Both the position numbers and the translations under genes were made by a program. This document shows positions 1-64,000 of a stretch of DNA of 64,000 nucleotides, piece by piece. Position 1 is the stretch's first letter. Every line of letters starts with the position of its first letter. The notes under the pieces were generated by a model, which did not search any database, had not been told where the DNA came from, and saw nothing but the letters and a program-made list of their open reading frames with translations. Origin of the DNA: Corallium rubrum (lineage: Eukaryota; Cnidaria; Anthozoa; Scleralcyonacea; Coralliidae); assembly GCA_964035015.1 (NCBI GenBank), contig OZ036010.1, positions 8,948,620-9,012,619 of the forward strand, given 5' to 3'.

Positions 1-265
1 CAATTTCAAGCACTCTGCGGACTAGACTTCTAGTCTGATCTATTTCAGACTCAGGATCACCTCTGTCTATGATACTAATTTCCAAACCCCTGGTATAACC
101 CTTAAGAGCCCTTCTAGCCTCAACAACTCCCAGCTCATTATGCAGATCCTGTCTGCGTCCCGCTAGTGTATCAGCATCTGATGGTATTTCTTCAAGTGGG
201 TTTATTTTCTTAACTGTTCTTGACATACCAGCATCTGATGATATTTCTTTAAATGCTCTCGACAT
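1..265 (-). CDS. Partial hypothetical protein of element A (3' end outside window)
   Basis: An uninterrupted reading frame of about 88 codons starts at the ATG at 263-265 on the minus strand and is still open at the window edge. The predicted protein is hydrophilic, charged and probably helical, with no motif I recognise. Its upstream DNA (228-370) is duplicated upstream of the BRO-N/nuclease gene at 1281, so both genes seem to share a promoter type. It lies where more element A genes would be expected, but the visible part does not resemble a DNA polymerase. Seen: open frame and shared upstream block. Inferred: that it is an element A gene. Confidence 0.45.
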   Translation of the reverse strand, partial: MSRAFKEISSDAGMSRTVKKINPLEEIPSDADTLAGRRQDLHNELGVVEARRALKGYTRGLEISIIDRGDPESEIDQTRSLVRRVLEI

Positions 266-370
266 ACTATACATATATATTCTTACTAAAATAATTTAAG
301 CGTACTATATCTTCTATACTTATTATATGGAAGATGTAGTATTCGCTAGAATCTTAAGGATCCGTAAGCA
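228..370. repeat. Duplicated promoter/intergenic block, copy 1
   Basis: This AT-rich block between the divergent genes at 265 (minus) and 327 (plus) is repeated with moderate divergence at about 1261-1385. Both copies contain a CATACT-type minus start region, an AT-rich spacer, the string ACTATATCTTCTA and a GGAAGATGTAGTA segment followed by a GATCCGTAA motif. The pair implies a local duplication of promoter plus flanking gene starts. Confidence 0.6.
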
Positions 371-491
371 AGTAGAAAAACTAGTGGATGAGGTTTTTAA
401 TTTAATTGAGATGGAGAGGGAACTGGTGGATAGGTATATTAAGTTTCTGGAGTGTAAGAGATCCTGTGGAAGTACTTACAGTGATTACTAA
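327..491 (+). CDS. Small hypothetical protein (54 aa)
   Basis: A short frame from the ATG at 327 to the TAA at 489-491. The product is charged and looks like an amphipathic helix or coiled coil, ending in a Cys-containing tail. It is divergent from the partial gene at 1-265 with a 61-bp AT-rich gap, and its end overlaps the 3' end of the minus gene 439-1281 by 53 bp. A decayed version of its first codons, with a stop after four codons, occurs in the duplicated block near 1339. No family is recognised, and it may not be expressed. Confidence 0.3.
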   Translation: MEDVVFARILRIRKQVEKLVDEVFNLIEMERELVDRYIKFLECKRSCGSTYSDY

Positions 492-1281
492 GCGTGTCTT
501 TGTTGCGGAACTTCCTACCGCAGTACCCACATCTTACTCTCGCCTCTGTCATATACTCATCAATACATCTATGTATCTCGTCATAACTGTTAGACACTAG
601 GGTCCTATATCCATTGTCACTCAGGGTATCTATGAATGACCTCTGCCTGTCTGAAAAGACCCCCATACCATTCGGAGTCTTGAGCTCTATAGCTAGACCA
701 GCGTATGTCTTATGCAGGTTCCCTATAATGATATCAGGCTGCCCACTTCTGTATCCCTTTTTCCAGCTAGTTATCCTCTTATATTTGGTGTCCTGGTTTT
801 CACCTAGTCCTGGTATTATTATAGCGTTATGATGATACTCTCTTACATACCTTATTACCTGATAATGTAGGTCAGTCTCATTCATCAGTGACAGCTGGTT
901 ACCAATAATCCTAGGTGCTATATACTGCCCAGTTTTCCTTATGGATGGTAGAACATCTCTGAACACCCAGTTTTTAAACCTCTCTGCTATAGGTAATTTA
1001 GATGAGAACACAAGACTATATACTCCAGGCTCATTTATCATGTACACTCTGCTTTTGACCAACACCCCGTTTTGGGACCTTGCTGCTTGCGTTACCTTTT
1101 TCCTATCACACTCACTAACATGATCCTGGGTTGCTTTACCCAGTCTTTTATAACCAAGTGCCTCTGCTATATCTTTTCCCCGGAACCATATCTCATCACC
1201 GTCCTTTTGCACTGTGATATCTACACCATCAAAATTGTACATACTAACATCTGGAGTTACTTCCTTAAGCATACTCGACAT
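439..1281 (-). CDS. BRO-N domain protein fused to a VRR-NUC-like nuclease and a C2H2 finger
   Basis: 280 aa. Residues about 15-118 match the BRO-N domain of large DNA viruses and phages: a strand-rich start, the FRGKDIAEALGY motif, and the later region ending in DVLPSIRKTG. Residues about 135-245 look like a PD-(D/E)XK nuclease of VRR-NUC type: D183 in GQPD, E199 and K201 in IELKTP, then a conserved Q at 213. A C2H2 finger follows (C251, C254, H267, H272). BRO-N domains are thought to bind DNA; the nuclease would cut or resolve DNA. Both roles are inferred from the family. The start at 1281 lies just after a TATACT-rich stretch. A truncated second copy lies immediately upstream (1386-1503). 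Confidence 0.7.
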   Translation of the reverse strand: MSSMLKEVTPDVSMYNFDGVDITVQKDGDEIWFRGKDIAEALGYKRLGKATQDHVSECDRKKVTQAARSQNGVLVKSRVYMINEPGVYSLVFSSKLPIAERFKNWVFRDVLPSIRKTGQYIAPRIIGNQLSLMNETDLHYQVIRYVREYHHNAIIIPGLGENQDTKYKRITSWKKGYRSGQPDIIIGNLHKTYAGLAIELKTPNGMGVFSDRQRSFIDTLSDNGYRTLVSNSYDEIHRCIDEYMTEARVRCGYCGRKFRNKDTLSNHCKYFHRISYTPET

Positions 1282-1385
1282 AGTATAGATAAATATATTT
1301 TAAAAATATTTAAACGCACTATATCTTCTACAGTAATTATGTGGAAGATGTAGTAACTGCTATAGTCTTAACGATCCGTAAACCC
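1261..1385. repeat. Duplicated promoter/intergenic block, copy 2
   Basis: Second copy of the block at 228-370. It precedes the BRO-N gene on the minus side. On the plus side it carries a decayed version of the small gene at 327, where ATG is followed within four codons by TAG. Confidence 0.6.
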
Positions 1386-1503
1386 CTTCGCTATAGGTAA
1401 TTTGGATGAGAACACCAGACTATATACTCCAGGCTCATTTATCTGGTAAATCTGAGAAGCCCCTGCATCACCTTTTTCCTATCACACTCACTAACATGAT
1501 AAC
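1386..1503 (-). pseudogene. Truncated BRO-N gene fragment
   Basis: About 118 bp closely resemble 985-1130, the BRO-N coding part of the neighbouring gene. A block of roughly 30 bp is missing from the middle. The fragment has neither the start of the BRO-N domain nor the nuclease part. It is read as the remnant of a tandem duplicate of the 439-1281 gene. Confidence 0.6.
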
Positions 1504-1545
1504 GAATTGCGTCTAAAGCTGTTCACTATTTTCTGTCTGTGTTTT

Positions 1546-1749
1546 ATGGGTGAGACTTTAGGACATTGGAAGGTAGCTAGACTGTTAGCCAGGTTATCAA
1601 AAGACATAGCTAACTCGGTGGGTAAGATACCCGACAGAGACATAGATAGAATGATGGGAGAGTTAACAGATCTTAATAGTCTTTACACAAGGTTAAGACG
1701 TAAAAGGTCTAAACATAGAAATCATAGGGTCTACCAACTCAGCGCTTAA
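1546..1749 (+). CDS. Small hypothetical protein (67 aa)
   Basis: The frame is open from 1507, but the first ATG is at 1546. The product has a hydrophobic/helical first half and a strongly basic end (RLRRKRSKHRNHR). It converges on the minus gene ending at 1753, with three bases between the stops. No family is recognised. The basic tail could bind nucleic acid, but this is speculation. Confidence 0.3.
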   Translation: MGETLGHWKVARLLARLSKDIANSVGKIPDRDIDRMMGELTDLNSLYTRLRRKRSKHRNHRVYQLSA

Positions 1750-1752
1750 GTG

Positions 1753-2631
1753 TCACACGCCTACATTTCTGAGCTTGGCATCCACTAATGCATGGTCTAG
1801 GCATACCAGTATTGGGTAATTAGATAGGTTAACTCCGGGGCAGTTTATAGGGCAGTTTCTTGGTGGACACTCGCTACAGCCTGAAATATACCCGCGCATG
1901 TAACTGCTTACAGCACACCGTATCTTATATAGGTCCTCAGACGCAACAACAAGGTACGACCTATCAGACATCATTTTCAGGTAGCTCAACTGCCTGTCGC
2001 TAAGAGTGTTAAGGTCATATCTCCTACCGGCTTCGCCAATCCATATAGCCATCCCGTTATGGATGTGATCAGGGTTGATTATTGTCATGGTAGGACTATC
2101 ATCTGCGCCAAGTCCTAGTATTATCACAGATCTTGGAAATTCCTTTTTAACGAACTTAGTTATCCGACTTATTGTATCATTATCTGGTGTCACACTATAT
2201 GTTGGACGGTTGGTGATACCATGGCTTAGAAACTCCACTATTTCCGTCTGGCGACTGTCAGTCCTACTGGGGTCACAAGGTTGTCTGGCTATATACATCA
2301 TGAAATATAGCCTAAGATCGTCGGCGTCATCCCCAACTTTAGTGTCATATCCAACTGCATACAACCTTCTTGAGAACCTCACATCGGTTTTTGTCATCTT
2401 CGATTTTACCCACAGGGCTAACCCAACATTTCCGTACCTAGGCTCGAGTATCATAATGTCAGGTTGTCCAGGCCTATACCCGTTTTCTCTATTCTCAGCT
2501 GTGTTTTCAGGCCTCAACATAAACAAGACCCCCGGATGATACTTCTCCATATAATTTACTAACTCAAGTACGACTTCCTGCATATTATACTTCTCCATAT
2601 AATTTACCAACTCAATTACGACTTCCTGCAT
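1753..2631 (-). CDS. Protein with two degenerate VRR-NUC-like nuclease domains
   Basis: 292 aa. The first 32 residues are a tandem duplication of a 16-residue helix (MQEVV.ELVNYMEKY), mirrored in the DNA, so the second methionine could also be the start. Two successive regions resemble the nuclease part of the 439-1281 protein: one around RPGQPDIM...ALWVKSK and one around AIWIGEAG...LSDRQLSYL. The E of the E-x-K motif is W in both, and the K is kept only in the first. The domain is therefore probably not catalytic and may keep only a binding role. The C-terminus is Cys-rich (C..CPPRNCPINCPG). It belongs to the minus-strand series of element A. The relationship is by eye and the loss of activity is inferred. 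Confidence 0.55.
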   Translation of the reverse strand: MQEVVIELVNYMEKYNMQEVVLELVNYMEKYHPGVLFMLRPENTAENRENGYRPGQPDIMILEPRYGNVGLALWVKSKMTKTDVRFSRRLYAVGYDTKVGDDADDLRLYFMMYIARQPCDPSRTDSRQTEIVEFLSHGITNRPTYSVTPDNDTISRITKFVKKEFPRSVIILGLGADDSPTMTIINPDHIHNGMAIWIGEAGRRYDLNTLSDRQLSYLKMMSDRSYLVVASEDLYKIRCAVSSYMRGYISGCSECPPRNCPINCPGVNLSNYPILVCLDHALVDAKLRNVGV

Positions 2632-2656
2632 ATACTATATGTATAAAATTATTTCT

Positions 2657-3175
2657 TTAAGTGTCCTTATTTTTCCACCTCAGAAATATAGGACATCTGC
2701 ATTCAATGCCCCAACCCAACTCCTTATATACAGATCCGAACAACCGATCATCAAACATGTTCTTACTATATCCATCACACATGTCACTGACGTCTGTAAG
2801 TAGTGTAAGACCTCTTTGACTAGCCAACCTTATTATATAGTAGTTATACCTACTTACATTTTTCCCTATCAGGTTAAGTCTCATCAGAACTGACACAACC
2901 TCTATGAAATCAGATGTCAACGTTCTCTCATCGGAACTGTTGACAACTCCCGCTATCCTTCTAGCAAACCACTTACTTCTCTTATGAACAGTCTTCCTCT
3001 TGCTCCACGACATTAGATCCAGCTCTGGTACAGGTACTGTGAAAGGTCCCTGCAGACCACATGACGTACAGGTTGGGAAACCATGGCAGTTTATACGGTA
3101 GCCGCCACAGTCGCATGTGTACATCTCATCGATTCTCCTAAATCTCCGCTCCACATAGTCTTCCCTTCTACCCAT
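2657..3175 (-). CDS. Zinc-ribbon protein, possibly VLTF3-like transcription factor
   Basis: 172 aa. The N-terminus has a zinc-ribbon-like Cys set (C19, C21, then CTSC near residue 40). It is followed by a basic stretch (HKRSKWFARRI) and a conserved core VSRYNYYIIRL near residue 110. The same core occurs in element B (60283-60942), so the family is conserved between the two. A zinc ribbon followed by a basic helix and an aromatic-rich helix is reminiscent of the VLTF3-like late transcription factors of nucleocytoplasmic DNA viruses; this is tentative. In element A it is the last clearly shared gene of the minus series. In B the homologue is directly followed by the DNA polymerase. Confidence 0.55.
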   Translation of the reverse strand: MGRREDYVERRFRRIDEMYTCDCGGYRINCHGFPTCTSCGLQGPFTVPVPELDLMSWSKRKTVHKRSKWFARRIAGVVNSSDERTLTSDFIEVVSVLMRLNLIGKNVSRYNYYIIRLASQRGLTLLTDVSDMCDGYSKNMFDDRLFGSVYKELGWGIECRCPIFLRWKNKDT

Positions 3176-3199
3176 ATAATATAGCGTAGGAATATATCT

Positions 3200-3625
3200 T
3201 TAAATAAGCCCTGCCCTATGTGCTATGAAACCCACAGAGACTCCTGCTATAGCAACAAACATTGCCTGGTACTTCTGCATCTCCTTAGAAGGTTTATAGA
3301 AGTCTCCAAGTTTAGGTTCATCCCTGAAGGTCATACCATTTGAGGTGTATGTTCTCAGCTTATCCAAGGCCCTGTTAGTGGTATTTATGTCGGCGTTGGC
3401 ATCACTTAACTCCGCTCTAAGTTGAGTCAGTCTGTCCTTATGTCTTATCTCATTCTCATAGAACGCTTCCTTAGCTGCCGCCAGCTTTTCTAAGCTTAGG
3501 TTGTGTCTCTTAATTTCCTTCTCATATCCAGTGTGGTTAAGCTTGTTAAATAGGAAACCTGCCCCAGCAAAACTTAATGCAGCGAATGTTGTCTGAAGAG
3601 CCCCACCTGCTAATGCACCTGCCAT
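3200..3625 (-). CDS. Conserved element protein: coiled coil between two hydrophobic ends
   Basis: 141 aa with an N-terminal hydrophobic segment (about residues 10-27), a conserved FNKLNHTGYE.EIKRHN motif, a long charged helix with the ADINTTNRALD motif, and a C-terminal hydrophobic segment. The element B homologue at 59831-60250 has the same layout and both motifs, so the gene is under shared constraint. No enzymatic motif is visible. A membrane-anchored virion or assembly protein is the simplest guess, because it sits in a run of small membrane proteins (3634-5550). Function unknown. Confidence 0.65.
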   Translation of the reverse strand: MAGALAGGALQTTFAALSFAGAGFLFNKLNHTGYEKEIKRHNLSLEKLAAAKEAFYENEIRHKDRLTQLRAELSDANADINTTNRALDKLRTYTSNGMTFRDEPKLGDFYKPSKEMQKYQAMFVAIAGVSVGFIAHRAGLI

Positions 3626-3633
3626 AATGTTAA

Positions 3634-3867
3634 CTAGGTATTCTTGAAGGGGTCCTCAGGTATGTATTTCTTCTGCTGCAGGTATTTTACAGTTAGTGTT
3701 GATGCTGTGATACCAGCTGCTAGCTTTACATATGACTTCACACTCTCAGCTGATGTAAGCGGTTCCCTAAACAGCTTCTTACTTGCCATGCTAAATAGTA
3801 CAACTCCTACTGTCACCAGAACAGCGTCGAATCCTTCATTCATAAGTTCCTTCCTCTGAGCTGACAT
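3634..3867 (-). CDS. Conserved small two-helix membrane protein
   Basis: 77 aa. It starts with a conserved RKELMNE segment, then has two hydrophobic helices (about residues 14-32 and 45-62), and ends in KYIPEDPF. The element B homologue at 59145-59381 keeps the same order and the ends RKELMNELYDA and GYLPVDPF. It is only eight bases from the neighbouring gene, so the two are probably co-expressed. Function unknown; likely membrane-embedded. Confidence 0.6.
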   Translation of the reverse strand: MSAQRKELMNEGFDAVLVTVGVVLFSMASKKLFREPLTSAESVKSYVKLAAGITASTLTVKYLQQKKYIPEDPFKNT

Positions 3868-3885
3868 ACTACTAGTGATATTTAG

Positions 3886-4206
3886 TTACAATGTCTCCAG
3901 CTTGCTGCTCATGGTCTCTGGTTCCGCAGCAGGGGTGATGACAGCAGCAGCTACCTCCCTCCTATCACTTTTCCATGTGAAGTATAATGACACACCCGCT
4001 ACCAGAAGTCCTGCTAGTCCTAACATATATCCATTATTAGTAGGTAATGACCATGAGGAATCTGGCTCATCCATCTTTATTCTTTCCCTCATCTTCTTCT
4101 CTTTAGCTGCTTTGGATATTGCTGCCAGCCTCTTACCTGCCTCTACACGTTTGGGATCTTTAGTCTTAACATCAGTAGTGATCTTGGGGTCCTTACTGTC
4201 AGACAT
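3886..4206 (-). CDS. Conserved membrane protein with charged N-terminus
   Basis: 106 aa. A strongly basic segment near residues 17-45 contains DPKRVEAGKRLAAISK, which is almost unchanged in the element B homologue (58749-59111). A single hydrophobic helix follows at about residues 58-75, then a short charged end. The likely topology is one membrane pass with a basic face. No catalytic motif is visible. It lies in the same order relative to its neighbours in both elements. Confidence 0.6.
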   Translation of the reverse strand: MSDSKDPKITTDVKTKDPKRVEAGKRLAAISKAAKEKKMRERIKMDEPDSSWSLPTNNGYMLGLAGLLVAGVSLYFTWKSDRREVAAAVITPAAEPETMSSKLETL

Positions 4207-4229
4207 CTTATAGATTACCTCAGGTTTAC

Positions 4230-5033
4230 TTACCGTCTTGCTGTCAGATACACTGCAGATACCGCTAAGATAACTGTGAGATACTTACCAGTAAATACTA
4301 GGACATCTCCACCAGCCTCCTCAATATCTGACCATGGTATACTTACCTTAGCTGGGTTAAGCTTCTCCCACTTTCTCCTCTTCTTCCCCGCATGTATCAC
4401 ATCTGATCCTCCTCTTGTTAGTCCAACTGCTAGCCCTGTGACTATTGCTGCTATGCTAAGACCAATACCGACTATAACACCAGCCCTCTTCATAGTGTTT
4501 CTAAGCATCTTTCTCTGCCACTCATCATAGTACTCCCTTATACCAGTCCTTAGCAAATTACTATCCTCATCTGTTAGAACCCTACCAATTGACCTGAACT
4601 CACCTCCGATGTATTTTACAGCGTAGTCATTAACAAGACCTGTATCGCTCAGCTCCCTAGTGATCTTGAAGACATCGTTATCCAACAGGTAGTCTACGAA
4701 CCTGGGATCATTACATCCAGGCTCAAGGTCTAGAATGTTAGTGAAGAAATCCTCCGTGTCTCTGTACTCATGACGTCTCCTGATCTTCTTCATCCTATCC
4801 TCACCAACAATTATTCTGGAATGACTGTCAGTGTAATATTCCTGCTGATCAACAGTTCTACCTAGATGTGGTCCCTGCAGCTCTGCAGTATCTCTGCCAG
4901 GATCAACACTCTCTGTTCCACCGAAATCTGTTTCCTCAGTTTGAGGTGTGTAGTCAGCAACCTGGCTGTCATCACCGTTAGGAACCTTATAACTACCTAA
5001 AGCATTCATCTCAAACTCCCCTAAGCCCGCCAT
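4230..5033 (-). CDS. Element A-specific membrane protein
   Basis: 267 aa. The first 80 residues are acidic and low in structure, and the middle (about 85-180) is soluble and charged. A hydrophobic helix at about 190-212 and another near the C-terminus (about 247-265) suggest membrane anchoring. No counterpart is visible in element B; at this place B carries a deoxynucleoside kinase and a repeat protein instead. The start overlaps the end of the upstream gene (5011-5550) by 23 bp, which suggests linked expression. Function unknown. Confidence 0.55.
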   Translation of the reverse strand: MAGLGEFEMNALGSYKVPNGDDSQVADYTPQTEETDFGGTESVDPGRDTAELQGPHLGRTVDQQEYYTDSHSRIIVGEDRMKKIRRRHEYRDTEDFFTNILDLEPGCNDPRFVDYLLDNDVFKITRELSDTGLVNDYAVKYIGGEFRSIGRVLTDEDSNLLRTGIREYYDEWQRKMLRNTMKRAGVIVGIGLSIAAIVTGLAVGLTRGGSDVIHAGKKRRKWEKLNPAKVSIPWSDIEEAGGDVLVFTGKYLTVILAVSAVYLTARR

Positions 5034-5550
5034 AATACTCCGATGATTTCATATACACATGACCTCTGTAGACCCTACTATACCTATCCTTTATTTTCTT
5101 CGCCAATGGCATGGTGCTGTCATTTATTATATTGTCTACCATAGTCAGATTGCTGAACATTGTGGATTTGTCAAACTCTATACCTCTCAGATATCCTTTG
5201 ATGGTGTTCAGGGACTTTGTATAGCTCTTGTATGCAACCTCACACTGACTTACTTTCTCTGCTATTCTCTTATTCTTGATATACCCATGCATAAGAAGTC
5301 CGACAGCACTTATAGATAATGTAGCGAATCCACCTAATGCGCTAAACGCCCCGCCAGCAACTGTAAGGAAGATAGCAGACATGTTCATGGTAAGATTGAT
5401 CCTAGAGAGTCTCTTAAATTGCCACTGGTAGCAGGTAGCCATCATGTGGTAATGCTCATAAAGTGACTTTAACATCTCAACCTCCCCCTGGCTCAGCTTG
5501 TCAGATATATGGTTGAATCTTATTATACTCTTCTCTCTGTTAAGTGTCAT
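5011..5550 (-). CDS. Conserved two-transmembrane protein
   Basis: 179 aa. The N-terminal soluble part has the pattern F.HI...L..GEVE.L..LY.HYH..ATCY.W, then two hydrophobic segments (about residues 53-92), then a helical C-terminal part with a conserved LRG..FD motif. The element B homologue at 57115-57636 matches over its whole length. A helix, two-TM hairpin and helix order resembles the general layout of SLATT-type effector proteins, but I see no firm signature and make no functional claim. Order between the fibre-like gene and the membrane-protein run is the same in both elements. Confidence 0.6.
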   Translation of the reverse strand: MTLNREKSIIRFNHISDKLSQGEVEMLKSLYEHYHMMATCYQWQFKRLSRINLTMNMSAIFLTVAGGAFSALGGFATLSISAVGLLMHGYIKNKRIAEKVSQCEVAYKSYTKSLNTIKGYLRGIEFDKSTMFSNLTMVDNIINDSTMPLAKKIKDRYSRVYRGHVYMKSSEYYGGLRGV

Positions 5551-5564
5551 AAACTAACCCTGAT

Positions 5565-6155
5565 TCAGGCTGGCTCATAAAATGCTACAGTTAGGCAGCT
5601 CTCATTTCCACTAGTCAGCCCAGTTATTGTTGGGTAGATGTAGCCGAGAGATGGTTTATTACTGGCCTGCTGTGCTGATATAGTGTCTTTGACGTAAAAG
5701 TCATGATTAACAGGTATAGACCAGTGACCGCTATAATGTCTGTCTGCATTCCCAAGAGTTAGTGTGCCAAGTAGCTCAGAACCCTGTGTTGCTCTGTAGG
5801 TAACATAGTACAGCCGGTATGCGACACTCACCACGTTGTCAGGCACCACACCATCTGTGTCGAACGAGTGACACAATATTCTTATCATGGTGTCCTTACT
5901 TACTGTAACCATTGGGTAGGTGTTACCGCCGAGTGCTTCCGGCGTTCCACCAATTGCTGGGTAGTACCAGACCATTGTGGCGTTAAGCCTGTAATTCTCC
6001 CTCTTAGCGAACTTTTCTGTGGCATACTTCTTACTTATCAGATGGTTGTCATCAGTGGCTGGTTCTCTTTGGGTTATCCTGAAATTTTTCATGTCAATGC
6101 CGTCAGTGACTTCATTACTTCCTGGTGACACTGAGTAACCTAAATTCAGACTCAT
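5565..6155 (-). CDS. Putative surface/fibre-like protein of element A
   Basis: 196 aa, rich in beta-prone segments, Thr, Ser, Gly and Tyr, without membrane segments. After a short linker (MKNFRITQREPATDDNHLISKKYA), which resembles the collar of phage-type tail-fibre proteins, comes a compact beta-rich domain. In element B the same gene position is held by a different, LamG-like protein (50073-50861). That fits a receptor- or surface-binding module exchanged between elements. The call rests on position and composition only. Confidence 0.4.
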   Translation of the reverse strand: MSLNLGYSVSPGSNEVTDGIDMKNFRITQREPATDDNHLISKKYATEKFAKRENYRLNATMVWYYPAIGGTPEALGGNTYPMVTVSKDTMIRILCHSFDTDGVVPDNVVSVAYRLYYVTYRATQGSELLGTLTLGNADRHYSGHWSIPVNHDFYVKDTISAQQASNKPSLGYIYPTITGLTSGNESCLTVAFYEPA

Positions 6156-6236
6156 ATATTAGGGTATATAAGCCTGCTTACTGCGTAACCACCCACGGCA
6201 GCTATGGGTAGATGTTACCATAATATGATCTATACT

Positions 6237-6901
6237 ATGAGGAAACTAACTGTGTTGATAGAAGGATCGTATAAGGTGATCAGATTGGAGGAGCCTATAA
6301 TGACAGGGAAAAATCCCCATATTCTGCTGAAGAAGGCTTACATAATGTGGGAGTACTATAATGTATCCAGCAGTAAGGGTAACTACTATGTTCACAATAA
6401 GAGGGTGAACATATTCCTTGGGGATGGTTATTATACATTCCAGGATTTTAAGAAGATACTTGAGGGGAACAGCGGGTTACATTAACACTTAGTAAACCAG
6501 AGGCTAAGTGTACGATGGTGACCGACAGTAGCACGACGCTAGTACTGCATAACAACTTAGCATCTTTACTAGGATTCAGCACCCGTATATTCTTACCAGA
6601 TAGTAGCACAAAGAGTGGGCTGATAAATGTGAATAATGGGTTGAAGTACTTGGTTGTGATGTGTAATGTGATATCTACACCAATGAATTTATACAATGGA
6701 AGGAAGAGTAATACCCTAGTAAGTCTTCCAGTCACTAGTGAGCAGCCGCTGTTCGGTTCAACACAGTCATTTGTTGACATTGAGACAGAGCTGGAAATTG
6801 GTAAAGGTGTTATAAATGAGTTGGAATTCCATGTAACAGATCAGAATGGAAACCCGCTGAATGGTTTTGGGAGCATATTGCTGGAGCTGTACATCTCGTA
6901 G
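6237..6901 (+). pseudogene. Putative minor capsid (penton-like) protein, split by a frameshift
   Basis: Two abutting frames, 6237-6485 and 6515-6901, correspond in order to the two parts of the element B gene at 46684-47372. The first part starts MRKLTVLIEG and the second ends in the shared LLELYI. The second frame is the -1 frame relative to the first and is open from about 6463, so the frames overlap near 6463-6485. The start at 6237 is preferred over the upstream ATG at 6204 because it matches the start in B. A small beta-rich protein next to the integrase and capsid genes fits the penton-like minor capsid protein of Polintons, but I see no diagnostic motif. The frameshift lies at a different place from the one in B. 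Confidence 0.5.
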
Positions 6902-6906
6902 AGTAT

Positions 6907-7965
6907 ATGGACAATGACATAGAATTCGAACAGGGGCTTAGAGATATATACTATAATCCTGCAACTGGTTATCAGTCAGCTGAGAGACTTTACAGGAAGG
7001 CACTGGATGATGGCTTACCCGGTGTGAGTAGGAGTAAGGTCGATAAGTGGCTGAAATTGCAGGACACTTTTACACGGTATAGGAAAATAGTTAGAAAGCA
7101 CAAGTTCAGACAGACTAGGGTTTACTACCTAGGTGAGCAGCTGCAAATGGATCTTGTTGATATGGGCAAGTATGGGAATAGGAATGGAGGATACCGTTGG
7201 ATACTGACGGCTGTTGAGATTTTAAGCAGATATGCCTTTGCCATCCCTGTGTATAGGAAAGACACTGGAAGTATGACCAAGGCGGTAACGTTATTGCTTA
7301 AGAAATTTAAGAAGCGTTTTGGAGCGGATCCAGAACTGGTGCAGTTTGACGACGGTAAGGAATTTTACAATGTTGGGGTGAGGTCCTTACTGGAGGGAGC
7401 TGGTGCTACTGCTATTGTGGAACGGTTTAACAGAACCCTCAAGACGGCTATGTGGAAGTACTTCTACAGTAAGGGAACATATAAGTGGACTGATGTTCTA
7501 GACTCGCTGGTTAGCAATTACAATAACAGTAAGCATAGAACTATACTGATGAAACCGGCTAATGTGAATAAAAGTAACGAGGCTGAAGTGTGGAACACCT
7601 TATTTGGCCACACCTTTGGGGAATACCCTCTAGCTAAATTTAAAGTTGGTGACACTGTTAGGATAAGTAAGTACAAAAGCACATTCACTAAGGGTTATGA
7701 GGCTAACTTCACGGAGGAACTATTCATGGTGACTAAGGTAATTAGGGGTGATCCAAATGTTTATGAAATAGCGGACTTAGAGGGTGAGCCAATAATTGGG
7801 AAGTTTTATGAAGAGGAGCTAAGTGCTGTTGTTAAGAAGGATCATGTTTATAGGGTGGAGAAAATACTGAAGAGGAAAAAGAAGATGGCCCTGGTGAAGT
7901 GGCTCGGGTATGATAGTAAGCATAATAGCTGGGTACCTGAGAGTGATATTCAGAATATTGGTTAG
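6907..7965 (+). CDS. Retrovirus-like integrase with C-terminal chromodomain (element A)
   Basis: 352 aa. The RVE-type catalytic core shows D in QMDLVDMGKYGN, D in QFDDGKEFYN and E in IVERFNRTLK. The C-terminus (about residues 305-350) has a chromodomain-like pattern: YRVEKIL, LVKWLGY, NSWVPESDI. Polinton integrases insert element DNA into the genome, and chromodomains may steer them to marked chromatin. Compared with element B, about ten residues are missing just before the catalytic E, where the core would be disturbed, so activity is doubtful. It starts five bases after the minor capsid frame and is followed after seven bases by the next gene. Confidence 0.8.
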   Translation: MDNDIEFEQGLRDIYYNPATGYQSAERLYRKALDDGLPGVSRSKVDKWLKLQDTFTRYRKIVRKHKFRQTRVYYLGEQLQMDLVDMGKYGNRNGGYRWILTAVEILSRYAFAIPVYRKDTGSMTKAVTLLLKKFKKRFGADPELVQFDDGKEFYNVGVRSLLEGAGATAIVERFNRTLKTAMWKYFYSKGTYKWTDVLDSLVSNYNNSKHRTILMKPANVNKSNEAEVWNTLFGHTFGEYPLAKFKVGDTVRISKYKSTFTKGYEANFTEELFMVTKVIRGDPNVYEIADLEGEPIIGKFYEEELSAVVKKDHVYRVEKILKRKKKMALVKWLGYDSKHNSWVPESDIQNIG

Positions 7966-7971
7966 TGTATA
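7962..7971 (+). promoter_or_regulatory. Start-proximal TTAGTGTATA motif
   Basis: TTAGTGTATA overlaps the integrase stop codon and ends two bases before the next ATG (7973). The same motif or a close variant precedes many other genes of both elements. Confidence 0.45.
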
Positions 7972-7972
7972 G

Positions 7973-9487
7973 ATGGATGATACTGTATTTGACGACTTTG
8001 GAAACAATCCTCCTGAACATGGTGAAGGGTATGGTGAAGAGCGGCCAGAATCTGATAACCTGTTAGATCAGGCTGAAGGTCCTTATGCTGAGACTGCATG
8101 GATTGATGATGATGTAGACTATAGGACTAAAGACATTTCTGTTGTTAGGGAAATTGGAACTAAGGACAATATTAAGAATTTCGTTAACAGTATGATAACT
8201 AGAAAAGGTGACATCAGCAAAAGAATGTCAGATGGTAATCGTAGGAATGTGGCAAAACTTATTAGATCGTTTATAGCCTTAACTGATGGTAAGGCTGATG
8301 GTGAGAACGGAAGGCCCCTACTAAATAATGAGGATGGTCTCAGAATAATCCATAATAGCTCTTTCTCGAGAGGTGGGGCTGTCAAACTTGGTGGTCTCAC
8401 AGTCACTCTCAGCTATAGAGGTGTGGAAGTTAGGGAGATTAATACAAGTAAATCCACTACGAGAAAGCTGAATGTCGGTTCATCAAATGAGCTGGAGTTT
8501 ACCAGACTAGTTGAGAATACATTCATAACCACACGTAATGTGGTTAAGTCGCTCGTAGATAAGATGGCAGTAAGTGAGGAAGTCGTTACTGGGGTGGTTG
8601 ATGAGGATGAATATCCTGAACATACACCCGAGATAATCGAAAGTATGGTCAGGGAAAAGAGTAAACACTACAAGAAACCAAAGCCAGGGGAAAGGATAGG
8701 TAGACTTATTAATGACCTTAATGACACCACCATTTTTGATGGAACTGGTACTGACTCAATTTATCTGCCAGATATACCTGAAAGTGTAACAATGGAAATA
8801 GTTGAGTCATCTATTTCAGAGATCAGTGGGAGGTTACATGAGAGGGTTAGCGAGCTGACAGAGCAGGAGATCCGTGAGTTCGCAGGAATTCTAAACCCTC
8901 AGGGGGATGCTAACACTAAGATAAGGGCATTGGACCAGATGGCTGATGAGTATAGACTGAAGGCCCTCAGAGAGGCTGACCCGCTTAAGGAGCAGCTGTA
9001 TAAGAATATTCAGAAGGTTGCCGAGCTGAAGAGTGATTTGGTACGTATCACTGAAAAAAGTGTCTCTCCTGTCCATAGTGAAGCCAGGGTAGTGTTTGAG
9101 GAAGAGGTTGATAATAACGAGAGCATAAAAGATCTTTCTAGGTTAGAGCGATTTAAGAAGTGGATGAAGGAGAACTGGCTTGGTGCTACATCACTTGCTG
9201 TTGGCCTGGCTAGCATTCTGACGACTGTGATCATAGGGTTGCGTCAAAATATTAAAAGGGGTGCTAACGCTGTCGGATCATTCGGACGGTCGGTCTATAA
9301 TACCTTTAGGAATCTGGCAAAGAGACTTGGTCCAGTGCTAGGCCCTATTATCATGGCTGTCGGTAACCTGGTAGTTGCTCTGCTAAAGTATGGTGCTATG
9401 GGGTTGGCCTGGTTGGCCAGCAATCTGTGGGTGTTGGTTCTGGCGATCGTATGGATGGTTTATGATAGGTATGGAAAGAAGAAATAA
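7973..9487 (+). CDS. Large conserved protein with hydrophobic, Gly-rich C-terminus
   Basis: 504 aa. An acidic N-terminal half is followed by a conserved helical region and the segment RLERFKKWMKENW. Then come a hydrophobic helix (about residues 400-422), a basic Gly-rich linker, and a long hydrophobic C-terminus ending in VYDRYGKKK. The element B homologue (45418-46677, 419 aa) matches from the helical region onward but has a shorter N-terminal part. A soluble region plus membrane-active C-terminus beside the capsid gene recalls adenovirus/adintovirus virion proteins of pVI or pX type. That is inference; no motif proves it. Confidence 0.55.
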   Translation: MDDTVFDDFGNNPPEHGEGYGEERPESDNLLDQAEGPYAETAWIDDDVDYRTKDISVVREIGTKDNIKNFVNSMITRKGDISKRMSDGNRRNVAKLIRSFIALTDGKADGENGRPLLNNEDGLRIIHNSSFSRGGAVKLGGLTVTLSYRGVEVREINTSKSTTRKLNVGSSNELEFTRLVENTFITTRNVVKSLVDKMAVSEEVVTGVVDEDEYPEHTPEIIESMVREKSKHYKKPKPGERIGRLINDLNDTTIFDGTGTDSIYLPDIPESVTMEIVESSISEISGRLHERVSELTEQEIREFAGILNPQGDANTKIRALDQMADEYRLKALREADPLKEQLYKNIQKVAELKSDLVRITEKSVSPVHSEARVVFEEEVDNNESIKDLSRLERFKKWMKENWLGATSLAVGLASILTTVIIGLRQNIKRGANAVGSFGRSVYNTFRNLAKRLGPVLGPIIMAVGNLVVALLKYGAMGLAWLASNLWVLVLAIVWMVYDRYGKKK

Positions 9488-9502
9488 GATATAACTTAGT
9501 CT

Positions 9503-10738
9503 ATGTTGCAGGAAGATAGAATCACTCCAAGCTACAAACTAAAGAAACCAGACAGTAGTAAGAAAGGCACTAGGAGAGTAGTCGACGTAACATTTAACCC
9601 AACACATATATCCTCTGGTCAGGACCTGTATGTAAAGCTGTCGACACTACCGGTTAATCATGTACTAATCCCTGGTAGTAGGATGCTTACATTCACCCTG
9701 AAAAATGGAAATAAGGAGTCATACCATCAGAACAACCTTAAGTCCACCCTGTTCAAGCAGGTAACCCACAAGCTTAATGGGGAAATATATAGGGACCTGA
9801 ATGAAGCCCATGTTCTTAGGTGTTATGAGGACCTTTGGTCTAAGTCAAAGCGGGTTGGAAAAATTGATCAAGGTCTTGGCGGGAGTGTTAATCTTGCTAA
9901 GCTTAGAAGTCAAGATGCAAGTGGTGACTCTAGTGTAGCTGGTGATGTCCTTGTGAATGGAATCTATGGTGACAGGTTCACAATACCTATTGATGACGAC
10001 TGGCTTAGTGAAAATGGGGCTATCTATCCCCAAGCATTGCAGAACACACATGAGACCATACTAAAGATCAACACACCAGCTAATGTGTTACTCCCCGGAG
10101 GCAGTGGTAAGGCTGTGCCAGCAAGCTTCAGACTTGATAACCTTAAGCTGAGGTATGAGACAGTCGAGAATGAGATGCTAGCAGGTGAGGTTGAGGGGAT
10201 TTACAGCAGGGGGAAGTCTTCCTATTACAGTCATGCCACCCTGGTTAAGACCTTTCCAGTTACTGCTGCAAGCACAAAGATTCATGAGAATGTGAACTTA
10301 CCAAGGAAGTCCCTTAGAAATATCGTAATGATCTTTAAAAGAACCACTGATGGAAGTGAGTCTTTCTACTACCCATCTATTGAAAGTGTTAAGATAAGCT
10401 TCCAGGGCCAGCCAAACTTCCTGTATACACAGTCGATGAAGAAGTACGATTTCTTCAGTGAGGCTAGTCGTGTGTTCTTCCCAAGTGATGACAGGTTTGA
10501 TAGGAATGTTAGTGAGGTGAGTTTCTTCAGTGATAAGTTTGCCCTGGTCTGTGACTTCTCAACAACAGCGTTAAAGAGAGTACAGGGTCAGGGTGTGAAG
10601 CTAACTGATACACAGAATGGAATACTTATCGAGGTTGAGAAAAGTGCCGGGACCACTGCCTGTACCTGCTACCTTTACGTGCTGTCGGATGGGTTAATAA
10701 ACCTGGCTAATGGTCAGCTTCAGTCTATTCAGTATTAG
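9503..10738 (+). CDS. Putative major capsid protein (element A)
   Basis: 411 aa, without membrane segments, rich in beta-prone stretches. It is collinear with the 413-aa element B protein (44159-45400): shared blocks include FNP..I..GQDLY, NLPRKS.R.IVMIF, Y..IESVKI...G.PN and the end VLSDGLINL. In Polinton-like elements the double jelly-roll capsid protein is a protein of this kind lying between the penton-like gene and the packaging ATPase. Position, size and conservation support the call; a structure prediction would decide it. It is preceded by TTAGTCTATG at the start codon. The frame is intact, unlike several neighbours. Confidence 0.55.
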   Translation: MLQEDRITPSYKLKKPDSSKKGTRRVVDVTFNPTHISSGQDLYVKLSTLPVNHVLIPGSRMLTFTLKNGNKESYHQNNLKSTLFKQVTHKLNGEIYRDLNEAHVLRCYEDLWSKSKRVGKIDQGLGGSVNLAKLRSQDASGDSSVAGDVLVNGIYGDRFTIPIDDDWLSENGAIYPQALQNTHETILKINTPANVLLPGGSGKAVPASFRLDNLKLRYETVENEMLAGEVEGIYSRGKSSYYSHATLVKTFPVTAASTKIHENVNLPRKSLRNIVMIFKRTTDGSESFYYPSIESVKISFQGQPNFLYTQSMKKYDFFSEASRVFFPSDDRFDRNVSEVSFFSDKFALVCDFSTTALKRVQGQGVKLTDTQNGILIEVEKSAGTTACTCYLYVLSDGLINLANGQLQSIQY

Positions 10739-10741
10739 TGT

Positions 10742-11337
10742 ATGGATAAGCCAGAGACTATTCTGATAGTTGGGCCATCTGGATGTGGTAAAACTTACAC
10801 ATTGCTTAACGAAATACTTTCTGTAGAGTATAGTAAGTATTTTGACTTCATCATAATACTCTGTCCTACACTGTGGATAAATATGACATACCTAGACTGG
10901 GGATATCTTAATAGCGACCCAGATGTCATCGGACTTAGCATAAGCCCAGATAGACTAGACCCTGTTATTGAGGCTATAGTAAAAATTTACTCCGGATCTA
11001 AGACTGCTGTAATAGTTGATGACATGAGTAATACAGGTGATCAACATCTTAACGACGGCATGCTGGCTTTTTATCATACAGTGGCAGGCATCATAATATC
11101 ACATTGTTCATTCTAACGCAAAAGCTAAACAGTGTCGCGACTGGTATAAGGGACAACACCACCAGACTGTTATTTTTCAGTACGCATAACAGGAGAAGTA
11201 TGAAGGTGCTGAGGGATGAGTTTTTTGGACATATAGCAGACGATGAAATGGAAAAGTCTATCATTGCGCAGCTTGCCACCGGTAAGTACCTTGACATTAA
11301 ACTCAGTGCGCAGCCTCCGACCTACGAGGTTAAATGA
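10742..11337 (+). pseudogene. FtsK/A32-type genome-packaging ATPase, frameshifted (element A)
   Basis: The first frame (10742-11116) carries a Walker A motif (GPSGCGKT, residues about 11-18) and a Walker B strand (TAVIVDDMS). The second frame (11104-11337) continues the C-terminal part seen in element B. The element B gene (43550-44158) is one frame of 202 aa, so A has a frameshift around 11095-11116. Such ATPases pump DNA into capsids. The broken gene suggests element A can no longer package itself. The start ATG lies inside TTAGTGTATG, which also contains the capsid gene's stop. Confidence 0.75.
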
Positions 11338-11352
11338 AACATAACCTAATGT

Positions 11353-11889
11353 ATGCCTAAGAGGGAAGGTAAGCGCAGTAAAAATGAGCCAGTTGTTATT
11401 GAAGATGATGAAGCTATCGAAAAGCTAGTTGATGAGCTTCAGGTTGCGGAAGAGAGTATCGCTAAAACCACCATAAACACTGACGTCGACACCAGGCGCG
11501 AGGAACTTATAGTTGCGTCTGATGATGCATGGTACATTACCCAGAAGTCCGGACATATAAGAAAATGTAGTGAGAAGACATTAGACAAAATTTACAAGGC
11601 CTATGAAGCTAAAAGGAAGAAGGACGCAGACGGGTTCCTAACAGATTTACTAATAAGTCAGTTCTCAACAATGCTTGGTGGCCTTGACGCAATTGAGGAT
11701 CCTGTTGCGCTAACAGATGAACTTAAAAGTAATGGTATACTGAGAAAAGATGTTGAGAGTATTATATCAGTAGTTAGCCCATACATACCCCTAATAGGAT
11801 TACTTGGAGGTGTTGCTATAACTGGTAAGCATATATACCAGCATAAGAATAGTACACAACCTATAGTATATGAACAAGACCCTAAGTAG
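11353..11889 (+). CDS. Conserved protein with C-terminal hydrophobic hairpin (element A)
   Basis: 178 aa. A basic, charged N-terminus is followed by a helical domain with the conserved pattern K.YEAKR...A..FLTD.LIS.FS..LGGLDA. The C-terminal hydrophobic segment (about residues 143-165) contains SPYIP..GLLGG. The element B homologue at 42958-43545 has the same plan. It directly follows the packaging ATPase in both elements, so it may be a virion or maturation factor. No catalytic motif is visible. Its end overlaps the next gene's start by 20 bp. Confidence 0.6.
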   Translation: MPKREGKRSKNEPVVIEDDEAIEKLVDELQVAEESIAKTTINTDVDTRREELIVASDDAWYITQKSGHIRKCSEKTLDKIYKAYEAKRKKDADGFLTDLLISQFSTMLGGLDAIEDPVALTDELKSNGILRKDVESIISVVSPYIPLIGLLGGVAITGKHIYQHKNSTQPIVYEQDPK

Positions 11890-13302
11890 ATTCTTCGCTA
11901 AGTACCCATATGCTGACAAAAGTAAGTTTATAACTAGCTCGGTATTTGGTAAGACAGAACCAGGCGTGTTCTTCGGGCCTGTCGGTGCTGATGGTACATA
12001 CATCTACACCGAGGACCAGGAATTCAAGAGTAACAAAAGCTACACTAAGTACCTAACAGCAGATAGGCCGCCGCCAAGATTCCCAAAAATATGGCTAGGT
12101 GGTGGTACTGTGCAGAAAGTCCAGGGTAAGCGACATTGGGAGAAGGATGTTGAGGGAAAACACGACTTCTCAAAGTTCACATACTTATCAGAAAATGTTA
12201 TAGACTATGACCTTAACAATTTCAGGATCTATGTTAACGACCATAACTTTTTCATGTCTAAATTACCAGTACTTAACCCAGGAAATAGGACGGATATTGC
12301 TGTGTGGTGGAATAACAACGAACCTTACTACCAGTTAATCTTCGCTGTCTACCTAAGTACGTACTGCTGTGGTGTTGGGGTTGAGCATCTAAAGTTCTCC
12401 GATGATGTTTATCCAGTGGTTACGTCTATTATGCGCTTCCATGTGTACTTCACTACCCGACGTATACTAAGACGTCTTATAAAGGAAAAGAAAAGTGATC
12501 TAATGAGGGAATTTGGTGCTGGGAAGGATGTAATCGACAATATGGATAATATACCTAGAGAGAAAAAGTTCTTGATTAATCCACACTCTGGTCAGCATCA
12601 TGACCGTGCATTTAAGGAGTGGATGTGGCGTCTTAACCCTGATTATAAAACACACTACAGAAGGTTCATACCACTTAAGACAGATGGTTTTACCAGGATA
12701 GGGCTACAATATATAAACGAGTCTATCGAGGCTTATGTCTATGCAGTGCTAGGCTCTCAAGCTAAAACAAGGGTAAGTATCGTTAAGAAGGGTGCTGGAA
12801 GTCTGGAGTCACAACAGGAATTCAGAGTCCTCGTAAATGACGCCGTCGTTAACTACTTCTGTTAGCACTTGGATTCTGAATATGAACAGATCAATATCAG
12901 ATACTAACGTAACCCAGAACTTGGCCATAAGTCCTGACACATGGTTAGTGCCAGGGTCACTCACAATACTGAAGAAATTAAAAAATTATCGGATATAACA
13001 ACTTACTCAAACACGCGTCTGATGCTATGAAATTTGGTATTAACTCTAAAGTAAACTACCAGCAGGTTGTCCATAGGCAGCCAAAGAAGATACACCATGA
13101 ATATGTCCCACATCTGGAAACATTAGATGAGGAACCGGAAAAGCCACCTCATAAGGAAAATGCAATCTTCCATACACCTGGTACAAACACTGATAATGTA
13201 GCCATCCACACACCTGGCACAAACACGACGGATAATGAGCTGGGGATTATCTTAGTTGTAACAGCTGTGGCCGGATATCTGTTCAGTAAAAACGTCCTGT
13301 AG
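11870..13302 (+). pseudogene. Large conserved element protein, broken by frameshifts (element A)
   Basis: The homologue in element B (48504-50069) is one 521-aa frame. In A the first 331 codons (11870-12865) match, then the frame is lost near 12860. The next stretch continues in another frame to about 12998, and the final 91 codons (13027-13302) match again. Shared landmarks are WLGGGTVQKVQGKRH, DYDLNNFRIYV and YCCGVG.EHLKFS. The last part carries two HTPGTNT repeats and a C-terminal hydrophobic helix (GIILVVTAVAGYLF). The family is conserved but I do not recognise its function. In B this gene is divergent from the integrase, not at the end of the capsid block. Confidence 0.65.
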
Positions 13303-14163
13303 TGAACGAGTGGTTGGGCGTTTTCTGAGTAAAAAAGGTGGTGCTAGTGACTAAACCAGCTGAAATTCCAAATTTTCTCTTATGCTAGTATAGGCTGTGA
13401 ACATAGGGCTTTAAAAACGCCGGCATTTGACATATTTCTCTCCGTACAGGCAAAAGGAGGTTTCTTTAAGTCTGCGGACTACTTCATAAAATCTGACTTG
13501 GATTCTGTGAAGACTTATATTTTGGAAGATCGGTGGCAACCGACTGGTCTGGTGAGTTGGGGGCAAAATAAACTGGTCATTTGTTGGAAGGTTTTATCTG
13601 ACTCACAATAGACTTTACACTGGTGACTCCTGGTATGATTGCGGCCCAGCACCTCGCCTTCGGCTCGGTGTGGCCGCCTGGACTCCAGGTTGCCTCTGTT
13701 CGGAGCTGTTGTGTGGTGCTAGGTAAATGACCATACGGATGACCTGACCTAGGTGACTCCAAGAAGTAAGGGGGCGTCCCACTTAGCATAAGCTCTGGCC
13801 ATCGCCAAACCACTTGGTCGCTGTTGTCTTTTCCACCGTACCTGATTTAAACATGGAAAAAAGTGGTGCATGCAACTAACCAAAAACATCCCTGGGAATA
13901 GTCCACGCCTTGGAGCGGTTAAGCGTCCCACCAGCGGACGAGCTGACGGTCAAAAAGTGATGGTACCGGTAGTAGCACAAAATGTGGAATCGCCGATAGG
14001 GCCACTTCCGAAAAAAGAAAAAAGTGATGCATGTGGCTAGTTTTAAAACACCCCGGGAATAGACAAAAACCTCGTCTACGCCTAGGGGAGGAGAGGCATC
14101 CCTGTCGTAGGGATCCAGATAAACTGTGCTGGTGCCCCCATATCCTATACTACTTGCGTAGCC

Positions 14164-14453
14164 GGGGCACAGAATAGTAATACAACCAGAAGTCCAACTC
14201 GCGTCGGAACCTTTGAAGTTTATGTCCTCGCGCATGTCGCCTCGCGCATCTTGATTCCTCGCCATCCTGGCAAGTTCCCCCGGCAGTTTGGTCCTTCAAA
14301 AGAAGGTTAAAACTGCCGGGGGAACTTGCCAGGATGGCGTAGGATGGCGTAGAATGGCGTCGGATGGCGTAAAATATCGCGCCTGCGCATTGAAGAAATG
14401 CGGACAAGTTTTCACTTGAGTTGGACTTCTGGTTGTATTACTATTCTGTGGCC
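14164..14453. repeat. Foldback element with nested inverted arms
   Basis: Outer arms at 14164-14200 and 14418-14453 and inner arms at 14262-14290 and 14309-14337 are inverted copies; the inner pair is essentially perfect over 28 bp. A short tandem repeat of the type GATGGCGTA follows the inner arm (14331-14371). No coding capacity; probably a non-autonomous DNA transposon. Confidence 0.7.
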
Positions 14454-14487
14454 GGGGGGGCTCCCTTTTATGCGCTCGCTCCGTGTT

Positions 14488-14949
14488 TAATTAGAAAACA
14501 AAATCAAGAATATAAATAAGTTTTGTGGAAACACCACGTAAAATATTTCTTTGCGTGGTGTTATATTACTTTATCGCCATGAAAACGTTCAAAGAATTAA
14601 AAATCAAGAATAATTGTCAGTTGTTTGCTGTACAAGCTGTGTTAGTTAGTAATACTCAGAAAAATTATTACTAACATCAAGCTGCAATTTCTGAAACTAA
14701 CTAAAAATCAAGAATGTTCTCCGAATAGGGCACACCACATGCTGTTTAATGGCTGTCCTTCCTGAGAAATAGTGCGATGTTTTGCAATCTCAATAGATTC
14801 CCTTGTTCTTCGCGTGAAGTATTGCTTGTCGCTGGATAAGAGTGACGACTCTTCCCACTTAACACGATGGTCATACTTCCAATGACAGCCATTAAACAGC
14901 ACGTGGTGTGCCCTATTCGGAGAAAATTCTTGATTTTGTTTTCTAATTA
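14488..14949. repeat. Nested inverted-repeat (MITE-like) element
   Basis: TAATTAGAAAACAAAATCAA at 14488 is repeated inverted at 14926-14949. A second pair of about 54 bp lies at 14704-14757 and 14884-14937. Non-coding; read as one MITE inside, or recombined with, another. Confidence 0.6.
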
Positions 14950-15125
14950 ATAAAATTAACGTGATACGCCATTGTATTCTTACGTGATTTAATTGATCAG
15001 TTGCTTAGTTTATAAATGACGTGAGCCAACAACTTGTTGTCACTGCTCTGATGAAGGCCTGAGTCAACAGCCCAAAAGCTTAGCAAAGAAATATTTTACG
15101 TGGTGTTTCCACAAAACTTATTTAT

Positions 15126-15270
15126 ATTTTACAAAATTTGTTAAAAATCCTAGAATTTCACAGGACGGTCTGCGAAGATGAAATAGGAGAGCCAGAGGTC
15201 CTCCCTTTCTCCCATTTCATCCTCCCAAACCGTCCTGTGAAATTGTAGGATTTTTCACAAATTTTGTAAA
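15126..15270. repeat. Short inverted-repeat element (145 bp)
   Basis: Arms of about 43 bp (15126-15169 and 15227-15270) are nearly perfect inverted copies around an unrelated centre. Non-coding MITE-like element. Confidence 0.7.
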
Positions 15271-15431
15271 TCAGCATCGCATGTGCTTAGCTCTATTACA
15301 TGTAGTTCTCAAACTCATTAATAATTCATGAGGAAAACATAATGGTATCAGTTACCGAGACGTTGTTGTGAATTGTGGTAATAAACGCCCACAATTAATT
15401 CTTTGAACGTTTTCATGGCGATAAAGTAATA

Positions 15432-15597
15432 TAAATAAGTTTTGTGGAAACACCACGTAAAATATTTCTTTGCTAAGCTTTATAAATGACGTGAGCCAAC
15501 AGTTTGTTGTCATTGCTCTGATGAAGGGCTGAGTGAACAGGCCGAAAGCTTAGCAAAGAAATATTTTACGTGGTGTTTCCACAAAACGTATTTATAT
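15432..15597. repeat. Inverted-repeat element; related arms at 14513-14555 and 15077-15128
   Basis: The arms contain GTTTTGTGGAAACACCACGT and its inverse and extend to about 50 bp. The same arm sequence occurs at 14513-14555 (forward) and 15077-15128 (inverted), so two members of one MITE family lie here, one of them interrupted by other elements. Confidence 0.65.
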
Positions 15598-15940
15598 AAA
15601 CGCCCATAAATTAAGACAAGTTTTACCTCAAATTTCTCTTTAAACACTGATTTGTTTGAGAAGCTATACCATACACTGAAAACACCTCGAAGTGAGTTAA
15701 AAAACTCGGTTATCACCTAGTTTTTCAACACATTTCTCGGTGTTTTGAAATCAGATAATAAATGGTTTTTCGTGTATGATATATTACATCAACAATCATA
15801 AAGGACTTATGCAGCGAAAACTAAGTTCGGGAGACTCGCTTCGTTTAAAAGAACGTTTGAAGTTATAAAGATTAACCTTTGCAGCTCTTCCATATCGTAC
15901 CGTTCGTTCTTTAGATATTGAGATTTGTTTTATTTATCAA

Positions 15941-16093
15941 ATAAAACATAAAGCTCCGTGCATATGTACTCTTATAAAGGCACGTTTGACGTCATTTGAA
16001 CACGAAAGAAGTTGAGTAGAGTGAAGTTCGTGTTCAAATGACGTCAAATGTACCTTTATAAGAGTACATATACACAGGAGCGATATGTTTTAT
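15941..16093. repeat. Palindromic element (about 150 bp)
   Basis: Arms of about 63 bp (15941-16003 and 16027-16093) are inverted copies with few mismatches and a loop of about 20 bp. Non-coding. Confidence 0.7.
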
Positions 16094-16268
16094 TTGTTTT
16101 ATAAAATAAGAAGAGGAAAAATCAAACTAAAAGTGAGGTAGTTTAGGAATTTGGCGGGCTTTTCCGGCCAGCTGACGCCATTCTACGTCATTCATGATCT
16201 ATGTTCTCTTATAAATGCACGGAGCCCAGCCAATCAGAGCGTGCGTAGAGGGCACCTTATTTTATAAA

Positions 16269-16545
16269 TGTAAATAACGTCACTTAGACGTCATATTGCA
16301 AATGACTTGTTAGGAAATCTTGAATATCAATTTTAAATTATTTAACGAAATCACTTTTAACTGCGCATGTGCTTCTGTGTATCGCAGAACATGAAAATTT
16401 TCAAGTGATTTACTTTAAGGGGTCATACACAAAATACGGGACGCTTTTTTCGCAATTTTTTACTACCCCCTACCCCCCTGTGACAATCTGTGACGGTTGG
16501 CATTACCCCCCATCGAAAATTACGTGACTCTGAGCCCCCCCCCCC

Positions 16546-16589
<44 letters not shown>

Positions 16590-17064
16590 TACACACCAAA
16601 TTAATATGCAGTAATTCGAGAGCATGAGAGCATGTGCTGGATCTACATCTACAATTTTGGACTGAGCCTTCAGGATCTAGTGTCAGCGATCACTCAACTT
16701 TCACGGTAAATACTTAATGCTAGCTCCAAGATATCGTTTGTGGTATAGAATGAGGATTTGCAACTCTACAATAAATTCTCAACATTAACATTTAACATGG
16801 TCTTGTTTAATTTCAGCCTCTCCGTCACGTGACAGTGATTTTATATACTTAGCGCTTTAGAATATTTATAGTTTTAGCGCTTTATAAATGAAAAAATAAT
16901 AAAAAAAAATAAATGTAAATTATTTGTGATACCCCCTCCCCCCTTGCGACATTGTGACTATTGTTCAAACACACAACCCCACCCCCCAAAGTGTCACGTA
17001 TTTTGTGTATGGCCCCTAAATGAAGTCATTATGCAGTATGACGTCTAAGTGATGTTATTTGCAT
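16269..17064. repeat. Nested inverted-repeat element containing an (AC)n microsatellite
   Basis: Outer arms at 16269-16306 and 17024-17064 enclose a second inverted pair (about 16418-16440 and 16998-17019, around GGTCATACACAAAATACG). Inside is a C-run plus (AC)n tract at about 16536-16586. No gene is visible. Confidence 0.6.
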
Positions 17065-17079
17065 ATCACGCGAATCTTA

Positions 17080-17151
17080 GACCTGCGCTAAACGTCGCAC
17101 AATAGACGAATTTAATCGGGTTTATTTCGACGAAGCTGCGACGTATAACTC
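17080..17151. mobile_element. Left piece of the interrupted host MITE
   Basis: This sequence matches, in reverse complement, the end of the uninterrupted element at about 37180-37566. The match breaks exactly at 17151 and resumes at 29305, so the 12.15-kb array lies inside this MITE. Confidence 0.75.
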
Positions 17152-17405
17152 CAATCCTGGAAAAAAATTCGTAGACTTTTTGAATTTTTATACTATTTCC
17201 CCCTCCCCCCCTACACAATGTTGGTATTTAGACGATATGACTTGCAAAATCGACTTTACCTTAACCAACATTGTGTAGGGGGGAGGGGGGAAGCAATTTT
17301 AGGGCATTAAGCGCATGAGTTTGGAGGAGTACGCATATTTTCATGACGTATTCTTAAATTTAGATATAGTTTTCAAAAAGTCTACGGGTATTTTTTCCAA
17401 GATTG
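17152..17405. repeat. Terminal repeat T1 of the Rep/transposase array
   Basis: 254 bp. It begins CAATCCTGGAAAAAAATTCG and ends in the imperfect inverse (...TTTTTTCCAAGATTG), giving outer arms of about 34 bp. A nearly perfect inner stem of about 28 bp follows: a pyrimidine-rich strand ending ACACAATGTTGGT (17198-17227) pairs with the strand starting ACCAACATTGTGTAGGG (17264-17291). A single strand could fold into a two-tier hairpin, as in the ends of some linear single-stranded DNA viruses. Confidence 0.8.
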
Positions 17406-17534
17406 TCTCTAAATCCAAAAACAAATTGAGAATGGGAGACTAAATGTTTAGACCATAGAAATTTTTCAATTTTATGATATTGCTAGACTGAGAACAAAAA
17501 GCAACAAAGGGACTAGAAAAAACAATGTATATAC

Positions 17535-17580
17535 GTTTCGGGGGGGGGGGGGGGGGGGGGGGGTGGCGGTTGGTGGCAGG
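17535..17580 (+). promoter_or_regulatory. G-tract upstream of Rep (unit 1)
   Basis: An uninterrupted G-run followed by GGTGGCGGTTGGTGG lies about 110-150 bp upstream of the Rep start. The run length differs between units (longest here, shorter at about 21504 and 25469). A matching C-rich tract lies upstream of the transposase gene at the other end of the body, so both genes are preceded on their coding strand by G-runs able to form four-stranded DNA. Confidence 0.4.
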
Positions 17581-17687
17581 GCTATCTCGCGGGCTCAGCC
17601 AGCTTCGATACGATGATGGCTGAAATGCGTATTCTTCTGTGTGGTAAATTAAATCTGCTATTTACGAGTTAGCTACGGCTTCACTTA

Positions 17688-19019
17688 ATGGATGAAATTG
17701 ATAAATCTAAACCAAGGAGGAGCTATCTGATCACTTACAGCAAAGCGGATTTGCAAAAGTTTTCAACCAGGGAATCATTTGGCGAAGCTGTAGTTGCTGC
17801 ATTCACTTCGAAACGAAGTAAAGTCGTTCCACAACATTGGGCATGTTGCTTGGAGAAACACTCAGATGGTGGTTACCATTATCATCTATCCTTGAAGCTC
17901 AGTGGCCCAAAAAGGTGGCTAGAAGCTAAGAGAGCTCTTGAAGCGGAACACGGTATAACTGTTAACTTCTCTGATCACGATGGCTACTATAGTGCGTACC
18001 GCTACATCAACAAATATGATGACATGGTTTTCCACAGCACAGGGCACCCCAATCTGCATGAAGTTGGGTCCCCAAGGACAAAGCGATGTCAACAAGCATA
18101 CCGAAAAAGGCGCTGCGATGAAAGATCGCAAGAGAAGACTGATGAGGAGACAACTACTAAAAGAAAGAAAAAGCTTTCAAACTTAGAAGTGGCTGATTTT
18201 ATAGTCACACAGGAAATCAAGTCTGAGACTGAACTCTTAGCTATTGCTAATGAACAAAGAGAAGAAGGGAAGAAAGATCTTGCAGATTTCGTGCTGTCAC
18301 GCAGTTCGAAGAGCCTGAATGACCTTATTCGGCAAACATGGAAAATGAAGAAAGCCTCTTCGACTCTAGAACGACAAAATGCGTCTCGCATGGACTTGAT
18401 ACGGAAGGCGGCTAGCGGTGAATGTGCACCAACTTGTGAAGGAAAATGGTTACAGTGTGCTAAAGAAGTGCTTATCAACAATAAAGTACATCCGATATTG
18501 TTTGCTGCTCATGTTAGGGAGCTGTTATTGTTAGGAAGAGGGAAGTACAGGAACGTGATTATAGTTGGCCCAACAAACTGTGGAAAAACATTCCTATTGA
18601 AGCCATTGGAGTTAATATTCAAGACCTTTTCAAACCCAGCAGCGGACAAGTATGCTTGGGTTGGAGCCGACAATGCTGAAATTATTTTGTTAAATGATTT
18701 TAGATGGAGTAAAGAATTGATAGAATGGAAAAGCTTTTTACTGCTGTTGGAAGGAGATCTAGTCAACCTTCCAGCCCCAAAGAATCATTTCAGCACTGAT
18801 GTTTGCATTAATGATGACACTCCTATATTTGCGACTTCAAAGTGTATCATCAAATACAAAGGCATTTATAACTCGCAAGATGAAGGTGAGGATGAAATGA
18901 TGGCATCAAGGTGGAAAGTACTCACGTTTTTCCATAGCATTCCAGAGAATGAGCAAAAGAATGTGGCACCCTGCTCAAAATGTTTTGCAGACCTTGCTCT
19001 CATGGGAGAAATAAGCTAA
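17688..19019 (+). CDS. Rep: HUH endonuclease + SF3 helicase (unit 1)
   Basis: 443 aa, intronless. The N-terminal HUH domain shows motif 1 (SYLITYS, about residues 12-18), the metal-binding H64-Y-H66 in GGYHYHLSLK, and a catalytic-tyrosine motif YYSAYRYINK (Y104 or Y106, K109). A basic stretch (KRKKK near 158) may be a nuclear signal. The SF3 helicase part has Walker A GPTNCGKT (294-301), Walker B IILLNDF (332-338), the PIFATS sensor motif (379-384) and a likely arginine finger in MASRWKV (R408). A short CSKC lies at the end. Such Reps nick one strand at a hairpin origin and unwind DNA for rolling-circle or rolling-hairpin replication. This order is known in CRESS-DNA virus and parvovirus-type Reps. 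It is identical in the three units and converges on the transposase gene. Confidence 0.9.
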   Translation: MDEIDKSKPRRSYLITYSKADLQKFSTRESFGEAVVAAFTSKRSKVVPQHWACCLEKHSDGGYHYHLSLKLSGPKRWLEAKRALEAEHGITVNFSDHDGYYSAYRYINKYDDMVFHSTGHPNLHEVGSPRTKRCQQAYRKRRCDERSQEKTDEETTTKRKKKLSNLEVADFIVTQEIKSETELLAIANEQREEGKKDLADFVLSRSSKSLNDLIRQTWKMKKASSTLERQNASRMDLIRKAASGECAPTCEGKWLQCAKEVLINNKVHPILFAAHVRELLLLGRGKYRNVIIVGPTNCGKTFLLKPLELIFKTFSNPAADKYAWVGADNAEIILLNDFRWSKELIEWKSFLLLLEGDLVNLPAPKNHFSTDVCINDDTPIFATSKCIIKYKGIYNSQDEGEDEMMASRWKVLTFFHSIPENEQKNVAPCSKCFADLALMGEIS

Positions 19020-19202
19020 GGTATTTTCACGGAACACGTAAACTGCTACATCTCTGAAGAATTATTGTAATAAAATGGAGAGTAAGAGACATTTCTGTTT
19101 GTTTTTTACATGCTAGTGTTTAACATACTGTTATAAATGACTTATTCATTATGATGATCTTTCATACTGTACATTTTCAACTGTTGTGTTCTAATAAATC
19201 TT

Positions 19203-19443
19203 TATGTTACATGTTACAGCATGTTACACTACATGTTACACTGCATGTTACACTAAAATTATTATATTATCTTATCAATCTTTACATGTTACAACATGTT
19301 ACACCTACTTTTTTAAATAAAATATATAGTCTATTTTAAAAAGTAGGTGTAACATGTTGTAACATGTGAAGAATTATAGTAGGATATAACAATTTTAGTG
19401 TAACATATAGTGTAACATGTAGTGTAACATGGTGTAACATGTG
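19203..19443. repeat. Central iteron-like palindrome (unit 1)
   Basis: About 240 bp between the stops of Rep and transposase form a large interrupted palindrome. A core of two perfect 30-bp arms lies at 19284-19313 and 19338-19367. Outer arms carry several spaced copies of TGTTACA/CATGTTACA on the left and TGTAACATG on the right. Repeated short motifs arranged as a cruciform next to a Rep gene suggest an origin or Rep-binding site, or a two-way terminator. No nicking site can be assigned by eye. Confidence 0.65.
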
Positions 19444-19689
19444 GTAATTGTAGTCAGACTGTTTATTACTTATATAATAAAAAGACCTTCGTTGGGGAAA
19501 ACACCCATTTTGTGGCAAATGCGTGTACATGTACATTGAAACCATATTCAATAACGTCAAATGTGTACCACGCTGACTGATAAAATTCTTGAGGTAAGCC
19601 TTTTCCAGTACTGTTAGATGTCTTTCCAGTTAAAAGATGTCCAAAATGTAACGATCAAGAAATATGATATCACACGTTAACCTATAAAA

Positions 19690-20786
19690 CTAATACTTGC
19701 TTCTTTGACCCTTTCCTTCAATAACTGCCGTGATCCTTTTGTCCATGCTGTCAATAATTTTGTCAATTTCCTTAGAACTGAAACTTAACGTAGTTTCTTT
19801 GACCCGAATAGATAAATCCTTAAAGCTTTCTTTGGTAATTTGCTTTTCTAAAGCATCATTCTTTAATCGCATAGTTAGGGTATGGAAAAAATTTTCAATA
19901 GGATTCAAGTCAGGGCTTCGGGGAGGAATTTTGAACACTAATCCACGCACTTTGTCAATAGCACGCATTGCCATCTTTGAATTTTGCCTTGGGCACCCAT
20001 CCATGAGAAATCTCTTCGCCTTTGGGTTTGAAGATTTTTGGAATGCTTTCGGGAATGCCGACTTGACAATTGCTGCAAATTTCTTGCCCGTAATTGGGCC
20101 ATCATACTGTTCACAGAGAACAACACCCTTGCCGTAGGATATAGCTACCATGAAGTTTACATTAATGGCACCTTCCTTCTTTCCTTTGGCAGTGCAATTA
20201 AATTTTAAACCTTCTCCCCGTTTTCTCCATTCCCGAGCTCGTGGTGCACGTGCCTGGTCGTAAGGGTTGATTTTGTACTGAAATCCTTTCCCATCCAAAT
20301 AAAATGATAGACCAGTTCTCCAGAATTCGTCTCCTAACTTTTTCTTTCTAACCTTCCTGCAAAACTTCATCCTAGATTTTAGATCTTTGGCATGGAGAAG
20401 ACCTTTTTTCTCGTCTGTAAATACCAGTAACCCTCTTCATTCAAGTGATTACGAATAGTTCGACTGGTTACATGCTTTACGCCACTTTCCAGCTGAATTC
20501 GCTTTGACGTAAAGGAACCTGCCTTCTCTCGGAGACTTGTTACAGAGCGCACTATACTTCTCTTGTCTTGAAGGGATAATTTTGTTGGTCTCCCTTTATT
20601 TTGCTTTCTCTTATCAAAAATAGGCTCACCATTTAGTGGCTTCTTGGCGTGCTTATAAATTGCAGCTTTAGAGTACTGGGGAAACATTTTTAAAAGCGTC
20701 TTCCCTCGAATTTTTGACAGCTGGTATGCAGCTCTTATTTGAGCAGAATGTTCCAAACATACTTTTTGGCAAGTTTTTTTAGCCAT
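19690..20786 (-). pseudogene. Tc1/mariner-type transposase, frameshifted (unit 1)
   Basis: The gene is collinear with the intact copies in units 2 and 3 but is split into 20379-20786 and 19690-20370. The cause is visible: a run of seven T on the plus strand in units 2 and 3 is six T here (about 20404-20409). The rest of the sequence is nearly identical, so the loss is recent or an assembly error in a homopolymer. All catalytic residues lie in the downstream part. Confidence 0.85.
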
Positions 20787-20954
20787 CTAAAATGAAAAAA
20801 TGTTACCATTGTGGAATAACTACCATTAAAATACTGTTCAGAGGTAACCATATCAACGTTTAAAAATTGCACAGGTCAAGTAAATTACCTGAATCCAATT
20901 GAATAAAATACGTTTCACCTGAAAACAGATCATCTACAGACAACATCCAAAACT

Positions 20955-20990
20955 GTCCACCCCCCCCCACCCCACCCCAACCACCCCCCC
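20955..20990 (-). promoter_or_regulatory. C-rich tract upstream of the transposase (unit 1)
   Basis: A tract of C-runs broken by single A or AA lies about 170 bp upstream of the transposase start, so it reads as G-runs on the coding strand. It mirrors the G-tract ahead of Rep. Its length varies between units (also at about 24919-24953 and 28881-28919). Confidence 0.35.
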
Positions 20991-21121
20991 GTCATCAAAA
21001 AAATTTAATCAAGCCCTGAACTATATTCCTGATATACGGTCCTATATATATCTCAAATTGTATATTGAAAATTCACGTTCAATTAATCTCAGAAAATGAT
21101 TACGTGTCCTCTTTTTTCAGA

Positions 21122-21370
21122 CAATCCTGGAAAAAAATTCGTAGACTTTTTGAATTTTTATACTATTTCCCCCTCCCCCTACACAATGTTGGTATTTAGA
21201 CGATATGACTTGCAAAATCGACTTTACCTTAACCAACATTGTGTAGGGGGGGGGGAAGCAATTTTAGGGCATTAAGCGCATGAGTTTGGAGGAGTACGCA
21301 TATTTTCATGACGTATTCTTAAATTTAGATATAGTTTTCAAAAAGTCTACGGGTATTTTTTCCAAGATTG
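21122..21370. repeat. Terminal repeat T2
   Basis: 249 bp, the same orientation and two-tier inverted structure as T1, with shorter C and G runs. It separates units 1 and 2. Confidence 0.8.
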
Positions 21371-21647
21371 TCTCTAAATCCAAAAACAAATTGAGAATGG
21401 GAGACTAAATGTTTAGACCATAGAAATTTTTCAATTTTATGATATTGCTAGACTGAGAACAAAAAGCAACAAAGGGACTAGAAAAAACAATGTATATACG
21501 TTTCGGGGGGGGGGGAGGGAGGGTGGCGGTTGGTGGCAGGGCTATCTCGCGGGCTCAGCCAGCTTCGATACGATGATGGCTGAAATGCGTATTCTTCTGT
21601 GTGGTAAATTAAATCTGCTATTTACGAGTTAGCTACGGCTTCACTTA

Positions 21648-22979
21648 ATGGATGAAATTGATAAATCTAAACCAAGGAGGAGCTATCTGATCACTTACAG
21701 CAAAGCGGATTTGCAAAAGTTTTCAACCAGGGAATCATTTGGCGAAGCTGTAGTTGCTGCATTCACTTCGAAACGAAGTAAAGTCGTTCCACAACATTGG
21801 GCATGTTGCTTGGAGAAACACTCAGATGGTGGTTACCATTATCATCTATCCTTGAAGCTCAGTGGCCCAAAAAGGTGGCTAGAAGCTAAGAGAGCTCTTG
21901 AAGCGGAACACGGTATAACTGTTAACTTCTCTGATCACGATGGCTACTATAGTGCGTACCGCTACATCAACAAATATGATGACATGGTTTTCCACAGCAC
22001 AGGGCACCCCAATCTGCATGAAGTTGGGTCCCCAAGGACAAAGCGATGTCAACAAGCATACCGAAAAAGGCGCTGCGATGAAAGATCGCAAGAGAAGACT
22101 GATGAGGAGACAACTACTAAAAGAAAGAAAAAGCTTTCAAACTTAGAAGTGGCTGATTTTATAGTCACACAGGAAATCAAGTCTGAGACTGAACTCTTAG
22201 CTATTGCTAATGAACAAAGAGAAGAAGGGAAGAAAGATCTTGCAGATTTCGTGCTGTCACGCAGTTCGAAGAGCCTGAATGACCTTATTCGGCAAACATG
22301 GAAAATGAAGAAAGCCTCTTCGACTCTAGAACGACAAAATGCGTCTCGCATGGACTTGATACGGAAGGCGGCTAGCGGTGAATGTGCACCAACTTGTGAA
22401 GGAAAATGGTTACAGTGTGCTAAAGAAGTGCTTATCAACAATAAAGTACATCCGATATTGTTTGCTGCTCATGTTAGGGAGCTGTTATTGTTAGGAAGAG
22501 GGAAGTACAGGAACGTGATTATAGTTGGCCCAACAAACTGTGGAAAAACATTCCTATTGAAGCCATTGGAGTTAATATTCAAGACCTTTTCAAACCCAGC
22601 AGCGGACAAGTATGCTTGGGTTGGAGCCGACAATGCTGAAATTATTTTGTTAAATGATTTTAGATGGAGTAAAGAATTGATAGAATGGAAAAGCTTTTTA
22701 CTGCTGTTGGAAGGAGATCTAGTCAACCTTCCAGCCCCAAAGAATCATTTCAGCACTGATGTTTGCATTAATGATGACACTCCTATATTTGCGACTTCAA
22801 AGTGTATCATCAAATACAAAGGCATTTATAACTCGCAAGATGAAGGTGAGGATGAAATGATGGCATCAAGGTGGAAAGTACTCACGTTTTTCCATAGCAT
22901 TCCAGAGAATGAGCAAAAGAATGTGGCACCCTGCTCAAAATGTTTTGCAGACCTTGCTCTCATGGGAGAAATAAGCTAA
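21648..22979 (+). CDS. Rep: HUH endonuclease + SF3 helicase (unit 2)
   Basis: The 443-aa product is identical to that of unit 1, with all HUH and SF3 motifs intact. The G-run upstream is shorter and interrupted by A residues. Identity at the protein level and almost no silent change imply that the copies separated very recently or are being homogenised. Confidence 0.9.
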   Translation: MDEIDKSKPRRSYLITYSKADLQKFSTRESFGEAVVAAFTSKRSKVVPQHWACCLEKHSDGGYHYHLSLKLSGPKRWLEAKRALEAEHGITVNFSDHDGYYSAYRYINKYDDMVFHSTGHPNLHEVGSPRTKRCQQAYRKRRCDERSQEKTDEETTTKRKKKLSNLEVADFIVTQEIKSETELLAIANEQREEGKKDLADFVLSRSSKSLNDLIRQTWKMKKASSTLERQNASRMDLIRKAASGECAPTCEGKWLQCAKEVLINNKVHPILFAAHVRELLLLGRGKYRNVIIVGPTNCGKTFLLKPLELIFKTFSNPAADKYAWVGADNAEIILLNDFRWSKELIEWKSFLLLLEGDLVNLPAPKNHFSTDVCINDDTPIFATSKCIIKYKGIYNSQDEGEDEMMASRWKVLTFFHSIPENEQKNVAPCSKCFADLALMGEIS

Positions 22980-23162
22980 GGTATTTTCACGGAACACGTA
23001 AACTGCTACATCTCTGAAGAATTATTGTAATAAAATGGAGAGTAAGAGACATTTCTGTTTGTTTTTTACATGCTAGTGTTTAACATACTGTTATAAATGA
23101 CTTATTCATTATGATGATCTTTCATACTGTACATTTTCAACTGTTGTGTTCTAATAAATCTT

Positions 23163-23403
23163 TATGTTACATGTTACAGCATGTTACACTACATGTTACA
23201 CTGCATGTTACACTAAAATTATTATATTATCTTATCAATCTTTACATGTTACAACATGTTACACCTACTTTTTTAAATAAAATATATAGTCTATTTTAAA
23301 AAGTAGGTGTAACATGTTGTAACATGTGAAGAATTATAGTAGGATATAACAATTTTAGTGTAACATATAGTGTAACATGTAGTGTAACATGGTGTAACAT
23401 GTG
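23163..23403. repeat. Central iteron-like palindrome (unit 2)
   Basis: Same as the palindrome at 19203-19443, offset by 3960 bp and without visible change. Confidence 0.65.
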
Positions 23404-23649
23404 GTAATTGTAGTCAGACTGTTTATTACTTATATAATAAAAAGACCTTCGTTGGGGAAAACACCCATTTTGTGGCAAATGCGTGTACATGTACATTGAA
23501 ACCATATTCAATAACGTCAAATGTGTACCACGCTGACTGATAAAATTCTTGAGGTAAGCCTTTTCCAGTACTGTTAGATGTCTTTCCAGTTAAAAGATGT
23601 CCAAAATGTAACGATCAAGAAATATGATATCACACGTTAACCTATAAAA

Positions 23650-24747
23650 CTAATACTTGCTTCTTTGACCCTTTCCTTCAATAACTGCCGTGATCCTTTT
23701 GTCCATGCTGTCAATAATTTTGTCAATTTCCTTAGAACTGAAACTCAACGTAGTTTCTTTGACCCGAATAGATAAATCCTTAAAGCTTTCTTTGGTAATT
23801 TGCTTTTCTAAAGCATCATTCTTTAATCGCATAGTTAGGGTATGGAAAAAATTTTCAATAGGATTCAAGTCAGGGCTTCGGGGAGGAATTTTGAACACTA
23901 ATCCACGCACTTTGTCAATAGCACGCATTGCCATCTTTGAATTTTGCCTTGGGCACCCATCCATGAGAAATCTCTTCGCCTTTGGGTTTGAAGATTTTTG
24001 GAATGCTTTCGGGAATGCCGACTTGACAATTGCTGCAAATTTCTTGCCCGTAATTGGGCCATCATACTGTTCACAGAGAACAACACCCTTGCCGTAGGAT
24101 ATAGCTACCATGAAGTTTACATTAATGGCACCTTCCTTCTTTCCTTTGGCAGTGCAATTAAATTTTAAACCTTCTCCCCGTTTTCTCCATTCCCGAGCTC
24201 GTGGTGCACGTGCCTGGTCGTAAGGGTTGATTTTGTACTGAAATCCTTTCCCATCCAAATAAAATGATAGACCAGTTCTCCAGAATTCGTCTCCTAACTT
24301 TTTCTTTCTAACCTTCCTGCAAAACTTCATCCTAGATTTTAGATCTTTGGCATGGAGAAGACCTTTTTTTCTCGTCTGTAAATACCAGTAACCCTCTTCA
24401 TTCAAGTGATTACGAATAGTTCGACTGGTTACATGCTTTACGCCACTTTCCAGCTGAATTCGCTTTGACGTAAAGGAACCTGCCTTCTCTCGGAGACTTG
24501 TTACAGAGCGCACTATACTTCTCTTGTCTTGAAGGGATAATTTTGTTGGTCTCCCTTTATTTTGCTTTCTCTTATCAAAAATAGGCTCACCATTTAGTGG
24601 CTTCTTGGCGTGCTTATAAATTGCAGCTTTAGAGTACTGGGGAAACATTTTTAAAAGCGTCTTCCCTCGAATTTTTGACAGCTGGTATGCAGCTCTTATT
24701 TGAGCAGAATGTTCCAAACATACTTTTTGGCAAGTTTTTTTAGCCAT
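23650..24747 (-). CDS. Tc1/mariner-type DD34E transposase (unit 2)
   Basis: 365 aa, intact and intronless. The N-terminal part (about residues 1-60) is a helix-turn-helix region, followed by a GRPTKL AT-hook-like motif (65-70) and a second helical DNA-binding region. The catalytic core shows D165 in SFYLDGKGF, D263 in LMDGCPRQNS and E298 in PPRSPDLNPIENFF, with 34 residues between the second D and the E. This is the DD34E spacing of Tc1-like elements. Family members cut at terminal inverted repeats and insert at TA. The array, however, is flanked by TC, so either this enzyme has a different target or it did not make this insertion. It is tail-to-tail with Rep. Confidence 0.9.
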   Translation of the reverse strand: MAKKTCQKVCLEHSAQIRAAYQLSKIRGKTLLKMFPQYSKAAIYKHAKKPLNGEPIFDKRKQNKGRPTKLSLQDKRSIVRSVTSLREKAGSFTSKRIQLESGVKHVTSRTIRNHLNEEGYWYLQTRKKGLLHAKDLKSRMKFCRKVRKKKLGDEFWRTGLSFYLDGKGFQYKINPYDQARAPRAREWRKRGEGLKFNCTAKGKKEGAINVNFMVAISYGKGVVLCEQYDGPITGKKFAAIVKSAFPKAFQKSSNPKAKRFLMDGCPRQNSKMAMRAIDKVRGLVFKIPPRSPDLNPIENFFHTLTMRLKNDALEKQITKESFKDLSIRVKETTLSFSSKEIDKIIDSMDKRITAVIEGKGQRSKY

Positions 24748-25083
24748 CTAAAATGAAAAAATGTTACCATTGTGGAATAACTACCATTAAAATACTGTTC
24801 AGAGGTAACCATATCAACGTTTAAAAATTGCACAGGTCAAGTAAATTACCTGAATCCAATTGAATAAAATACGTTTCACCTGAAAACAGATCATCTACAG
24901 ACAACATCCAAAACTGTCCACCCCCCCCCCACCCCCACCCCAACCACCCCCCGTCATCAAAAAAATTTAATCAAGCCCTGAACTATATTCCTGATATACG
25001 GTCCTATATATATCTCAAATTGTATATTGAAAATTCACGTTCAATTAATCTCAGAAAATGATTACGTGTCCTCTTTTTTCAGA

Positions 25084-25335
25084 CAATCCTGGAAAAAAAT
25101 TCGTAGACTTTTTGAATTTTTATACTATTTCCCCCTCCCCCTACACAATGTTGGTATTTAGACGATATGACTTGCAAAATCGACTTTACCTTAACCAACA
25201 TTGTGTAGGGGGGAGGGGGGAAGCAATTTTAGGGCATTAAGCGCATGAGTTTGGAGGAGTACGCATGTTTTCATGACGTATTCTTAAATTTAGATATAGT
25301 TTTCAAAAAGTCTACGGGTATTTTTTCCAAGATTG
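25084..25335. repeat. Terminal repeat T3
   Basis: 252 bp, same orientation and structure as T1. It separates units 2 and 3 and differs by a few substitutions (for example ACGCATGTTTT in place of ACGCATATTTT). Confidence 0.8.
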
Positions 25336-25608
25336 TCTCTAAATCCAAAAACAAATTGAGAATGGGAGACTAAATGTTTAGACCATAGAAATTTTTCAAT
25401 TTTATGATATTGCTAGACTGAGAACAAAAAGCAACAAAGGGACTAGAAAAAACAATGTATATACGTTTCGGGGGGGGGGGAGGGTGGCGGTTGGTGGCAG
25501 GGCTATCTCGCGGGCTCAGCAAGCTTCGATACGTTGATGGCTGAAATGCGTATTCTTCTGTGTGGTAAATTAAATCTGCTATTTACGAGTTAGCTACGGC
25601 TTCACTTA

Positions 25609-26940
25609 ATGGATGAAATTGATAAATCTAAACCAAGGAGGAGCTATCTGATCACTTACAGCAAAGCGGATTTGCAAAAGTTTTCAACCAGGGAATCATT
25701 TGGCGAAGCTGTAGTTGCTGCATTCACTTCGAAACGAAGTAAAGTCGTTCCACAACATTGGGCATGTTGCTTGGAGAAACACTCAGATGGTGGTTACCAT
25801 TATCATCTATCCTTGAAGCTCAGTGGCCCAAAAAGGTGGCTAGAAGCTAAGAGAGCTCTTGAAGCGGAACACGGTATAACTGTTAACTTCTCTGATCACG
25901 ATGGCTACTATAGTGCGTACCGCTACATCAACAAATATGATGACATGGTTTTCCACAGCACAGGGCACCCCAATCTGCATGAAGTTGGGTCCCCAAGGAC
26001 AAAGCGATGTCAACAAGCATACCGAAAAAGGCGCTGCGATGAAAGATCGCAAGAGAAGACTGATGAGGAGACAACTACTAAAAGAAAGAAAAAGCTTTCA
26101 AACTTAGAAGTGGCTGATTTTATAGTCACACAGGAAATCAAGTCTGAGACTGAACTCTTAGCTATTGCTAATGAACAAAGAGAAGAAGGGAAGAAAGATC
26201 TTGCAGATTTCGTGCTGTCACGCAGTTCGAAGAGCCTGAATGACCTTATTCGGCAAACATGGAAAATGAAGAAAGCCTCTTCGACTCTAGAACGACAAAA
26301 TGCGTCTCGCATGGACTTGATACGGAAGGCGGCTAGCGGTGAATGTGCACCAACTTGTGAAGGAAAATGGTTACAGTGTGCTAAAGAAGTGCTTATCAAC
26401 AATAAAGTACATCCGATATTGTTTGCTGCTCATGTTAGGGAGCTGTTATTGTTAGGAAGAGGGAAGTACAGGAACGTGATTATAGTTGGCCCAACAAACT
26501 GTGGAAAAACATTCCTATTGAAGCCATTGGAGTTAATATTCAAGACCTTTTCAAACCCAGCAGCGGACAAGTATGCTTGGGTTGGAGCCGACAATGCTGA
26601 AATTATTTTGTTAAATGATTTTAGATGGAGTAAAGAATTGATAGAATGGAAAAGCTTTTTACTGCTGTTGGAAGGAGATCTAGTCAACCTTCCAGCCCCA
26701 AAGAATCATTTCAGCACTGATGTTTGCATTAATGATGACACTCCTATATTTGCGACTTCAAAGTGTATCATCAAATACAAAGGCATTTATAACTCGCAAG
26801 ATGAAGGTGAGGATGAAATGATGGCATCAAGGTGGAAAGTACTCACGTTTTTCCATAGCATTCCAGAGAATGAGCAAAAGAATGTGGCACCCTGCTCAAA
26901 ATGTTTTGCAGACCTTGCTCTCATGGGAGAAATAAGCTAA
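25609..26940 (+). CDS. Rep: HUH endonuclease + SF3 helicase (unit 3)
   Basis: A third copy with the same 443-aa product. The upstream DNA has small private changes (AGCAAGCTTCGATACGTTG here against AGCCAGCTTCGATACGATG in units 1 and 2), which shows that the units are separate copies in the data and not simple duplicated text. Confidence 0.9.
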   Translation: MDEIDKSKPRRSYLITYSKADLQKFSTRESFGEAVVAAFTSKRSKVVPQHWACCLEKHSDGGYHYHLSLKLSGPKRWLEAKRALEAEHGITVNFSDHDGYYSAYRYINKYDDMVFHSTGHPNLHEVGSPRTKRCQQAYRKRRCDERSQEKTDEETTTKRKKKLSNLEVADFIVTQEIKSETELLAIANEQREEGKKDLADFVLSRSSKSLNDLIRQTWKMKKASSTLERQNASRMDLIRKAASGECAPTCEGKWLQCAKEVLINNKVHPILFAAHVRELLLLGRGKYRNVIIVGPTNCGKTFLLKPLELIFKTFSNPAADKYAWVGADNAEIILLNDFRWSKELIEWKSFLLLLEGDLVNLPAPKNHFSTDVCINDDTPIFATSKCIIKYKGIYNSQDEGEDEMMASRWKVLTFFHSIPENEQKNVAPCSKCFADLALMGEIS

Positions 26941-27123
26941 GGTATTTTCACGGAACACGTAAACTGCTACATCTCTGAAGAATTATTGTAATAAAATGGA
27001 GAGTAAGAGACATTTCTGTTTGTTTTTTACATGCTAGTGTTTAACATACTGTTATAAATGACTTATTCATTATGATGATCTTTCATACTGTACATTTTCA
27101 ACTGTTGTGTTCTAATAAATCTT

Positions 27124-27364
27124 TATGTTACATGTTACAGCATGTTACACTACATGTTACACTGCATGTTACACTAAAATTATTATATTATCTTATCAAT
27201 CTTTACATGTTACAACATGTTACACCTACTTTTTTAAATAAAATATATAGTCTATTTTAAAAAGTAGGTGTAACATGTTGTAACATGTGAAGAATTATAG
27301 TAGGATATAACAATTTTAGTGTAACATATAGTGTAACATGTAGTGTAACATGGTGTAACATGTG
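27124..27364. repeat. Central iteron-like palindrome (unit 3)
   Basis: Same as the palindrome at 19203-19443, offset by 7921 bp. Confidence 0.65.
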
Positions 27365-27610
27365 GTAATTGTAGTCAGACTGTTTATTACTTATATAATA
27401 AAAAGACCTTCGTTGGGGAAAACACCCATTTTGTGGCAAATGCGTGTACATGTACATTGAAACCATATTCAATAACGTCAAATGTGTACCACGCTGACTG
27501 ATAAAATTCTTGAGGTAAGCCTTTTCCAGTACTGTTAGATGTCTTTCCAGTTAAAAGATGTCCAAAATGTAACGATCAAGAAATATGATATCACACGTTA
27601 ACCTATAAAA

Positions 27611-28708
27611 CTAATACTTGCTTCTTTGACCCTTTCCTTCAATAACTGCCGTGATCCTTTTGTCCATGCTGTCAATAATTTTGTCAATTTCCTTAGAACT
27701 GAAACTTAACGTAGTTTCTTTGACCCGAATAGATAAATCCTTAAAGCTTTCTTTGGTAATTTGCTTTTCTAAAGCATCATTCTTTAATCGCATAGTTAGG
27801 GTATGGAAAAAATTTTCAATAGGATTCAAGTCAGGGCTTCGGGGAGGAATTTTGAACACTAATCCACGCACTTTGTCAATAGCACGCATTGCCATCTTTG
27901 AATTTTGCCTTGGGCACCCATCCATGAGAAATCTCTTCGCCTTTGGGTTTGAAGATTTTTGGAATGCTTTCGGGAATGCCGACTTGACAATTGCTGCAAA
28001 TTTCTTGCCCGTAATTGGGCCATCATACTGTTCACAGAGAACAACACCCTTGCCGTAGGATATAGCTACCATGAAGTTTACATTAATGGCACCTTCCTTC
28101 TTTCCTTTGGCAGTGCAATTAAATTTTAAACCTTCTCCCCGTTTTCTCCATTCCCGAGCTCGTGGTGCACGTGCCTGGTCGTAAGGGTTGATTTTGTACT
28201 GAAATCCTTTCCCATCCAAATAAAATGATAGACCAGTTCTCCAGAATTCGTCTCCTAACTTTTTCTTTCTAACCTTCCTGCAAAACTTCATCCTAGATTT
28301 TAGATCTTTGGCATGGAGAAGACCTTTTTTTCTCGTCTGTAAATACCAGTAACCCTCTTCATTCAAGTGATTACGAATAGTTCGACTGGTTACATGCTTT
28401 ACGCCACTTTCCAGCTGAATTCGCTTTGACGTAAAGGAACCTGCCTTCTCTCGGAGACTTGTTACAGAGCGCACTATACTTCTCTTGTCTTGAAGGGATA
28501 ATTTTGTTGGTCTCCCTTTATTTTGCTTTCTCTTATCAAAAATAGGCTCACCATTTAGTGGCTTCTTGGCGTGCTTATAAATTGCAGCTTTAGAGTACTG
28601 GGGAAACATTTTTAAAAGCGTCTTCCCTCGAATTTTTGACAGCTGGTATGCAGCTCTTATTTGAGCAGAATGTTCCAAACATACTTTTTGGCAAGTTTTT
28701 TTAGCCAT
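27611..28708 (-). CDS. Tc1/mariner-type DD34E transposase (unit 3)
   Basis: 365 aa, intact, with the same product as unit 2 and D165, D263 and E298 present. Unit 2 has at least one silent difference (C at about 23745 where units 1 and 3 have T). With two intact copies the element could still be supplied with active enzyme, if it is expressed. Confidence 0.9.
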   Translation of the reverse strand: MAKKTCQKVCLEHSAQIRAAYQLSKIRGKTLLKMFPQYSKAAIYKHAKKPLNGEPIFDKRKQNKGRPTKLSLQDKRSIVRSVTSLREKAGSFTSKRIQLESGVKHVTSRTIRNHLNEEGYWYLQTRKKGLLHAKDLKSRMKFCRKVRKKKLGDEFWRTGLSFYLDGKGFQYKINPYDQARAPRAREWRKRGEGLKFNCTAKGKKEGAINVNFMVAISYGKGVVLCEQYDGPITGKKFAAIVKSAFPKAFQKSSNPKAKRFLMDGCPRQNSKMAMRAIDKVRGLVFKIPPRSPDLNPIENFFHTLTMRLKNDALEKQITKESFKDLSIRVKETTLSFSSKEIDKIIDSMDKRITAVIEGKGQRSKY

Positions 28709-29050
28709 CTAAAATGAAAAAATGTTACCATTGTGGAATAACTACCATTAAAATACTGTTCAGAGGTAACCATATCAACGTTTAAAAATTGCACAGGTCA
28801 AGTAAATTACCTGAATCCAATTGAATAAAATACGTTTCACCTGAAAACAGATCATCTACAGACAACATCCAAAACTGTCCACCCCCCCCCCCCCCCACCC
28901 CCACCCCAACCACCCCCCCGTCATCAAAAAAATTTAATCAAGCCCTGAACTATATTCCTGATATACGGTCCTATATATATCTCAAATTGTATATTGAAAA
29001 TTCACGTTCAATTAATCTCAGAAAATGATTACGTGTCCTCTTTTTTCAGA

Positions 29051-29304
29051 CAATCCTGGAAAAAAATTCGTAGACTTTTTGAATTTTTATACTATTTCCC
29101 CCTCCCCCCCTACACAATGTTGGTATTTAGACGATATGACTTGCAAAATCGACTTTACCTTAACCAACATTGTGTAGGGGGGAGGGGGGAAGCAATTTTA
29201 GGGCATTAAGCGCATGAGTTTGGAGGAGTACGCATATTTTCATGACGTATTCTTAAATTTAGATATAGTTTTCAAAAAGTCTACGGGTATTTTTTCCAAG
29301 ATTG
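29051..29304. repeat. Terminal repeat T4
   Basis: 254 bp, same orientation as T1-T3. It ends at GATTG (29300-29304), followed by the duplicated TC (29305-29306) and then the resumed MITE sequence GATTAAATTCG. Confidence 0.8.
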
Positions 29305-29616
29305 TCGATTAAATTCGACAAATGAATTAAATTCATCTCGGCAATTAAATTCGTCTGAGTCAGACGGATAATGCGACGATAATGCGTGTTCGAGTTAGAT
29401 GACGAATTATCTTCGCATCGAATTAATTGTTTCGCTTGTCTGTGACAATTCGGTGCCATGTTTTCAAGAAGTCGTTTTCAGGATCCACGAGTTCAAGTAA
29501 CAACAATTAAATTCGACTGAAATTCGACGTTTAACTCGACGTCGCATTTACGTCACATTACCGACGAAGTTAATTCGAATTAAATTCGTCTATTGTGTGA
29601 CGTTTAGGGCAGGCCT
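29305..29616. mobile_element. Right piece of the interrupted host MITE
   Basis: It matches, in reverse complement, the rest of the element at 37180-37566 and ends with the inverted terminal sequence GACGTTTAGGGCAGGCC. With 17080-17151 it makes one element of about 385 bp. Confidence 0.75.
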
Positions 29617-29860
29617 CAATATCTAACGAACGAAGTGAGATATGAAAGAGCTGCAAACGTCAATCTTTATAACTTCAAAAGTTCTTTGAAATAAGAGTCT
29701 CCCCGGAACTTATTAATTTAATTTTAGAATAAACATATAAAGTATGTAATTACACAGTATGCATTTTCATTGTGTATATGACACAAGCCAACATGTACCT
29801 GCAGGTATTTTTCTCTCTGAAACCACTCTATGACGTCATCAAGTGTGACCGTCCATCCGT
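29617..29860. other. Short unassigned AT-rich stretch
   Basis: No gene, inverted repeat or RNA is recognised between the end of the MITE and the tetranucleotide array. Confidence 0.4.
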
Positions 29861-29863
29861 TGG

Positions 29864-30660
<797 letters not shown>

Positions 30661-30775
30661 AAGGTAGATTTAGAGGTAGAGGTAGAGTAGAGTGATTTCA
30701 AGCAATTTCACTTTTTTTGCGGAGTAGAGTAGAGTAGAATGGAGCAGAGGGGAGTAGACCAGAGTAGAGTGGATT
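30661..30775. repeat. Degenerate AGAGT pentamer repeats
   Basis: Short runs of AGAGT/AGAGG-type units adjoin the tetranucleotide array. Confidence 0.5.
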
Positions 30776-31700
30776 TTGCTTGTAAGTTTGTGCAGAATTG
30801 ACAGCCACACAAACGTCATGGGCTCTTGAGAATGGAAGTGATACGGATTTTGACGGCTTTTTGAAGATCTCCGTGAAGCGAAGCGTACCCCAGGTAGTGT
30901 CCTGACACGTTAGCGGCTAGATCGTCAGGCAGCTTATACTACGGTGCCCTGACAAGCCAGTCACTGTAGCAATATATTCTGGGTGTTCGACGGAATCGTA
31001 CGCTAGACCGTAGCTAGCTAACTTGGTACAAAATAAAGTGCATTTCAATAGATCGTAGCACAGCTAGGAATGAGAATGCAAGCGACATTTTTGACGCCAA
31101 ACAGGGCACCGCTCTTTAGCACTTTGTCTGGTTTTTCTTAGGACTTATGGTCTCTTCTGTACAAAACTTCTTCCACACACTTGAGACTACGGCAAAGGAA
31201 ATATTCAGGGAACGCGCAATGTGGGTAAATTTGCTGGGGAAGACACCGGCAGCTGGAACTCTGCCTTCTAGTATTATTTTATTTACGACAAATGACTTCA
31301 AATCCTTCGAAAATGGTTGCCACTTTTGTTGTTGTCAATTGACCTTATTAAACGTCGGTTCAAAATCTTACTTGACAACATGTTGATCAACCGTTGCAAC
31401 TATCTGTGTGACCTCATTAAACACTCAACCTTATTCTGTGACTCAACCACATTCCGCAGTACATGACTAAAAAAATTGTATTCATAGTTTTTCCCCTCCT
31501 GACAGTGTTGAGACAAAAGCATAATGATTTCACAAAACGTTTTTTTAAAAGGATTTTGGATTTAAGAGAAAAAGTAGAAAAGTAATAATACAATGCCTTG
31601 GTATAAATGTAAAAAAGTAGGTGAAAGTGCAAAAATTAGGTGAAGGAAACAATTCTGGATCCATCCCCATTCTATTGTTCTTAAAACGTTTGACTGTGGT
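30776..31700. other. Intergenic DNA with a possible transposase remnant
   Basis: The minus-strand stretch 31116-31301 encodes a peptide resembling the paired-type helix-turn-helix of Tc1/mariner transposases (ARSLNISFAVVSSVWKKFC), but no catalytic part follows. Nothing else is recognised. The paraoxonase-like gene's stop codon lies at the edge. Confidence 0.3.
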
Positions 31701-32018
31701 TTACAATGCTACGACTTCACAGTACATCAAATTACTAAAGACAGTTCCAATCAATAATTTGCCCTTGTAATACGCTGCAGAGCTCGCAGCTTTTAGCTCA
31801 CCATCTCCCTTGGTCGAATAGGCTTCCATGATGTCTTCTACTTTGAAAGGAACATCGCCGTTCTCCTCTCTGCTCAACTTCACTTGAAACACCCTTGCAG
31901 TGCAAGGTTTGCTGAAATTTTGAATGTATTCAAGGAAGCTAATACTCACGCTACCAGCCCAAATGTGGCCATTCTCATCGACAAAAACATTGTCAAGCCC
32001 GGCACCAATAGCGATTAC
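31701..32018 (-). CDS. Paraoxonase/arylesterase-like gene, last exon
   Basis: The exon begins after a good acceptor (TTTGCCAG before GTAATCGC) and ends with TAA at 31701-31703. It encodes a segment like the C-terminal blade of the paraoxonase (PON) six-bladed propeller: AGLDNVFVDENGHIWAG, then SSAAYYKGKLLIGTVFSNLMYCEV. PON proteins are calcium-dependent lactonases/arylesterases, often secreted or membrane-bound. It joins in frame to the exon at 32756-32837. The coding region looks undisturbed, so the gene may be functional in spite of its repeat-filled introns. Confidence 0.75.
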   Translation of the reverse strand, partial: VIAIGAGLDNVFVDENGHIWAGSVSISFLEYIQNFSKPCTARVFQVKLSREENGDVPFKVEDIMEAYSTKGDGELKAASSAAYYKGKLLIGTVFSNLMYCEVVAL

Positions 32019-32139
32019 CTGGCAAAGGAGAAATCTGGCTGTGAAAGAGTTAACCTATTTCATTAAGCTTCTCCCTCCTTCAGGTGCTAGTAAATTGCTT
32101 AATAACACAAGTGCCATTTGCTATCAGTCAGTCGGTTCG

Positions 32140-32455
<316 letters not shown>

Positions 32456-32465
32456 GTCGGGTCGG

Positions 32466-32692
32466 GTCCAAGTCCAAGTCCAAGTCCAAGTCCAAGTCCA
32501 AGTCCAAGGCCAAGGCCAAGGCCAAGGCCAAGTCCAAGTCCAAGGCCAAGGCCAAGGCCAAGTCCAAGTCCAAGGCCAAGGCCAAGTCCAAGTCCAAGGC
32601 CAAGTCCAAGTCCAAGTCCAAGTCCAAGTCCAAGTCCAAGGCCAAGGCCAAGTCCAAGGCCAAGTCCAAGTCCAAGTCAAGCCAAGCCAAGT
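32466..32692. repeat. Hexanucleotide array (AAGTCC/AAGGCC)n
   Basis: About 38 hexamers alternate between AAGTCC and AAGGCC in irregular runs. It lies directly after the tetranucleotide array. Confidence 0.9.
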
Positions 32693-32755
32693 CAAGCCAA
32701 GTATCAGGCCACTACTCTTACTGATCAACTACATGTAAAGTAGTAAATATCGTAC

Positions 32756-32837
32756 CTGTTGTATTTCCAGAGAATTGTCATCATTACGCTTATGGACCAA
32801 AATTTCTCCTCCCAAAACAGAAACCACGAAAACATAT
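32756..32837 (-). CDS. Paraoxonase/arylesterase-like gene, internal exon
   Basis: An 82-bp exon between an acceptor (TTGCTAG) and a donor (CAG|GTACGA). It supplies a beta strand (YVFVVSVLGGEILVHKR) between the GINVDKTGK end of the previous exon and the IAIGAGLDNVF start of the next. Phases agree on both sides, which is the main support for this small exon. Confidence 0.7.
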
Positions 32838-32916
32838 CTAGCAACAAATTAAGACTAAGTGTGGATTACACTTCCGAATTTTCTTCTACACTATGTCGAC
32901 TAAACAATGGCATCAT

Positions 32917-33798
32917 GCAGGGGCGCACATTCGAAACCTTTTTTTTTTTGGGGGGGGGGGGGGGGGTGCTTTTCGTTCTGAGACCGACTTTTTTTAGCAG
33001 TAGTGTCGAAGCTATGCACCTTCCCAGCACCAAATTTATATGCCCTGAAACACTATTTAGCTCTCAGGCGAATATTTCGGTCAAAAAGGCACGGTAAGCT
33101 GATTGTCATTTTACGCTTTTTTCCCATGAAAAATGAAAATTGACATATTTACCGAGCTACATCCTCCATAGGCATTTATTTCCCAGCTTCTTTCTTTCAT
33201 AAGGGGGTGCAAATAAATTAAAAACATCTGCGGAGGAGGTAGCGTACCCAGTTAAAGCTCGAGAAATCCCATACTATACCTACTCAAATTAAATTTATCA
33301 TGCTCGTATGAATCAACGTGGACGAATTAGGTTTAAAATTAAATATTTTAAAACTTTGTCAAAGTTATTTTGAATTTCCGTGAGCCAACACTATGGAATA
33401 CAGCCCTAAAACAAGTACTTTCTCAGGTATATGGAAACAGACCTCTATCGGGATAAGAAAAATCCCGATTGAAGACCACATCTATAAAATCAGGATTTTT
33501 CTTCAGTATCGCGATCGAGGTCGCGTCGGGATTCAGGATTTTGAAGCAAAATCGGATAAATACCCGAGGAAATCGGAATGGTTGGATACTCTGGATCAGT
33601 CTATTTGATAAGTTTAACGACCATCTCTCCTTAAACTCATTTCCTCATGATCAAGTTCCCAAAACCATCACACCGGACGGTCAAGACGGACCGAAAAGGT
33701 AGTCGGATCGACAATTCGGGACCGACTTTTTCAACCGACTCTCAATTGTTGGGGGGTGTCACACACCCCACGCACCCCCTAATGTGCGCCCCTGGCAA
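32917..33798. repeat. Possible DNA-transposon remnant with GGGGCGCACATT ends
   Basis: GCAGGGGCGCACATT at 32917 is found inverted at 33781-33798. The interior has a long G-run and no gene. It lies within the intron between 32838 and 35007. Confidence 0.45.
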
Positions 33799-33855
33799 TC
33801 AAGTCAAAGTTGACAAAGAGATAAAAGTGTTACGTAATGCGTTTACTGTTAAGTA

Positions 33856-34004
33856 ATATATCAACGACGAGTTGGAGTGTCTCATCAGGGGATCCAAACA
33901 CGAGAAAACATGATGAAAGCACGAGGCTGAAGGCCGAGTGGTTTTATTGTTTTCGAGTGTTTGGATTCCCCTGATGAAACACGATAAACGAGTTGTTGAT
34001 ATGG
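33856..34004. repeat. MITE-like palindrome (about 150 bp)
   Basis: Arms of about 52 bp at 33856-33910 and 33948-34004 are inverted copies (around ATCCAAACACGAGAAAACA). A related half-copy occurs at about 34915-34975. Confidence 0.65.
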
Positions 34005-34320
34005 CATCTCAATCGAGCGATTTCAATTGGAAAATGCGATTTCAATTGGAAAATGCAAATAAAATAAATCCTCTTGAGATTTTAGTCTTGACTGTGTGTA
34101 AAACTTATTCATACAGCAACTTGTTTATTTTGCATAGATAATTGAGATGTTAAGAATTAGATGAACACTGGTTTTCATCTAATGGGTCGCTTTCAATCAC
34201 GTGGTCGCCGGCCCCGTTGGGGTGGTGAAACAACACGAAATGTTTGGATAAGGATAGAGCTAAATTCCCATAGGATAAACATGGTACACCAATATGGCCG
34301 CCATTTCATTGTTTCGGTAC

Positions 34321-34796
34321 ACCCAGGCGCACAACTAGGGGGGTGGGGGGTGGGGGGTGTGCAACCCCTGCCCTTTTTGTGAGACCTCTAACACTAGGTT
34401 AGACATTAGATAAACAGATAATCAATCGTCTGTTGTAGTACGCAATCCAATTCTCCGCAAATCTGGCGAGACTCAGAGGCTTCTAGCAGTGGGCCCGGGA
34501 GTCAGCTAGGCTGAATATAATTATGATAAATTTTAAATATGCGAGACCAAAACAAAAATTATCGCAACCGAAAATACGAGAAAAGCGTCCTCAAAATGCA
34601 GGAAATGCCGTTTCAGAAACTCAAAATTCAAAACTTTTCGGGGGGAGGGGGGAAGGGCATGCCTCCGGACCCCCTAGAATCTCTGCTTCCCATGCCACTG
34701 GCTTCTAATCCCAAATTGTTTAGAATACTGAACGACTTTGCCCTTTTTTGGCGTTCAACCACTGCCCTCGAAATTTTCTAGTTGCGCTCCTGACGC
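34321..34796. repeat. Inverted-repeat element with short ends
   Basis: CAGGCGCACAACTAG at 34324 pairs with CTAGTTGCGCTCCTG near 34779-34794. No gene inside; G-runs lie near both ends. Confidence 0.4.
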
Positions 34797-35007
34797 CAAT
34801 ATTGCCGCCGTGGTCGGGGGACGTACTGGAGTATCCAACTTCAATCAGGTGACTGGATCAACTATTGTATTTGGCGGATTATCTCATGAATTATTAAAGA
34901 GTTTGAGATGTAATATATCAACAACAAGATCCAAACACGAGAAAACATGATGAAAGCATGAGGCCTAAGAATGAGTTTGAGATACATCACTATAAATAAA
35001 GTCTTAC

Positions 35008-35185
35008 TTTCCTGTCTTGTCCACATTTATCCCATTCGATATCACGAATTCACTGGCAGCAATGTTGGAGTGTGTCCCATTATAAAAGACAACATTTCCT
35101 GTACTCAGTGGGTAAAATATTTCAACTTGCTTCAGTAGATAATTATCATAGTAATGATCATTGGTGACGTAAAAACTGTCAGGAC
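35008..35185 (-). CDS. Paraoxonase/arylesterase-like gene, internal exon
   Basis: A 178-bp exon with acceptor TTGTTGTTACAG before GTCCTGACAG and donor AAA|GTAAGA. It encodes GPDSFYVTNDHYY, the paraoxonase signature that includes a calcium-binding Asn-Asp pair, followed by NVVFYNG and an ISNGINVD motif (NGI is also a calcium-site region in the family). It joins in phase to the exon at 37594-37918. Confidence 0.8.
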
Positions 35186-35700
35186 CTGTAACAACAAAGA
35201 CATTAGTCTGAGAATGGGGTACGTCTATTATAATAATCCAAACAGCATAATCCAAACGGATTTTGGAAATTCACACCCCCTATAATATACCCCGAGAACA
35301 AAAAATGTTTACGGTGATGTCATTCACATACAGGGGTGGACGGGTGGTGATAGAGGGGGGCAGGGAGGGCTACAGCCTCCCTGTTGGGAACAATTAGCCC
35401 CCTATCAGGAACACTTACACCCCTATGGAGGGAACATTTGTTATTTGTTGAGGAATGATTTGTAAGAAAAATCGCAGATTTATAACAATTAAAAAATATA
35501 AAAAATAAAGTTTGGCCTTTTTAAACCACTTTTTATGGCTATAATAAACAAGCAACTCAGCAAGTTATTACAGGGTTTTCTCCATTTCGACCTCAGACTA
35601 AGTGCTTAATGGTTTGTAAGTGGCTAATGTAATTATTTTCCACTGATACTAACAGACGTTTGGTTGACGTCCGTCAAGTTCAATTATACTCAGAAAAGAT
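35186..35700. other. Intron sequence without recognised element
   Basis: AT-rich intron DNA with no gene or clear repeat seen. Confidence 0.4.
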
Positions 35701-35704
35701 TTTG

Positions 35705-36230
35705 AGCCCCAGAGTCAGACAAAATCTCAGAAATCTTTTCTGAGTGATTGAGTTTGACGAACGTCCACCAAACGTCTATTACATTGCACCAAGCTCGCAA
35801 ACGTACCACATGCACTATACGTCAACTTATATCACTTTAAATACGTCTTATATGCAAACACTACCATTTAGGACCACATATGAGTACGAATTTAAAACCT
35901 TAGCTCTCCATCTGAGCCTCAATGGTTAGAGCGTCTAAGGGTCATTAGAAGGTTGCAGGTTCGAACCATGTCTGGGGTCTCAGAAATCTCTTCTGAGTGA
36001 TTGAGCTTGACGAAGGTCCAGCGAACGTCTGTTACATTACACCAAGCTCACAAACGTACCACATGCACTACATGTATACGTAGAACTTATCATATCACTT
36101 TAACTACATCTGATATGCAAACGCTACCACTTAGGAGCACATATGACGATGAATTTGCAACATTTGCTCTCCATCTGAGCCTCAATGGTTAGAGCGTCTG
36201 ACTGATCATTAGAAGGTTGCAGGTTCGAAC
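35705..36230 (+). repeat. Two tandem copies of a tRNA-like SINE
   Basis: Two units of about 260 bp each contain a tRNA-like part: an A box-like TGGTTAGAGCGTCT and a B box GGTTCGAAC (35914-35965 and 36186-36230). Each also has a conserved non-tRNA segment (ACGTACCACATGCAC) and a GTCTCAGAAA tail. A third partial copy resumes at 36788. The internal pol III promoter boxes support a SINE. These are not functional tRNA genes, because no acceptor stem can be formed. Confidence 0.65.
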
Positions 36231-36778
36231 TAGCCTAGTTTCTAAGCCTTTCGTTTCCGCCATGAGCTTGGCCGCGTAGTTGGTTTGGGTTCTTGGGAAT
36301 AGGCTGGAAATGAGAAGGCCTAGCAACATTCGTAAAAAGTCCTGCCCAGAATCGTTCTGGCCCTTCGAGTGTTCCTGTGATCTAGCGTAGCGACAGTATA
36401 TTATATAAAAAGCATAAGGATGTCTGCGAAGATTTTACCAAAGATCTTGGCGATCGAAAGAAGGAAATTATGGAATATATTCCAATTGGAGCTCGAAATG
36501 AAAATTTAAGTGTTTAACTTTCAACTTTTGGCGGTTGCAGAAGGAAAGCTATATAGTGATAAGAAAGCTAGGCCAGTGAACCTTCGTCGATCCGAGGTGA
36601 GTAGGCTTCTATTATTTTATGCAGATGGAAATAGTAAGTGTTGGGAAACACTTCGAACGTCTAACATCACAATTCTTCCTCAATAAACAACTGAGCTGTA
36701 AAGTGAAAGTGTTTACGAATTTTTGCTAGGCCGTTCGGACCACTTCTGTCAACCGAGGAAGGCCTAGAAACTAGGCTA
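36231..36778. mobile_element. TIR transposon inserted in the SINE B box, 9-bp target duplication
   Basis: 548 bp with terminal inverted repeats (TAGCCTAGTTTCTAAGCCTT on the left, the inverse with one change on the right). It is flanked by GGTTCGAAC (36222-36230) and GGTTCTAAC (36779-36787), a 9-bp duplication with one mismatch. The SINE sequence continues directly after it. No coding capacity. An 8-9 bp duplication points to the hAT or Mutator-like superfamilies. Confidence 0.7.
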
Positions 36779-36787
36779 GGTTCTAAC

Positions 36788-36920
36788 CTTGTCTGCGTGG
36801 GGTCTCAGAAAACTTTTCTGAGCGGTAATTGAGCTTGACGAACGTCCACCAAACCGTCTGTTACATTACACCAAGCTCGCAAACGTACCACATGCACTAT
36901 ATGTATACGTACAACCACTA
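36788..36920 (+). repeat. Remainder of the split SINE and a third partial unit
   Basis: It continues the second SINE unit after the inserted transposon (GTCTGCGTGGGGTCTCAGAAAA) and then starts another unit (GACGAACGTCCACCAAAC). Confidence 0.6.
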
Positions 36921-37179
36921 ATTTCACTGACAATGATGGAAATACCATTTCTCATTTTTTAAAGTGCAAAATGTTCCTAAGGGAACATTCTCCTCTATAT
37001 TCTAGCCCCATGGCAGGGACCTAGCCCCCGTGTTTGAGAACAATTCTTGGTGCAGCCACCCTAGGCCTGTATAACGGCATATTGTACACTAATAAGCAGT
37101 GCGAGTGTTAGAAAATGAATTGCCAATTCACAACAGGTACAAAATACTGCATTATTACTGTATGAAATAGGTACAATAA

Positions 37180-37566
37180 CTAAGGCCTACGCTAAACCTC
37201 GCACGATAGACGAATTTAATTCGGATTAACTTCGTCGGTAATGCGACGTAAATACGACGTCGAGTAAAACGTCGAATTTCCGTCGAATTTAACTGTTTTA
37301 CTTGAACGCGTGGAGCCTGAAAACGACTTCTTAACGCCGAATTGTCACAGACAGAAGAGAAACATTTAATTCGACGCGACGATATTTCGTCGTGTAACTC
37401 GAACACGCCTTATCGTCGCATTATCCGTCTGACTTAGACGAGTTTAATTCATGTGTCGAATTTAATCGAGTTACACGTTGCAGTTTCGTCGAATAAAATT
37501 CAAGCAATTCAATTCGTCTGAATTAAATTCAATTCATCTATCGTGCGACGTTTAGCACAGGCCTAA
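37180..37566. mobile_element. Uninterrupted MITE, relative of the one carrying the Rep array
   Basis: About 387 bp with inverted ends (AGGCCTACGCTAAACC / GTTTAGCACAGGCCT) and many TCGAATTTAAT-like motifs. Its reverse complement aligns along its length with 17080-17151 plus 29305-29616. The point matching the array insertion is at about 37465-37470, where GAGTTA occurs without interruption. Confidence 0.75.
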
Positions 37567-37593
37567 GATGATTTACGAATTCTCCAAACTTAC

Positions 37594-37918
37594 CCACTGC
37601 AACAACATCATTTGGGAAATAAATATTGTCATCTGTTACTGTTCTCCTGTGCTTTAGCGCTAACGTCTCTTGATCAAACTGGAATATCTCAATACTTTCT
37701 TTGCCGCCACCATGATTTACGACAAACAAAGATGTTTCTCCAGTTACTGGGTCAGTATAAAAATCAATGCCATGTGGAACAAAGTCAGACTTGTCAAAAT
37801 TTTCCAGCACTACTTCTTTAAGTCCTTGGTCAGGTTTATTGTAGTCAAATGCGTAGAGGTTCCCTTCACGATTCAACATAGCTGGGTAACTATGAGGTCC
37901 AATGTTATACTTTAGACC
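37594..37918 (-). CDS. Paraoxonase/arylesterase-like gene, exon
   Basis: A 325-bp exon with acceptor AAATAG before GGTCTAAAG and donor GTGG|GTAAGT. It encodes a typical paraoxonase stretch: GLKYNIGPHSYPA, an HGIDFY motif, SLFVVNHGGGKESIEIFQF and PNDVVAVG. HGI, VVNH and PNDVVA are family hallmarks, and the PND Asn is a calcium ligand in PON1. Earlier exons must lie at higher coordinates; I could not find them in the window, where a minisatellite and element B follow. Confidence 0.8.
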
Positions 37919-37965
37919 CTATTTAATAATGTGTAAATGTATTTGATTACCGTAGAGGTAGCGGC

Positions 37966-39845
37966 CCCAAAAAGTAACGGCTACCCGAAAGTAATGGCTA
38001 CCCGAAAGTAACCCGAAAGTAATGGCTACCCGAAAGTAACGACTACCCGAAAGTAACGGCTACCCGAAAGTAACGACTACCTGAAAGTAACGACTACCCG
38101 AAAGTAACGACTAAGTAACGGCTACCCGAAAGTAACGGCTACCCGAAAGTAACGACTACCCGAAAGTAACGACTACCCAAAAGTAACGGCTACCTGAAAG
38201 TAACGGCTACCCGAAAGTAACGACTACCCAAAAGTAACGACTACCCAAAAGTAACGACTACCCAAAAGTAACAGCTACCCAAAAGTAACGACTACCCAAA
38301 AGTAACGACTACCCAAAAGTAACGGCTACCCGAAAGTAACGGCTACCTGAAAGTAACGGCTACCTGAAAGTAACGACTACCCAAAAGTAACGACTACCCA
38401 AAAGTAACGGCTACCCGAAAGTAACGGCTACCCGAAAGTAACGGCTACCCGAAAGTAACGGCTACCCGAAAGTAACGGCTACCCGAAAGTAACGGCTACC
38501 CGAAAGTAACGGCTACCCGAAAGTAACGACTACCCGAAAGTAACGGCTACCCGAAAGTAACGGCTACCCGAAAGTAACGGCTACCCGAAAGTAACGGCTA
38601 CCCGAAAGTAACGGCTACCCGAAAGTAACGGCTACCCGAAAGTAACGGCTACCCGAAAGTAACGGCTACCCGAAAGTAACGGCTACCCGAAAGTAACGGC
38701 TACCTGAAAGTAACGGCTACCCGAAAGTAACGGCTACCCGAAAGTAACGGCTACCCGAAAGTAACGGCTACCTGAAAGTAACGGCTACCCGAAAGTAACG
38801 ACTACCCGAAAGTAACGGCTACCTGAAAGTAACGGCTACCCGAAAGTAACGGCTACCCGAAAGTAACGGCTACCAGTGAAAGTAACGGCTACCCGAAAGT
38901 AACGGCTACCCGAAAGTAACGGCTACCCGAAAGTAACGGCTACCTGAAAGTAACGGCTACCCGAAAGTAACGGCTACCCGAAAGTAACGGCTACCCGAAA
39001 GTAACGGCTACCCGAAAGTAACGGCTACCCGAAAGTAACGACTACCCGAAAGTAACGGCTACCTGAAAGTAACGGCTACCCGAAAGTAACGACCACCCGA
39101 AAGTAACGGCTACCTGAAAGTAACGGCTACCTGAAAGTAACGGCTACCCGAAAGTAACGACCACCCGAAAGTAACGGCTACCCGAAAGTAACGGCTACCT
39201 GAAAGTAACGGCTACCCGAAAGTAACGGCTACCCGAAAGTAACGGCTACCAGTGAAAGTAACGGCTACCCGAAAGTAACGGCTACCCAAAAGTAACGGCT
39301 ACCCGAAAGTAATGGCTACCCGAAAGTAACGGCTACCCGAAAGTAACGACTACCCGAAAGTAACGGCTACCTGAAAGTAACGACTACCCGAAAGTAACGA
39401 CTACCCGAAAGTAACGGCTACCCAAAAGTAACGGCTACCCGAAAGTAACGGCTACCCGAAAGTAACGGCTACCAGTGAAAGTAACGACTACCCGAAAGTA
39501 ACGGCTACCCCAAAGTAACGGCTACCCAAAAGTAACGGCTACCCGAAAGTAACGGCTACCCGAAAGTAGCAACTACCCGAAAGTAACGACTACCCAAAAG
39601 TAACGACTACCCGAAAGTAACGGCTACCCGAAAGTAACGGCTACCCGAAAGTAACGGCTACCCGAAAGTAACGGCTACCCGAAAGTAACGGCTACCCGAA
39701 AGCAACGGCTACCCGAAAGTAACGGCTACCCGAAAATAACCCGACAGTAATGGCTACCCGAAAGTACCGGCAAATTTCCGAGACCTCTAATAATTTCCGA
39801 AAGTAGCGGTACCCCTAAAAGTAACTGCTACCCAAAAGTAACGCG
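37966..39845. repeat. 17-bp minisatellite, unit CGGCTACCCGAAAGTAA
   Basis: About 110 units of a 17-mer with variants (GGCTAC/GACTAC, CCCGAAAG/CCCAAAAG/CCTGAAAG). Several units carry the 2-bp expansion ACCAGTGAAAG (about 38873, 39251, 39471). It lies in an intron of, or just upstream of, the paraoxonase-like gene. Confidence 0.9.
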
Positions 39846-40170
39846 TTGCATTTAACCAATATAATTTTTATGTGAAACAGATACCCACAAGCAGTTATGC
39901 ATTGACGTGATTTCTATAGACACGTGCATGAGTATGTATGTATGCATGCAACGCGTGCACAAAAGAAAGTAAGAACTCAATGGTTGACACTTTTATTACA
40001 AACATGGTGCAAACTTTCCAAGATACTATCTAAATTCATGGAACTAACGTGCGAGTGTAAGAACTAAGAAAGATAAAAGTAACTTCCCAATCAAATGTTG
40101 TCTTTTGTCTAGCTGTCTTACTAACACTTTTTTACCAACTGAAAATAACGCCGCCCACCCCCTCCCCCTC

Positions 40171-40395
40171 AAAAAAAAGTAGCGGCCCCCCGAAAGTATC
40201 GGCCGCTCGAAAGTATCGGCCCCCCGAAAGCAGCGGCCCCCCGAAAGCAGCGGCCCCCCGAAAGTAGCGGCCCCCCGAAAGTAGCGGCCCCCCGAAAGCA
40301 GCGGCCCCCCGAAAGTAGCGGCCCCCCGAAAGTAGCGGCCCCCCGAAAATAGCGGCCCCCCGAAAATAGCGGGCCCCCGAAAGTAGCGGCCCCTA
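40171..40395. repeat. Second 17-bp minisatellite, unit AGCGGCCCCCCGAAAGT
   Basis: About 13 units share length and the CCCGAAAGTA core with the first minisatellite but have CGGCCC where the first has CGGCTA. The two arrays probably derive from one ancestral 17-mer. Confidence 0.8.
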
Positions 40396-40427
40396 ATGGG
40401 CGTTAATCACGAAAGTAACGGGGGGGC

Positions 40428-41352
40428 CAACCTCGTCCTCAGGGCCATTTGTGGGGGGATGGGCCAAGATGGCGGCCAAAAACAAAATGGCGGGAACAAA
40501 TGGCCCTGGCACAGGCTGCAAAAAATGAGTCATATTTTGACTCATTTTTGACTCGGCCCAGGCTTCACGAAGTTTATCGCGCCTAGTCAGGCTCAATTAT
40601 TTTCTGAATATTTAGTTCAGCTTGACTGACCCAAACTGAAAACAATTGGCAAAACATCGTTTCCAAGTACATTGTCGAATCAGTATTAAAATAAATACAC
40701 TTTTAATAAATATCTGTAAATGCTTATTTATCATTTGCTTCACCGTTGTACCAAATTCGCAAGAAACTGGATTGCCGTTGTCTGGCCGGGCCGCCTTGTT
40801 TTCGTAAGTTTTCGGTGGATTCAATTCAGCGTTTTGAAAAACATTTAGGCTTCGTTTCATCGAGAACTCTTGTTTGAAAAAAGCCTGCTTCTTAAGGCCA
40901 AACATGTGAATTCTGCCCTGTGGTGTACTTTCCTTTCGCAGCCAAAATGCTTTTTGACTTTGTTCACCAAGTCTTTCGTTCGCCCGATTTAGAAAACACA
41001 CTGAATTGCCGTCCCATGGACTTCGTTGTATGGCAGCCAGGGCATAGAGACGACACGACCCATCATTACATATTCTTCCGACGTTTTCACGGGTGTTTCG
41101 AAAGCTTTCCTCACATTTTCATTCATTTTGAAGTTTTTTAACAGCCGGCAATTCTGAATATAATTTGAGCCCAAAAAACAAATGCCCGCGAGTTAACCTG
41201 CCGCCCGCCTTGTATCCACCAATCAGAATACCTAAAACATCCAAAGTTATCTCGACCAATCAAATGTGGTGATAGCTCAGCCTGTGCCAGGGCCATTGTT
41301 CTTGGCCGCCATCTTGTCCCAGCCCCCACAAATGGCCCTGGGGACGAGGTTG
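40428..41352. mobile_element. Non-autonomous TIR transposon with 9-bp target duplication
   Basis: About 925 bp with long inverted ends (about 95 bp) beginning CAACCTCGTC and ending GACGAGGTTG. It is flanked by CGGGGGGGC on both sides (40419-40427 and 41353-41361). It was inserted at the edge of the second minisatellite. No transposase is visible. Duplication length and long TIRs suggest a Mutator-like element. Confidence 0.65.
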
Positions 41353-41361
41353 CGGGGGGGC

Positions 41362-42957
41362 CACTTTGGGAACTCTATGGTAGGTAGTAGTTAAAAAAAG
41401 TTAAGGATAAGCGGTGTCATGAGTGCTCGCTGTGTCGGAGCCCTCACAGCCGGGGCACCCGGGGGTTTGCCCCACTGATAGAGTAATATAAAAGGGCTAG
41501 CTTAACCAAGTTGGGCTTACGTGTGACTCGATTGCGCTCCCACCCTTCTTGGGATCTTCTCCACCCTCCATGATTGGTTTCGTTTTGCCGAAAGAAAAAA
41601 AGAGTTTCTTCACGGATTTCAACAGGGACTTTAAGATTCAGACAACAGACTACGGCTACGGTAGAAAATTTAACAGTGGTATTAAATGGTGGTGTATTTA
41701 AACATTCAAATTTCAAGATACATAATCGCACGGACTCGTTTTGTTCTTAACTTCTTGAGGAAAAACACTTGTTCAATCTATGGTAGTCGCGAGAGTAATG
41801 TTAAGCTTCTCCAAGGCTCCTGTAGTGACTCAGGTTTCGCGTTGTCTTTACGACGTAAAATGCTTTTTCTACGTTGTCAACGGAGCCATGACGGCGTAAA
41901 GATTACTCTTGGCACCGTCATTGCAAAAGCTCTTTGTATTTGACATAAAATTCTATTGTGCAAACACGTTGCCATAGTCGTAGTAACTTTTCATGAGAAC
42001 GGTCTTGGTGACCATTGGGAGGGCACCCCTGGCTACGCTACTGGATGTGACGTACATATATGTAATAATACAATATATGTAACAATAAAGTTATTAAATA
42101 ACAAAAATCAGAATCAAGCCTAAAGGTGAGGTCTAAAGGCGAGGTAATACAGGCAACATTTTTCTTCAACTTTCAACGCAACTTTCTTGCATTGCAAGTT
42201 GAAAAGCGTTGTTGCGTATTACCACCCACCTTAAAATTTTGTTGTAAGTTGAAAAAAATTGTTGAAAAAAGTAGACTCCAGTTCTACTTGCTGCAACATG
42301 CTGCTTCAACTTGCAACAAAATCTTTGTTGCGCGACAATGTTTAAGGTTGGTGGTAATACGTGCAACAACGTTTTTCAACTTGCAACGCAACAATGTTGC
42401 TCGTATTACTTCACCTTAAAGCATAAACTATTTCGCACATTTGTTAACGTTTGAAAAGCTTACGGTTGACTAATTAACTTACGTCATTTTAAGCAATGAA
42501 ATGAATTTGTCTCACGTGTGAAAAAAACAAATTTAAATGCATTTCACTGGTCAAAATGACGAAAGTCAATAGGGCGAGTTTCAGGGTGTTGCGCGCGCAA
42601 CGTTTTGGAAGTAGTATAGAACATGAGGGTACCGGCGCGATTTTTTTTTTCCCAACAAAAGCAGCCCCCAAATGATCAGATTCAGCAAGGATGGTCGCCC
42701 AAAACGGTGAGCTTTTTTAAAAAAATTTTTAAGTATAAGAAAAAGGGACGAAAAGGGACCCAAACCAAAAAAAAATATTCTGGAATTCATCAAGAAAGGA
42801 TGTTTGAAAGGGGAAAATAATTTTCGCGCCTCCCAAAACCCATTTTCGTCTGCTTATACTTCAAAAAGTGAGAAAAACGACCCACCCCTTTCAGACGCTT
42901 TTGTTGGGTTTGATATGAGACACCCCAAAGCGGTCAGGGTTGTGGTTTTAACACACC
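41362..42957. other. Gene-free region with two MITE-like palindromes, up to element B
   Basis: No gene is recognised. Inverted-repeat elements lie at about 42121-42418 (arms rich in CAACTTGCAACG and the inverse) and 42482-42566 (arms around CGTCATTTTAAGCAATG). The left end of element B must lie in the last few hundred bases. Its terminal repeat cannot be assigned because the other end is outside the window. Confidence 0.5.
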
Positions 42958-43545
42958 TTACTTACTCCCCGATTTCTGCTCAGATACTTTTGTTTTGTGT
43001 TGGTACACATGTTTTCCCACAGTTATACCTCCGGATAACAGTCCGAGACATGGTATATATGGTGTGATCATGGCTACAACTTTACCAACGTCACTCTTTA
43101 ACAGTTTGTCTTTTTGTAATTCGTTGTCCAGCTCCTCAGAGCTTTCTACGGCGTCCAGACCACCGAGAACATTGGAGAATCTACTGATTAACATATCAGT
43201 AAGGAATTCATTAGCTCTTTCCATCCTCTTAGCCTCGTATTCAGCGTATAGCTTATCCACAACCTTTACCGACGCTTTTTTGATGTAGTTGATTGACTGA
43301 GTTATCTCACCGTTTTCTGATAATTTTATTAGCTCACTCCTTTTACTATTGGTGTCATCGGTTGGTGGAGGTGTTGGGCTGGTTTCCTCAGTCTTTTTCA
43401 GATCATTGACGAGCTCATCAACAAGGTTGGGGATTTCGGTAGGTATTTCCGTTTCTGGCTCCCCAACAGATGCCTCAGCTGGTTCCACAGCGGGTGCCTT
43501 GGGTTTTTTCCCAACTCTCACCGTTTTAGTTTTCTTTTCGGCCAT
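42958..43545 (-). CDS. Conserved protein with C-terminal hydrophobic hairpin (element B)
   Basis: 195 aa, homologue of 11353-11889. It has a basic N-terminus (KKTKTVRVGKKPKAP), an acidic linker, a helical domain with YAEYEAKRMERANEFLTDMLISRFSN.LGGLDA-type conservation, and a hydrophobic C-terminal segment with TPYIPCLGLLSGG. It is the last gene of the minus-strand capsid block, four bases after the ATPase stop. Function unknown; co-location with ATPase and capsid genes in both elements argues for a virion role. Confidence 0.6.
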   Translation of the reverse strand: MAEKKTKTVRVGKKPKAPAVEPAEASVGEPETEIPTEIPNLVDELVNDLKKTEETSPTPPPTDDTNSKRSELIKLSENGEITQSINYIKKASVKVVDKLYAEYEAKRMERANEFLTDMLISRFSNVLGGLDAVESSEELDNELQKDKLLKSDVGKVVAMITPYIPCLGLLSGGITVGKHVYQHKTKVSEQKSGSK

Positions 43546-43549
43546 CTTA

Positions 43550-44158
43550 CTATAAACCAGATTTTGGGATGACCACCTTATACGCGTACGGATGCCTTAA
43601 CATAATCTCAAGCCTAGCGTATTTGTTTTCTTTTAGCTTTTTAGTTACCTCCATAATCTCATCACGGTTTAAACCACCAAGGTAGTCATCAGTAATAACC
43701 CTCATGTCGGTTTTGTTGGGGTTGTAGAACGTTACCAGCTTACTGATATTCTCCCTGTAGGATTTTGTGATAGCTGTTAGTTGTTGTGTGATTACAATAG
43801 TTGACAGATTGTAGTGTCGGGCGCTGAAGGCTAATTTAACCAACTCACTTGTTCTGTTCTTTACGGGTTGCCCACTGGCACAGTCGTCGAGGACTATCAG
43901 TGTTTTGGATCCCTTAAATATTCGAACAACATATTCTAGTACAATCTCAACGTCGTCCTGACTACAATCCACAGCGATGAAGTCTGGGTCGGAGGTGTAT
44001 TTCCAAGTACCATAGGTTTTGTTCCAGCTGAACGTTGGACAGAGCAGAACGATGTAGTCGAAGAACCTGAAGTATTCATCTTCTAACATCCTCAGGAGAT
44101 ACCAGGTTTTCCCACAACCTGTCATACCAACGATCAACATATTGAATGGGTGGTCCAT
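43550..44158 (-). CDS. FtsK/A32-type genome-packaging ATPase (element B)
   Basis: 202 aa, intact. Walker A is VGMTGCGKT (residues 10-18), Walker B is TLIVLDDCAS (D91-D92), and a downstream ITQQ motif fits the sensor of A32-like ATPases. These motors translocate DNA into capsids in Polintons, adintoviruses, virophages and larger DNA viruses. The gene begins directly after the capsid gene's stop and precedes the hairpin protein. The homologue in A is frameshifted, so B preserves the packaging function in sequence. Confidence 0.85.
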   Translation of the reverse strand: MDHPFNMLIVGMTGCGKTWYLLRMLEDEYFRFFDYIVLLCPTFSWNKTYGTWKYTSDPDFIAVDCSQDDVEIVLEYVVRIFKGSKTLIVLDDCASGQPVKNRTSELVKLAFSARHYNLSTIVITQQLTAITKSYRENISKLVTFYNPNKTDMRVITDDYLGGLNRDEIMEVTKKLKENKYARLEIMLRHPYAYKVVIPKSGL

Positions 44159-45400
44159 TTAATATTGGATTGATTTTAGATTTTTGTTTACCATGTTCAC
44201 CAAACCATCACTTAGCACAAAGATCCGACAGACTACGTTAGCCACAGTCGCCTTTTTAGTAATCTCAATCAGGACTCCAGACTGTGTATTAACGATCCTT
44301 TTACCAGTTCCGACACTGTCGCGGTCCTCAATACTTCTCAGATCAATCGCCAGAGCGAAAGCGTCCTTGTAGAACTTCTGGATTGTCATAAACTGATCTG
44401 TGTTTTCCTTTCCACCAAACAGTCTTTTAGCCTCATCATAGAACCGACTCTTTGGGATTCCCTGACTGAAGACAGCGTTGGGTACACCCTCGATTGTTAG
44501 CTTAACACTTTCGATGTTCGGATAGACGTATTTCTCACTATCAGTCCGGGTTTTATTTGTGAACATTATCACAATCCCTTTCATAGACTTCCGTGGAAGG
44601 TTAATGTGTTCGTTGATCAGGGTTGATCCAGCCAACCATTCAGTTGACTTCATCAGCGTGACGTGTTCGTAGGACAACGATCGGCCAGCTGTGTACAGCG
44701 ACGTTATTTCACTGGCGATGTCGGTGTTATCAATCGTCTCATATTCCAGTTCAAGGTTTTCCAGTGTGTACCCATCGACAGATTCACTTGACTGGGCCAC
44801 CATAACGTCACTCGCTTTCGGTAGGCTAATGACATAGCGGAAGTTGTTGTACATCTCAAAGGGAGCATAGAGTCCGTGGTCCCCGAGGATCTTATCCAAT
44901 CTCACCTTCATCCTCGCTCCATGGATTGTGAGCATCAGAGCGTCAGCTACCTTCTCAGCGTCTCCAGAGGAAGCCCCACTGTCGTCCTTAGACATCAACT
45001 TTCTCAGGTTTTCTGGACCAATTCCATACCCAACCATCTGATCCCTTACACTCTTCGGTAACCAGAGATCCCTGTACACACCGAGGACACTTTCACCTGT
45101 GTTGTCGTAAACAGTTTCACCAGCTAGCTTAACAACCAACCTTTCAACCAGAAGCCTTGAGAGATTGTTTAGGAACCACGACTTGGTGTTCATGTTCTTG
45201 AAGTCGAACAATAGATGAAAACTACCCGGGACCAAACAGCTATCAGGTTTTAGCTTTGGTATGTTGATGTAGAGGTCCTCACCAGGGTTGACTTTGTTGG
45301 GGTTCATGGTGATCGTGTGTCTTGTCCGGAGTCCCTTGATCTCCGACATTCTCGCCCGTCTGAATCCAGGTAACAGCTCTGTCTGACTTCTGTTGGTCAT
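44159..45400 (-). CDS. Putative major capsid protein (element B)
   Basis: 413 aa, intact and collinear with the element A protein at 9503-10738. It is rich in beta-prone segments with no membrane helix. Shared blocks include NLPRKSM.GIVIMF, YPNIESVKLTIEG.PN and the end VLSDGLVNM...LKSIQY. Position between the membrane-active protein and the packaging ATPase is as expected for the double jelly-roll capsid protein. There is no sequence motif that proves it. The start is preceded by GTAGTATATG. Confidence 0.55.
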   Translation of the reverse strand: MTNRSQTELLPGFRRARMSEIKGLRTRHTITMNPNKVNPGEDLYINIPKLKPDSCLVPGSFHLLFDFKNMNTKSWFLNNLSRLLVERLVVKLAGETVYDNTGESVLGVYRDLWLPKSVRDQMVGYGIGPENLRKLMSKDDSGASSGDAEKVADALMLTIHGARMKVRLDKILGDHGLYAPFEMYNNFRYVISLPKASDVMVAQSSESVDGYTLENLELEYETIDNTDIASEITSLYTAGRSLSYEHVTLMKSTEWLAGSTLINEHINLPRKSMKGIVIMFTNKTRTDSEKYVYPNIESVKLTIEGVPNAVFSQGIPKSRFYDEAKRLFGGKENTDQFMTIQKFYKDAFALAIDLRSIEDRDSVGTGKRIVNTQSGVLIEITKKATVANVVCRIFVLSDGLVNMVNKNLKSIQY

Positions 45401-45417
45401 ATACTACATAACAGGTT

Positions 45418-46677
45418 TTATTTTTGGTTTTTGCTGTTTTTCCAATAGTCATACAATAACCACGTCATAGCTATGGCAAGAACCCACAGATTGTTGGCTA
45501 ACCACGCTATCCCTTTTGCTCCCCAAGTCAGAACCTGTGCTACTAAACTGAACAGTGGTGCTAACAGAGGTCCCAAACTCTTACCCAGATTAGCGAGTGC
45601 CTTAGCGAAACCACCAACGGCTTTAGCTCCCCCCGAGACAGTCCTTCTAGCAGCAACAACTATTGTGGTTACTATCCCAGCTATGGTGATGGCTATAGCA
45701 GACAGACCAACCATATTCTTCTTAGCCCACCTTTTAAACCTTTCCAACCTACCAAGGTCACTGTTTTCCACCTCATCTCTTAGGATAGACATGGCTTCCG
45801 TATGTATAGGTTTCTTACCAATCTCGATTCTTATACTGTCTGCCTTTAGTTCTGCAATTTTTCTGACGCTGTCGTAGAGTTGTTTATTAAGAGAGTTGAC
45901 CTCCTCTTCCGCCTTTCCTCTGTAGCGGCCGGCTTCTTTCTCAAGAGCCATAATATTAATTATATTTATATCTGCATCCGTATCCGTACCCGTATTAATA
46001 GCTTGTTTGTTGATTATTCCAGAGATTTCTCTTACTTCCTGTTTGGATATGAATACCCCTTCCATTTGTTCCTGTAGGTCTATCGCTCTTTCTTCAGCCC
46101 AACCGCCGATCTCTGATTTGGACCGTGAGAGTATATCAGCCACCACTTCCTCAGAAAGTATTGGCTTACCACCAATTTGCTCAACCGCTCCCTCAGGCAT
46201 ATTGTAATGTTCGGTTCTGGCTTTTTCTAACAGTTTCTTGAAACGGTCAACATACCCTTTTACCTTTTCTGACTGGTTATCACTATACCTAATCCCGTCC
46301 CTATCAGACACCATGATCAGTACATCATAAAACCACGCTCCGTTGACGCGATCGTCTTTGAGTCTGAACCTGGTGTGTTCTATCAGTTCCTCAGATGCCT
46401 CACCATCTCCCTTATTTATTACAGCATCTAACATCTCGCGGAAGATCTTCTTCTTATCATATGTGACAGACCTTTTCATTGACCCAGCATCACTACCAGC
46501 GTCGGGCACCCCATCCTCAATACGGGTCACAGGGTCAGAGGGTCTGAATAGGGAGTTTTCCGATCCGGAGTCCTCATTGCCATCACCTATGAAGCTTGTC
46601 TCGTTGATATCATCCTCTTCTCTTTTCCCATCCTCACCACGCTCACTCATTTCGATATCAACTCCCCCTTCAGCCAT
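45418..46677 (-). CDS. Conserved protein with hydrophobic, Gly-rich C-terminus (element B)
   Basis: 419 aa, homologue of 7973-9487. An acidic N-terminus precedes a helical middle and RLERFKRWAKKNM, then hydrophobic segments (about residues 325-350 and 370-412) separated by a Gly/Ala-rich stretch, and a basic end. It is shorter than the A protein at the N-terminus. As in A it is placed between the penton-like and capsid genes. A membrane-lytic or DNA-condensing virion protein is possible. It is preceded by CTAGTATATAATG. Confidence 0.55.
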   Translation of the reverse strand: MAEGGVDIEMSERGEDGKREEDDINETSFIGDGNEDSGSENSLFRPSDPVTRIEDGVPDAGSDAGSMKRSVTYDKKKIFREMLDAVINKGDGEASEELIEHTRFRLKDDRVNGAWFYDVLIMVSDRDGIRYSDNQSEKVKGYVDRFKKLLEKARTEHYNMPEGAVEQIGGKPILSEEVVADILSRSKSEIGGWAEERAIDLQEQMEGVFISKQEVREISGIINKQAINTGTDTDADINIINIMALEKEAGRYRGKAEEEVNSLNKQLYDSVRKIAELKADSIRIEIGKKPIHTEAMSILRDEVENSDLGRLERFKRWAKKNMVGLSAIAITIAGIVTTIVVAARRTVSGGAKAVGGFAKALANLGKSLGPLLAPLFSLVAQVLTWGAKGIAWLANNLWVLAIAMTWLLYDYWKNSKNQK

Positions 46678-46683
46678 TATATA

Positions 46684-47372
46684 CTAGCCTATGTACAACT
46701 CAAGCAGAACAGCCCCAATCCCAACCGGCCGGCCTACTGAATGATCATTATTCCCACGAACCCTAAAGGTCATCTTACCATAAACACCCTTACGGATCTC
46801 AGCTTTCGACTCAATGTCTGTGTAGTGCTGTACGCTTCCTTTCAAACTCTGTTCAGAGGTTATCGGAAGGGTCCCAATCAGATCACTCCTCCTCCCATTG
46901 TCCAGACTTTTCTCACTCTCAACAGCGTCACACGAAATCCTGACATACCTCAGCCCTCCGTTGATGTCCACCTGATTCGGACTATTTGTCCACCCACCAC
47001 CACCGACATCTATCACATCGTCCTCACCAAACCCAAAAGAAGACCCATCTTCCCAAGCTTCAGCTTTTCCGACGTTTTCACCTTAGAAGTCCCGTTGTAA
47101 ACATTCTTTCCGAACTCAACCGTCCCCAACAGACCCCCGGCTAAAGTCTTAACAAACGTCTCTATCGCGTCAAAGTCAAAATAACCCTCAGGAATGGGTG
47201 TCTTAACACCGTCAAACGACACCGAATCGTTCAGACCTGACACCACATTGTTATAGTTCCAGTATACCGTCGCTTTCTTCAGCATCACCTGTGGTCTTGG
47301 ACCTGTCACCATGATAGGTTGCTCGAAATAGACAGTCTTCTCACCGTTTTCAATGAATAATGTTAGCCTCAT
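46684..47372 (-). pseudogene. Putative minor capsid (penton-like) protein in two overlapping frames
   Basis: The first frame starts at the ATG 47372 (MRLTLFIENG) and ends at 47013. The second frame covers the C-terminal half to 46684 and has no ATG of its own near the overlap; its first possible start is GTG at 47016. The second frame is -1 relative to the first. At 47034-47028 on the minus strand the first frame reads G GGT TTG, which fits the X XXY YYZ slippery pattern. So this is either programmed -1 frameshifting or a one-base mutation. Element A also needs a -1 shift in this gene, but at another place, which favours mutation. The full-length family is beta-rich and ends in LLELYI. Confidence 0.5.
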
Positions 47373-47380
47373 TATCCGGG

Positions 47381-47390
47381 TATACACTAA
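47381..47390 (-). promoter_or_regulatory. Start-proximal TTAGTGTATA motif (minor capsid gene)
   Basis: On the minus strand TTAGTGTATA lies nine bases upstream of the ATG at 47372 and contains the integrase stop codon. Confidence 0.45.
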
Positions 47391-48484
47391 CCCAGGTTTT
47401 GTACGTCACTCTCAGGTATCCATGAGTTGTGTTTATCACCATAACCCAACCACTTGACCAACACCATCTTCTTTCCAGCGACTCTCTTCCTCCTCAGCAC
47501 CTTCTCATCCCTATAAACGTCATCCTTCTTATCCACCGGTGACAGCTCTTCCTCATAAAACTTCCCAATAATCGGCTCACCCTCAGCGTCCTCAATCTCG
47601 TAAACGTTCGGATCACCACGGATGACCTTCGTAATCCTGAAGATTTCCTCAGTGAAGTTAGCCTCATAACCCTTCGTAAATATGCTCTTGTACTTTGACA
47701 CCCTCACAGTGTCTCCAACCCGGAACTTGGGTAAGGGGTGATCACCAAAATGGTGACCGAACAACGTATTCCAGACCTGATTTTCGTTTGACTTATTTAC
47801 GTCCTTAGGCTTCAGCATAACAACACTGTGTTTTGTGTTGTTATAACCCTCAACGAGATCGTTCAGGACATCAATCCACCTATAAGTACCCTTGGTGTAG
47901 AAATACTTCCACATAGCAGTCTTAAGTGTTCTGTTGAACCGTTCGACGATCGCTGCTTTCTTGTCCGAAAACGTACTAAAGTACTCAACACCACGTTCCT
48001 TCAGTAAGTCCTTCACACCGACGTTGTAAAACTCCTTTCCGTCGTCGAACTGAGCCAGGTCAGGGTAGTCACCAAATCTGTCTTTGAACTGTTCCAGCAG
48101 CTTATCCACAGCCCCGGTCATATTACTCGTGTCCTTCCTGTAAACGGGAACGGCGAAAGCGTACCTACTCAGAATCTCAACAGCCGTTAGGATCCAGTAG
48201 TACCCTTTGTTCTGGTTCTTATACTTCCCCATATCAACCAGGTCCATCTGTATCTGTTCACCGAGGTGGCTAACGAAAGTCTGTCTGAACTTATGCTTTC
48301 TCACAACCGGCCTATACCTCGTGTACGTGTCCTGTGTTTTCAGCCAATCCCTTACTGCCTTCCTACTCACATCAAGACCTTCTCCCACTGACTTCTGGTA
48401 CAATCGTTCAGCTGATTGATATCCTGTTTTCGGATTGTAGTAGATATCTCTCAGTTCCTGTTCCAGCCCAACCCCAGCGTCCAT
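47387..48484 (-). CDS. Retrovirus-like integrase with C-terminal chromodomain (element B)
   Basis: 365 aa from the ATG at 48484. This start is preferred over the longer frame from 48517 because it aligns with A and lies next to the promoter-like gap. Catalytic residues of the RVE core are D81 (QMDLVDMGKY), D147 (QFDDGKEFYN) and E181 (IVERFNRTLK). The C-terminal 45 residues have a chromodomain-like pattern (YRDEKVLRR, MVLVKWLGYG, NSWIPESDV). The core is intact here, whereas A lacks about ten residues before the E. In B the integrase opens the minus block and is divergent from the 521-aa gene. In A it follows the minor capsid gene. Confidence 0.85.
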   Translation of the reverse strand: MDAGVGLEQELRDIYYNPKTGYQSAERLYQKSVGEGLDVSRKAVRDWLKTQDTYTRYRPVVRKHKFRQTFVSHLGEQIQMDLVDMGKYKNQNKGYYWILTAVEILSRYAFAVPVYRKDTSNMTGAVDKLLEQFKDRFGDYPDLAQFDDGKEFYNVGVKDLLKERGVEYFSTFSDKKAAIVERFNRTLKTAMWKYFYTKGTYRWIDVLNDLVEGYNNTKHSVVMLKPKDVNKSNENQVWNTLFGHHFGDHPLPKFRVGDTVRVSKYKSIFTKGYEANFTEEIFRITKVIRGDPNVYEIEDAEGEPIIGKFYEEELSPVDKKDDVYRDEKVLRRKRVAGKKMVLVKWLGYGDKHNSWIPESDVQNLG

Positions 48485-48503
48485 ATAACCTAACCTATGA
48501 TAT
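48485..48503. promoter_or_regulatory. 19-bp divergent promoter region
   Basis: Only 19 bp separate the ATG codons of the integrase (minus) and the 521-aa gene (plus). The stretch holds AACCTAACCTATGATAT, and each strand reads towards its ATG with a T/A-rich end (GGTTATATG and GATATATG). Any promoter for both genes must lie here or inside the coding regions. Confidence 0.4.
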
Positions 48504-50069
48504 ATGGACACCGACAAACTCTACCACAAGTATTATGGGGAAAACTATGGGAAGGCAATGGAGAATATCGAAAAGGGGAATAAGTCAGCTAAGATTAATT
48601 TACTCAAGAGATACCCCCATGCCACATTATCCAAATTCACCTTTACAACAACTCTTAGGAAAGACGGTGAGATCGAAAGAAGTGACGTATGGTTTAAAAA
48701 TAATGACATCGTATCAACGAACGTAGATAGCAGCACTTTTAGGAATGACAAGTCTATGTGGATTTGGCTACATAACTATAAAGGGAAGCAAAGTCTGGTT
48801 GAGGGTGGGTTTCCTATGATATGGCTTAGCGGTGGTACGTTACAGAAAGTTCAGGGTAAGCGACACCAAGAGTCCTCGAAACACACGTATCTCTCAGACA
48901 ACGCCATAGACTACGACCTCAACAATTTTAGGATTTATGTTAACGGTGAGGATTACTTTATGGCAAAATTACCAACCCTAAATCCAGGTAACCAGACGGA
49001 CATCGCGGCATGGTGGAATAACAATGATCCCTATTACCAACTTATTACCGCTGTCTACCTCAGTTCGTACTGCTGTGGCGTTGGGGCAGAGCATCTAAAG
49101 TTCTCAGAAGATGTCTACCCAGTGACTACCTCAATCATGCGTTTCCACCTCTACTTCACCACACGACGTATACTGAGACGTCTTAAGACGGAAACGAAAA
49201 GCAGTTTATTGAGAGAGTTCGGCGCGGAACACAGCGATGTGATTGACAACATGGCGAACATACCCAGACTCCGGAAGCGTAAGCTTGTACGTGACCCTGG
49301 TTATGAACATCATCTTGTTGGTAAGTGGGTGTGGCATCTCAATAGCGATTATAAGACACACTACAGAAGGTTCATCCCTTTACAGACAAATGGTTTCACC
49401 AGGGTAGGTACACAGTATTTGAATGAGTCCATCGAGGCTTATGTTTACGCCGTTCTTGGTTCACAGGCTAGAACAAGGACCAGCGTTGTTAACAAAGGTG
49501 GTGGCAGTCTCGAAACGCAACAAGAATTCAGAACCTTAGTACAAGATGCTGTCGTTAACTATTCTATCAGCACTTGGATTTTAAATATGAACAGGGCAAT
49601 ATCAGATACTAACGTCACCCAGAACCTAGCCATAAGCCCTGACACGTGGTTAGTGCCGGGGTCACTGACGATACTGAAGGAGAAAATTCCAGGATATAAC
49701 AACGTTCTCAGACGTGCGTCGAAGGGCATGAAGTTTGGTATTAACTCTAAGGTCAACTACCAAGGTGTTCACAAACAATCACCAAAGACACATCAAGAAA
49801 ACGGTCCACACTTGGAAACACTAGACGACAAACCTGACAAACCAACCGTCCATACACCTGACAGACCAGCCGTCCATACACCTGACAGACCAACCGTCCA
49901 TACACCTGACAAACCAACCGTCCATACACCTGACAGACCAACCGTCCATACACCTGACAAACCAGCCGTCCACACACCCGGCAGACAACCAAAGCCAGAC
50001 AATGAGTTGGGAATCCTACTAGTCCTCACAGCTGTGTCTGGGTACCTGTTCAGTAAATACGTCCTATAG
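48504..50069 (+). CDS. Large conserved element protein with HTPD repeats (element B)
   Basis: 521 aa, intact homologue of the broken A gene (11870-13302). Conserved blocks are IWLSGGTLQKVQGKRH, DYDLNNFRIYV, YYQLI.AVYLSSYCCGVG and IMRFHLYFTTRRILRRL. Near the C-terminus about seven copies of a PTVHTPD(K/R) repeat occupy residues about 449-492, followed by a hydrophobic helix (GILLVLTAVSGYLF). The repeats vary between A and B, as expected for a flexible stalk. The protein may be a membrane-anchored structural protein, but I do not recognise the family. It is followed after three bases by the LamG-like gene. Confidence 0.6.
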   Translation: MDTDKLYHKYYGENYGKAMENIEKGNKSAKINLLKRYPHATLSKFTFTTTLRKDGEIERSDVWFKNNDIVSTNVDSSTFRNDKSMWIWLHNYKGKQSLVEGGFPMIWLSGGTLQKVQGKRHQESSKHTYLSDNAIDYDLNNFRIYVNGEDYFMAKLPTLNPGNQTDIAAWWNNNDPYYQLITAVYLSSYCCGVGAEHLKFSEDVYPVTTSIMRFHLYFTTRRILRRLKTETKSSLLREFGAEHSDVIDNMANIPRLRKRKLVRDPGYEHHLVGKWVWHLNSDYKTHYRRFIPLQTNGFTRVGTQYLNESIEAYVYAVLGSQARTRTSVVNKGGGSLETQQEFRTLVQDAVVNYSISTWILNMNRAISDTNVTQNLAISPDTWLVPGSLTILKEKIPGYNNVLRRASKGMKFGINSKVNYQGVHKQSPKTHQENGPHLETLDDKPDKPTVHTPDRPAVHTPDRPTVHTPDKPTVHTPDRPTVHTPDKPAVHTPGRQPKPDNELGILLVLTAVSGYLFSKYVL

Positions 50070-50072
50070 TAT

Positions 50073-50861
50073 ATGAGTCTGTTCTATGGTTACAACAGAC
50101 TGGACACAGTGACTGATGAACAACTCAGCGACAGGTTGAGAGAAGTCCTAAACACGAAGCCTGACTACAAGGTCATCTTTGACCTGAACGTAACCAGATC
50201 CAGTGAGAGCGCCGTCTCCAAACTCCCTCCTTTTGTTGATTACATAGAAGACAGGGACGGTGAGACCGACTCAGCCATGTTTTGGAGACCCCCAAGTGTC
50301 AACCCACAGCTGAACACCACCGGCGACCACCACTTCCTTTACCCTGAGACAACGATAAGAACAGCCTTCCACGCTAACGTGCCCAGATTCATGTTCACCG
50401 ATGTTTCGGTTTTCGTCGTGGTAAAGAGGAATAGTGTGAGGCCGAAGCTGAATGTTTGGGAAACAATTGTTTCCAATGATAGTACTGGCAAAGGTAAGGG
50501 CCTTGGGTTTAAAGCTGGGGTGAGTGACAGACTGGTCTTTAGTGGGATGACACCATCTAGGTCCAACGAGTGTACGATTCCAGCTAAGTTTATTGGAAAG
50601 AAGATCCTAATATCAATTCACTGGCTATCCGGGCTTAGAGTGTCACACATTAGGATAAACGGTGAGAAACTGAGAGACTCATATTCTATTAGTAACATCG
50701 AACAAATAGGGGCGCCTTATCTGGATGTGTTTGGGATAAACCATCAGAAAAATTTTTACTCAGACATCAACTTTTACGGTATGAAGATTGTAGAAGGTCG
50801 TCTGGGGGATCCTGAGATTGAGAGGATTTGTAACAGGACCATGGTTGAATATGACCTGTAA
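50073..50861 (+). CDS. LamG/concanavalin-like beta-sandwich protein (putative attachment protein, element B)
   Basis: 262 aa, beta-rich and without membrane segments. The C-terminal half has the pattern of LamG-like/concanavalin A-type sandwiches: ILISIHWLSGLRVSHIRINGEKL, then NFYSDINFYGMKIVEGRLGDPEIERICN. Such domains bind sugars or cell-surface molecules in many viral and secreted proteins. In element A the same position relative to the two-TM gene is held by a different beta-rich protein (5565-6155), so this slot appears to be exchangeable. The BEL retrotransposon is inserted seven bases after its stop. Confidence 0.5.
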   Translation: MSLFYGYNRLDTVTDEQLSDRLREVLNTKPDYKVIFDLNVTRSSESAVSKLPPFVDYIEDRDGETDSAMFWRPPSVNPQLNTTGDHHFLYPETTIRTAFHANVPRFMFTDVSVFVVVKRNSVRPKLNVWETIVSNDSTGKGKGLGFKAGVSDRLVFSGMTPSRSNECTIPAKFIGKKILISIHWLSGLRVSHIRINGEKLRDSYSISNIEQIGAPYLDVFGINHQKNFYSDINFYGMKIVEGRLGDPEIERICNRTMVEYDL

Positions 50862-50863
50862 TT

Positions 50864-50868
50864 AGAAT
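50864..50868 (+). repeat. Target-site duplication AGAAT (left)
   Basis: AGAAT precedes the left LTR and is repeated after the right LTR at 57112-57116. Five bases is the usual duplication of BEL/Pao elements. Confidence 0.9.
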
Positions 50869-51220
50869 TGTCGAGGAGATTCGCTCTCCTCCTGCCGGTT
50901 CAAACAAACTACACAGGGACTGTATTTTCTTACTTTCCTTTCATTTTATTACAACCCTTCACAATCACAGTTCGTATCAATCTGAATCTAATCCTATAAC
51001 TACCAACCCTTTTACCCAATTAACTACGGAACCTTATCTACTTACATTGATTGACATGCGTGAAATGACCGACATTTTACAAATTATATCTACCATAATT
51101 ACATTAACAAGCCAAATAAAATACTCATGCATGCAATAAGACAGTTACTGGTTTCAATCACAACTCTTACTAATTAATCTTATTCAAATATTCAATACAA
51201 AATAAAGAAAATATCTAACA
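50869..51220 (-). repeat. BEL/Pao LTR (3' LTR in element orientation)
   Basis: 352 bp, TG...CA, apparently identical to 56760-57111. AATAAA-like signals lie within. The polypurine tract adjoins at 51221-51234. Confidence 0.9.
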
Positions 51221-51234
51221 CCCTCCCCTCCTTG
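51221..51234 (-). other. Polypurine tract of the BEL/Pao element
   Basis: On the minus strand AAGGAGGGGAGGG directly precedes the 3' LTR, the expected primer for plus-strand DNA synthesis. Confidence 0.7.
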
Positions 51235-51240
51235 AACCTG

Positions 51241-54200
51241 TCAAGGTTCAAGCATGGCCTTTGTCCTCCTTTCTGAGTCCAATGCCGCCGCTCTGCGAGA
51301 CCTACGCGGTTTGTCGCTATCGCAAGATTCCTCCTGTACCCTAGCTGTTCCCTCATCTCTCGCCTCATCCGCCTCTTCATTTCCACTCTTGCTTTTCACC
51401 TCCAATGGGTACAGCCTTTGTACAGGTCTACTCAAGTACCTCGGCTTTCCCTTAACAATCAACCTCACCAACGCCCCTCTAACAACGTTATCCTTTCCCA
51501 CAATCAACCTTTCTACTACTGCCAACTTCCAACAACTACGTTTTAGGTTTTCATCATAAACCAACACAACATCACTTAATTTTACTTCGCTACCCTTTCG
51601 ATTTTCGTTTCCTTTATGATATTCCCTAAGATCGGCCAGGTACTCTCTCTTCCACCGATTCCAAAAGTGTGTTCTTGTCCTTGCCAAGAACCTATGTCTA
51701 CTCAGATAATGTTGTGCATCATTATCGTCGTCATCGTCAATCTTTAACTTCCCATCTGGGATAGATTGCAGTCTGCGTCCGAAAATAAGATGAGATGGTG
51801 TTAAAACCTCTACACCCACCTCGTCGTATTCGTACGTCAAAGGTCTGGAATTTATAGTTCCTTCGACCTCTATTAACGTTGTCAAAAGCTCATCGTATGT
51901 CAACTTAGCGTTCCCCAGAACCTTTCTTAAACAACGCTTTACCGTGCCAACCATCCTTTCGAAAAAACCTCCCCACCATGGGGTTTTCTCTAGATTAAAC
52001 TTCCAATCGATGTGATTGTTCTCTAAGTACGCGTTCAATTCTACGTCCTCGCCAAACCCTTTCAACACCTTTGACGCGGCCTTAAATGTCTTGGCATTGT
52101 CCGATATGATCAGACTAGGTCTGCCCCTCCTGGATGCAAACCGCCTTAAGCAATTCAGAAATGTGCCTGTAGTAAGACTCCGCACAAGATCCAAGTGAAC
52201 TGCTCTTGTGACACAACAAGACCACAGCGCCACATAGACCTTTGCCATTCCCTTGACCTCCTTGACGTACAAAGGTCCAGCAAAGTCAACTCCAACCTTC
52301 GAGAATGGAGGCGCTTGTTTTACTCTGAAATCTGGCAAGTCAGCTGGAATTGGCGCGCTAAATGGTTTCCCCTGGTGCCTTTTGCATACCGGACAGCCTT
52401 TCAAAGCATTTTTCACTGTCTGCCTACCCCTCGGTATCCAAAACTGAGACCTAACTTGTGCTAACGTAGCGCGCAATCCTAAATGATGTACTTGTTCATG
52501 GCATGACTTAATAATCAAGGCTGTCAGCGGGTGATCTTTTGGTAAGATCTTAGGTTTTCTGCCTTCTATTTCTAAATCTGAATTCTTAAGCCTGCCCTTA
52601 CATCGCAAAACACCATCTTCCTCCACTATTTGCAATCTATTCACTAACTGCCTATAGTTCTCTTGTGCCTTCAATACTTCCTGAGCTGTCTTTACCCATA
52701 CTGTTTCTGCCTCGCAAAGTTCATCTGGTTTCAACTTACCTGTTTCCTTGACATTCTCACGCCTACCAGCGCGTGCGTTTTTCGTAAATCTAATTACCCA
52801 TGCTGTCACCCTAATGAGTCTACTTAACCTTCCGAACCGCCCGATGTCAACTACATTTTCTAAACTCAAAACTTCTTCTACTCTAGCTGCCATAGCTAAA
52901 GATTTCTTCGTCTCGTCAGACGTTTCAGGTGTTTCCAGAACCTCACACGGGGCGGGCCACATTTCCTCTGGACCTGAAAGCCACTTGGGCCCTTTCCACC
53001 ATAAATGATTATCTCGAAGTGTGGAGGCATTGGATCCCCTTGAACCTACATCAGCCGGGTTTTCCTCCCCTGGGCAATGACCCCACTCTTCTCTCTTTGT
53101 CAATCTCAAAATCTCGTTGACTCTATGTCCTACAAATTGTTTCCACTCACCCTTATTATCAATCCAACATAATGCCGTTTTGCTATCCAACCAATAACGC
53201 GTTCTCACGATCTCCACTTCCTGTTCTAGCGCTGTTCTAACCGAGGACATCAAACTGGCTAAAATTCTTCCTGACATTAACTCTAATCTGGGTATAGTCT
53301 GGGTCTTTAATGGTGCTACCCTAGTCTTCGACGTCAACAACTCGATCTGAAAACTTCCATTCACTTCACAAACAAAATAAATAACTGCACTATACGCCTT
53401 TACGCTCGCATCTGCAAACCCATGGAGTGAACAACTCAGTTTTGTTTCAATCGTTCGGTACAAACATCTATTGATAACAATTTCTCTAACTATTTCTAAG
53501 TCGCGTACCCAATTCTTCCACCTCTCCTTCTGGCTATCACTCAGCTCATCATCCCAACCTAGTTTCTCAACACAAAGCTCCTGAAATAACACCTTAATGC
53601 TCACAGCGAGTGGGCTAATTAGACCAAGTGGATCATACAAACCCGCTAATACACTCAATATATTACGTTTTGTCGGAACCAGATCGTTCGCCTTTTCTGC
53701 GACCTGGTTGAGGTCGAAATGAAACGTATCGGTTTCGCTATTCCACTGAATACCCAGGACCTTATCTACGGGTGCTTCCCCCCTTTCACCTGTCGTTCCT
53801 AATGTAGCCTTTGCGTAGGTCTGGTTGTCAAACGACTTCCCATCAACGTCATCACTTACCTTGTCGTCAGGACAATCAGATTGACATATCACCTCCTTTA
53901 ATTTTGGACTATTACTAAGCCACTTTCTCAATCTAAACCCTCTGGCTAAAAGTCTTTCATTCGCAATACAGTACAACCTTTCCGCTCTATCTTCTGTCTG
54001 TTCGCCACTGACTAGGTCATCTACGTAAAACCCATCTTTCAACTTTCTCACAAACTCTGGATCCTCATGCACGTATGAATCTAAGTGGTACTGTAAAGTT
54101 GCGTTCAAGAGAAACGGGGAACAATTAACTCCAAACACAACACGGCAAAATCTATATTCAACCGGCTTAATAGTCTCACAATCTACATCTTCTACCCACA

Positions 54201-56724
54201 AGAACCGCAAACAATTCCTCTCTTTCCCTTCTATTTCTACATTGAGAAACGCTTTCTCTATGTCAGCGACTAGCGCAATCCGCTTCTCTCTAAACCTCAG
54301 CAATATGTTAAATAACAGTGGCGTTAATGGTGGCCCAACATGGAGACAATCATTTAGAGACACACCACCCTTCTCTTCCTTAGATGATGCGTCGTAAACC
54401 ACCCTTACCTTAGTGGTTTTCGCTTCCCTTCGCACTACAGCGTGATGGGGTAGATAATGAATTTTCTCTGTCCCCTCCATTTCCACAACTGGCTCAATAA
54501 TTCCCTTCTCTAACTGTTCCTTAATTACTCTGTCATACTCTTTCAACACTTCTGGCTCCCTTCTTAATCTATTTAACTGTGACTTCATTCTTTTCAGGCT
54601 GTTACGATAATTCGAAGGCAAGGGTGCGTGCCCTTCTTTCCAAGGCAAACGTACCTGGTAACGTCTACCATTAAAACTGATTGCCTCTTTTAGAGATTCA
54701 TGCACTTCACATTCTTCCCTTATCCCAAGGGTATCTAAGTCCCACAACCGCTGAACCTCCCCATGCAAGACGTCAGAAGGTGAAACCCCTTCACTTTTCA
54801 CAAATTTCACACTCACAACTTCATTCTCGCATCTGGAACCTTTAATCGGGCCAGACAAAACCCATCCTAACCTCGTAGCTACGGCTACAGGCTCATCAGG
54901 CTTTCCCCTCAAAGTCTCTCCCCCTTGAAAACGCCACAGAGAATCTGAGCCAATCAATACATCTATCTCTAGAACCTCAGAGTGCTTGCACACGTCCGAA
55001 AACCACACCTTTTGCAGATGAGGGTAATCCCTCCGTCTCGTCTCAATGTGCTCATTTCTCACTTGCGCAATAGATGACACACCATAAGCCTCAATACTTA
55101 TGCTGTCTCCCCCCTCGACGGGCCTTATCTGTAACTCAAAGACCTCCCGCAAGCGTCTATCTGTCATCACTTGACCAAAGGTGGTTATCTCAATCCACTC
55201 TTTCCGTTTTACTGATAAGCCAGCGGCGTGGGCAACGCTCGAAGTCACGAAAGACTTGTGGCTACCAGTGTCAAACATCACGCGAATTCTTACATCCTTC
55301 GCGTTACCTTTCACATACCCTTGCGCTGTTTGCAACGCCACGCGGCTCACAGTGCTAACGTGCATATTCGGACTCGCGTGACTGGATGGAACTTGGTCTT
55401 CTTGAACCTCCGGCTCCCGGGCCCCACAAAGGGAAATATGGTGCCTTTTCCCACACAGTTTACAATTCAATTTGCTAGAACAGTTTTTTGCTAAATGCCC
55501 CTTACTTAAACATACGTAACATCTACCATACTTACGAACTATAGACTTCCTATCACTAATCATACTTATCGTCTCACACTCTTCGTGCTTGTGCTTTCCC
55601 AAACAATAAGCACATTTAGCTTCTTCTTCTGTCTTGCCTTTGGTCATGAAGGCACTTGTTGTTCCAAATTCTCCTTTTCCGATTCCGCCTTTATGGTTAT
55701 CTCTCGGTGGTTTTTCCCTCGGAACCCAGTGTTCTTCCCTCAGCTCTAACTCACTGAGAAGTTCTTTAAGCATTTCGTCCATTTTCCACTCGTCGTACCG
55801 CTTCCCGCGTGTGATACTCAACCGCACCGAGTCGGGTATCTTGTCTATGATGGCTGGTACTACGATGGATGAGTAGCTTTCTTGTGGCACCCCAATCGCT
55901 TGTAGACCTCGGTGACGTGTTTCGACAGCATCGTAGAGTGCACGCAGCTTCGTTGGATCTCGGTCGCTGAAAACAGGTGTAATTCTCAACAGTTCCTTGA
56001 TGTGCGTCTTTTGAATTACATTGTTTCTTCCATATCGTTGTTTAAGAAGCTCCTTTGCGGACTTGTAATTCGCAGAGGTGAGTGCAAACCCAGATATCGC
56101 GGCTCTAGCTTGATCTCGTAAGTACCCTCGCAGATACGAAAACTTATCTATGTCCGATAATCCGTCGTTTTTATCCACCGCGCTCGTAAAACAATCCCAA
56201 AATTCCTGCCACTGTTCGATTTTCCCGTCAAAGTTACGTATAGTTATCTTTGGCAACCTGACGCGAACGGACTTTCCACTGGCGCTGGTCACGCTACCAC
56301 TCGCTTCGCCATCATCGTTTCTCTCATGGTTTTGGCTTTGAGACTCAGTTGGCGAGATGGTTTCGGTCACACTGCCAGTAGAACTATTCTCCTCCGGGGG
56401 CTTGGTCCTTGTGTCCAAAGCTTCGTCGATAATCCTTATGGCAGTCTTTATATCTGCCCTCAAATTCCCAGCTTCTTCGATCTCGTTAGCGAGCACTGCT
56501 TCGTCTTCGATCGTTTCATCTTCGTTCAAGAGGTCAAGAATGTCACTGTCTAACTTCGTCAAAGCTTGCAATTGTTCCGTCAGCGTTGACTTAAGGTGGT
56601 AGTGTCTTTGCCGAGACTTTTCGTCCATATCATGGCTCACGCCCTTCGTCTCCGCCAAAGTTTTCTTCACGAAGGTCCTATGACCGCCTCGTGCTCGTTT
56701 CTTGCGTTTCAACGTATTTTCCAT
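51241..56724 (-). CDS. BEL/Pao Gag-Pol polyprotein
   Basis: 1827 aa in one uninterrupted frame. In order: a Gag-like DUF1759 region (about residues 160-330, FDGKIEQWQEFWD...DKFSYLRG); CCHC-type zinc knuckles (about 395-465); an aspartic protease (DTGS, DUF1758); reverse transcriptase with VADIEKAFLNV and the catalytic YVDD; RNase H; an H2C2 integrase finger (HEQVHHLG...CPVCKRHQGKPF); and a DDE core (GVDFAGPLY, ISDNAKTF, WWGGFFERMVG). It ends with a DUF5641-like region typical of BEL/Pao. Nothing looks broken and the LTRs match, so the copy is young and may be autonomous. It is inserted antisense to the surrounding element B genes. Confidence 0.95.
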   Translation of the reverse strand: MENTLKRKKRARGGHRTFVKKTLAETKGVSHDMDEKSRQRHYHLKSTLTEQLQALTKLDSDILDLLNEDETIEDEAVLANEIEEAGNLRADIKTAIRIIDEALDTRTKPPEENSSTGSVTETISPTESQSQNHERNDDGEASGSVTSASGKSVRVRLPKITIRNFDGKIEQWQEFWDCFTSAVDKNDGLSDIDKFSYLRGYLRDQARAAISGFALTSANYKSAKELLKQRYGRNNVIQKTHIKELLRITPVFSDRDPTKLRALYDAVETRHRGLQAIGVPQESYSSIVVPAIIDKIPDSVRLSITRGKRYDEWKMDEMLKELLSELELREEHWVPREKPPRDNHKGGIGKGEFGTTSAFMTKGKTEEEAKCAYCLGKHKHEECETISMISDRKSIVRKYGRCYVCLSKGHLAKNCSSKLNCKLCGKRHHISLCGAREPEVQEDQVPSSHASPNMHVSTVSRVALQTAQGYVKGNAKDVRIRVMFDTGSHKSFVTSSVAHAAGLSVKRKEWIEITTFGQVMTDRRLREVFELQIRPVEGGDSISIEAYGVSSIAQVRNEHIETRRRDYPHLQKVWFSDVCKHSEVLEIDVLIGSDSLWRFQGGETLRGKPDEPVAVATRLGWVLSGPIKGSRCENEVVSVKFVKSEGVSPSDVLHGEVQRLWDLDTLGIREECEVHESLKEAISFNGRRYQVRLPWKEGHAPLPSNYRNSLKRMKSQLNRLRREPEVLKEYDRVIKEQLEKGIIEPVVEMEGTEKIHYLPHHAVVRREAKTTKVRVVYDASSKEEKGGVSLNDCLHVGPPLTPLLFNILLRFREKRIALVADIEKAFLNVEIEGKERNCLRFLWVEDVDCETIKPVEYRFCRVVFGVNCSPFLLNATLQYHLDSYVHEDPEFVRKLKDGFYVDDLVSGEQTEDRAERLYCIANERLLARGFRLRKWLSNSPKLKEVICQSDCPDDKVSDDVDGKSFDNQTYAKATLGTTGERGEAPVDKVLGIQWNSETDTFHFDLNQVAEKANDLVPTKRNILSVLAGLYDPLGLISPLAVSIKVLFQELCVEKLGWDDELSDSQKERWKNWVRDLEIVREIVINRCLYRTIETKLSCSLHGFADASVKAYSAVIYFVCEVNGSFQIELLTSKTRVAPLKTQTIPRLELMSGRILASLMSSVRTALEQEVEIVRTRYWLDSKTALCWIDNKGEWKQFVGHRVNEILRLTKREEWGHCPGEENPADVGSRGSNASTLRDNHLWWKGPKWLSGPEEMWPAPCEVLETPETSDETKKSLAMAARVEEVLSLENVVDIGRFGRLSRLIRVTAWVIRFTKNARAGRRENVKETGKLKPDELCEAETVWVKTAQEVLKAQENYRQLVNRLQIVEEDGVLRCKGRLKNSDLEIEGRKPKILPKDHPLTALIIKSCHEQVHHLGLRATLAQVRSQFWIPRGRQTVKNALKGCPVCKRHQGKPFSAPIPADLPDFRVKQAPPFSKVGVDFAGPLYVKEVKGMAKVYVALWSCCVTRAVHLDLVRSLTTGTFLNCLRRFASRRGRPSLIISDNAKTFKAASKVLKGFGEDVELNAYLENNHIDWKFNLEKTPWWGGFFERMVGTVKRCLRKVLGNAKLTYDELLTTLIEVEGTINSRPLTYEYDEVGVEVLTPSHLIFGRRLQSIPDGKLKIDDDDDNDAQHYLSRHRFLARTRTHFWNRWKREYLADLREYHKGNENRKGSEVKLSDVVLVYDENLKRSCWKLAVVERLIVGKDNVVRGALVRLIVKGKPRYLSRPVQRLYPLEVKSKSGNEEADEARDEGTARVQEESCDSDKPRRSRRAAALDSERRTKAMLEP

Positions 56725-56737
56725 CTTTCACGATCAA

Positions 56738-56759
56738 GGATCCGGCTCGAAGGACCATG
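56738..56759 (-). other. Primer-binding site of the BEL/Pao element
   Basis: Directly inside the 5' LTR, after a short AT, the minus strand reads TGGTCCTTCGAGCCGGAT. It starts with TGG, as expected for pairing with a tRNA CCA end, and the pairing partner contains a T-arm-like CTCGAAGGA. I do not assign the tRNA. Confidence 0.6.
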
Positions 56760-57111
56760 TGTCGAGGAGATTCGCTCTCCTCCTGCCGGTTCAAACAAAC
56801 TACACAGGGACTGTATTTTCTTACTTTCCTTTCATTTTATTACAACCCTTCACAATCACAGTTCGTATCAATCTGAATCTAATCCTATAACTACCAACCC
56901 TTTTACCCAATTAACTACGGAACCTTATCTACTTACATTGATTGACATGCGTGAAATGACCGACATTTTACAAATTATATCTACCATAATTACATTAACA
57001 AGCCAAATAAAATACTCATGCATGCAATAAGACAGTTACTGGTTTCAATCACAACTCTTACTAATTAATCTTATTCAAATATTCAATACAAAATAAAGAA
57101 AATATCTAACA
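56760..57111 (-). repeat. BEL/Pao LTR (5' LTR in element orientation)
   Basis: 352 bp, apparently identical to the other LTR, ending directly before the second AGAAT. Confidence 0.9.
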
Positions 57112-57114
57112 AGA

Positions 57115-57636
57115 ATGGGGAAAAAGAGGAAAAGCGTCGTCAGCTTCAACCACATTGGTAAAAACCTACAATCGGCTGAAGTGGACAAACTAACCCGACT
57201 CTATTCGTATTATCATAGGCTAGCGACCTGTTACAGGTGGAAACACACCCGACTGAAGAGACTGAAGATGATCCTCGAGACGGTCTCTATTGGGTTGACT
57301 GTGGTTGGGGGAATAGCCGGTGGTGTTACAGCTAACCCACTGATCCTCGGAACCATAGCCAGTCCTGGCGTTCTGATTCAGGGGTACGTGACCAAGTCAG
57401 GTATGTCTGGTAGGCTGGAGAACTGTAAATTCGCTCACGTCAGCTACCACAAGGTTCTAACACAAATCAGAAGCTTCCTACGTGGGGCCCAGTACGACGA
57501 GAGTGTCTTCCTATCCGACGTCCGTGTACTCGACGACATTGTGACTGAGGTCTGTCCACACTTCGACAGTATGATTACACGGTACCATAGGACTTACGAC
57601 TCAGCTGAGCCTGCCGGGCCTGGCGGACCTGACTGA
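57115..57636 (+). CDS. Conserved two-transmembrane protein (element B)
   Basis: 173 aa, homologue of 5011-5550. It shows F.HIGK.LQSAEVDKL..LYSYYH.LATCYRW, then two hydrophobic segments (about residues 55-92), then a helical part with SFLRGAQYDES. The ATG lies in the retrotransposon's duplicated AGAAT (its last two bases plus G), so the gene kept its start codon but lost its upstream region. Before the insertion the ATG was only about ten bases from the stop of the LamG-like gene. Its 3' end overlaps the kinase gene on the other strand by 62 bp. Confidence 0.65.
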   Translation: MGKKRKSVVSFNHIGKNLQSAEVDKLTRLYSYYHRLATCYRWKHTRLKRLKMILETVSIGLTVVGGIAGGVTANPLILGTIASPGVLIQGYVTKSGMSGRLENCKFAHVSYHKVLTQIRSFLRGAQYDESVFLSDVRVLDDIVTEVCPHFDSMITRYHRTYDSAEPAGPGGPD

Positions 57637-58318
57637 CGATCTCTGGTATGTAGACGTCCCGATCACCCACACGAGCCATCCAACCGTGAAATCCGCTAGG
57701 GATCCCACTGAGGGCACCGACCACCTCCGACTCATCCGGACCGAAGTCTTCCCAATCGAGGGTAATCACCTTAGTTCCCTTAAGGGCTATGTCCTCAGTC
57801 ATCTCCCTCATATGCCTCTCTATACACCCAAGATAGTCCTTAGTTACGCCGGCTTCACATTCCCGACCTCTTCTGAGCATCCGGTCGTAACAGGTGTCAA
57901 CTGAGGCTTTTAGGAATAGTAGGGAATCAGGGGTTGGGAGTAGATTGTTTAGTGAGTGGAAGACCTGGGAATACTCAGAAAACTGTTTGTCGGTTATCCA
58001 CCCATTACGCCAACAGTTTTTAGTAAAAACCATACAGCTGTGATGTGTTCGCTCTACAATCACATTCCTCCCTTCGTTGATTAACTCCAGAGCCTCTAGG
58101 TAGACGTCGATTCTTTCACCGAGGAACCAGGTCTCCATCTCATACGCCCACCTCCCGGGGTCAGCGTAAAACCTTTCGAGGTATGGATTGTCGTCAACTG
58201 GCTCCTCAGCAAGGTAATAGCCATTTCTCACAGCGAATGGTATAGCGAACGTTGTCTTTCCGACACCGATGTTTCCATCGAGGGTGATCAGCCGAGCACC
58301 GAGCTTTGTCTCAGTCAT
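57575..58318 (-). CDS. Deoxynucleoside kinase
   Basis: 247 aa, about the usual length of dNK/thymidine-kinase-2-type enzymes. The P-loop is DGNIGVGKTT (residues 14-23), a candidate catalytic acidic site is in AEEPVDDNP (about 37-45), the E-R-T motif in VIVERTHHSCMVF (89-91) stands for the family's ERS, and the LID has RRGRECE (149-155). The enzyme transfers phosphate from ATP to deoxynucleosides and so supplies dNTP precursors for DNA replication. A carried kinase fits a replicating DNA virus more than a passive transposon. It is the only gene on the minus strand in this part of B and has no counterpart in A, so it was probably acquired. It starts after GGGTATAATG. Confidence 0.85.
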   Translation of the reverse strand: MTETKLGARLITLDGNIGVGKTTFAIPFAVRNGYYLAEEPVDDNPYLERFYADPGRWAYEMETWFLGERIDVYLEALELINEGRNVIVERTHHSCMVFTKNCWRNGWITDKQFSEYSQVFHSLNNLLPTPDSLLFLKASVDTCYDRMLRRGRECEAGVTKDYLGCIERHMREMTEDIALKGTKVITLDWEDFGPDESEVVGALSGIPSGFHGWMARVGDRDVYIPEIVSQVRQARQAQLSRKSYGTV

Positions 58319-58368
58319 TATACCCCAGGTACTGTATACGGCATGATCCTAGACCTCCCGTATTTTAT

Positions 58369-58734
58369 ATGAAGATTCCGAAGAGACTTAGACGACCCAT
58401 ACTGATTATCTTCAATGTCCTCAGAAGAGCTATCGGGGTGATGAGACATTGTGTTAGGAGGAACCGTAGGGGAGAGTACTACGTGACTGAGTCTGTTGTT
58501 GTCTGGCCGACGGTCTTAGAAACCCCTACAGATGACCTCACAGACTTCCCACGGACAGCCTCAGAGATCCCTACAGATGGTCTCACAGATTCCTTAGAGA
58601 CGACCTCAGAGATCCCTATAGATGATCTCACAGATTCCTTAGAGACGACCTCAGAGATTCCTATAGATGGTCTCACAGATTCCTTAGAGACGACCTCAGA
58701 GATTCCCACAGATGACCTCACAGATGAAACATAG
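58369..58734 (+). CDS. Repeat protein with basic N-terminus (element B-specific)
   Basis: 121 aa from the ATG at 58369; the frame is open further upstream but without an ATG. A basic N-terminus with a short hydrophobic stretch (PILIIFNVLRRAIGVM) is followed by about five copies of a 14-residue acidic repeat (consensus TSEIP.D.LTDSLET), seen as 42-bp repeats in the DNA. The N-terminus may anchor it to a membrane and the repeats may form an extended stalk. No counterpart in A. It is divergent from the kinase with 50 bp between the ATGs. Confidence 0.45.
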   Translation: MKIPKRLRRPILIIFNVLRRAIGVMRHCVRRNRRGEYYVTESVVVWPTVLETPTDDLTDFPRTASEIPTDGLTDSLETTSEIPIDDLTDSLETTSEIPIDGLTDSLETTSEIPTDDLTDET

Positions 58735-58735
58735 A

Positions 58736-58745
58736 TTAGTGTATA
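58736..58745 (+). promoter_or_regulatory. Start-proximal TTAGTGTATA motif
   Basis: TTAGTGTATA lies three bases before the ATG at 58749. Close variants precede 59145 (TTAGTATA), 59831 (CTAGTTATATAT) and 60283 (TTAGTTATA). Confidence 0.5.
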
Positions 58746-58748
58746 TAG

Positions 58749-59111
58749 ATGGCTGACGAGTCTGAAAAAACCTTGGAAGTCCCTAAGGTGACATCAGTGA
58801 TTAAGACGGAGAGAGTCAAGGACCCAAAACGGGTGGAGGCTGGTAAACGACTGGCTCAAATATCGAGGGTGGCCAAGGAGAGAAAAGCCAGGGAGCGGTT
58901 GGCGGCTGAGATTGGTCCTGGGGTTGGTGGTCGGTCAGCCTATTATGGTTACATAATCGGAACCGTTGGGTTGGTTATCGGTGGAGCCTCACTTTATTAC
59001 ACTATGAGACAGGAGAGAAGGGAGGTTCAGAGGCTGAAAACCATTGATGAGGAGAAGGTAATGGAGGGAACTGTCGAACCACAGAACCCCGTCCAGACCC
59101 CCCGGTCTTAG
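58749..59111 (+). CDS. Conserved membrane protein with charged N-terminus (element B)
   Basis: 120 aa, homologue of 3886-4206. The basic block DPKRVEAGKRLAQISRVAKERKARERL is conserved; a single hydrophobic segment (YIIGTVGLVIGGASLYY, about residues 59-77) follows, then a charged tail. Order and neighbours agree with element A. Function unknown. Confidence 0.6.
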   Translation: MADESEKTLEVPKVTSVIKTERVKDPKRVEAGKRLAQISRVAKERKARERLAAEIGPGVGGRSAYYGYIIGTVGLVIGGASLYYTMRQERREVQRLKTIDEEKVMEGTVEPQNPVQTPRS

Positions 59112-59144
59112 ACACCTTCGACGAATGAAATATGTGTTAGTATA

Positions 59145-59381
59145 ATGTCAACCGACCGAAAAGAACTGATGAACGAGCTCTACGACGCTCTCCTGATTAC
59201 GGGTGGAGCTGTGGCAGTCTCCATGGCTTCGAGGAAGGTCCTGAGGGAACCTTTGGGTACTCCTGAATCTGTGAAGGGTACCGTTAGGCTGGCTCTAGCC
59301 GTTGGAATTAGTACAGTTGGGATTAAATATGCTCAGTCAAAGGGGTACCTGCCGGTTGACCCCTTTTCGAAGCCTAAGTAG
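59145..59381 (+). CDS. Conserved small two-helix membrane protein (element B)
   Basis: 78 aa, homologue of 3634-3867. It has the RKELMNELYDALL start, two hydrophobic helices (about residues 13-31 and 45-62), and the GYLPVDPF end. The TTAGTATA motif directly abuts the ATG. Probably a small virion or host-membrane protein; function unknown. Confidence 0.6.
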   Translation: MSTDRKELMNELYDALLITGGAVAVSMASRKVLREPLGTPESVKGTVRLALAVGISTVGIKYAQSKGYLPVDPFSKPK

Positions 59382-59411
59382 CCTAAGGGGGTTCCATATG
59401 CAGTGGTTATT

Positions 59412-59822
59412 ATGGAGGTCGAGACACGTTGGCTACCCCCTATGTCTAGGGGAGAGAAGAGTGTGTGGAATACCCTATGCGCTTACGAAGTTGAGGTGGT
59501 TAGGGAAAAAACCTTTGATGGGTTAGTGGGGTTGGGTGGTGGTCCTTTGAGGTATGACTTCGCGGTATCTGTTCGTGATGACGTTTTCATACTGATAGAG
59601 TATGATGGTGAGCAACATTTCAGCCCTTCCACTTGGTCTGGTAAGTTCACCCAGGAGGAGGCAGAAAGGCGCTTTAAGGTACAGAAGACACACGATCGGA
59701 TGAAGGATAGATATGCTGAGGACAATGGTCATTACCTACTCAGGATTCCGTACTGGAAAAGGCGTAACATCAGTTCTATTGTCATAGATTTTTTCGTGGC
59801 GAAGGGTGTGTATTATCTCTAG
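59412..59822 (+). CDS. PD-(D/E)XK-like endonuclease
   Basis: 136 aa from the ATG at 59412 (an in-frame GTG lies nine bases upstream). The central region shows LRYDFAV followed by ILIEYDGEQHF, then FT.EEAERRF...HDRMKDRYAEDNGHYLLRIPYWKR. The D, then E-x-D-G-E-x-H order, and the later K..YA..NG..LLRI block are typical of Vsr/DUF559-type endonuclease folds also found in phages and large viruses. It may act in repair or in cutting competing DNA. No homologue is visible in A, which carries BRO-N/VRR-NUC-type nucleases instead. Confidence 0.65.
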   Translation: MEVETRWLPPMSRGEKSVWNTLCAYEVEVVREKTFDGLVGLGGGPLRYDFAVSVRDDVFILIEYDGEQHFSPSTWSGKFTQEEAERRFKVQKTHDRMKDRYAEDNGHYLLRIPYWKRRNISSIVIDFFVAKGVYYL

Positions 59823-59830
59823 TTATATAT

Positions 59831-60250
59831 ATGGCTAGTGTGGTTGCTGGTGGACTGTTTAACGCCTTGGCCTTCGCGGGCGCTGGATTAATGTTCTCAA
59901 AGTTAAATCACACCGGGTATGAAGCTGAGATTAAGAGACACAACCACGCCCTTGAGCAGCTGGCTAGGGCAAAGGAGAAATGGTATGAGAACGAGGTGAA
60001 TAAGAAGGATAGAATACAGAGGTTAAGACAGGAACTGTCTGACGCCAACGCTGACATCAACACAACGAATCACGCCCTGGATCTGCTGAGGGACAGGTTA
60101 AGGCAGGCTGAGGTCGCTGGGTCGTTCCAACCAAAGCCTGAGTTGTCTGACTATTACAAACCATCGAGTGAAATGAAAGAGTATCAGACCCTGTTTATTG
60201 GGTCTGTTGGTCTGGTTGGTGGGTATCTGGTATCTAGGTTTGTTTTGTAG
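59831..60250 (+). CDS. Conserved coiled-coil protein with hydrophobic ends (element B)
   Basis: 139 aa, homologue of 3200-3625. It has an N-terminal hydrophobic segment, FSKLNHTGYEAEIKRHNH, a long charged helix with LSDANADINTTNHALDLL, a conserved YYKPS..MKEYQ.LF motif and a C-terminal hydrophobic segment. The near-identity of the central motifs in two otherwise diverged elements shows strong constraint. Function unknown. Confidence 0.65.
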   Translation: MASVVAGGLFNALAFAGAGLMFSKLNHTGYEAEIKRHNHALEQLARAKEKWYENEVNKKDRIQRLRQELSDANADINTTNHALDLLRDRLRQAEVAGSFQPKPELSDYYKPSSEMKEYQTLFIGSVGLVGGYLVSRFVL

Positions 60251-60282
60251 TGGTTAAGGGGATTTGTTAGGGTTTAGTTATA

Positions 60283-60942
60283 ATGTCTGTTTCCTGGTTG
60301 GACTTACCGAAAGGGCTGAGGGATTGTGGGTCTTCAAGCGTTGAATGGGTCTGTAAGCAGATGGGGATCGAAGCCCCGGCCTGGGATCCACCCAGATGTA
60401 GTACGAAGTTGTGGTGTGAGGATTGTTCCAGATTCCGTGTGAAGGTGAGAACTGAGATGTATTCCTGTCCAGGATGTGGTGACACGGAGTACGGATATGT
60501 TGTTGGGAGATATCGGGCGGCCGGTCGTAGAAGTGAGCATTCGAGAAATAGTTGAATGAGGAAGAGACTCACCAGAGTTGTCAGGGACACAGCCGTTGAC
60601 GTTGTCTTATCCGACTTTTCCAAGGTTCTCCAAGTGATGAGAAGTAAGGGTCTGATAAGAGGTCGTAATGTGTCCAGATACAATTATTACATCATCAGAT
60701 TGTGCTCAAGGAGAGGGATTGGGTTACTGGGTGGTATGAAGGATCTTAAAAAGGGGAAAACAAAGGATCTGTTCGATAACAATCTGTTCGGGATTGTGTA
60801 TAAGGAGCTTGGCTGGGATCGTACCCCGGACAGGTTCTACATCAGGTGGTTGGGACGACACCTAACGGAATGTGATCACCCCTGTTATAACGATGAGCGA
60901 TCCAGATGTCATGATCCACCAAGACGACAACTTAGACCCTGA
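60283..60942 (+). pseudogene. Zinc-ribbon protein, possibly VLTF3-like, with an in-frame TGA
   Basis: Homologue of 2657-3175. Frame 60283-60555 holds the zinc ribbon (CEDC...CPGC), and frame 60556-60942 holds the conserved core NVSRYNYYIIRLCS and FGIVYKELGW. Both are in the same reading frame, separated only by TGA at 60553-60555. Aligned with A, this TGA stands where A has a tryptophan (TGG), so a single G-to-A change explains it. The codon after it happens to be ATG. The product is therefore truncated, read through, or made as two pieces. The 3' end overlaps the polymerase start by 50 bp. Confidence 0.65.
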
Positions 60943-63900
60943 CATGTTTGACTATCCCGATGATATAGACCCCCGTCTCTACGAGAGACTAATCGGTTAT
61001 GACATAAATCAGTTAGACAGAGCCCTGAGGGGTAAAACTAAGTCGTTCAGTTGTGCTGTTGTGTCCCAACACCCACTGGAACAGGTAAACGCCCTCAGGA
61101 ATGATGTGGTACGGCTGCTACGTCGGGAGCTGGCTGAGATGAGGGGGTTGAAGTTCGCTGAAACGCTGGTTGTGACGCTTGAAAAGGAGGTGTCCGGCGG
61201 AACAACCTACAAAACAGCCCACTTCAACAGCCACATCAAGACTATAATCAGCGGCGGTGAGATCGGTCAGGACGTTGACACCGCGAATGAGGAGGTGGTG
61301 GCTAGGATAGCCCGGTGGATAAGCGAGGGATCTGGCTGGACGGTGGACTCAATCGACGGTCACTACGTTAATCTGACTGTCTACAGTCCATTGGAAGGCT
61401 CGTCATACGTCGACCTCCCTAAAGAGCTGAGGAATAGTCGGAAGGGGTTGATCAACGTTAAGAATAATGATGATAGGTGTTTTATGTGGTGTCATCTGGC
61501 TCATAAGTTTCCTGTCCCAAAAGACCCACAAAGGGTCACAAAGTACCAGGACCATGTTGGTGACTTGGATTACAGTGGAATCAGCTTCCCAGTGACTCAA
61601 AAACAGTACAACCGGGTGGAGAAACAGAATGAGATACGTATCAACGTCTTTGGTTATGAAAACGGGTTAACCTTTCCGGTTTATGTATCAGAGGAAAGGT
61701 TCGCCGACCTCATGAACCTCCTGATTATAACCAACGAAAACAACAAACATTATGTTCTCATTAAGGACTTTGATAGGTTTATGTACAGCAAAACAAAACA
61801 TAAGAGGAGAAAACACTTCTGTGTTTACTGCCTCCAATGTTTCAGTTCAACGGAGGTTTTGGATAGGCATAAGGTTGTGTGTATCAGTGTGAATGGTAAA
61901 CAAGCCGTCAGAATGCCTGACCCCGGTAAAAACGTGCTGAAGTACAATAATTTCCACAAACAGCTAAACGTTCCGTTTGTTGTGTATGCTGACTTCGAGG
62001 CGATCACGGAAAAGGTCAACAGACCGGAGGTGTTGGAGTCAGACCGAGAGGAGAAAGAGAAGAGACCATACATGGAGAAGTATCAGAAACATACTGATTG
62101 TGGTTATGGGTACAAGGTTGTCTGTTGTTACGACGATAGATACAGTAAGGATGTCCAGGTGTACAGAGGCCCTGGTGCTGTCAACAAGTTCATTGGAAAG
62201 ATGCTGGAAGAAGTGGAGTATTGTAAGGGTATTCGGAAAGAGCACTTCAACCAGGATATGATTCTGACTGATTCCGACAGGGCGGACTTCAGAGACGCTA
62301 TAAAGTGTCACATCTGTGGTCGGGAGTACACAGCAGAGGACGTTAGGGTCCGGGACCACTGTCATGTGACCGGAAGATACCGGGGATCGGCCCATCAGCT
62401 TTGTAACAGAAATCACAGAATGACTGATAAGATACCAGTCATCTTACACAACCTGAGGGGTTATGATAGTCATCTCATCATGGGGGAGATCGGAAAGTTC
62501 GGACAGGAGATTAACGTCATACCAAATAATATGGAGAAGTACATGGCCTTCATGTTAGGTAAAAACCTTGTGTTTCTGGACAGTTTTCAGTTCATGAGTA
62601 GTTCATTGGATAGGTTGGTGGGAAATCTCCCGGGGGACGCCTTTAGATACACAGCTAAGGAGTTTGGTGACCGATTGTATCTTATGAGAGCAAAAGGTGT
62701 TTATCCCTATGACTACATGGATAGCTTCAATCGGTTCGATGAAACAGAGTTGCCACCAAAGAATGAGTTTTATAGTGTGCTGAATGACGAACCGATAACC
62801 GACAAACAGTATTCACATGCTTTGGAGGTTTGGAGAAAGTTTGGAATGAGAACGATGGGGGATTATCATGATGTGTATCTGAAATCGGATGTTCTGTTGT
62901 TGGCTGACGTCTTTGAAAACTTTAGGAAGACCTGTGTTCAGTACTATGGGTTGGACCCCTGTCACTACTTCACCTCACCTGGGTTGGCATGGGACGCTAT
63001 GCTGAAGATGACTGGGATTGAGCTGGAGCTGATGACTGACATCGACATGTTCCAGTTTATCGAGAAAGGACTGAGAGGTGGTGTCAGTTACATAGCCAAC
63101 AGATATGGGAAAGCCAACAACCCATATATGAAGGGGTATAGTGAGGATGAGGCTGTAAAGTACATAATGTACCTGGATGCCAACAATCTGTATGGTTGGG
63201 CCATGAGTCAGTGCCTTCCGACTGGCGGATTCAGGTGGATGGGTGAGGGTAAGCTGAAAAACCTGGCCTGGGAACTTCCGGAAAATGACAGTCGGACTGG
63301 GATGATACTTGAGGTTGATCTTGAGTATCCTCCCAAACTCCACGATCTACATAACGACTACCCATTAGCCCCTGAGAAGATGGAAATACGGGAAGATATG
63401 TTGTCGAAGTATTGTTCTGAGATTAAAAGGAAGTTCGGTGTCAGTGTTGGTGGTGTTAGTAAGTTGGTAACCAACCTGATGGGGAAGGAAAGGTATGTTG
63501 TCCACTACAGAAACCTACAGCTGTACGTCAGGCTTGGAATAAGGGTAAAGAAAGTTCCCCGGGTTTTGTTGTTCAATCAATCGGGGTGGCTGAAACAGTA
63601 CATCGACTTCAACACGGTGAAGAGAACCGCCGCCAGGAACGCCTTTGAAAAGGACTTCTTCAAGCTGATGAACAACAGCGTTTTCGGTAAAACAATGGAG
63701 AACCTGAGAAAGCGTGTCGACGTCCGGTTGGTCACGTGTGAAGAAAAGCTGTTGAGGCTGGCTTCCAAACCAACCTTCGTATCCGCTAAAATATTCAACG
63801 AAAACCTTGTTGCCGTTCACAAAATTAAAGAAGTTCTTACGCTAAACCGACCGGCGTATGTCGGTATGTGTATTCTAGATCTATCGAAGGTACTGATGTA

Positions 63901-64000
63901 CGATTTCCATTACAACTATATATTAGAAAAATATGGAAACGATGCTAAGTTGTTGTTTACAGATACGGACAGCCTGACATATGAAATCAAAACAGAAGAC
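60893..64000 (+). CDS. Protein-primed family B DNA polymerase (partial, runs off the window)
   Basis: At least 1036 codons, open to the window end. ATG 60893 (or 60911) is the likely start. Order: a poorly conserved N-terminal region; a C2H2-like finger (HFCVYCLQCF, about residue 308); the exonuclease motif YADFEAI (about 365); an EndoVII/HNH-like zinc cluster with CHICG...DHCHVTG.YRG.AH..CN (about 470-505); then the DNA_pol_B_2 motifs. These are YLDANNLYGWAMSQ (about 760), LMNNSVFGKTMENL (about 925) and motif C TDTDSL (D1024). This polymerase uses a terminal protein as primer to copy linear element DNA and is the hallmark of Maverick/Polinton elements. It lies downstream of the zinc-ribbon gene. 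No polymerase is visible for element A. Confidence 0.9.
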   Translation, partial: MSDPDVMIHQDDNLDPDMFDYPDDIDPRLYERLIGYDINQLDRALRGKTKSFSCAVVSQHPLEQVNALRNDVVRLLRRELAEMRGLKFAETLVVTLEKEVSGGTTYKTAHFNSHIKTIISGGEIGQDVDTANEEVVARIARWISEGSGWTVDSIDGHYVNLTVYSPLEGSSYVDLPKELRNSRKGLINVKNNDDRCFMWCHLAHKFPVPKDPQRVTKYQDHVGDLDYSGISFPVTQKQYNRVEKQNEIRINVFGYENGLTFPVYVSEERFADLMNLLIITNENNKHYVLIKDFDRFMYSKTKHKRRKHFCVYCLQCFSSTEVLDRHKVVCISVNGKQAVRMPDPGKNVLKYNNFHKQLNVPFVVYADFEAITEKVNRPEVLESDREEKEKRPYMEKYQKHTDCGYGYKVVCCYDDRYSKDVQVYRGPGAVNKFIGKMLEEVEYCKGIRKEHFNQDMILTDSDRADFRDAIKCHICGREYTAEDVRVRDHCHVTGRYRGSAHQLCNRNHRMTDKIPVILHNLRGYDSHLIMGEIGKFGQEINVIPNNMEKYMAFMLGKNLVFLDSFQFMSSSLDRLVGNLPGDAFRYTAKEFGDRLYLMRAKGVYPYDYMDSFNRFDETELPPKNEFYSVLNDEPITDKQYSHALEVWRKFGMRTMGDYHDVYLKSDVLLLADVFENFRKTCVQYYGLDPCHYFTSPGLAWDAMLKMTGIELELMTDIDMFQFIEKGLRGGVSYIANRYGKANNPYMKGYSEDEAVKYIMYLDANNLYGWAMSQCLPTGGFRWMGEGKLKNLAWELPENDSRTGMILEVDLEYPPKLHDLHNDYPLAPEKMEIREDMLSKYCSEIKRKFGVSVGGVSKLVTNLMGKERYVVHYRNLQLYVRLGIRVKKVPRVLLFNQSGWLKQYIDFNTVKRTAARNAFEKDFFKLMNNSVFGKTMENLRKRVDVRLVTCEEKLLRLASKPTFVSAKIFNENLVAVHKIKEVLTLNRPAYVGMCILDLSKVLMYDFHYNYILEKYGNDAKLLFTDTDSLTYEIKTED

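Follow-up and report, generated by a model that had tools for sequence, protein, structure and literature searches.

A tandem array in Corallium rubrum whose units pair an HUH/SF3 Rep with a Tc1/IS630-type transposase, a candidate two-mode mobile element

DNA transposons are usually classed by a single enzyme, which in the scheme outlined in PMC5718144 is a DDE transposase, a Rep/HUH protein, or a protein-primed polymerase. The geminivirus-like transposon of Tuber melanosporum, as described by Liu et al. (2011, PMC3198968), is a multicopy element that encodes a Rep of geminivirus-like type together with two transposase open reading frames (ORFs) and is bounded by 37-bp terminal inverted repeats (TIRs); its consensus has interrupted or truncated ORFs, and that description reports no obvious target duplication. 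The same source lists parvovirus-like repeats in lower animals, namely, an acorn worm element, DENSOV_HM of Hydra, and PIVE/PEVE of planarians (PMC3198968).

Here, we analyze a tandem array in a 64-kb window (the whole stretch of 64,000 nucleotides of the Corallium rubrum genome under study) in which each unit pairs a Rep gene with a transposase gene. Going by the published description, the array and the Tuber element are alike in placing a Rep-like gene and transposase coding sequence between TIRs in a eukaryotic host. The Tuber element is therefore a precedent for this combination, for which the first-pass annotation of the locus had known no named element. It differs from the array in its geminivirus-type Rep and its two transposase ORFs of no named family, and its description includes no tandem array of units that share their termini. 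The acorn worm element, DENSOV_HM, and PIVE/PEVE resemble the array as repeated elements of lower animals with NS1/E1-like proteins, and the 5' end of the acorn worm element likewise carries a palindromic hairpin; unlike the array, they are described without mention of a transposase, and a capsid-like gene is present in the acorn worm element.

Helitrons and Replitrons are likewise eukaryotic elements with an HUH enzyme, whereas the present element differs in its SF3 helicase and in having a DDE enzyme as well as inverted ends. Helitrons begin with 5' TC, end with 3' CTRR, and insert between A and T; the ends and the target of the array differ from these. Replicons that bring their own replication genes into a chromosome by means of a DDE enzyme, as proposed below for the array, have reportedly been noted among inoviruses (by Krupovic and Forterre, in 2015), and Teratorn is said to combine a piggyBac-like transposon and a herpesvirus in a single fused element. 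These inoviruses and Teratorn encode virion proteins, and their replication genes, hosts, and sizes are unrelated to those of the array. We found no other report of a Rep with a Tc1/IS630-type transposase in a eukaryotic element in the open literature, Repbase aside, so a named entry is possible. The general idea of a Rep and a transposase in one element is already in print, as the description of the Tuber element shows. What appears to be new, in that it was not found in the open literature, is the present type of Rep with a Tc1/IS630 transposase, both intact, in tandem arrays with shared termini and with hundreds of relatives.

The array occupies 17152-29306 (its right edge lies at 29304 or 29306) with the layout T-I-T-I-T-I-T, in which four palindromic T units of 256, 251, 254, and 256 bp, all in a single orientation, separate three head-to-tail I units of 3714, 3711, and 3713 bp. 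Each I unit carries a Rep gene and a convergent transposase gene with a 234-bp iteron palindrome between them, and both ORFs are without introns. The tandem array of units, the convergence of the genes on a palindrome, and the compact intronless union of replication and integration enzymes from unrelated families had all been noted in the first-pass annotation and were confirmed, with three units at the coordinates it gave. The features are as follows.

17152..17407, plus strand: T1, 256-bp palindromic terminal unit at the outer left edge of the insertion, beginning CAATCCTGG and containing an inner C/G-rich hairpin (DNA fold z -11.0)
17688..19019, plus strand: Rep of unit 1, 443 aa, HUH (HYH 64-66, Y106xxK109) and SF3 helicase (DNA identical to unit 2, from which motifs and fold are taken)
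19209..19442, no strand: central palindrome of unit 1, made up of a pair of adjoining 117-bp arms that are 88% complementary and bearing CATGTTACA-type iterons (z -19.5)
19690..20786, minus strand: DDE transposase of unit 1, in which a 1-base indel leaves two separate ORFs, 19690-20370 and 20379-20786 (ORFs and unit alignment)
21122..21372, plus strand: T2, 251 bp, common to units 1 and 2 (unit alignment)
21648..22979, plus strand: Rep of unit 2, with the same DNA sequence as in units 1 and 3 (motifs and fold)
23169..23402, no strand: central palindrome of unit 2 (palindrome and iterons)
23650..24747, minus strand: DDE transposase of unit 2, 365 aa, intact, DD34E (D165, D263, E298; motifs)
25084..25337, plus strand: T3, 254 bp, common to units 2 and 3 (unit alignment)
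25609..26940, plus strand: Rep of unit 3 (DNA identical to unit 2)
27130..27363, no strand: central palindrome of unit 3 (palindrome and iterons)
27611..28708, minus strand: DDE transposase of unit 3, intact, 1 base different from unit 2 (DNA comparison)
29051..29306, plus strand: T4, 256 bp, the same as T1, at the outer right edge (ends GATTG, then TC; unit alignment)
37294..37569, minus strand: related host repeat with an unoccupied insertion site, AACTC/GATTAAATTCG being unbroken (comparison with array flanks)

Elsewhere, the repeat-rich 64-kb window contains Polinton-like and Pao retrotransposon genes, which by themselves suggest a eukaryotic host, perhaps a marine invertebrate.

Compared pairwise, the I copies differ by 5, 5, and 3 aligned substitutions and a few indels, mainly beside G and C runs, and the sequences of T1 and T4 are identical. 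This near-identity points to recent amplification, and the few real differences between units speak against a simple assembly duplication. With splicing left aside, unit 2 has no ORF longer than 74 aa that lies mainly outside Rep and transposase (antisense ORFs inside the genes reach 130 and 135 aa), and no capsid gene, of CRESS type or parvoviral VP, was seen among those unspliced ORFs. The first-pass annotation had offered a replicating transposon or an integrated relative of single-stranded DNA (ssDNA) viruses; the former is the apter description, and the latter is less so with no capsid gene seen in unit 2.

The Rep ORF is intact in all three units, as had been claimed, and its DNA is identical in all of them. 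The motifs of the unit 2 protein (HYH at 64-66; YxxK with Y106 and K109; SF3 helicase) and its folds reveal the HUH nuclease and SF3 helicase that define CRESS replicons. By fold, the helicase is nearest to those of parvoviruses (AAV Rep40 and B19 NS1) and papillomaviruses, and the best single-domain matches of the nuclease are CRESS/geminivirus Reps. Among the best viral models, parvovirus NS1 was frequent, with papillomavirus E1 and CRESS Reps interspersed, and 6 of 20 Rep family members matched Parvo_NS1 at E values up to 0.1 (best, 7.3e-6). The protein is not simply of one class, and it bears on the path that has been proposed from CRESS viruses to parvo- and papillomaviruses, as summarized by Kazlauskas et al. 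(2019, PMC6668415). Nearly all Rep motif residues are kept over 20 aligned members, indicating that Rep is under selection.

The transposase is Tc1/IS630-like, with a DDE_3 catalytic domain and a DD34E triad in which 34 residues separate D263 from E298. Whereas the first-pass annotation had described a complete DD34E transposase in every unit, the triad was correctly identified and two of the three copies (units 2 and 3) are open, but the third (unit 1) is split. Like Tc1/mariner-IS630 elements, the array has this transposase fold, the triad, a helix-turn-helix (HTH), and TIRs, the last supplied by the outer arms of T (CAATCCTGG...CCAAGATTG). Unlike them, it has an added Rep, 251-256-bp palindromic ends, insertion at TC in this copy, and tandem units that share their ends.

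On its outside, T has inverted arms, CAATCCTGGAAAAAAATTCGTAGACTTTTTGAA paired with an imperfect complement of it; inside these is a hairpin whose arms are rich in C and G. When T1 and the central palindrome of unit 1 were folded as DNA, the z values given above were obtained, and in neither case was any of 200 shuffles equally stable, in agreement with the hairpin-like terminal repeats that had been proposed as the bounds of the units. The central palindrome of each unit holds CATGTTACA iterons, six of them pointing one way and five the opposite way; none lies within T, and AATAAA-type motifs flank the central palindrome on both sides. We infer that T is the substrate of the DDE enzyme and that the central palindrome is the origin for Rep. 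The nonanucleotide NANTATTAC is the origin motif of CRESS replicons, and it had no match on either strand of unit 2. Other candidate origin motifs in unit 2 were uninformative: TATTAC occurs once per strand, RRTTGG, an AAV-like nick motif, occurs 5 and 4 times on the two strands, and TAATATT occurs once, on the plus strand.

The left and right flanks of the array are parts of one host repeat with inverted ends. Joined, they read AACTCGATTAAATTCG, which is uninterrupted in the related repeat at 37294-37569, and we conclude from this that the array entered as a precise insertion. Judging from the unoccupied site, AACTCGATTAA, this one insertion took place at TC with a duplication of at most 2 bp (TC); the extra TC is either duplicated target or part of the element. 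TC follows T in all four cases, and the bases before T are GA for T2, T3, and T4 and host TC for T1 only, which places the left cut at the T edge. Tc1/mariner elements target TA and duplicate it upon insertion; at this single insertion, neither a TA target nor a TA duplication was found.

Taken together, these features lead us to lean, if only slightly, toward an autonomous mobile element with two modes, in which Rep would amplify the element by rolling-circle replication and the DDE enzyme would integrate one or more units at T. A unit could exist as a circle with one T. Rep would bind the iterons, nick the central palindrome, and run rolling-circle replication by means of its SF3 helicase, giving head-to-tail concatemers. 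The DDE enzyme would recognize the inverted ends of T (CAATC...GATTG), make its cuts at the left boundary of a given T and the right boundary of another T further along, and place T-I-T, or a multimer with more units, in the chromosome. Integration from a circle or concatemer would produce n units with n+1 T, shared T joints, head-to-tail order, and clean edges; T would play the part of a terminal repeat, and solo copies of it could be left behind. Against this two-mode reading are the absence of NANTATTAC from unit 2, insertion at TC, duplicating no more than 2 bp, instead of at the TA of Tc1/mariner, a pairing of Rep and DDE genes that is loose beyond a close clade (see below), and the fact that recombination between T copies accounts for the array as simply.

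The array could also have arisen from an ordinary DDE transposon, T-I-T, carrying Rep and made into a trimer by chromosomal unequal crossing-over between T copies, as in tandem long terminal repeat (LTR) elements; there would be no circle, and Rep would act on the chromosome or not at all. One shared T per joint and n+1 T fit direct-repeat recombination equally well, as do almost identical units. Integration of a rolling-circle multimer and insertion of a single unit followed by T recombination thus both fit the array. The selection on the Rep motif residues counts against unequal crossing-over, which also leaves the iteron palindrome without a role, and we regard it as a serious but rather unlikely origin.

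A parvovirus-like linear replicon, in which T would be a telomeric hairpin copied by the rolling-hairpin route and the DDE enzyme a later addition, seems improbable. The AAV inverted terminal repeat (ITR) is an imperfect palindrome with an internal hairpin, and the outer arms and inner hairpin of T are comparable; the resemblance of the Rep helicase to AAV Rep40 and B19 NS1, the frequency of NS1 among the best models, and the Parvo_NS1 matches also favor such a replicon. Rolling-hairpin intermediates, however, are head to head and tail to tail, whereas the units here are head to tail. T is asymmetric, its inner hairpin in T4 being set in by 47 nt on the left and by 117 nt on the right, yet all four copies have one orientation, which flip-flop would mix (the chance is 1 in 8 if orientation is random). 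The iterons, moreover, are central and absent from T, and no capsid gene was seen among the unit 2 ORFs. Rolling-hairpin replication therefore fits less well.

More doubtful still is a Helitron-like process in which Rep integrates the element by HUH chemistry, the DDE enzyme is accessory, and TC is part of the end, with no duplication. Indeed, the edges also allow the element to be taken as CAATC...GATTGTC, with nothing duplicated on insertion, but they coincide with the inverted ends of T, the usual kind of DDE substrate, and the Rep helicase is SF3, not Pif1-like as in Helitrons.

Both proteins have many relatives. At E values up to 1e-3, we retrieved 759 Reps from 7375 candidates and 832 transposases from 2325, with the best 120 of each listed. 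Five of these 120 Reps carry a source name, one of the five being assigned to the coral Paramuricea clavata, and no Rep relative was found in the IMG/VR and GTDB contigs scanned. Among the matches listed, 11 Rep/DDE pairs were on longest contigs of exactly equal size, whereas 200 shifted controls averaged 1.16 such pairs and gave 5 at most; two genes with equal contig sizes need not share a contig, and chance alone should yield about 1 of the 11. This count covers contigs of at least 3 kb (91 of 119 listed Reps with a contig, and 80 DDE contigs from two transposase lists combined). With the first transposase list alone and short contigs included, 9 equal-size pairs were obtained among the matches listed, where controls averaged 2.2 and never exceeded 7. 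Three of the 11 pairs exceed 15 kb (15303, 17319, and 30496), where coincidence is least likely. The listed sources overlap for all 11, a weak check since most rows come from one source. Because the lists stop at the best matches, Reps with no partner there carry no weight either way. As far as equal contig sizes tell, then, the joint search did not find the genes adjacent only at this locus, the outcome that the first-pass annotation had considered fatal to its proposal.

In both trees, the window groups with the pairs labeled by size as 3874, 3397, 3914, and 4093 (support, 100/100 for Rep and 93/92 for DDE), so that 5 of 12 pairs, the window included, cluster together in each. The deep branches disagree: the 15303 Rep joins the 4324 Rep (100/99), and the 15303 transposase joins the 17319 transposase (91/92). 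Rep and DDE distances are correlated across the 12 pairs (Mantel r 0.83, p 3e-5), a value that owes its strength to the close clade; once the four pairs nearest to the window are removed, the correlation is absent (r 0.13, p 0.28, 8 loci), and we therefore do not rely on co-divergence as a sign of ancient pairing. The lack of correlation beyond the close clade and the conflict among deep branches suggest that partners were exchanged or that some size matches are due to chance. Several relatives appear to keep both genes together, and the pairing is recurrent, though partners may have been exchanged or some matches may be false. Chance nesting, in which a transposon once landed beside an endogenised Rep gene and the pair was then duplicated, is highly improbable given the 11 further loci judged from contig size, the five pairs grouping in both trees, and the compact, convergent layout, even though DNA was read for this window alone and deep-branch partners do not track each other.

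If the two-mode reading is true, a replicase of the HUH/SF3 type and a DDE integrase in one element would provide two routes to copies, make the boundary between transposons and ssDNA viruses less distinct, and offer a model, open to testing, of the way in which ssDNA replicons enter eukaryotic chromosomes. We tentatively extend it, at somewhat less confidence, to a broad undescribed eukaryotic group whose members would switch between a free replicon, copied by rolling circle, and a multimer integrated by the DDE enzyme, each enzyme having its own palindrome. Its Rep, with a CRESS-type nuclease and a parvo/papilloma-type helicase, would be intermediate between CRESS viruses and the parvo-, papilloma-, and polyomavirus lineage. 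Among the Rep contigs of at least 3 kb, 44 of 91 measure 3.4-5.6 kb, a size that fits one unit and also fits a collapsed repeat.

Each I, the stretch that carries the Rep and transposase genes and lies between successive copies of the palindromic unit T, has a G run near its start and a C run near its end, so that the inner T copies have a C run to the left and a G run to the right. Run lengths differ from unit to unit, and the runs could possibly form G-quadruplexes.

Homopolymer runs and surroundings of the array
17540-17563, 21505-21515, 25470-25480: G runs near the start of each I
20960-20968, 24921-24930, 28882-28896: C runs near the end of each I
15822-17151 and 29307-29712: host repeat split by the array, with inverted ends
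29863-30262, 30372-30658, 32157-32702, 37971-39740: dense short tandem arrays near the element

The split host repeat has a relative within the window at about 37180-37569. The tandem arrays have repeat units of 4, 6, 12 and 17 bp.

Other coding features of the window
439-1299, -: ORF with BRO-N and VRR_NUC domains
6820-12865, +: putative Polinton/Maverick-like genes, including an rve integrase with chromodomain (6820-7965, +)
42958-48520, -: putative Polinton/Maverick-like genes, including an rve integrase with chromodomain (47387-48520, -) and a Pox_A32-type packaging ATPase (43550-44158, -)
51241-56727, -: Pao/BEL retrotransposon polyprotein in a long open frame of 1828 aa
57575-58348, -: deoxynucleoside kinase ORF (PF01712, E 2e-39)

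We infer the Polinton/Maverick-like label for the second and third of these; the ORFs neighboring their rve and Pox_A32 genes received no Pfam assignment. Two regions near or inside the Polinton/Maverick-like genes, 10607-10804 and 44000-44143, weakly resembled the Rep helicase region by tblastn (E 0.008 and 0.02, respectively), perhaps reflecting a common P-loop and nothing more.
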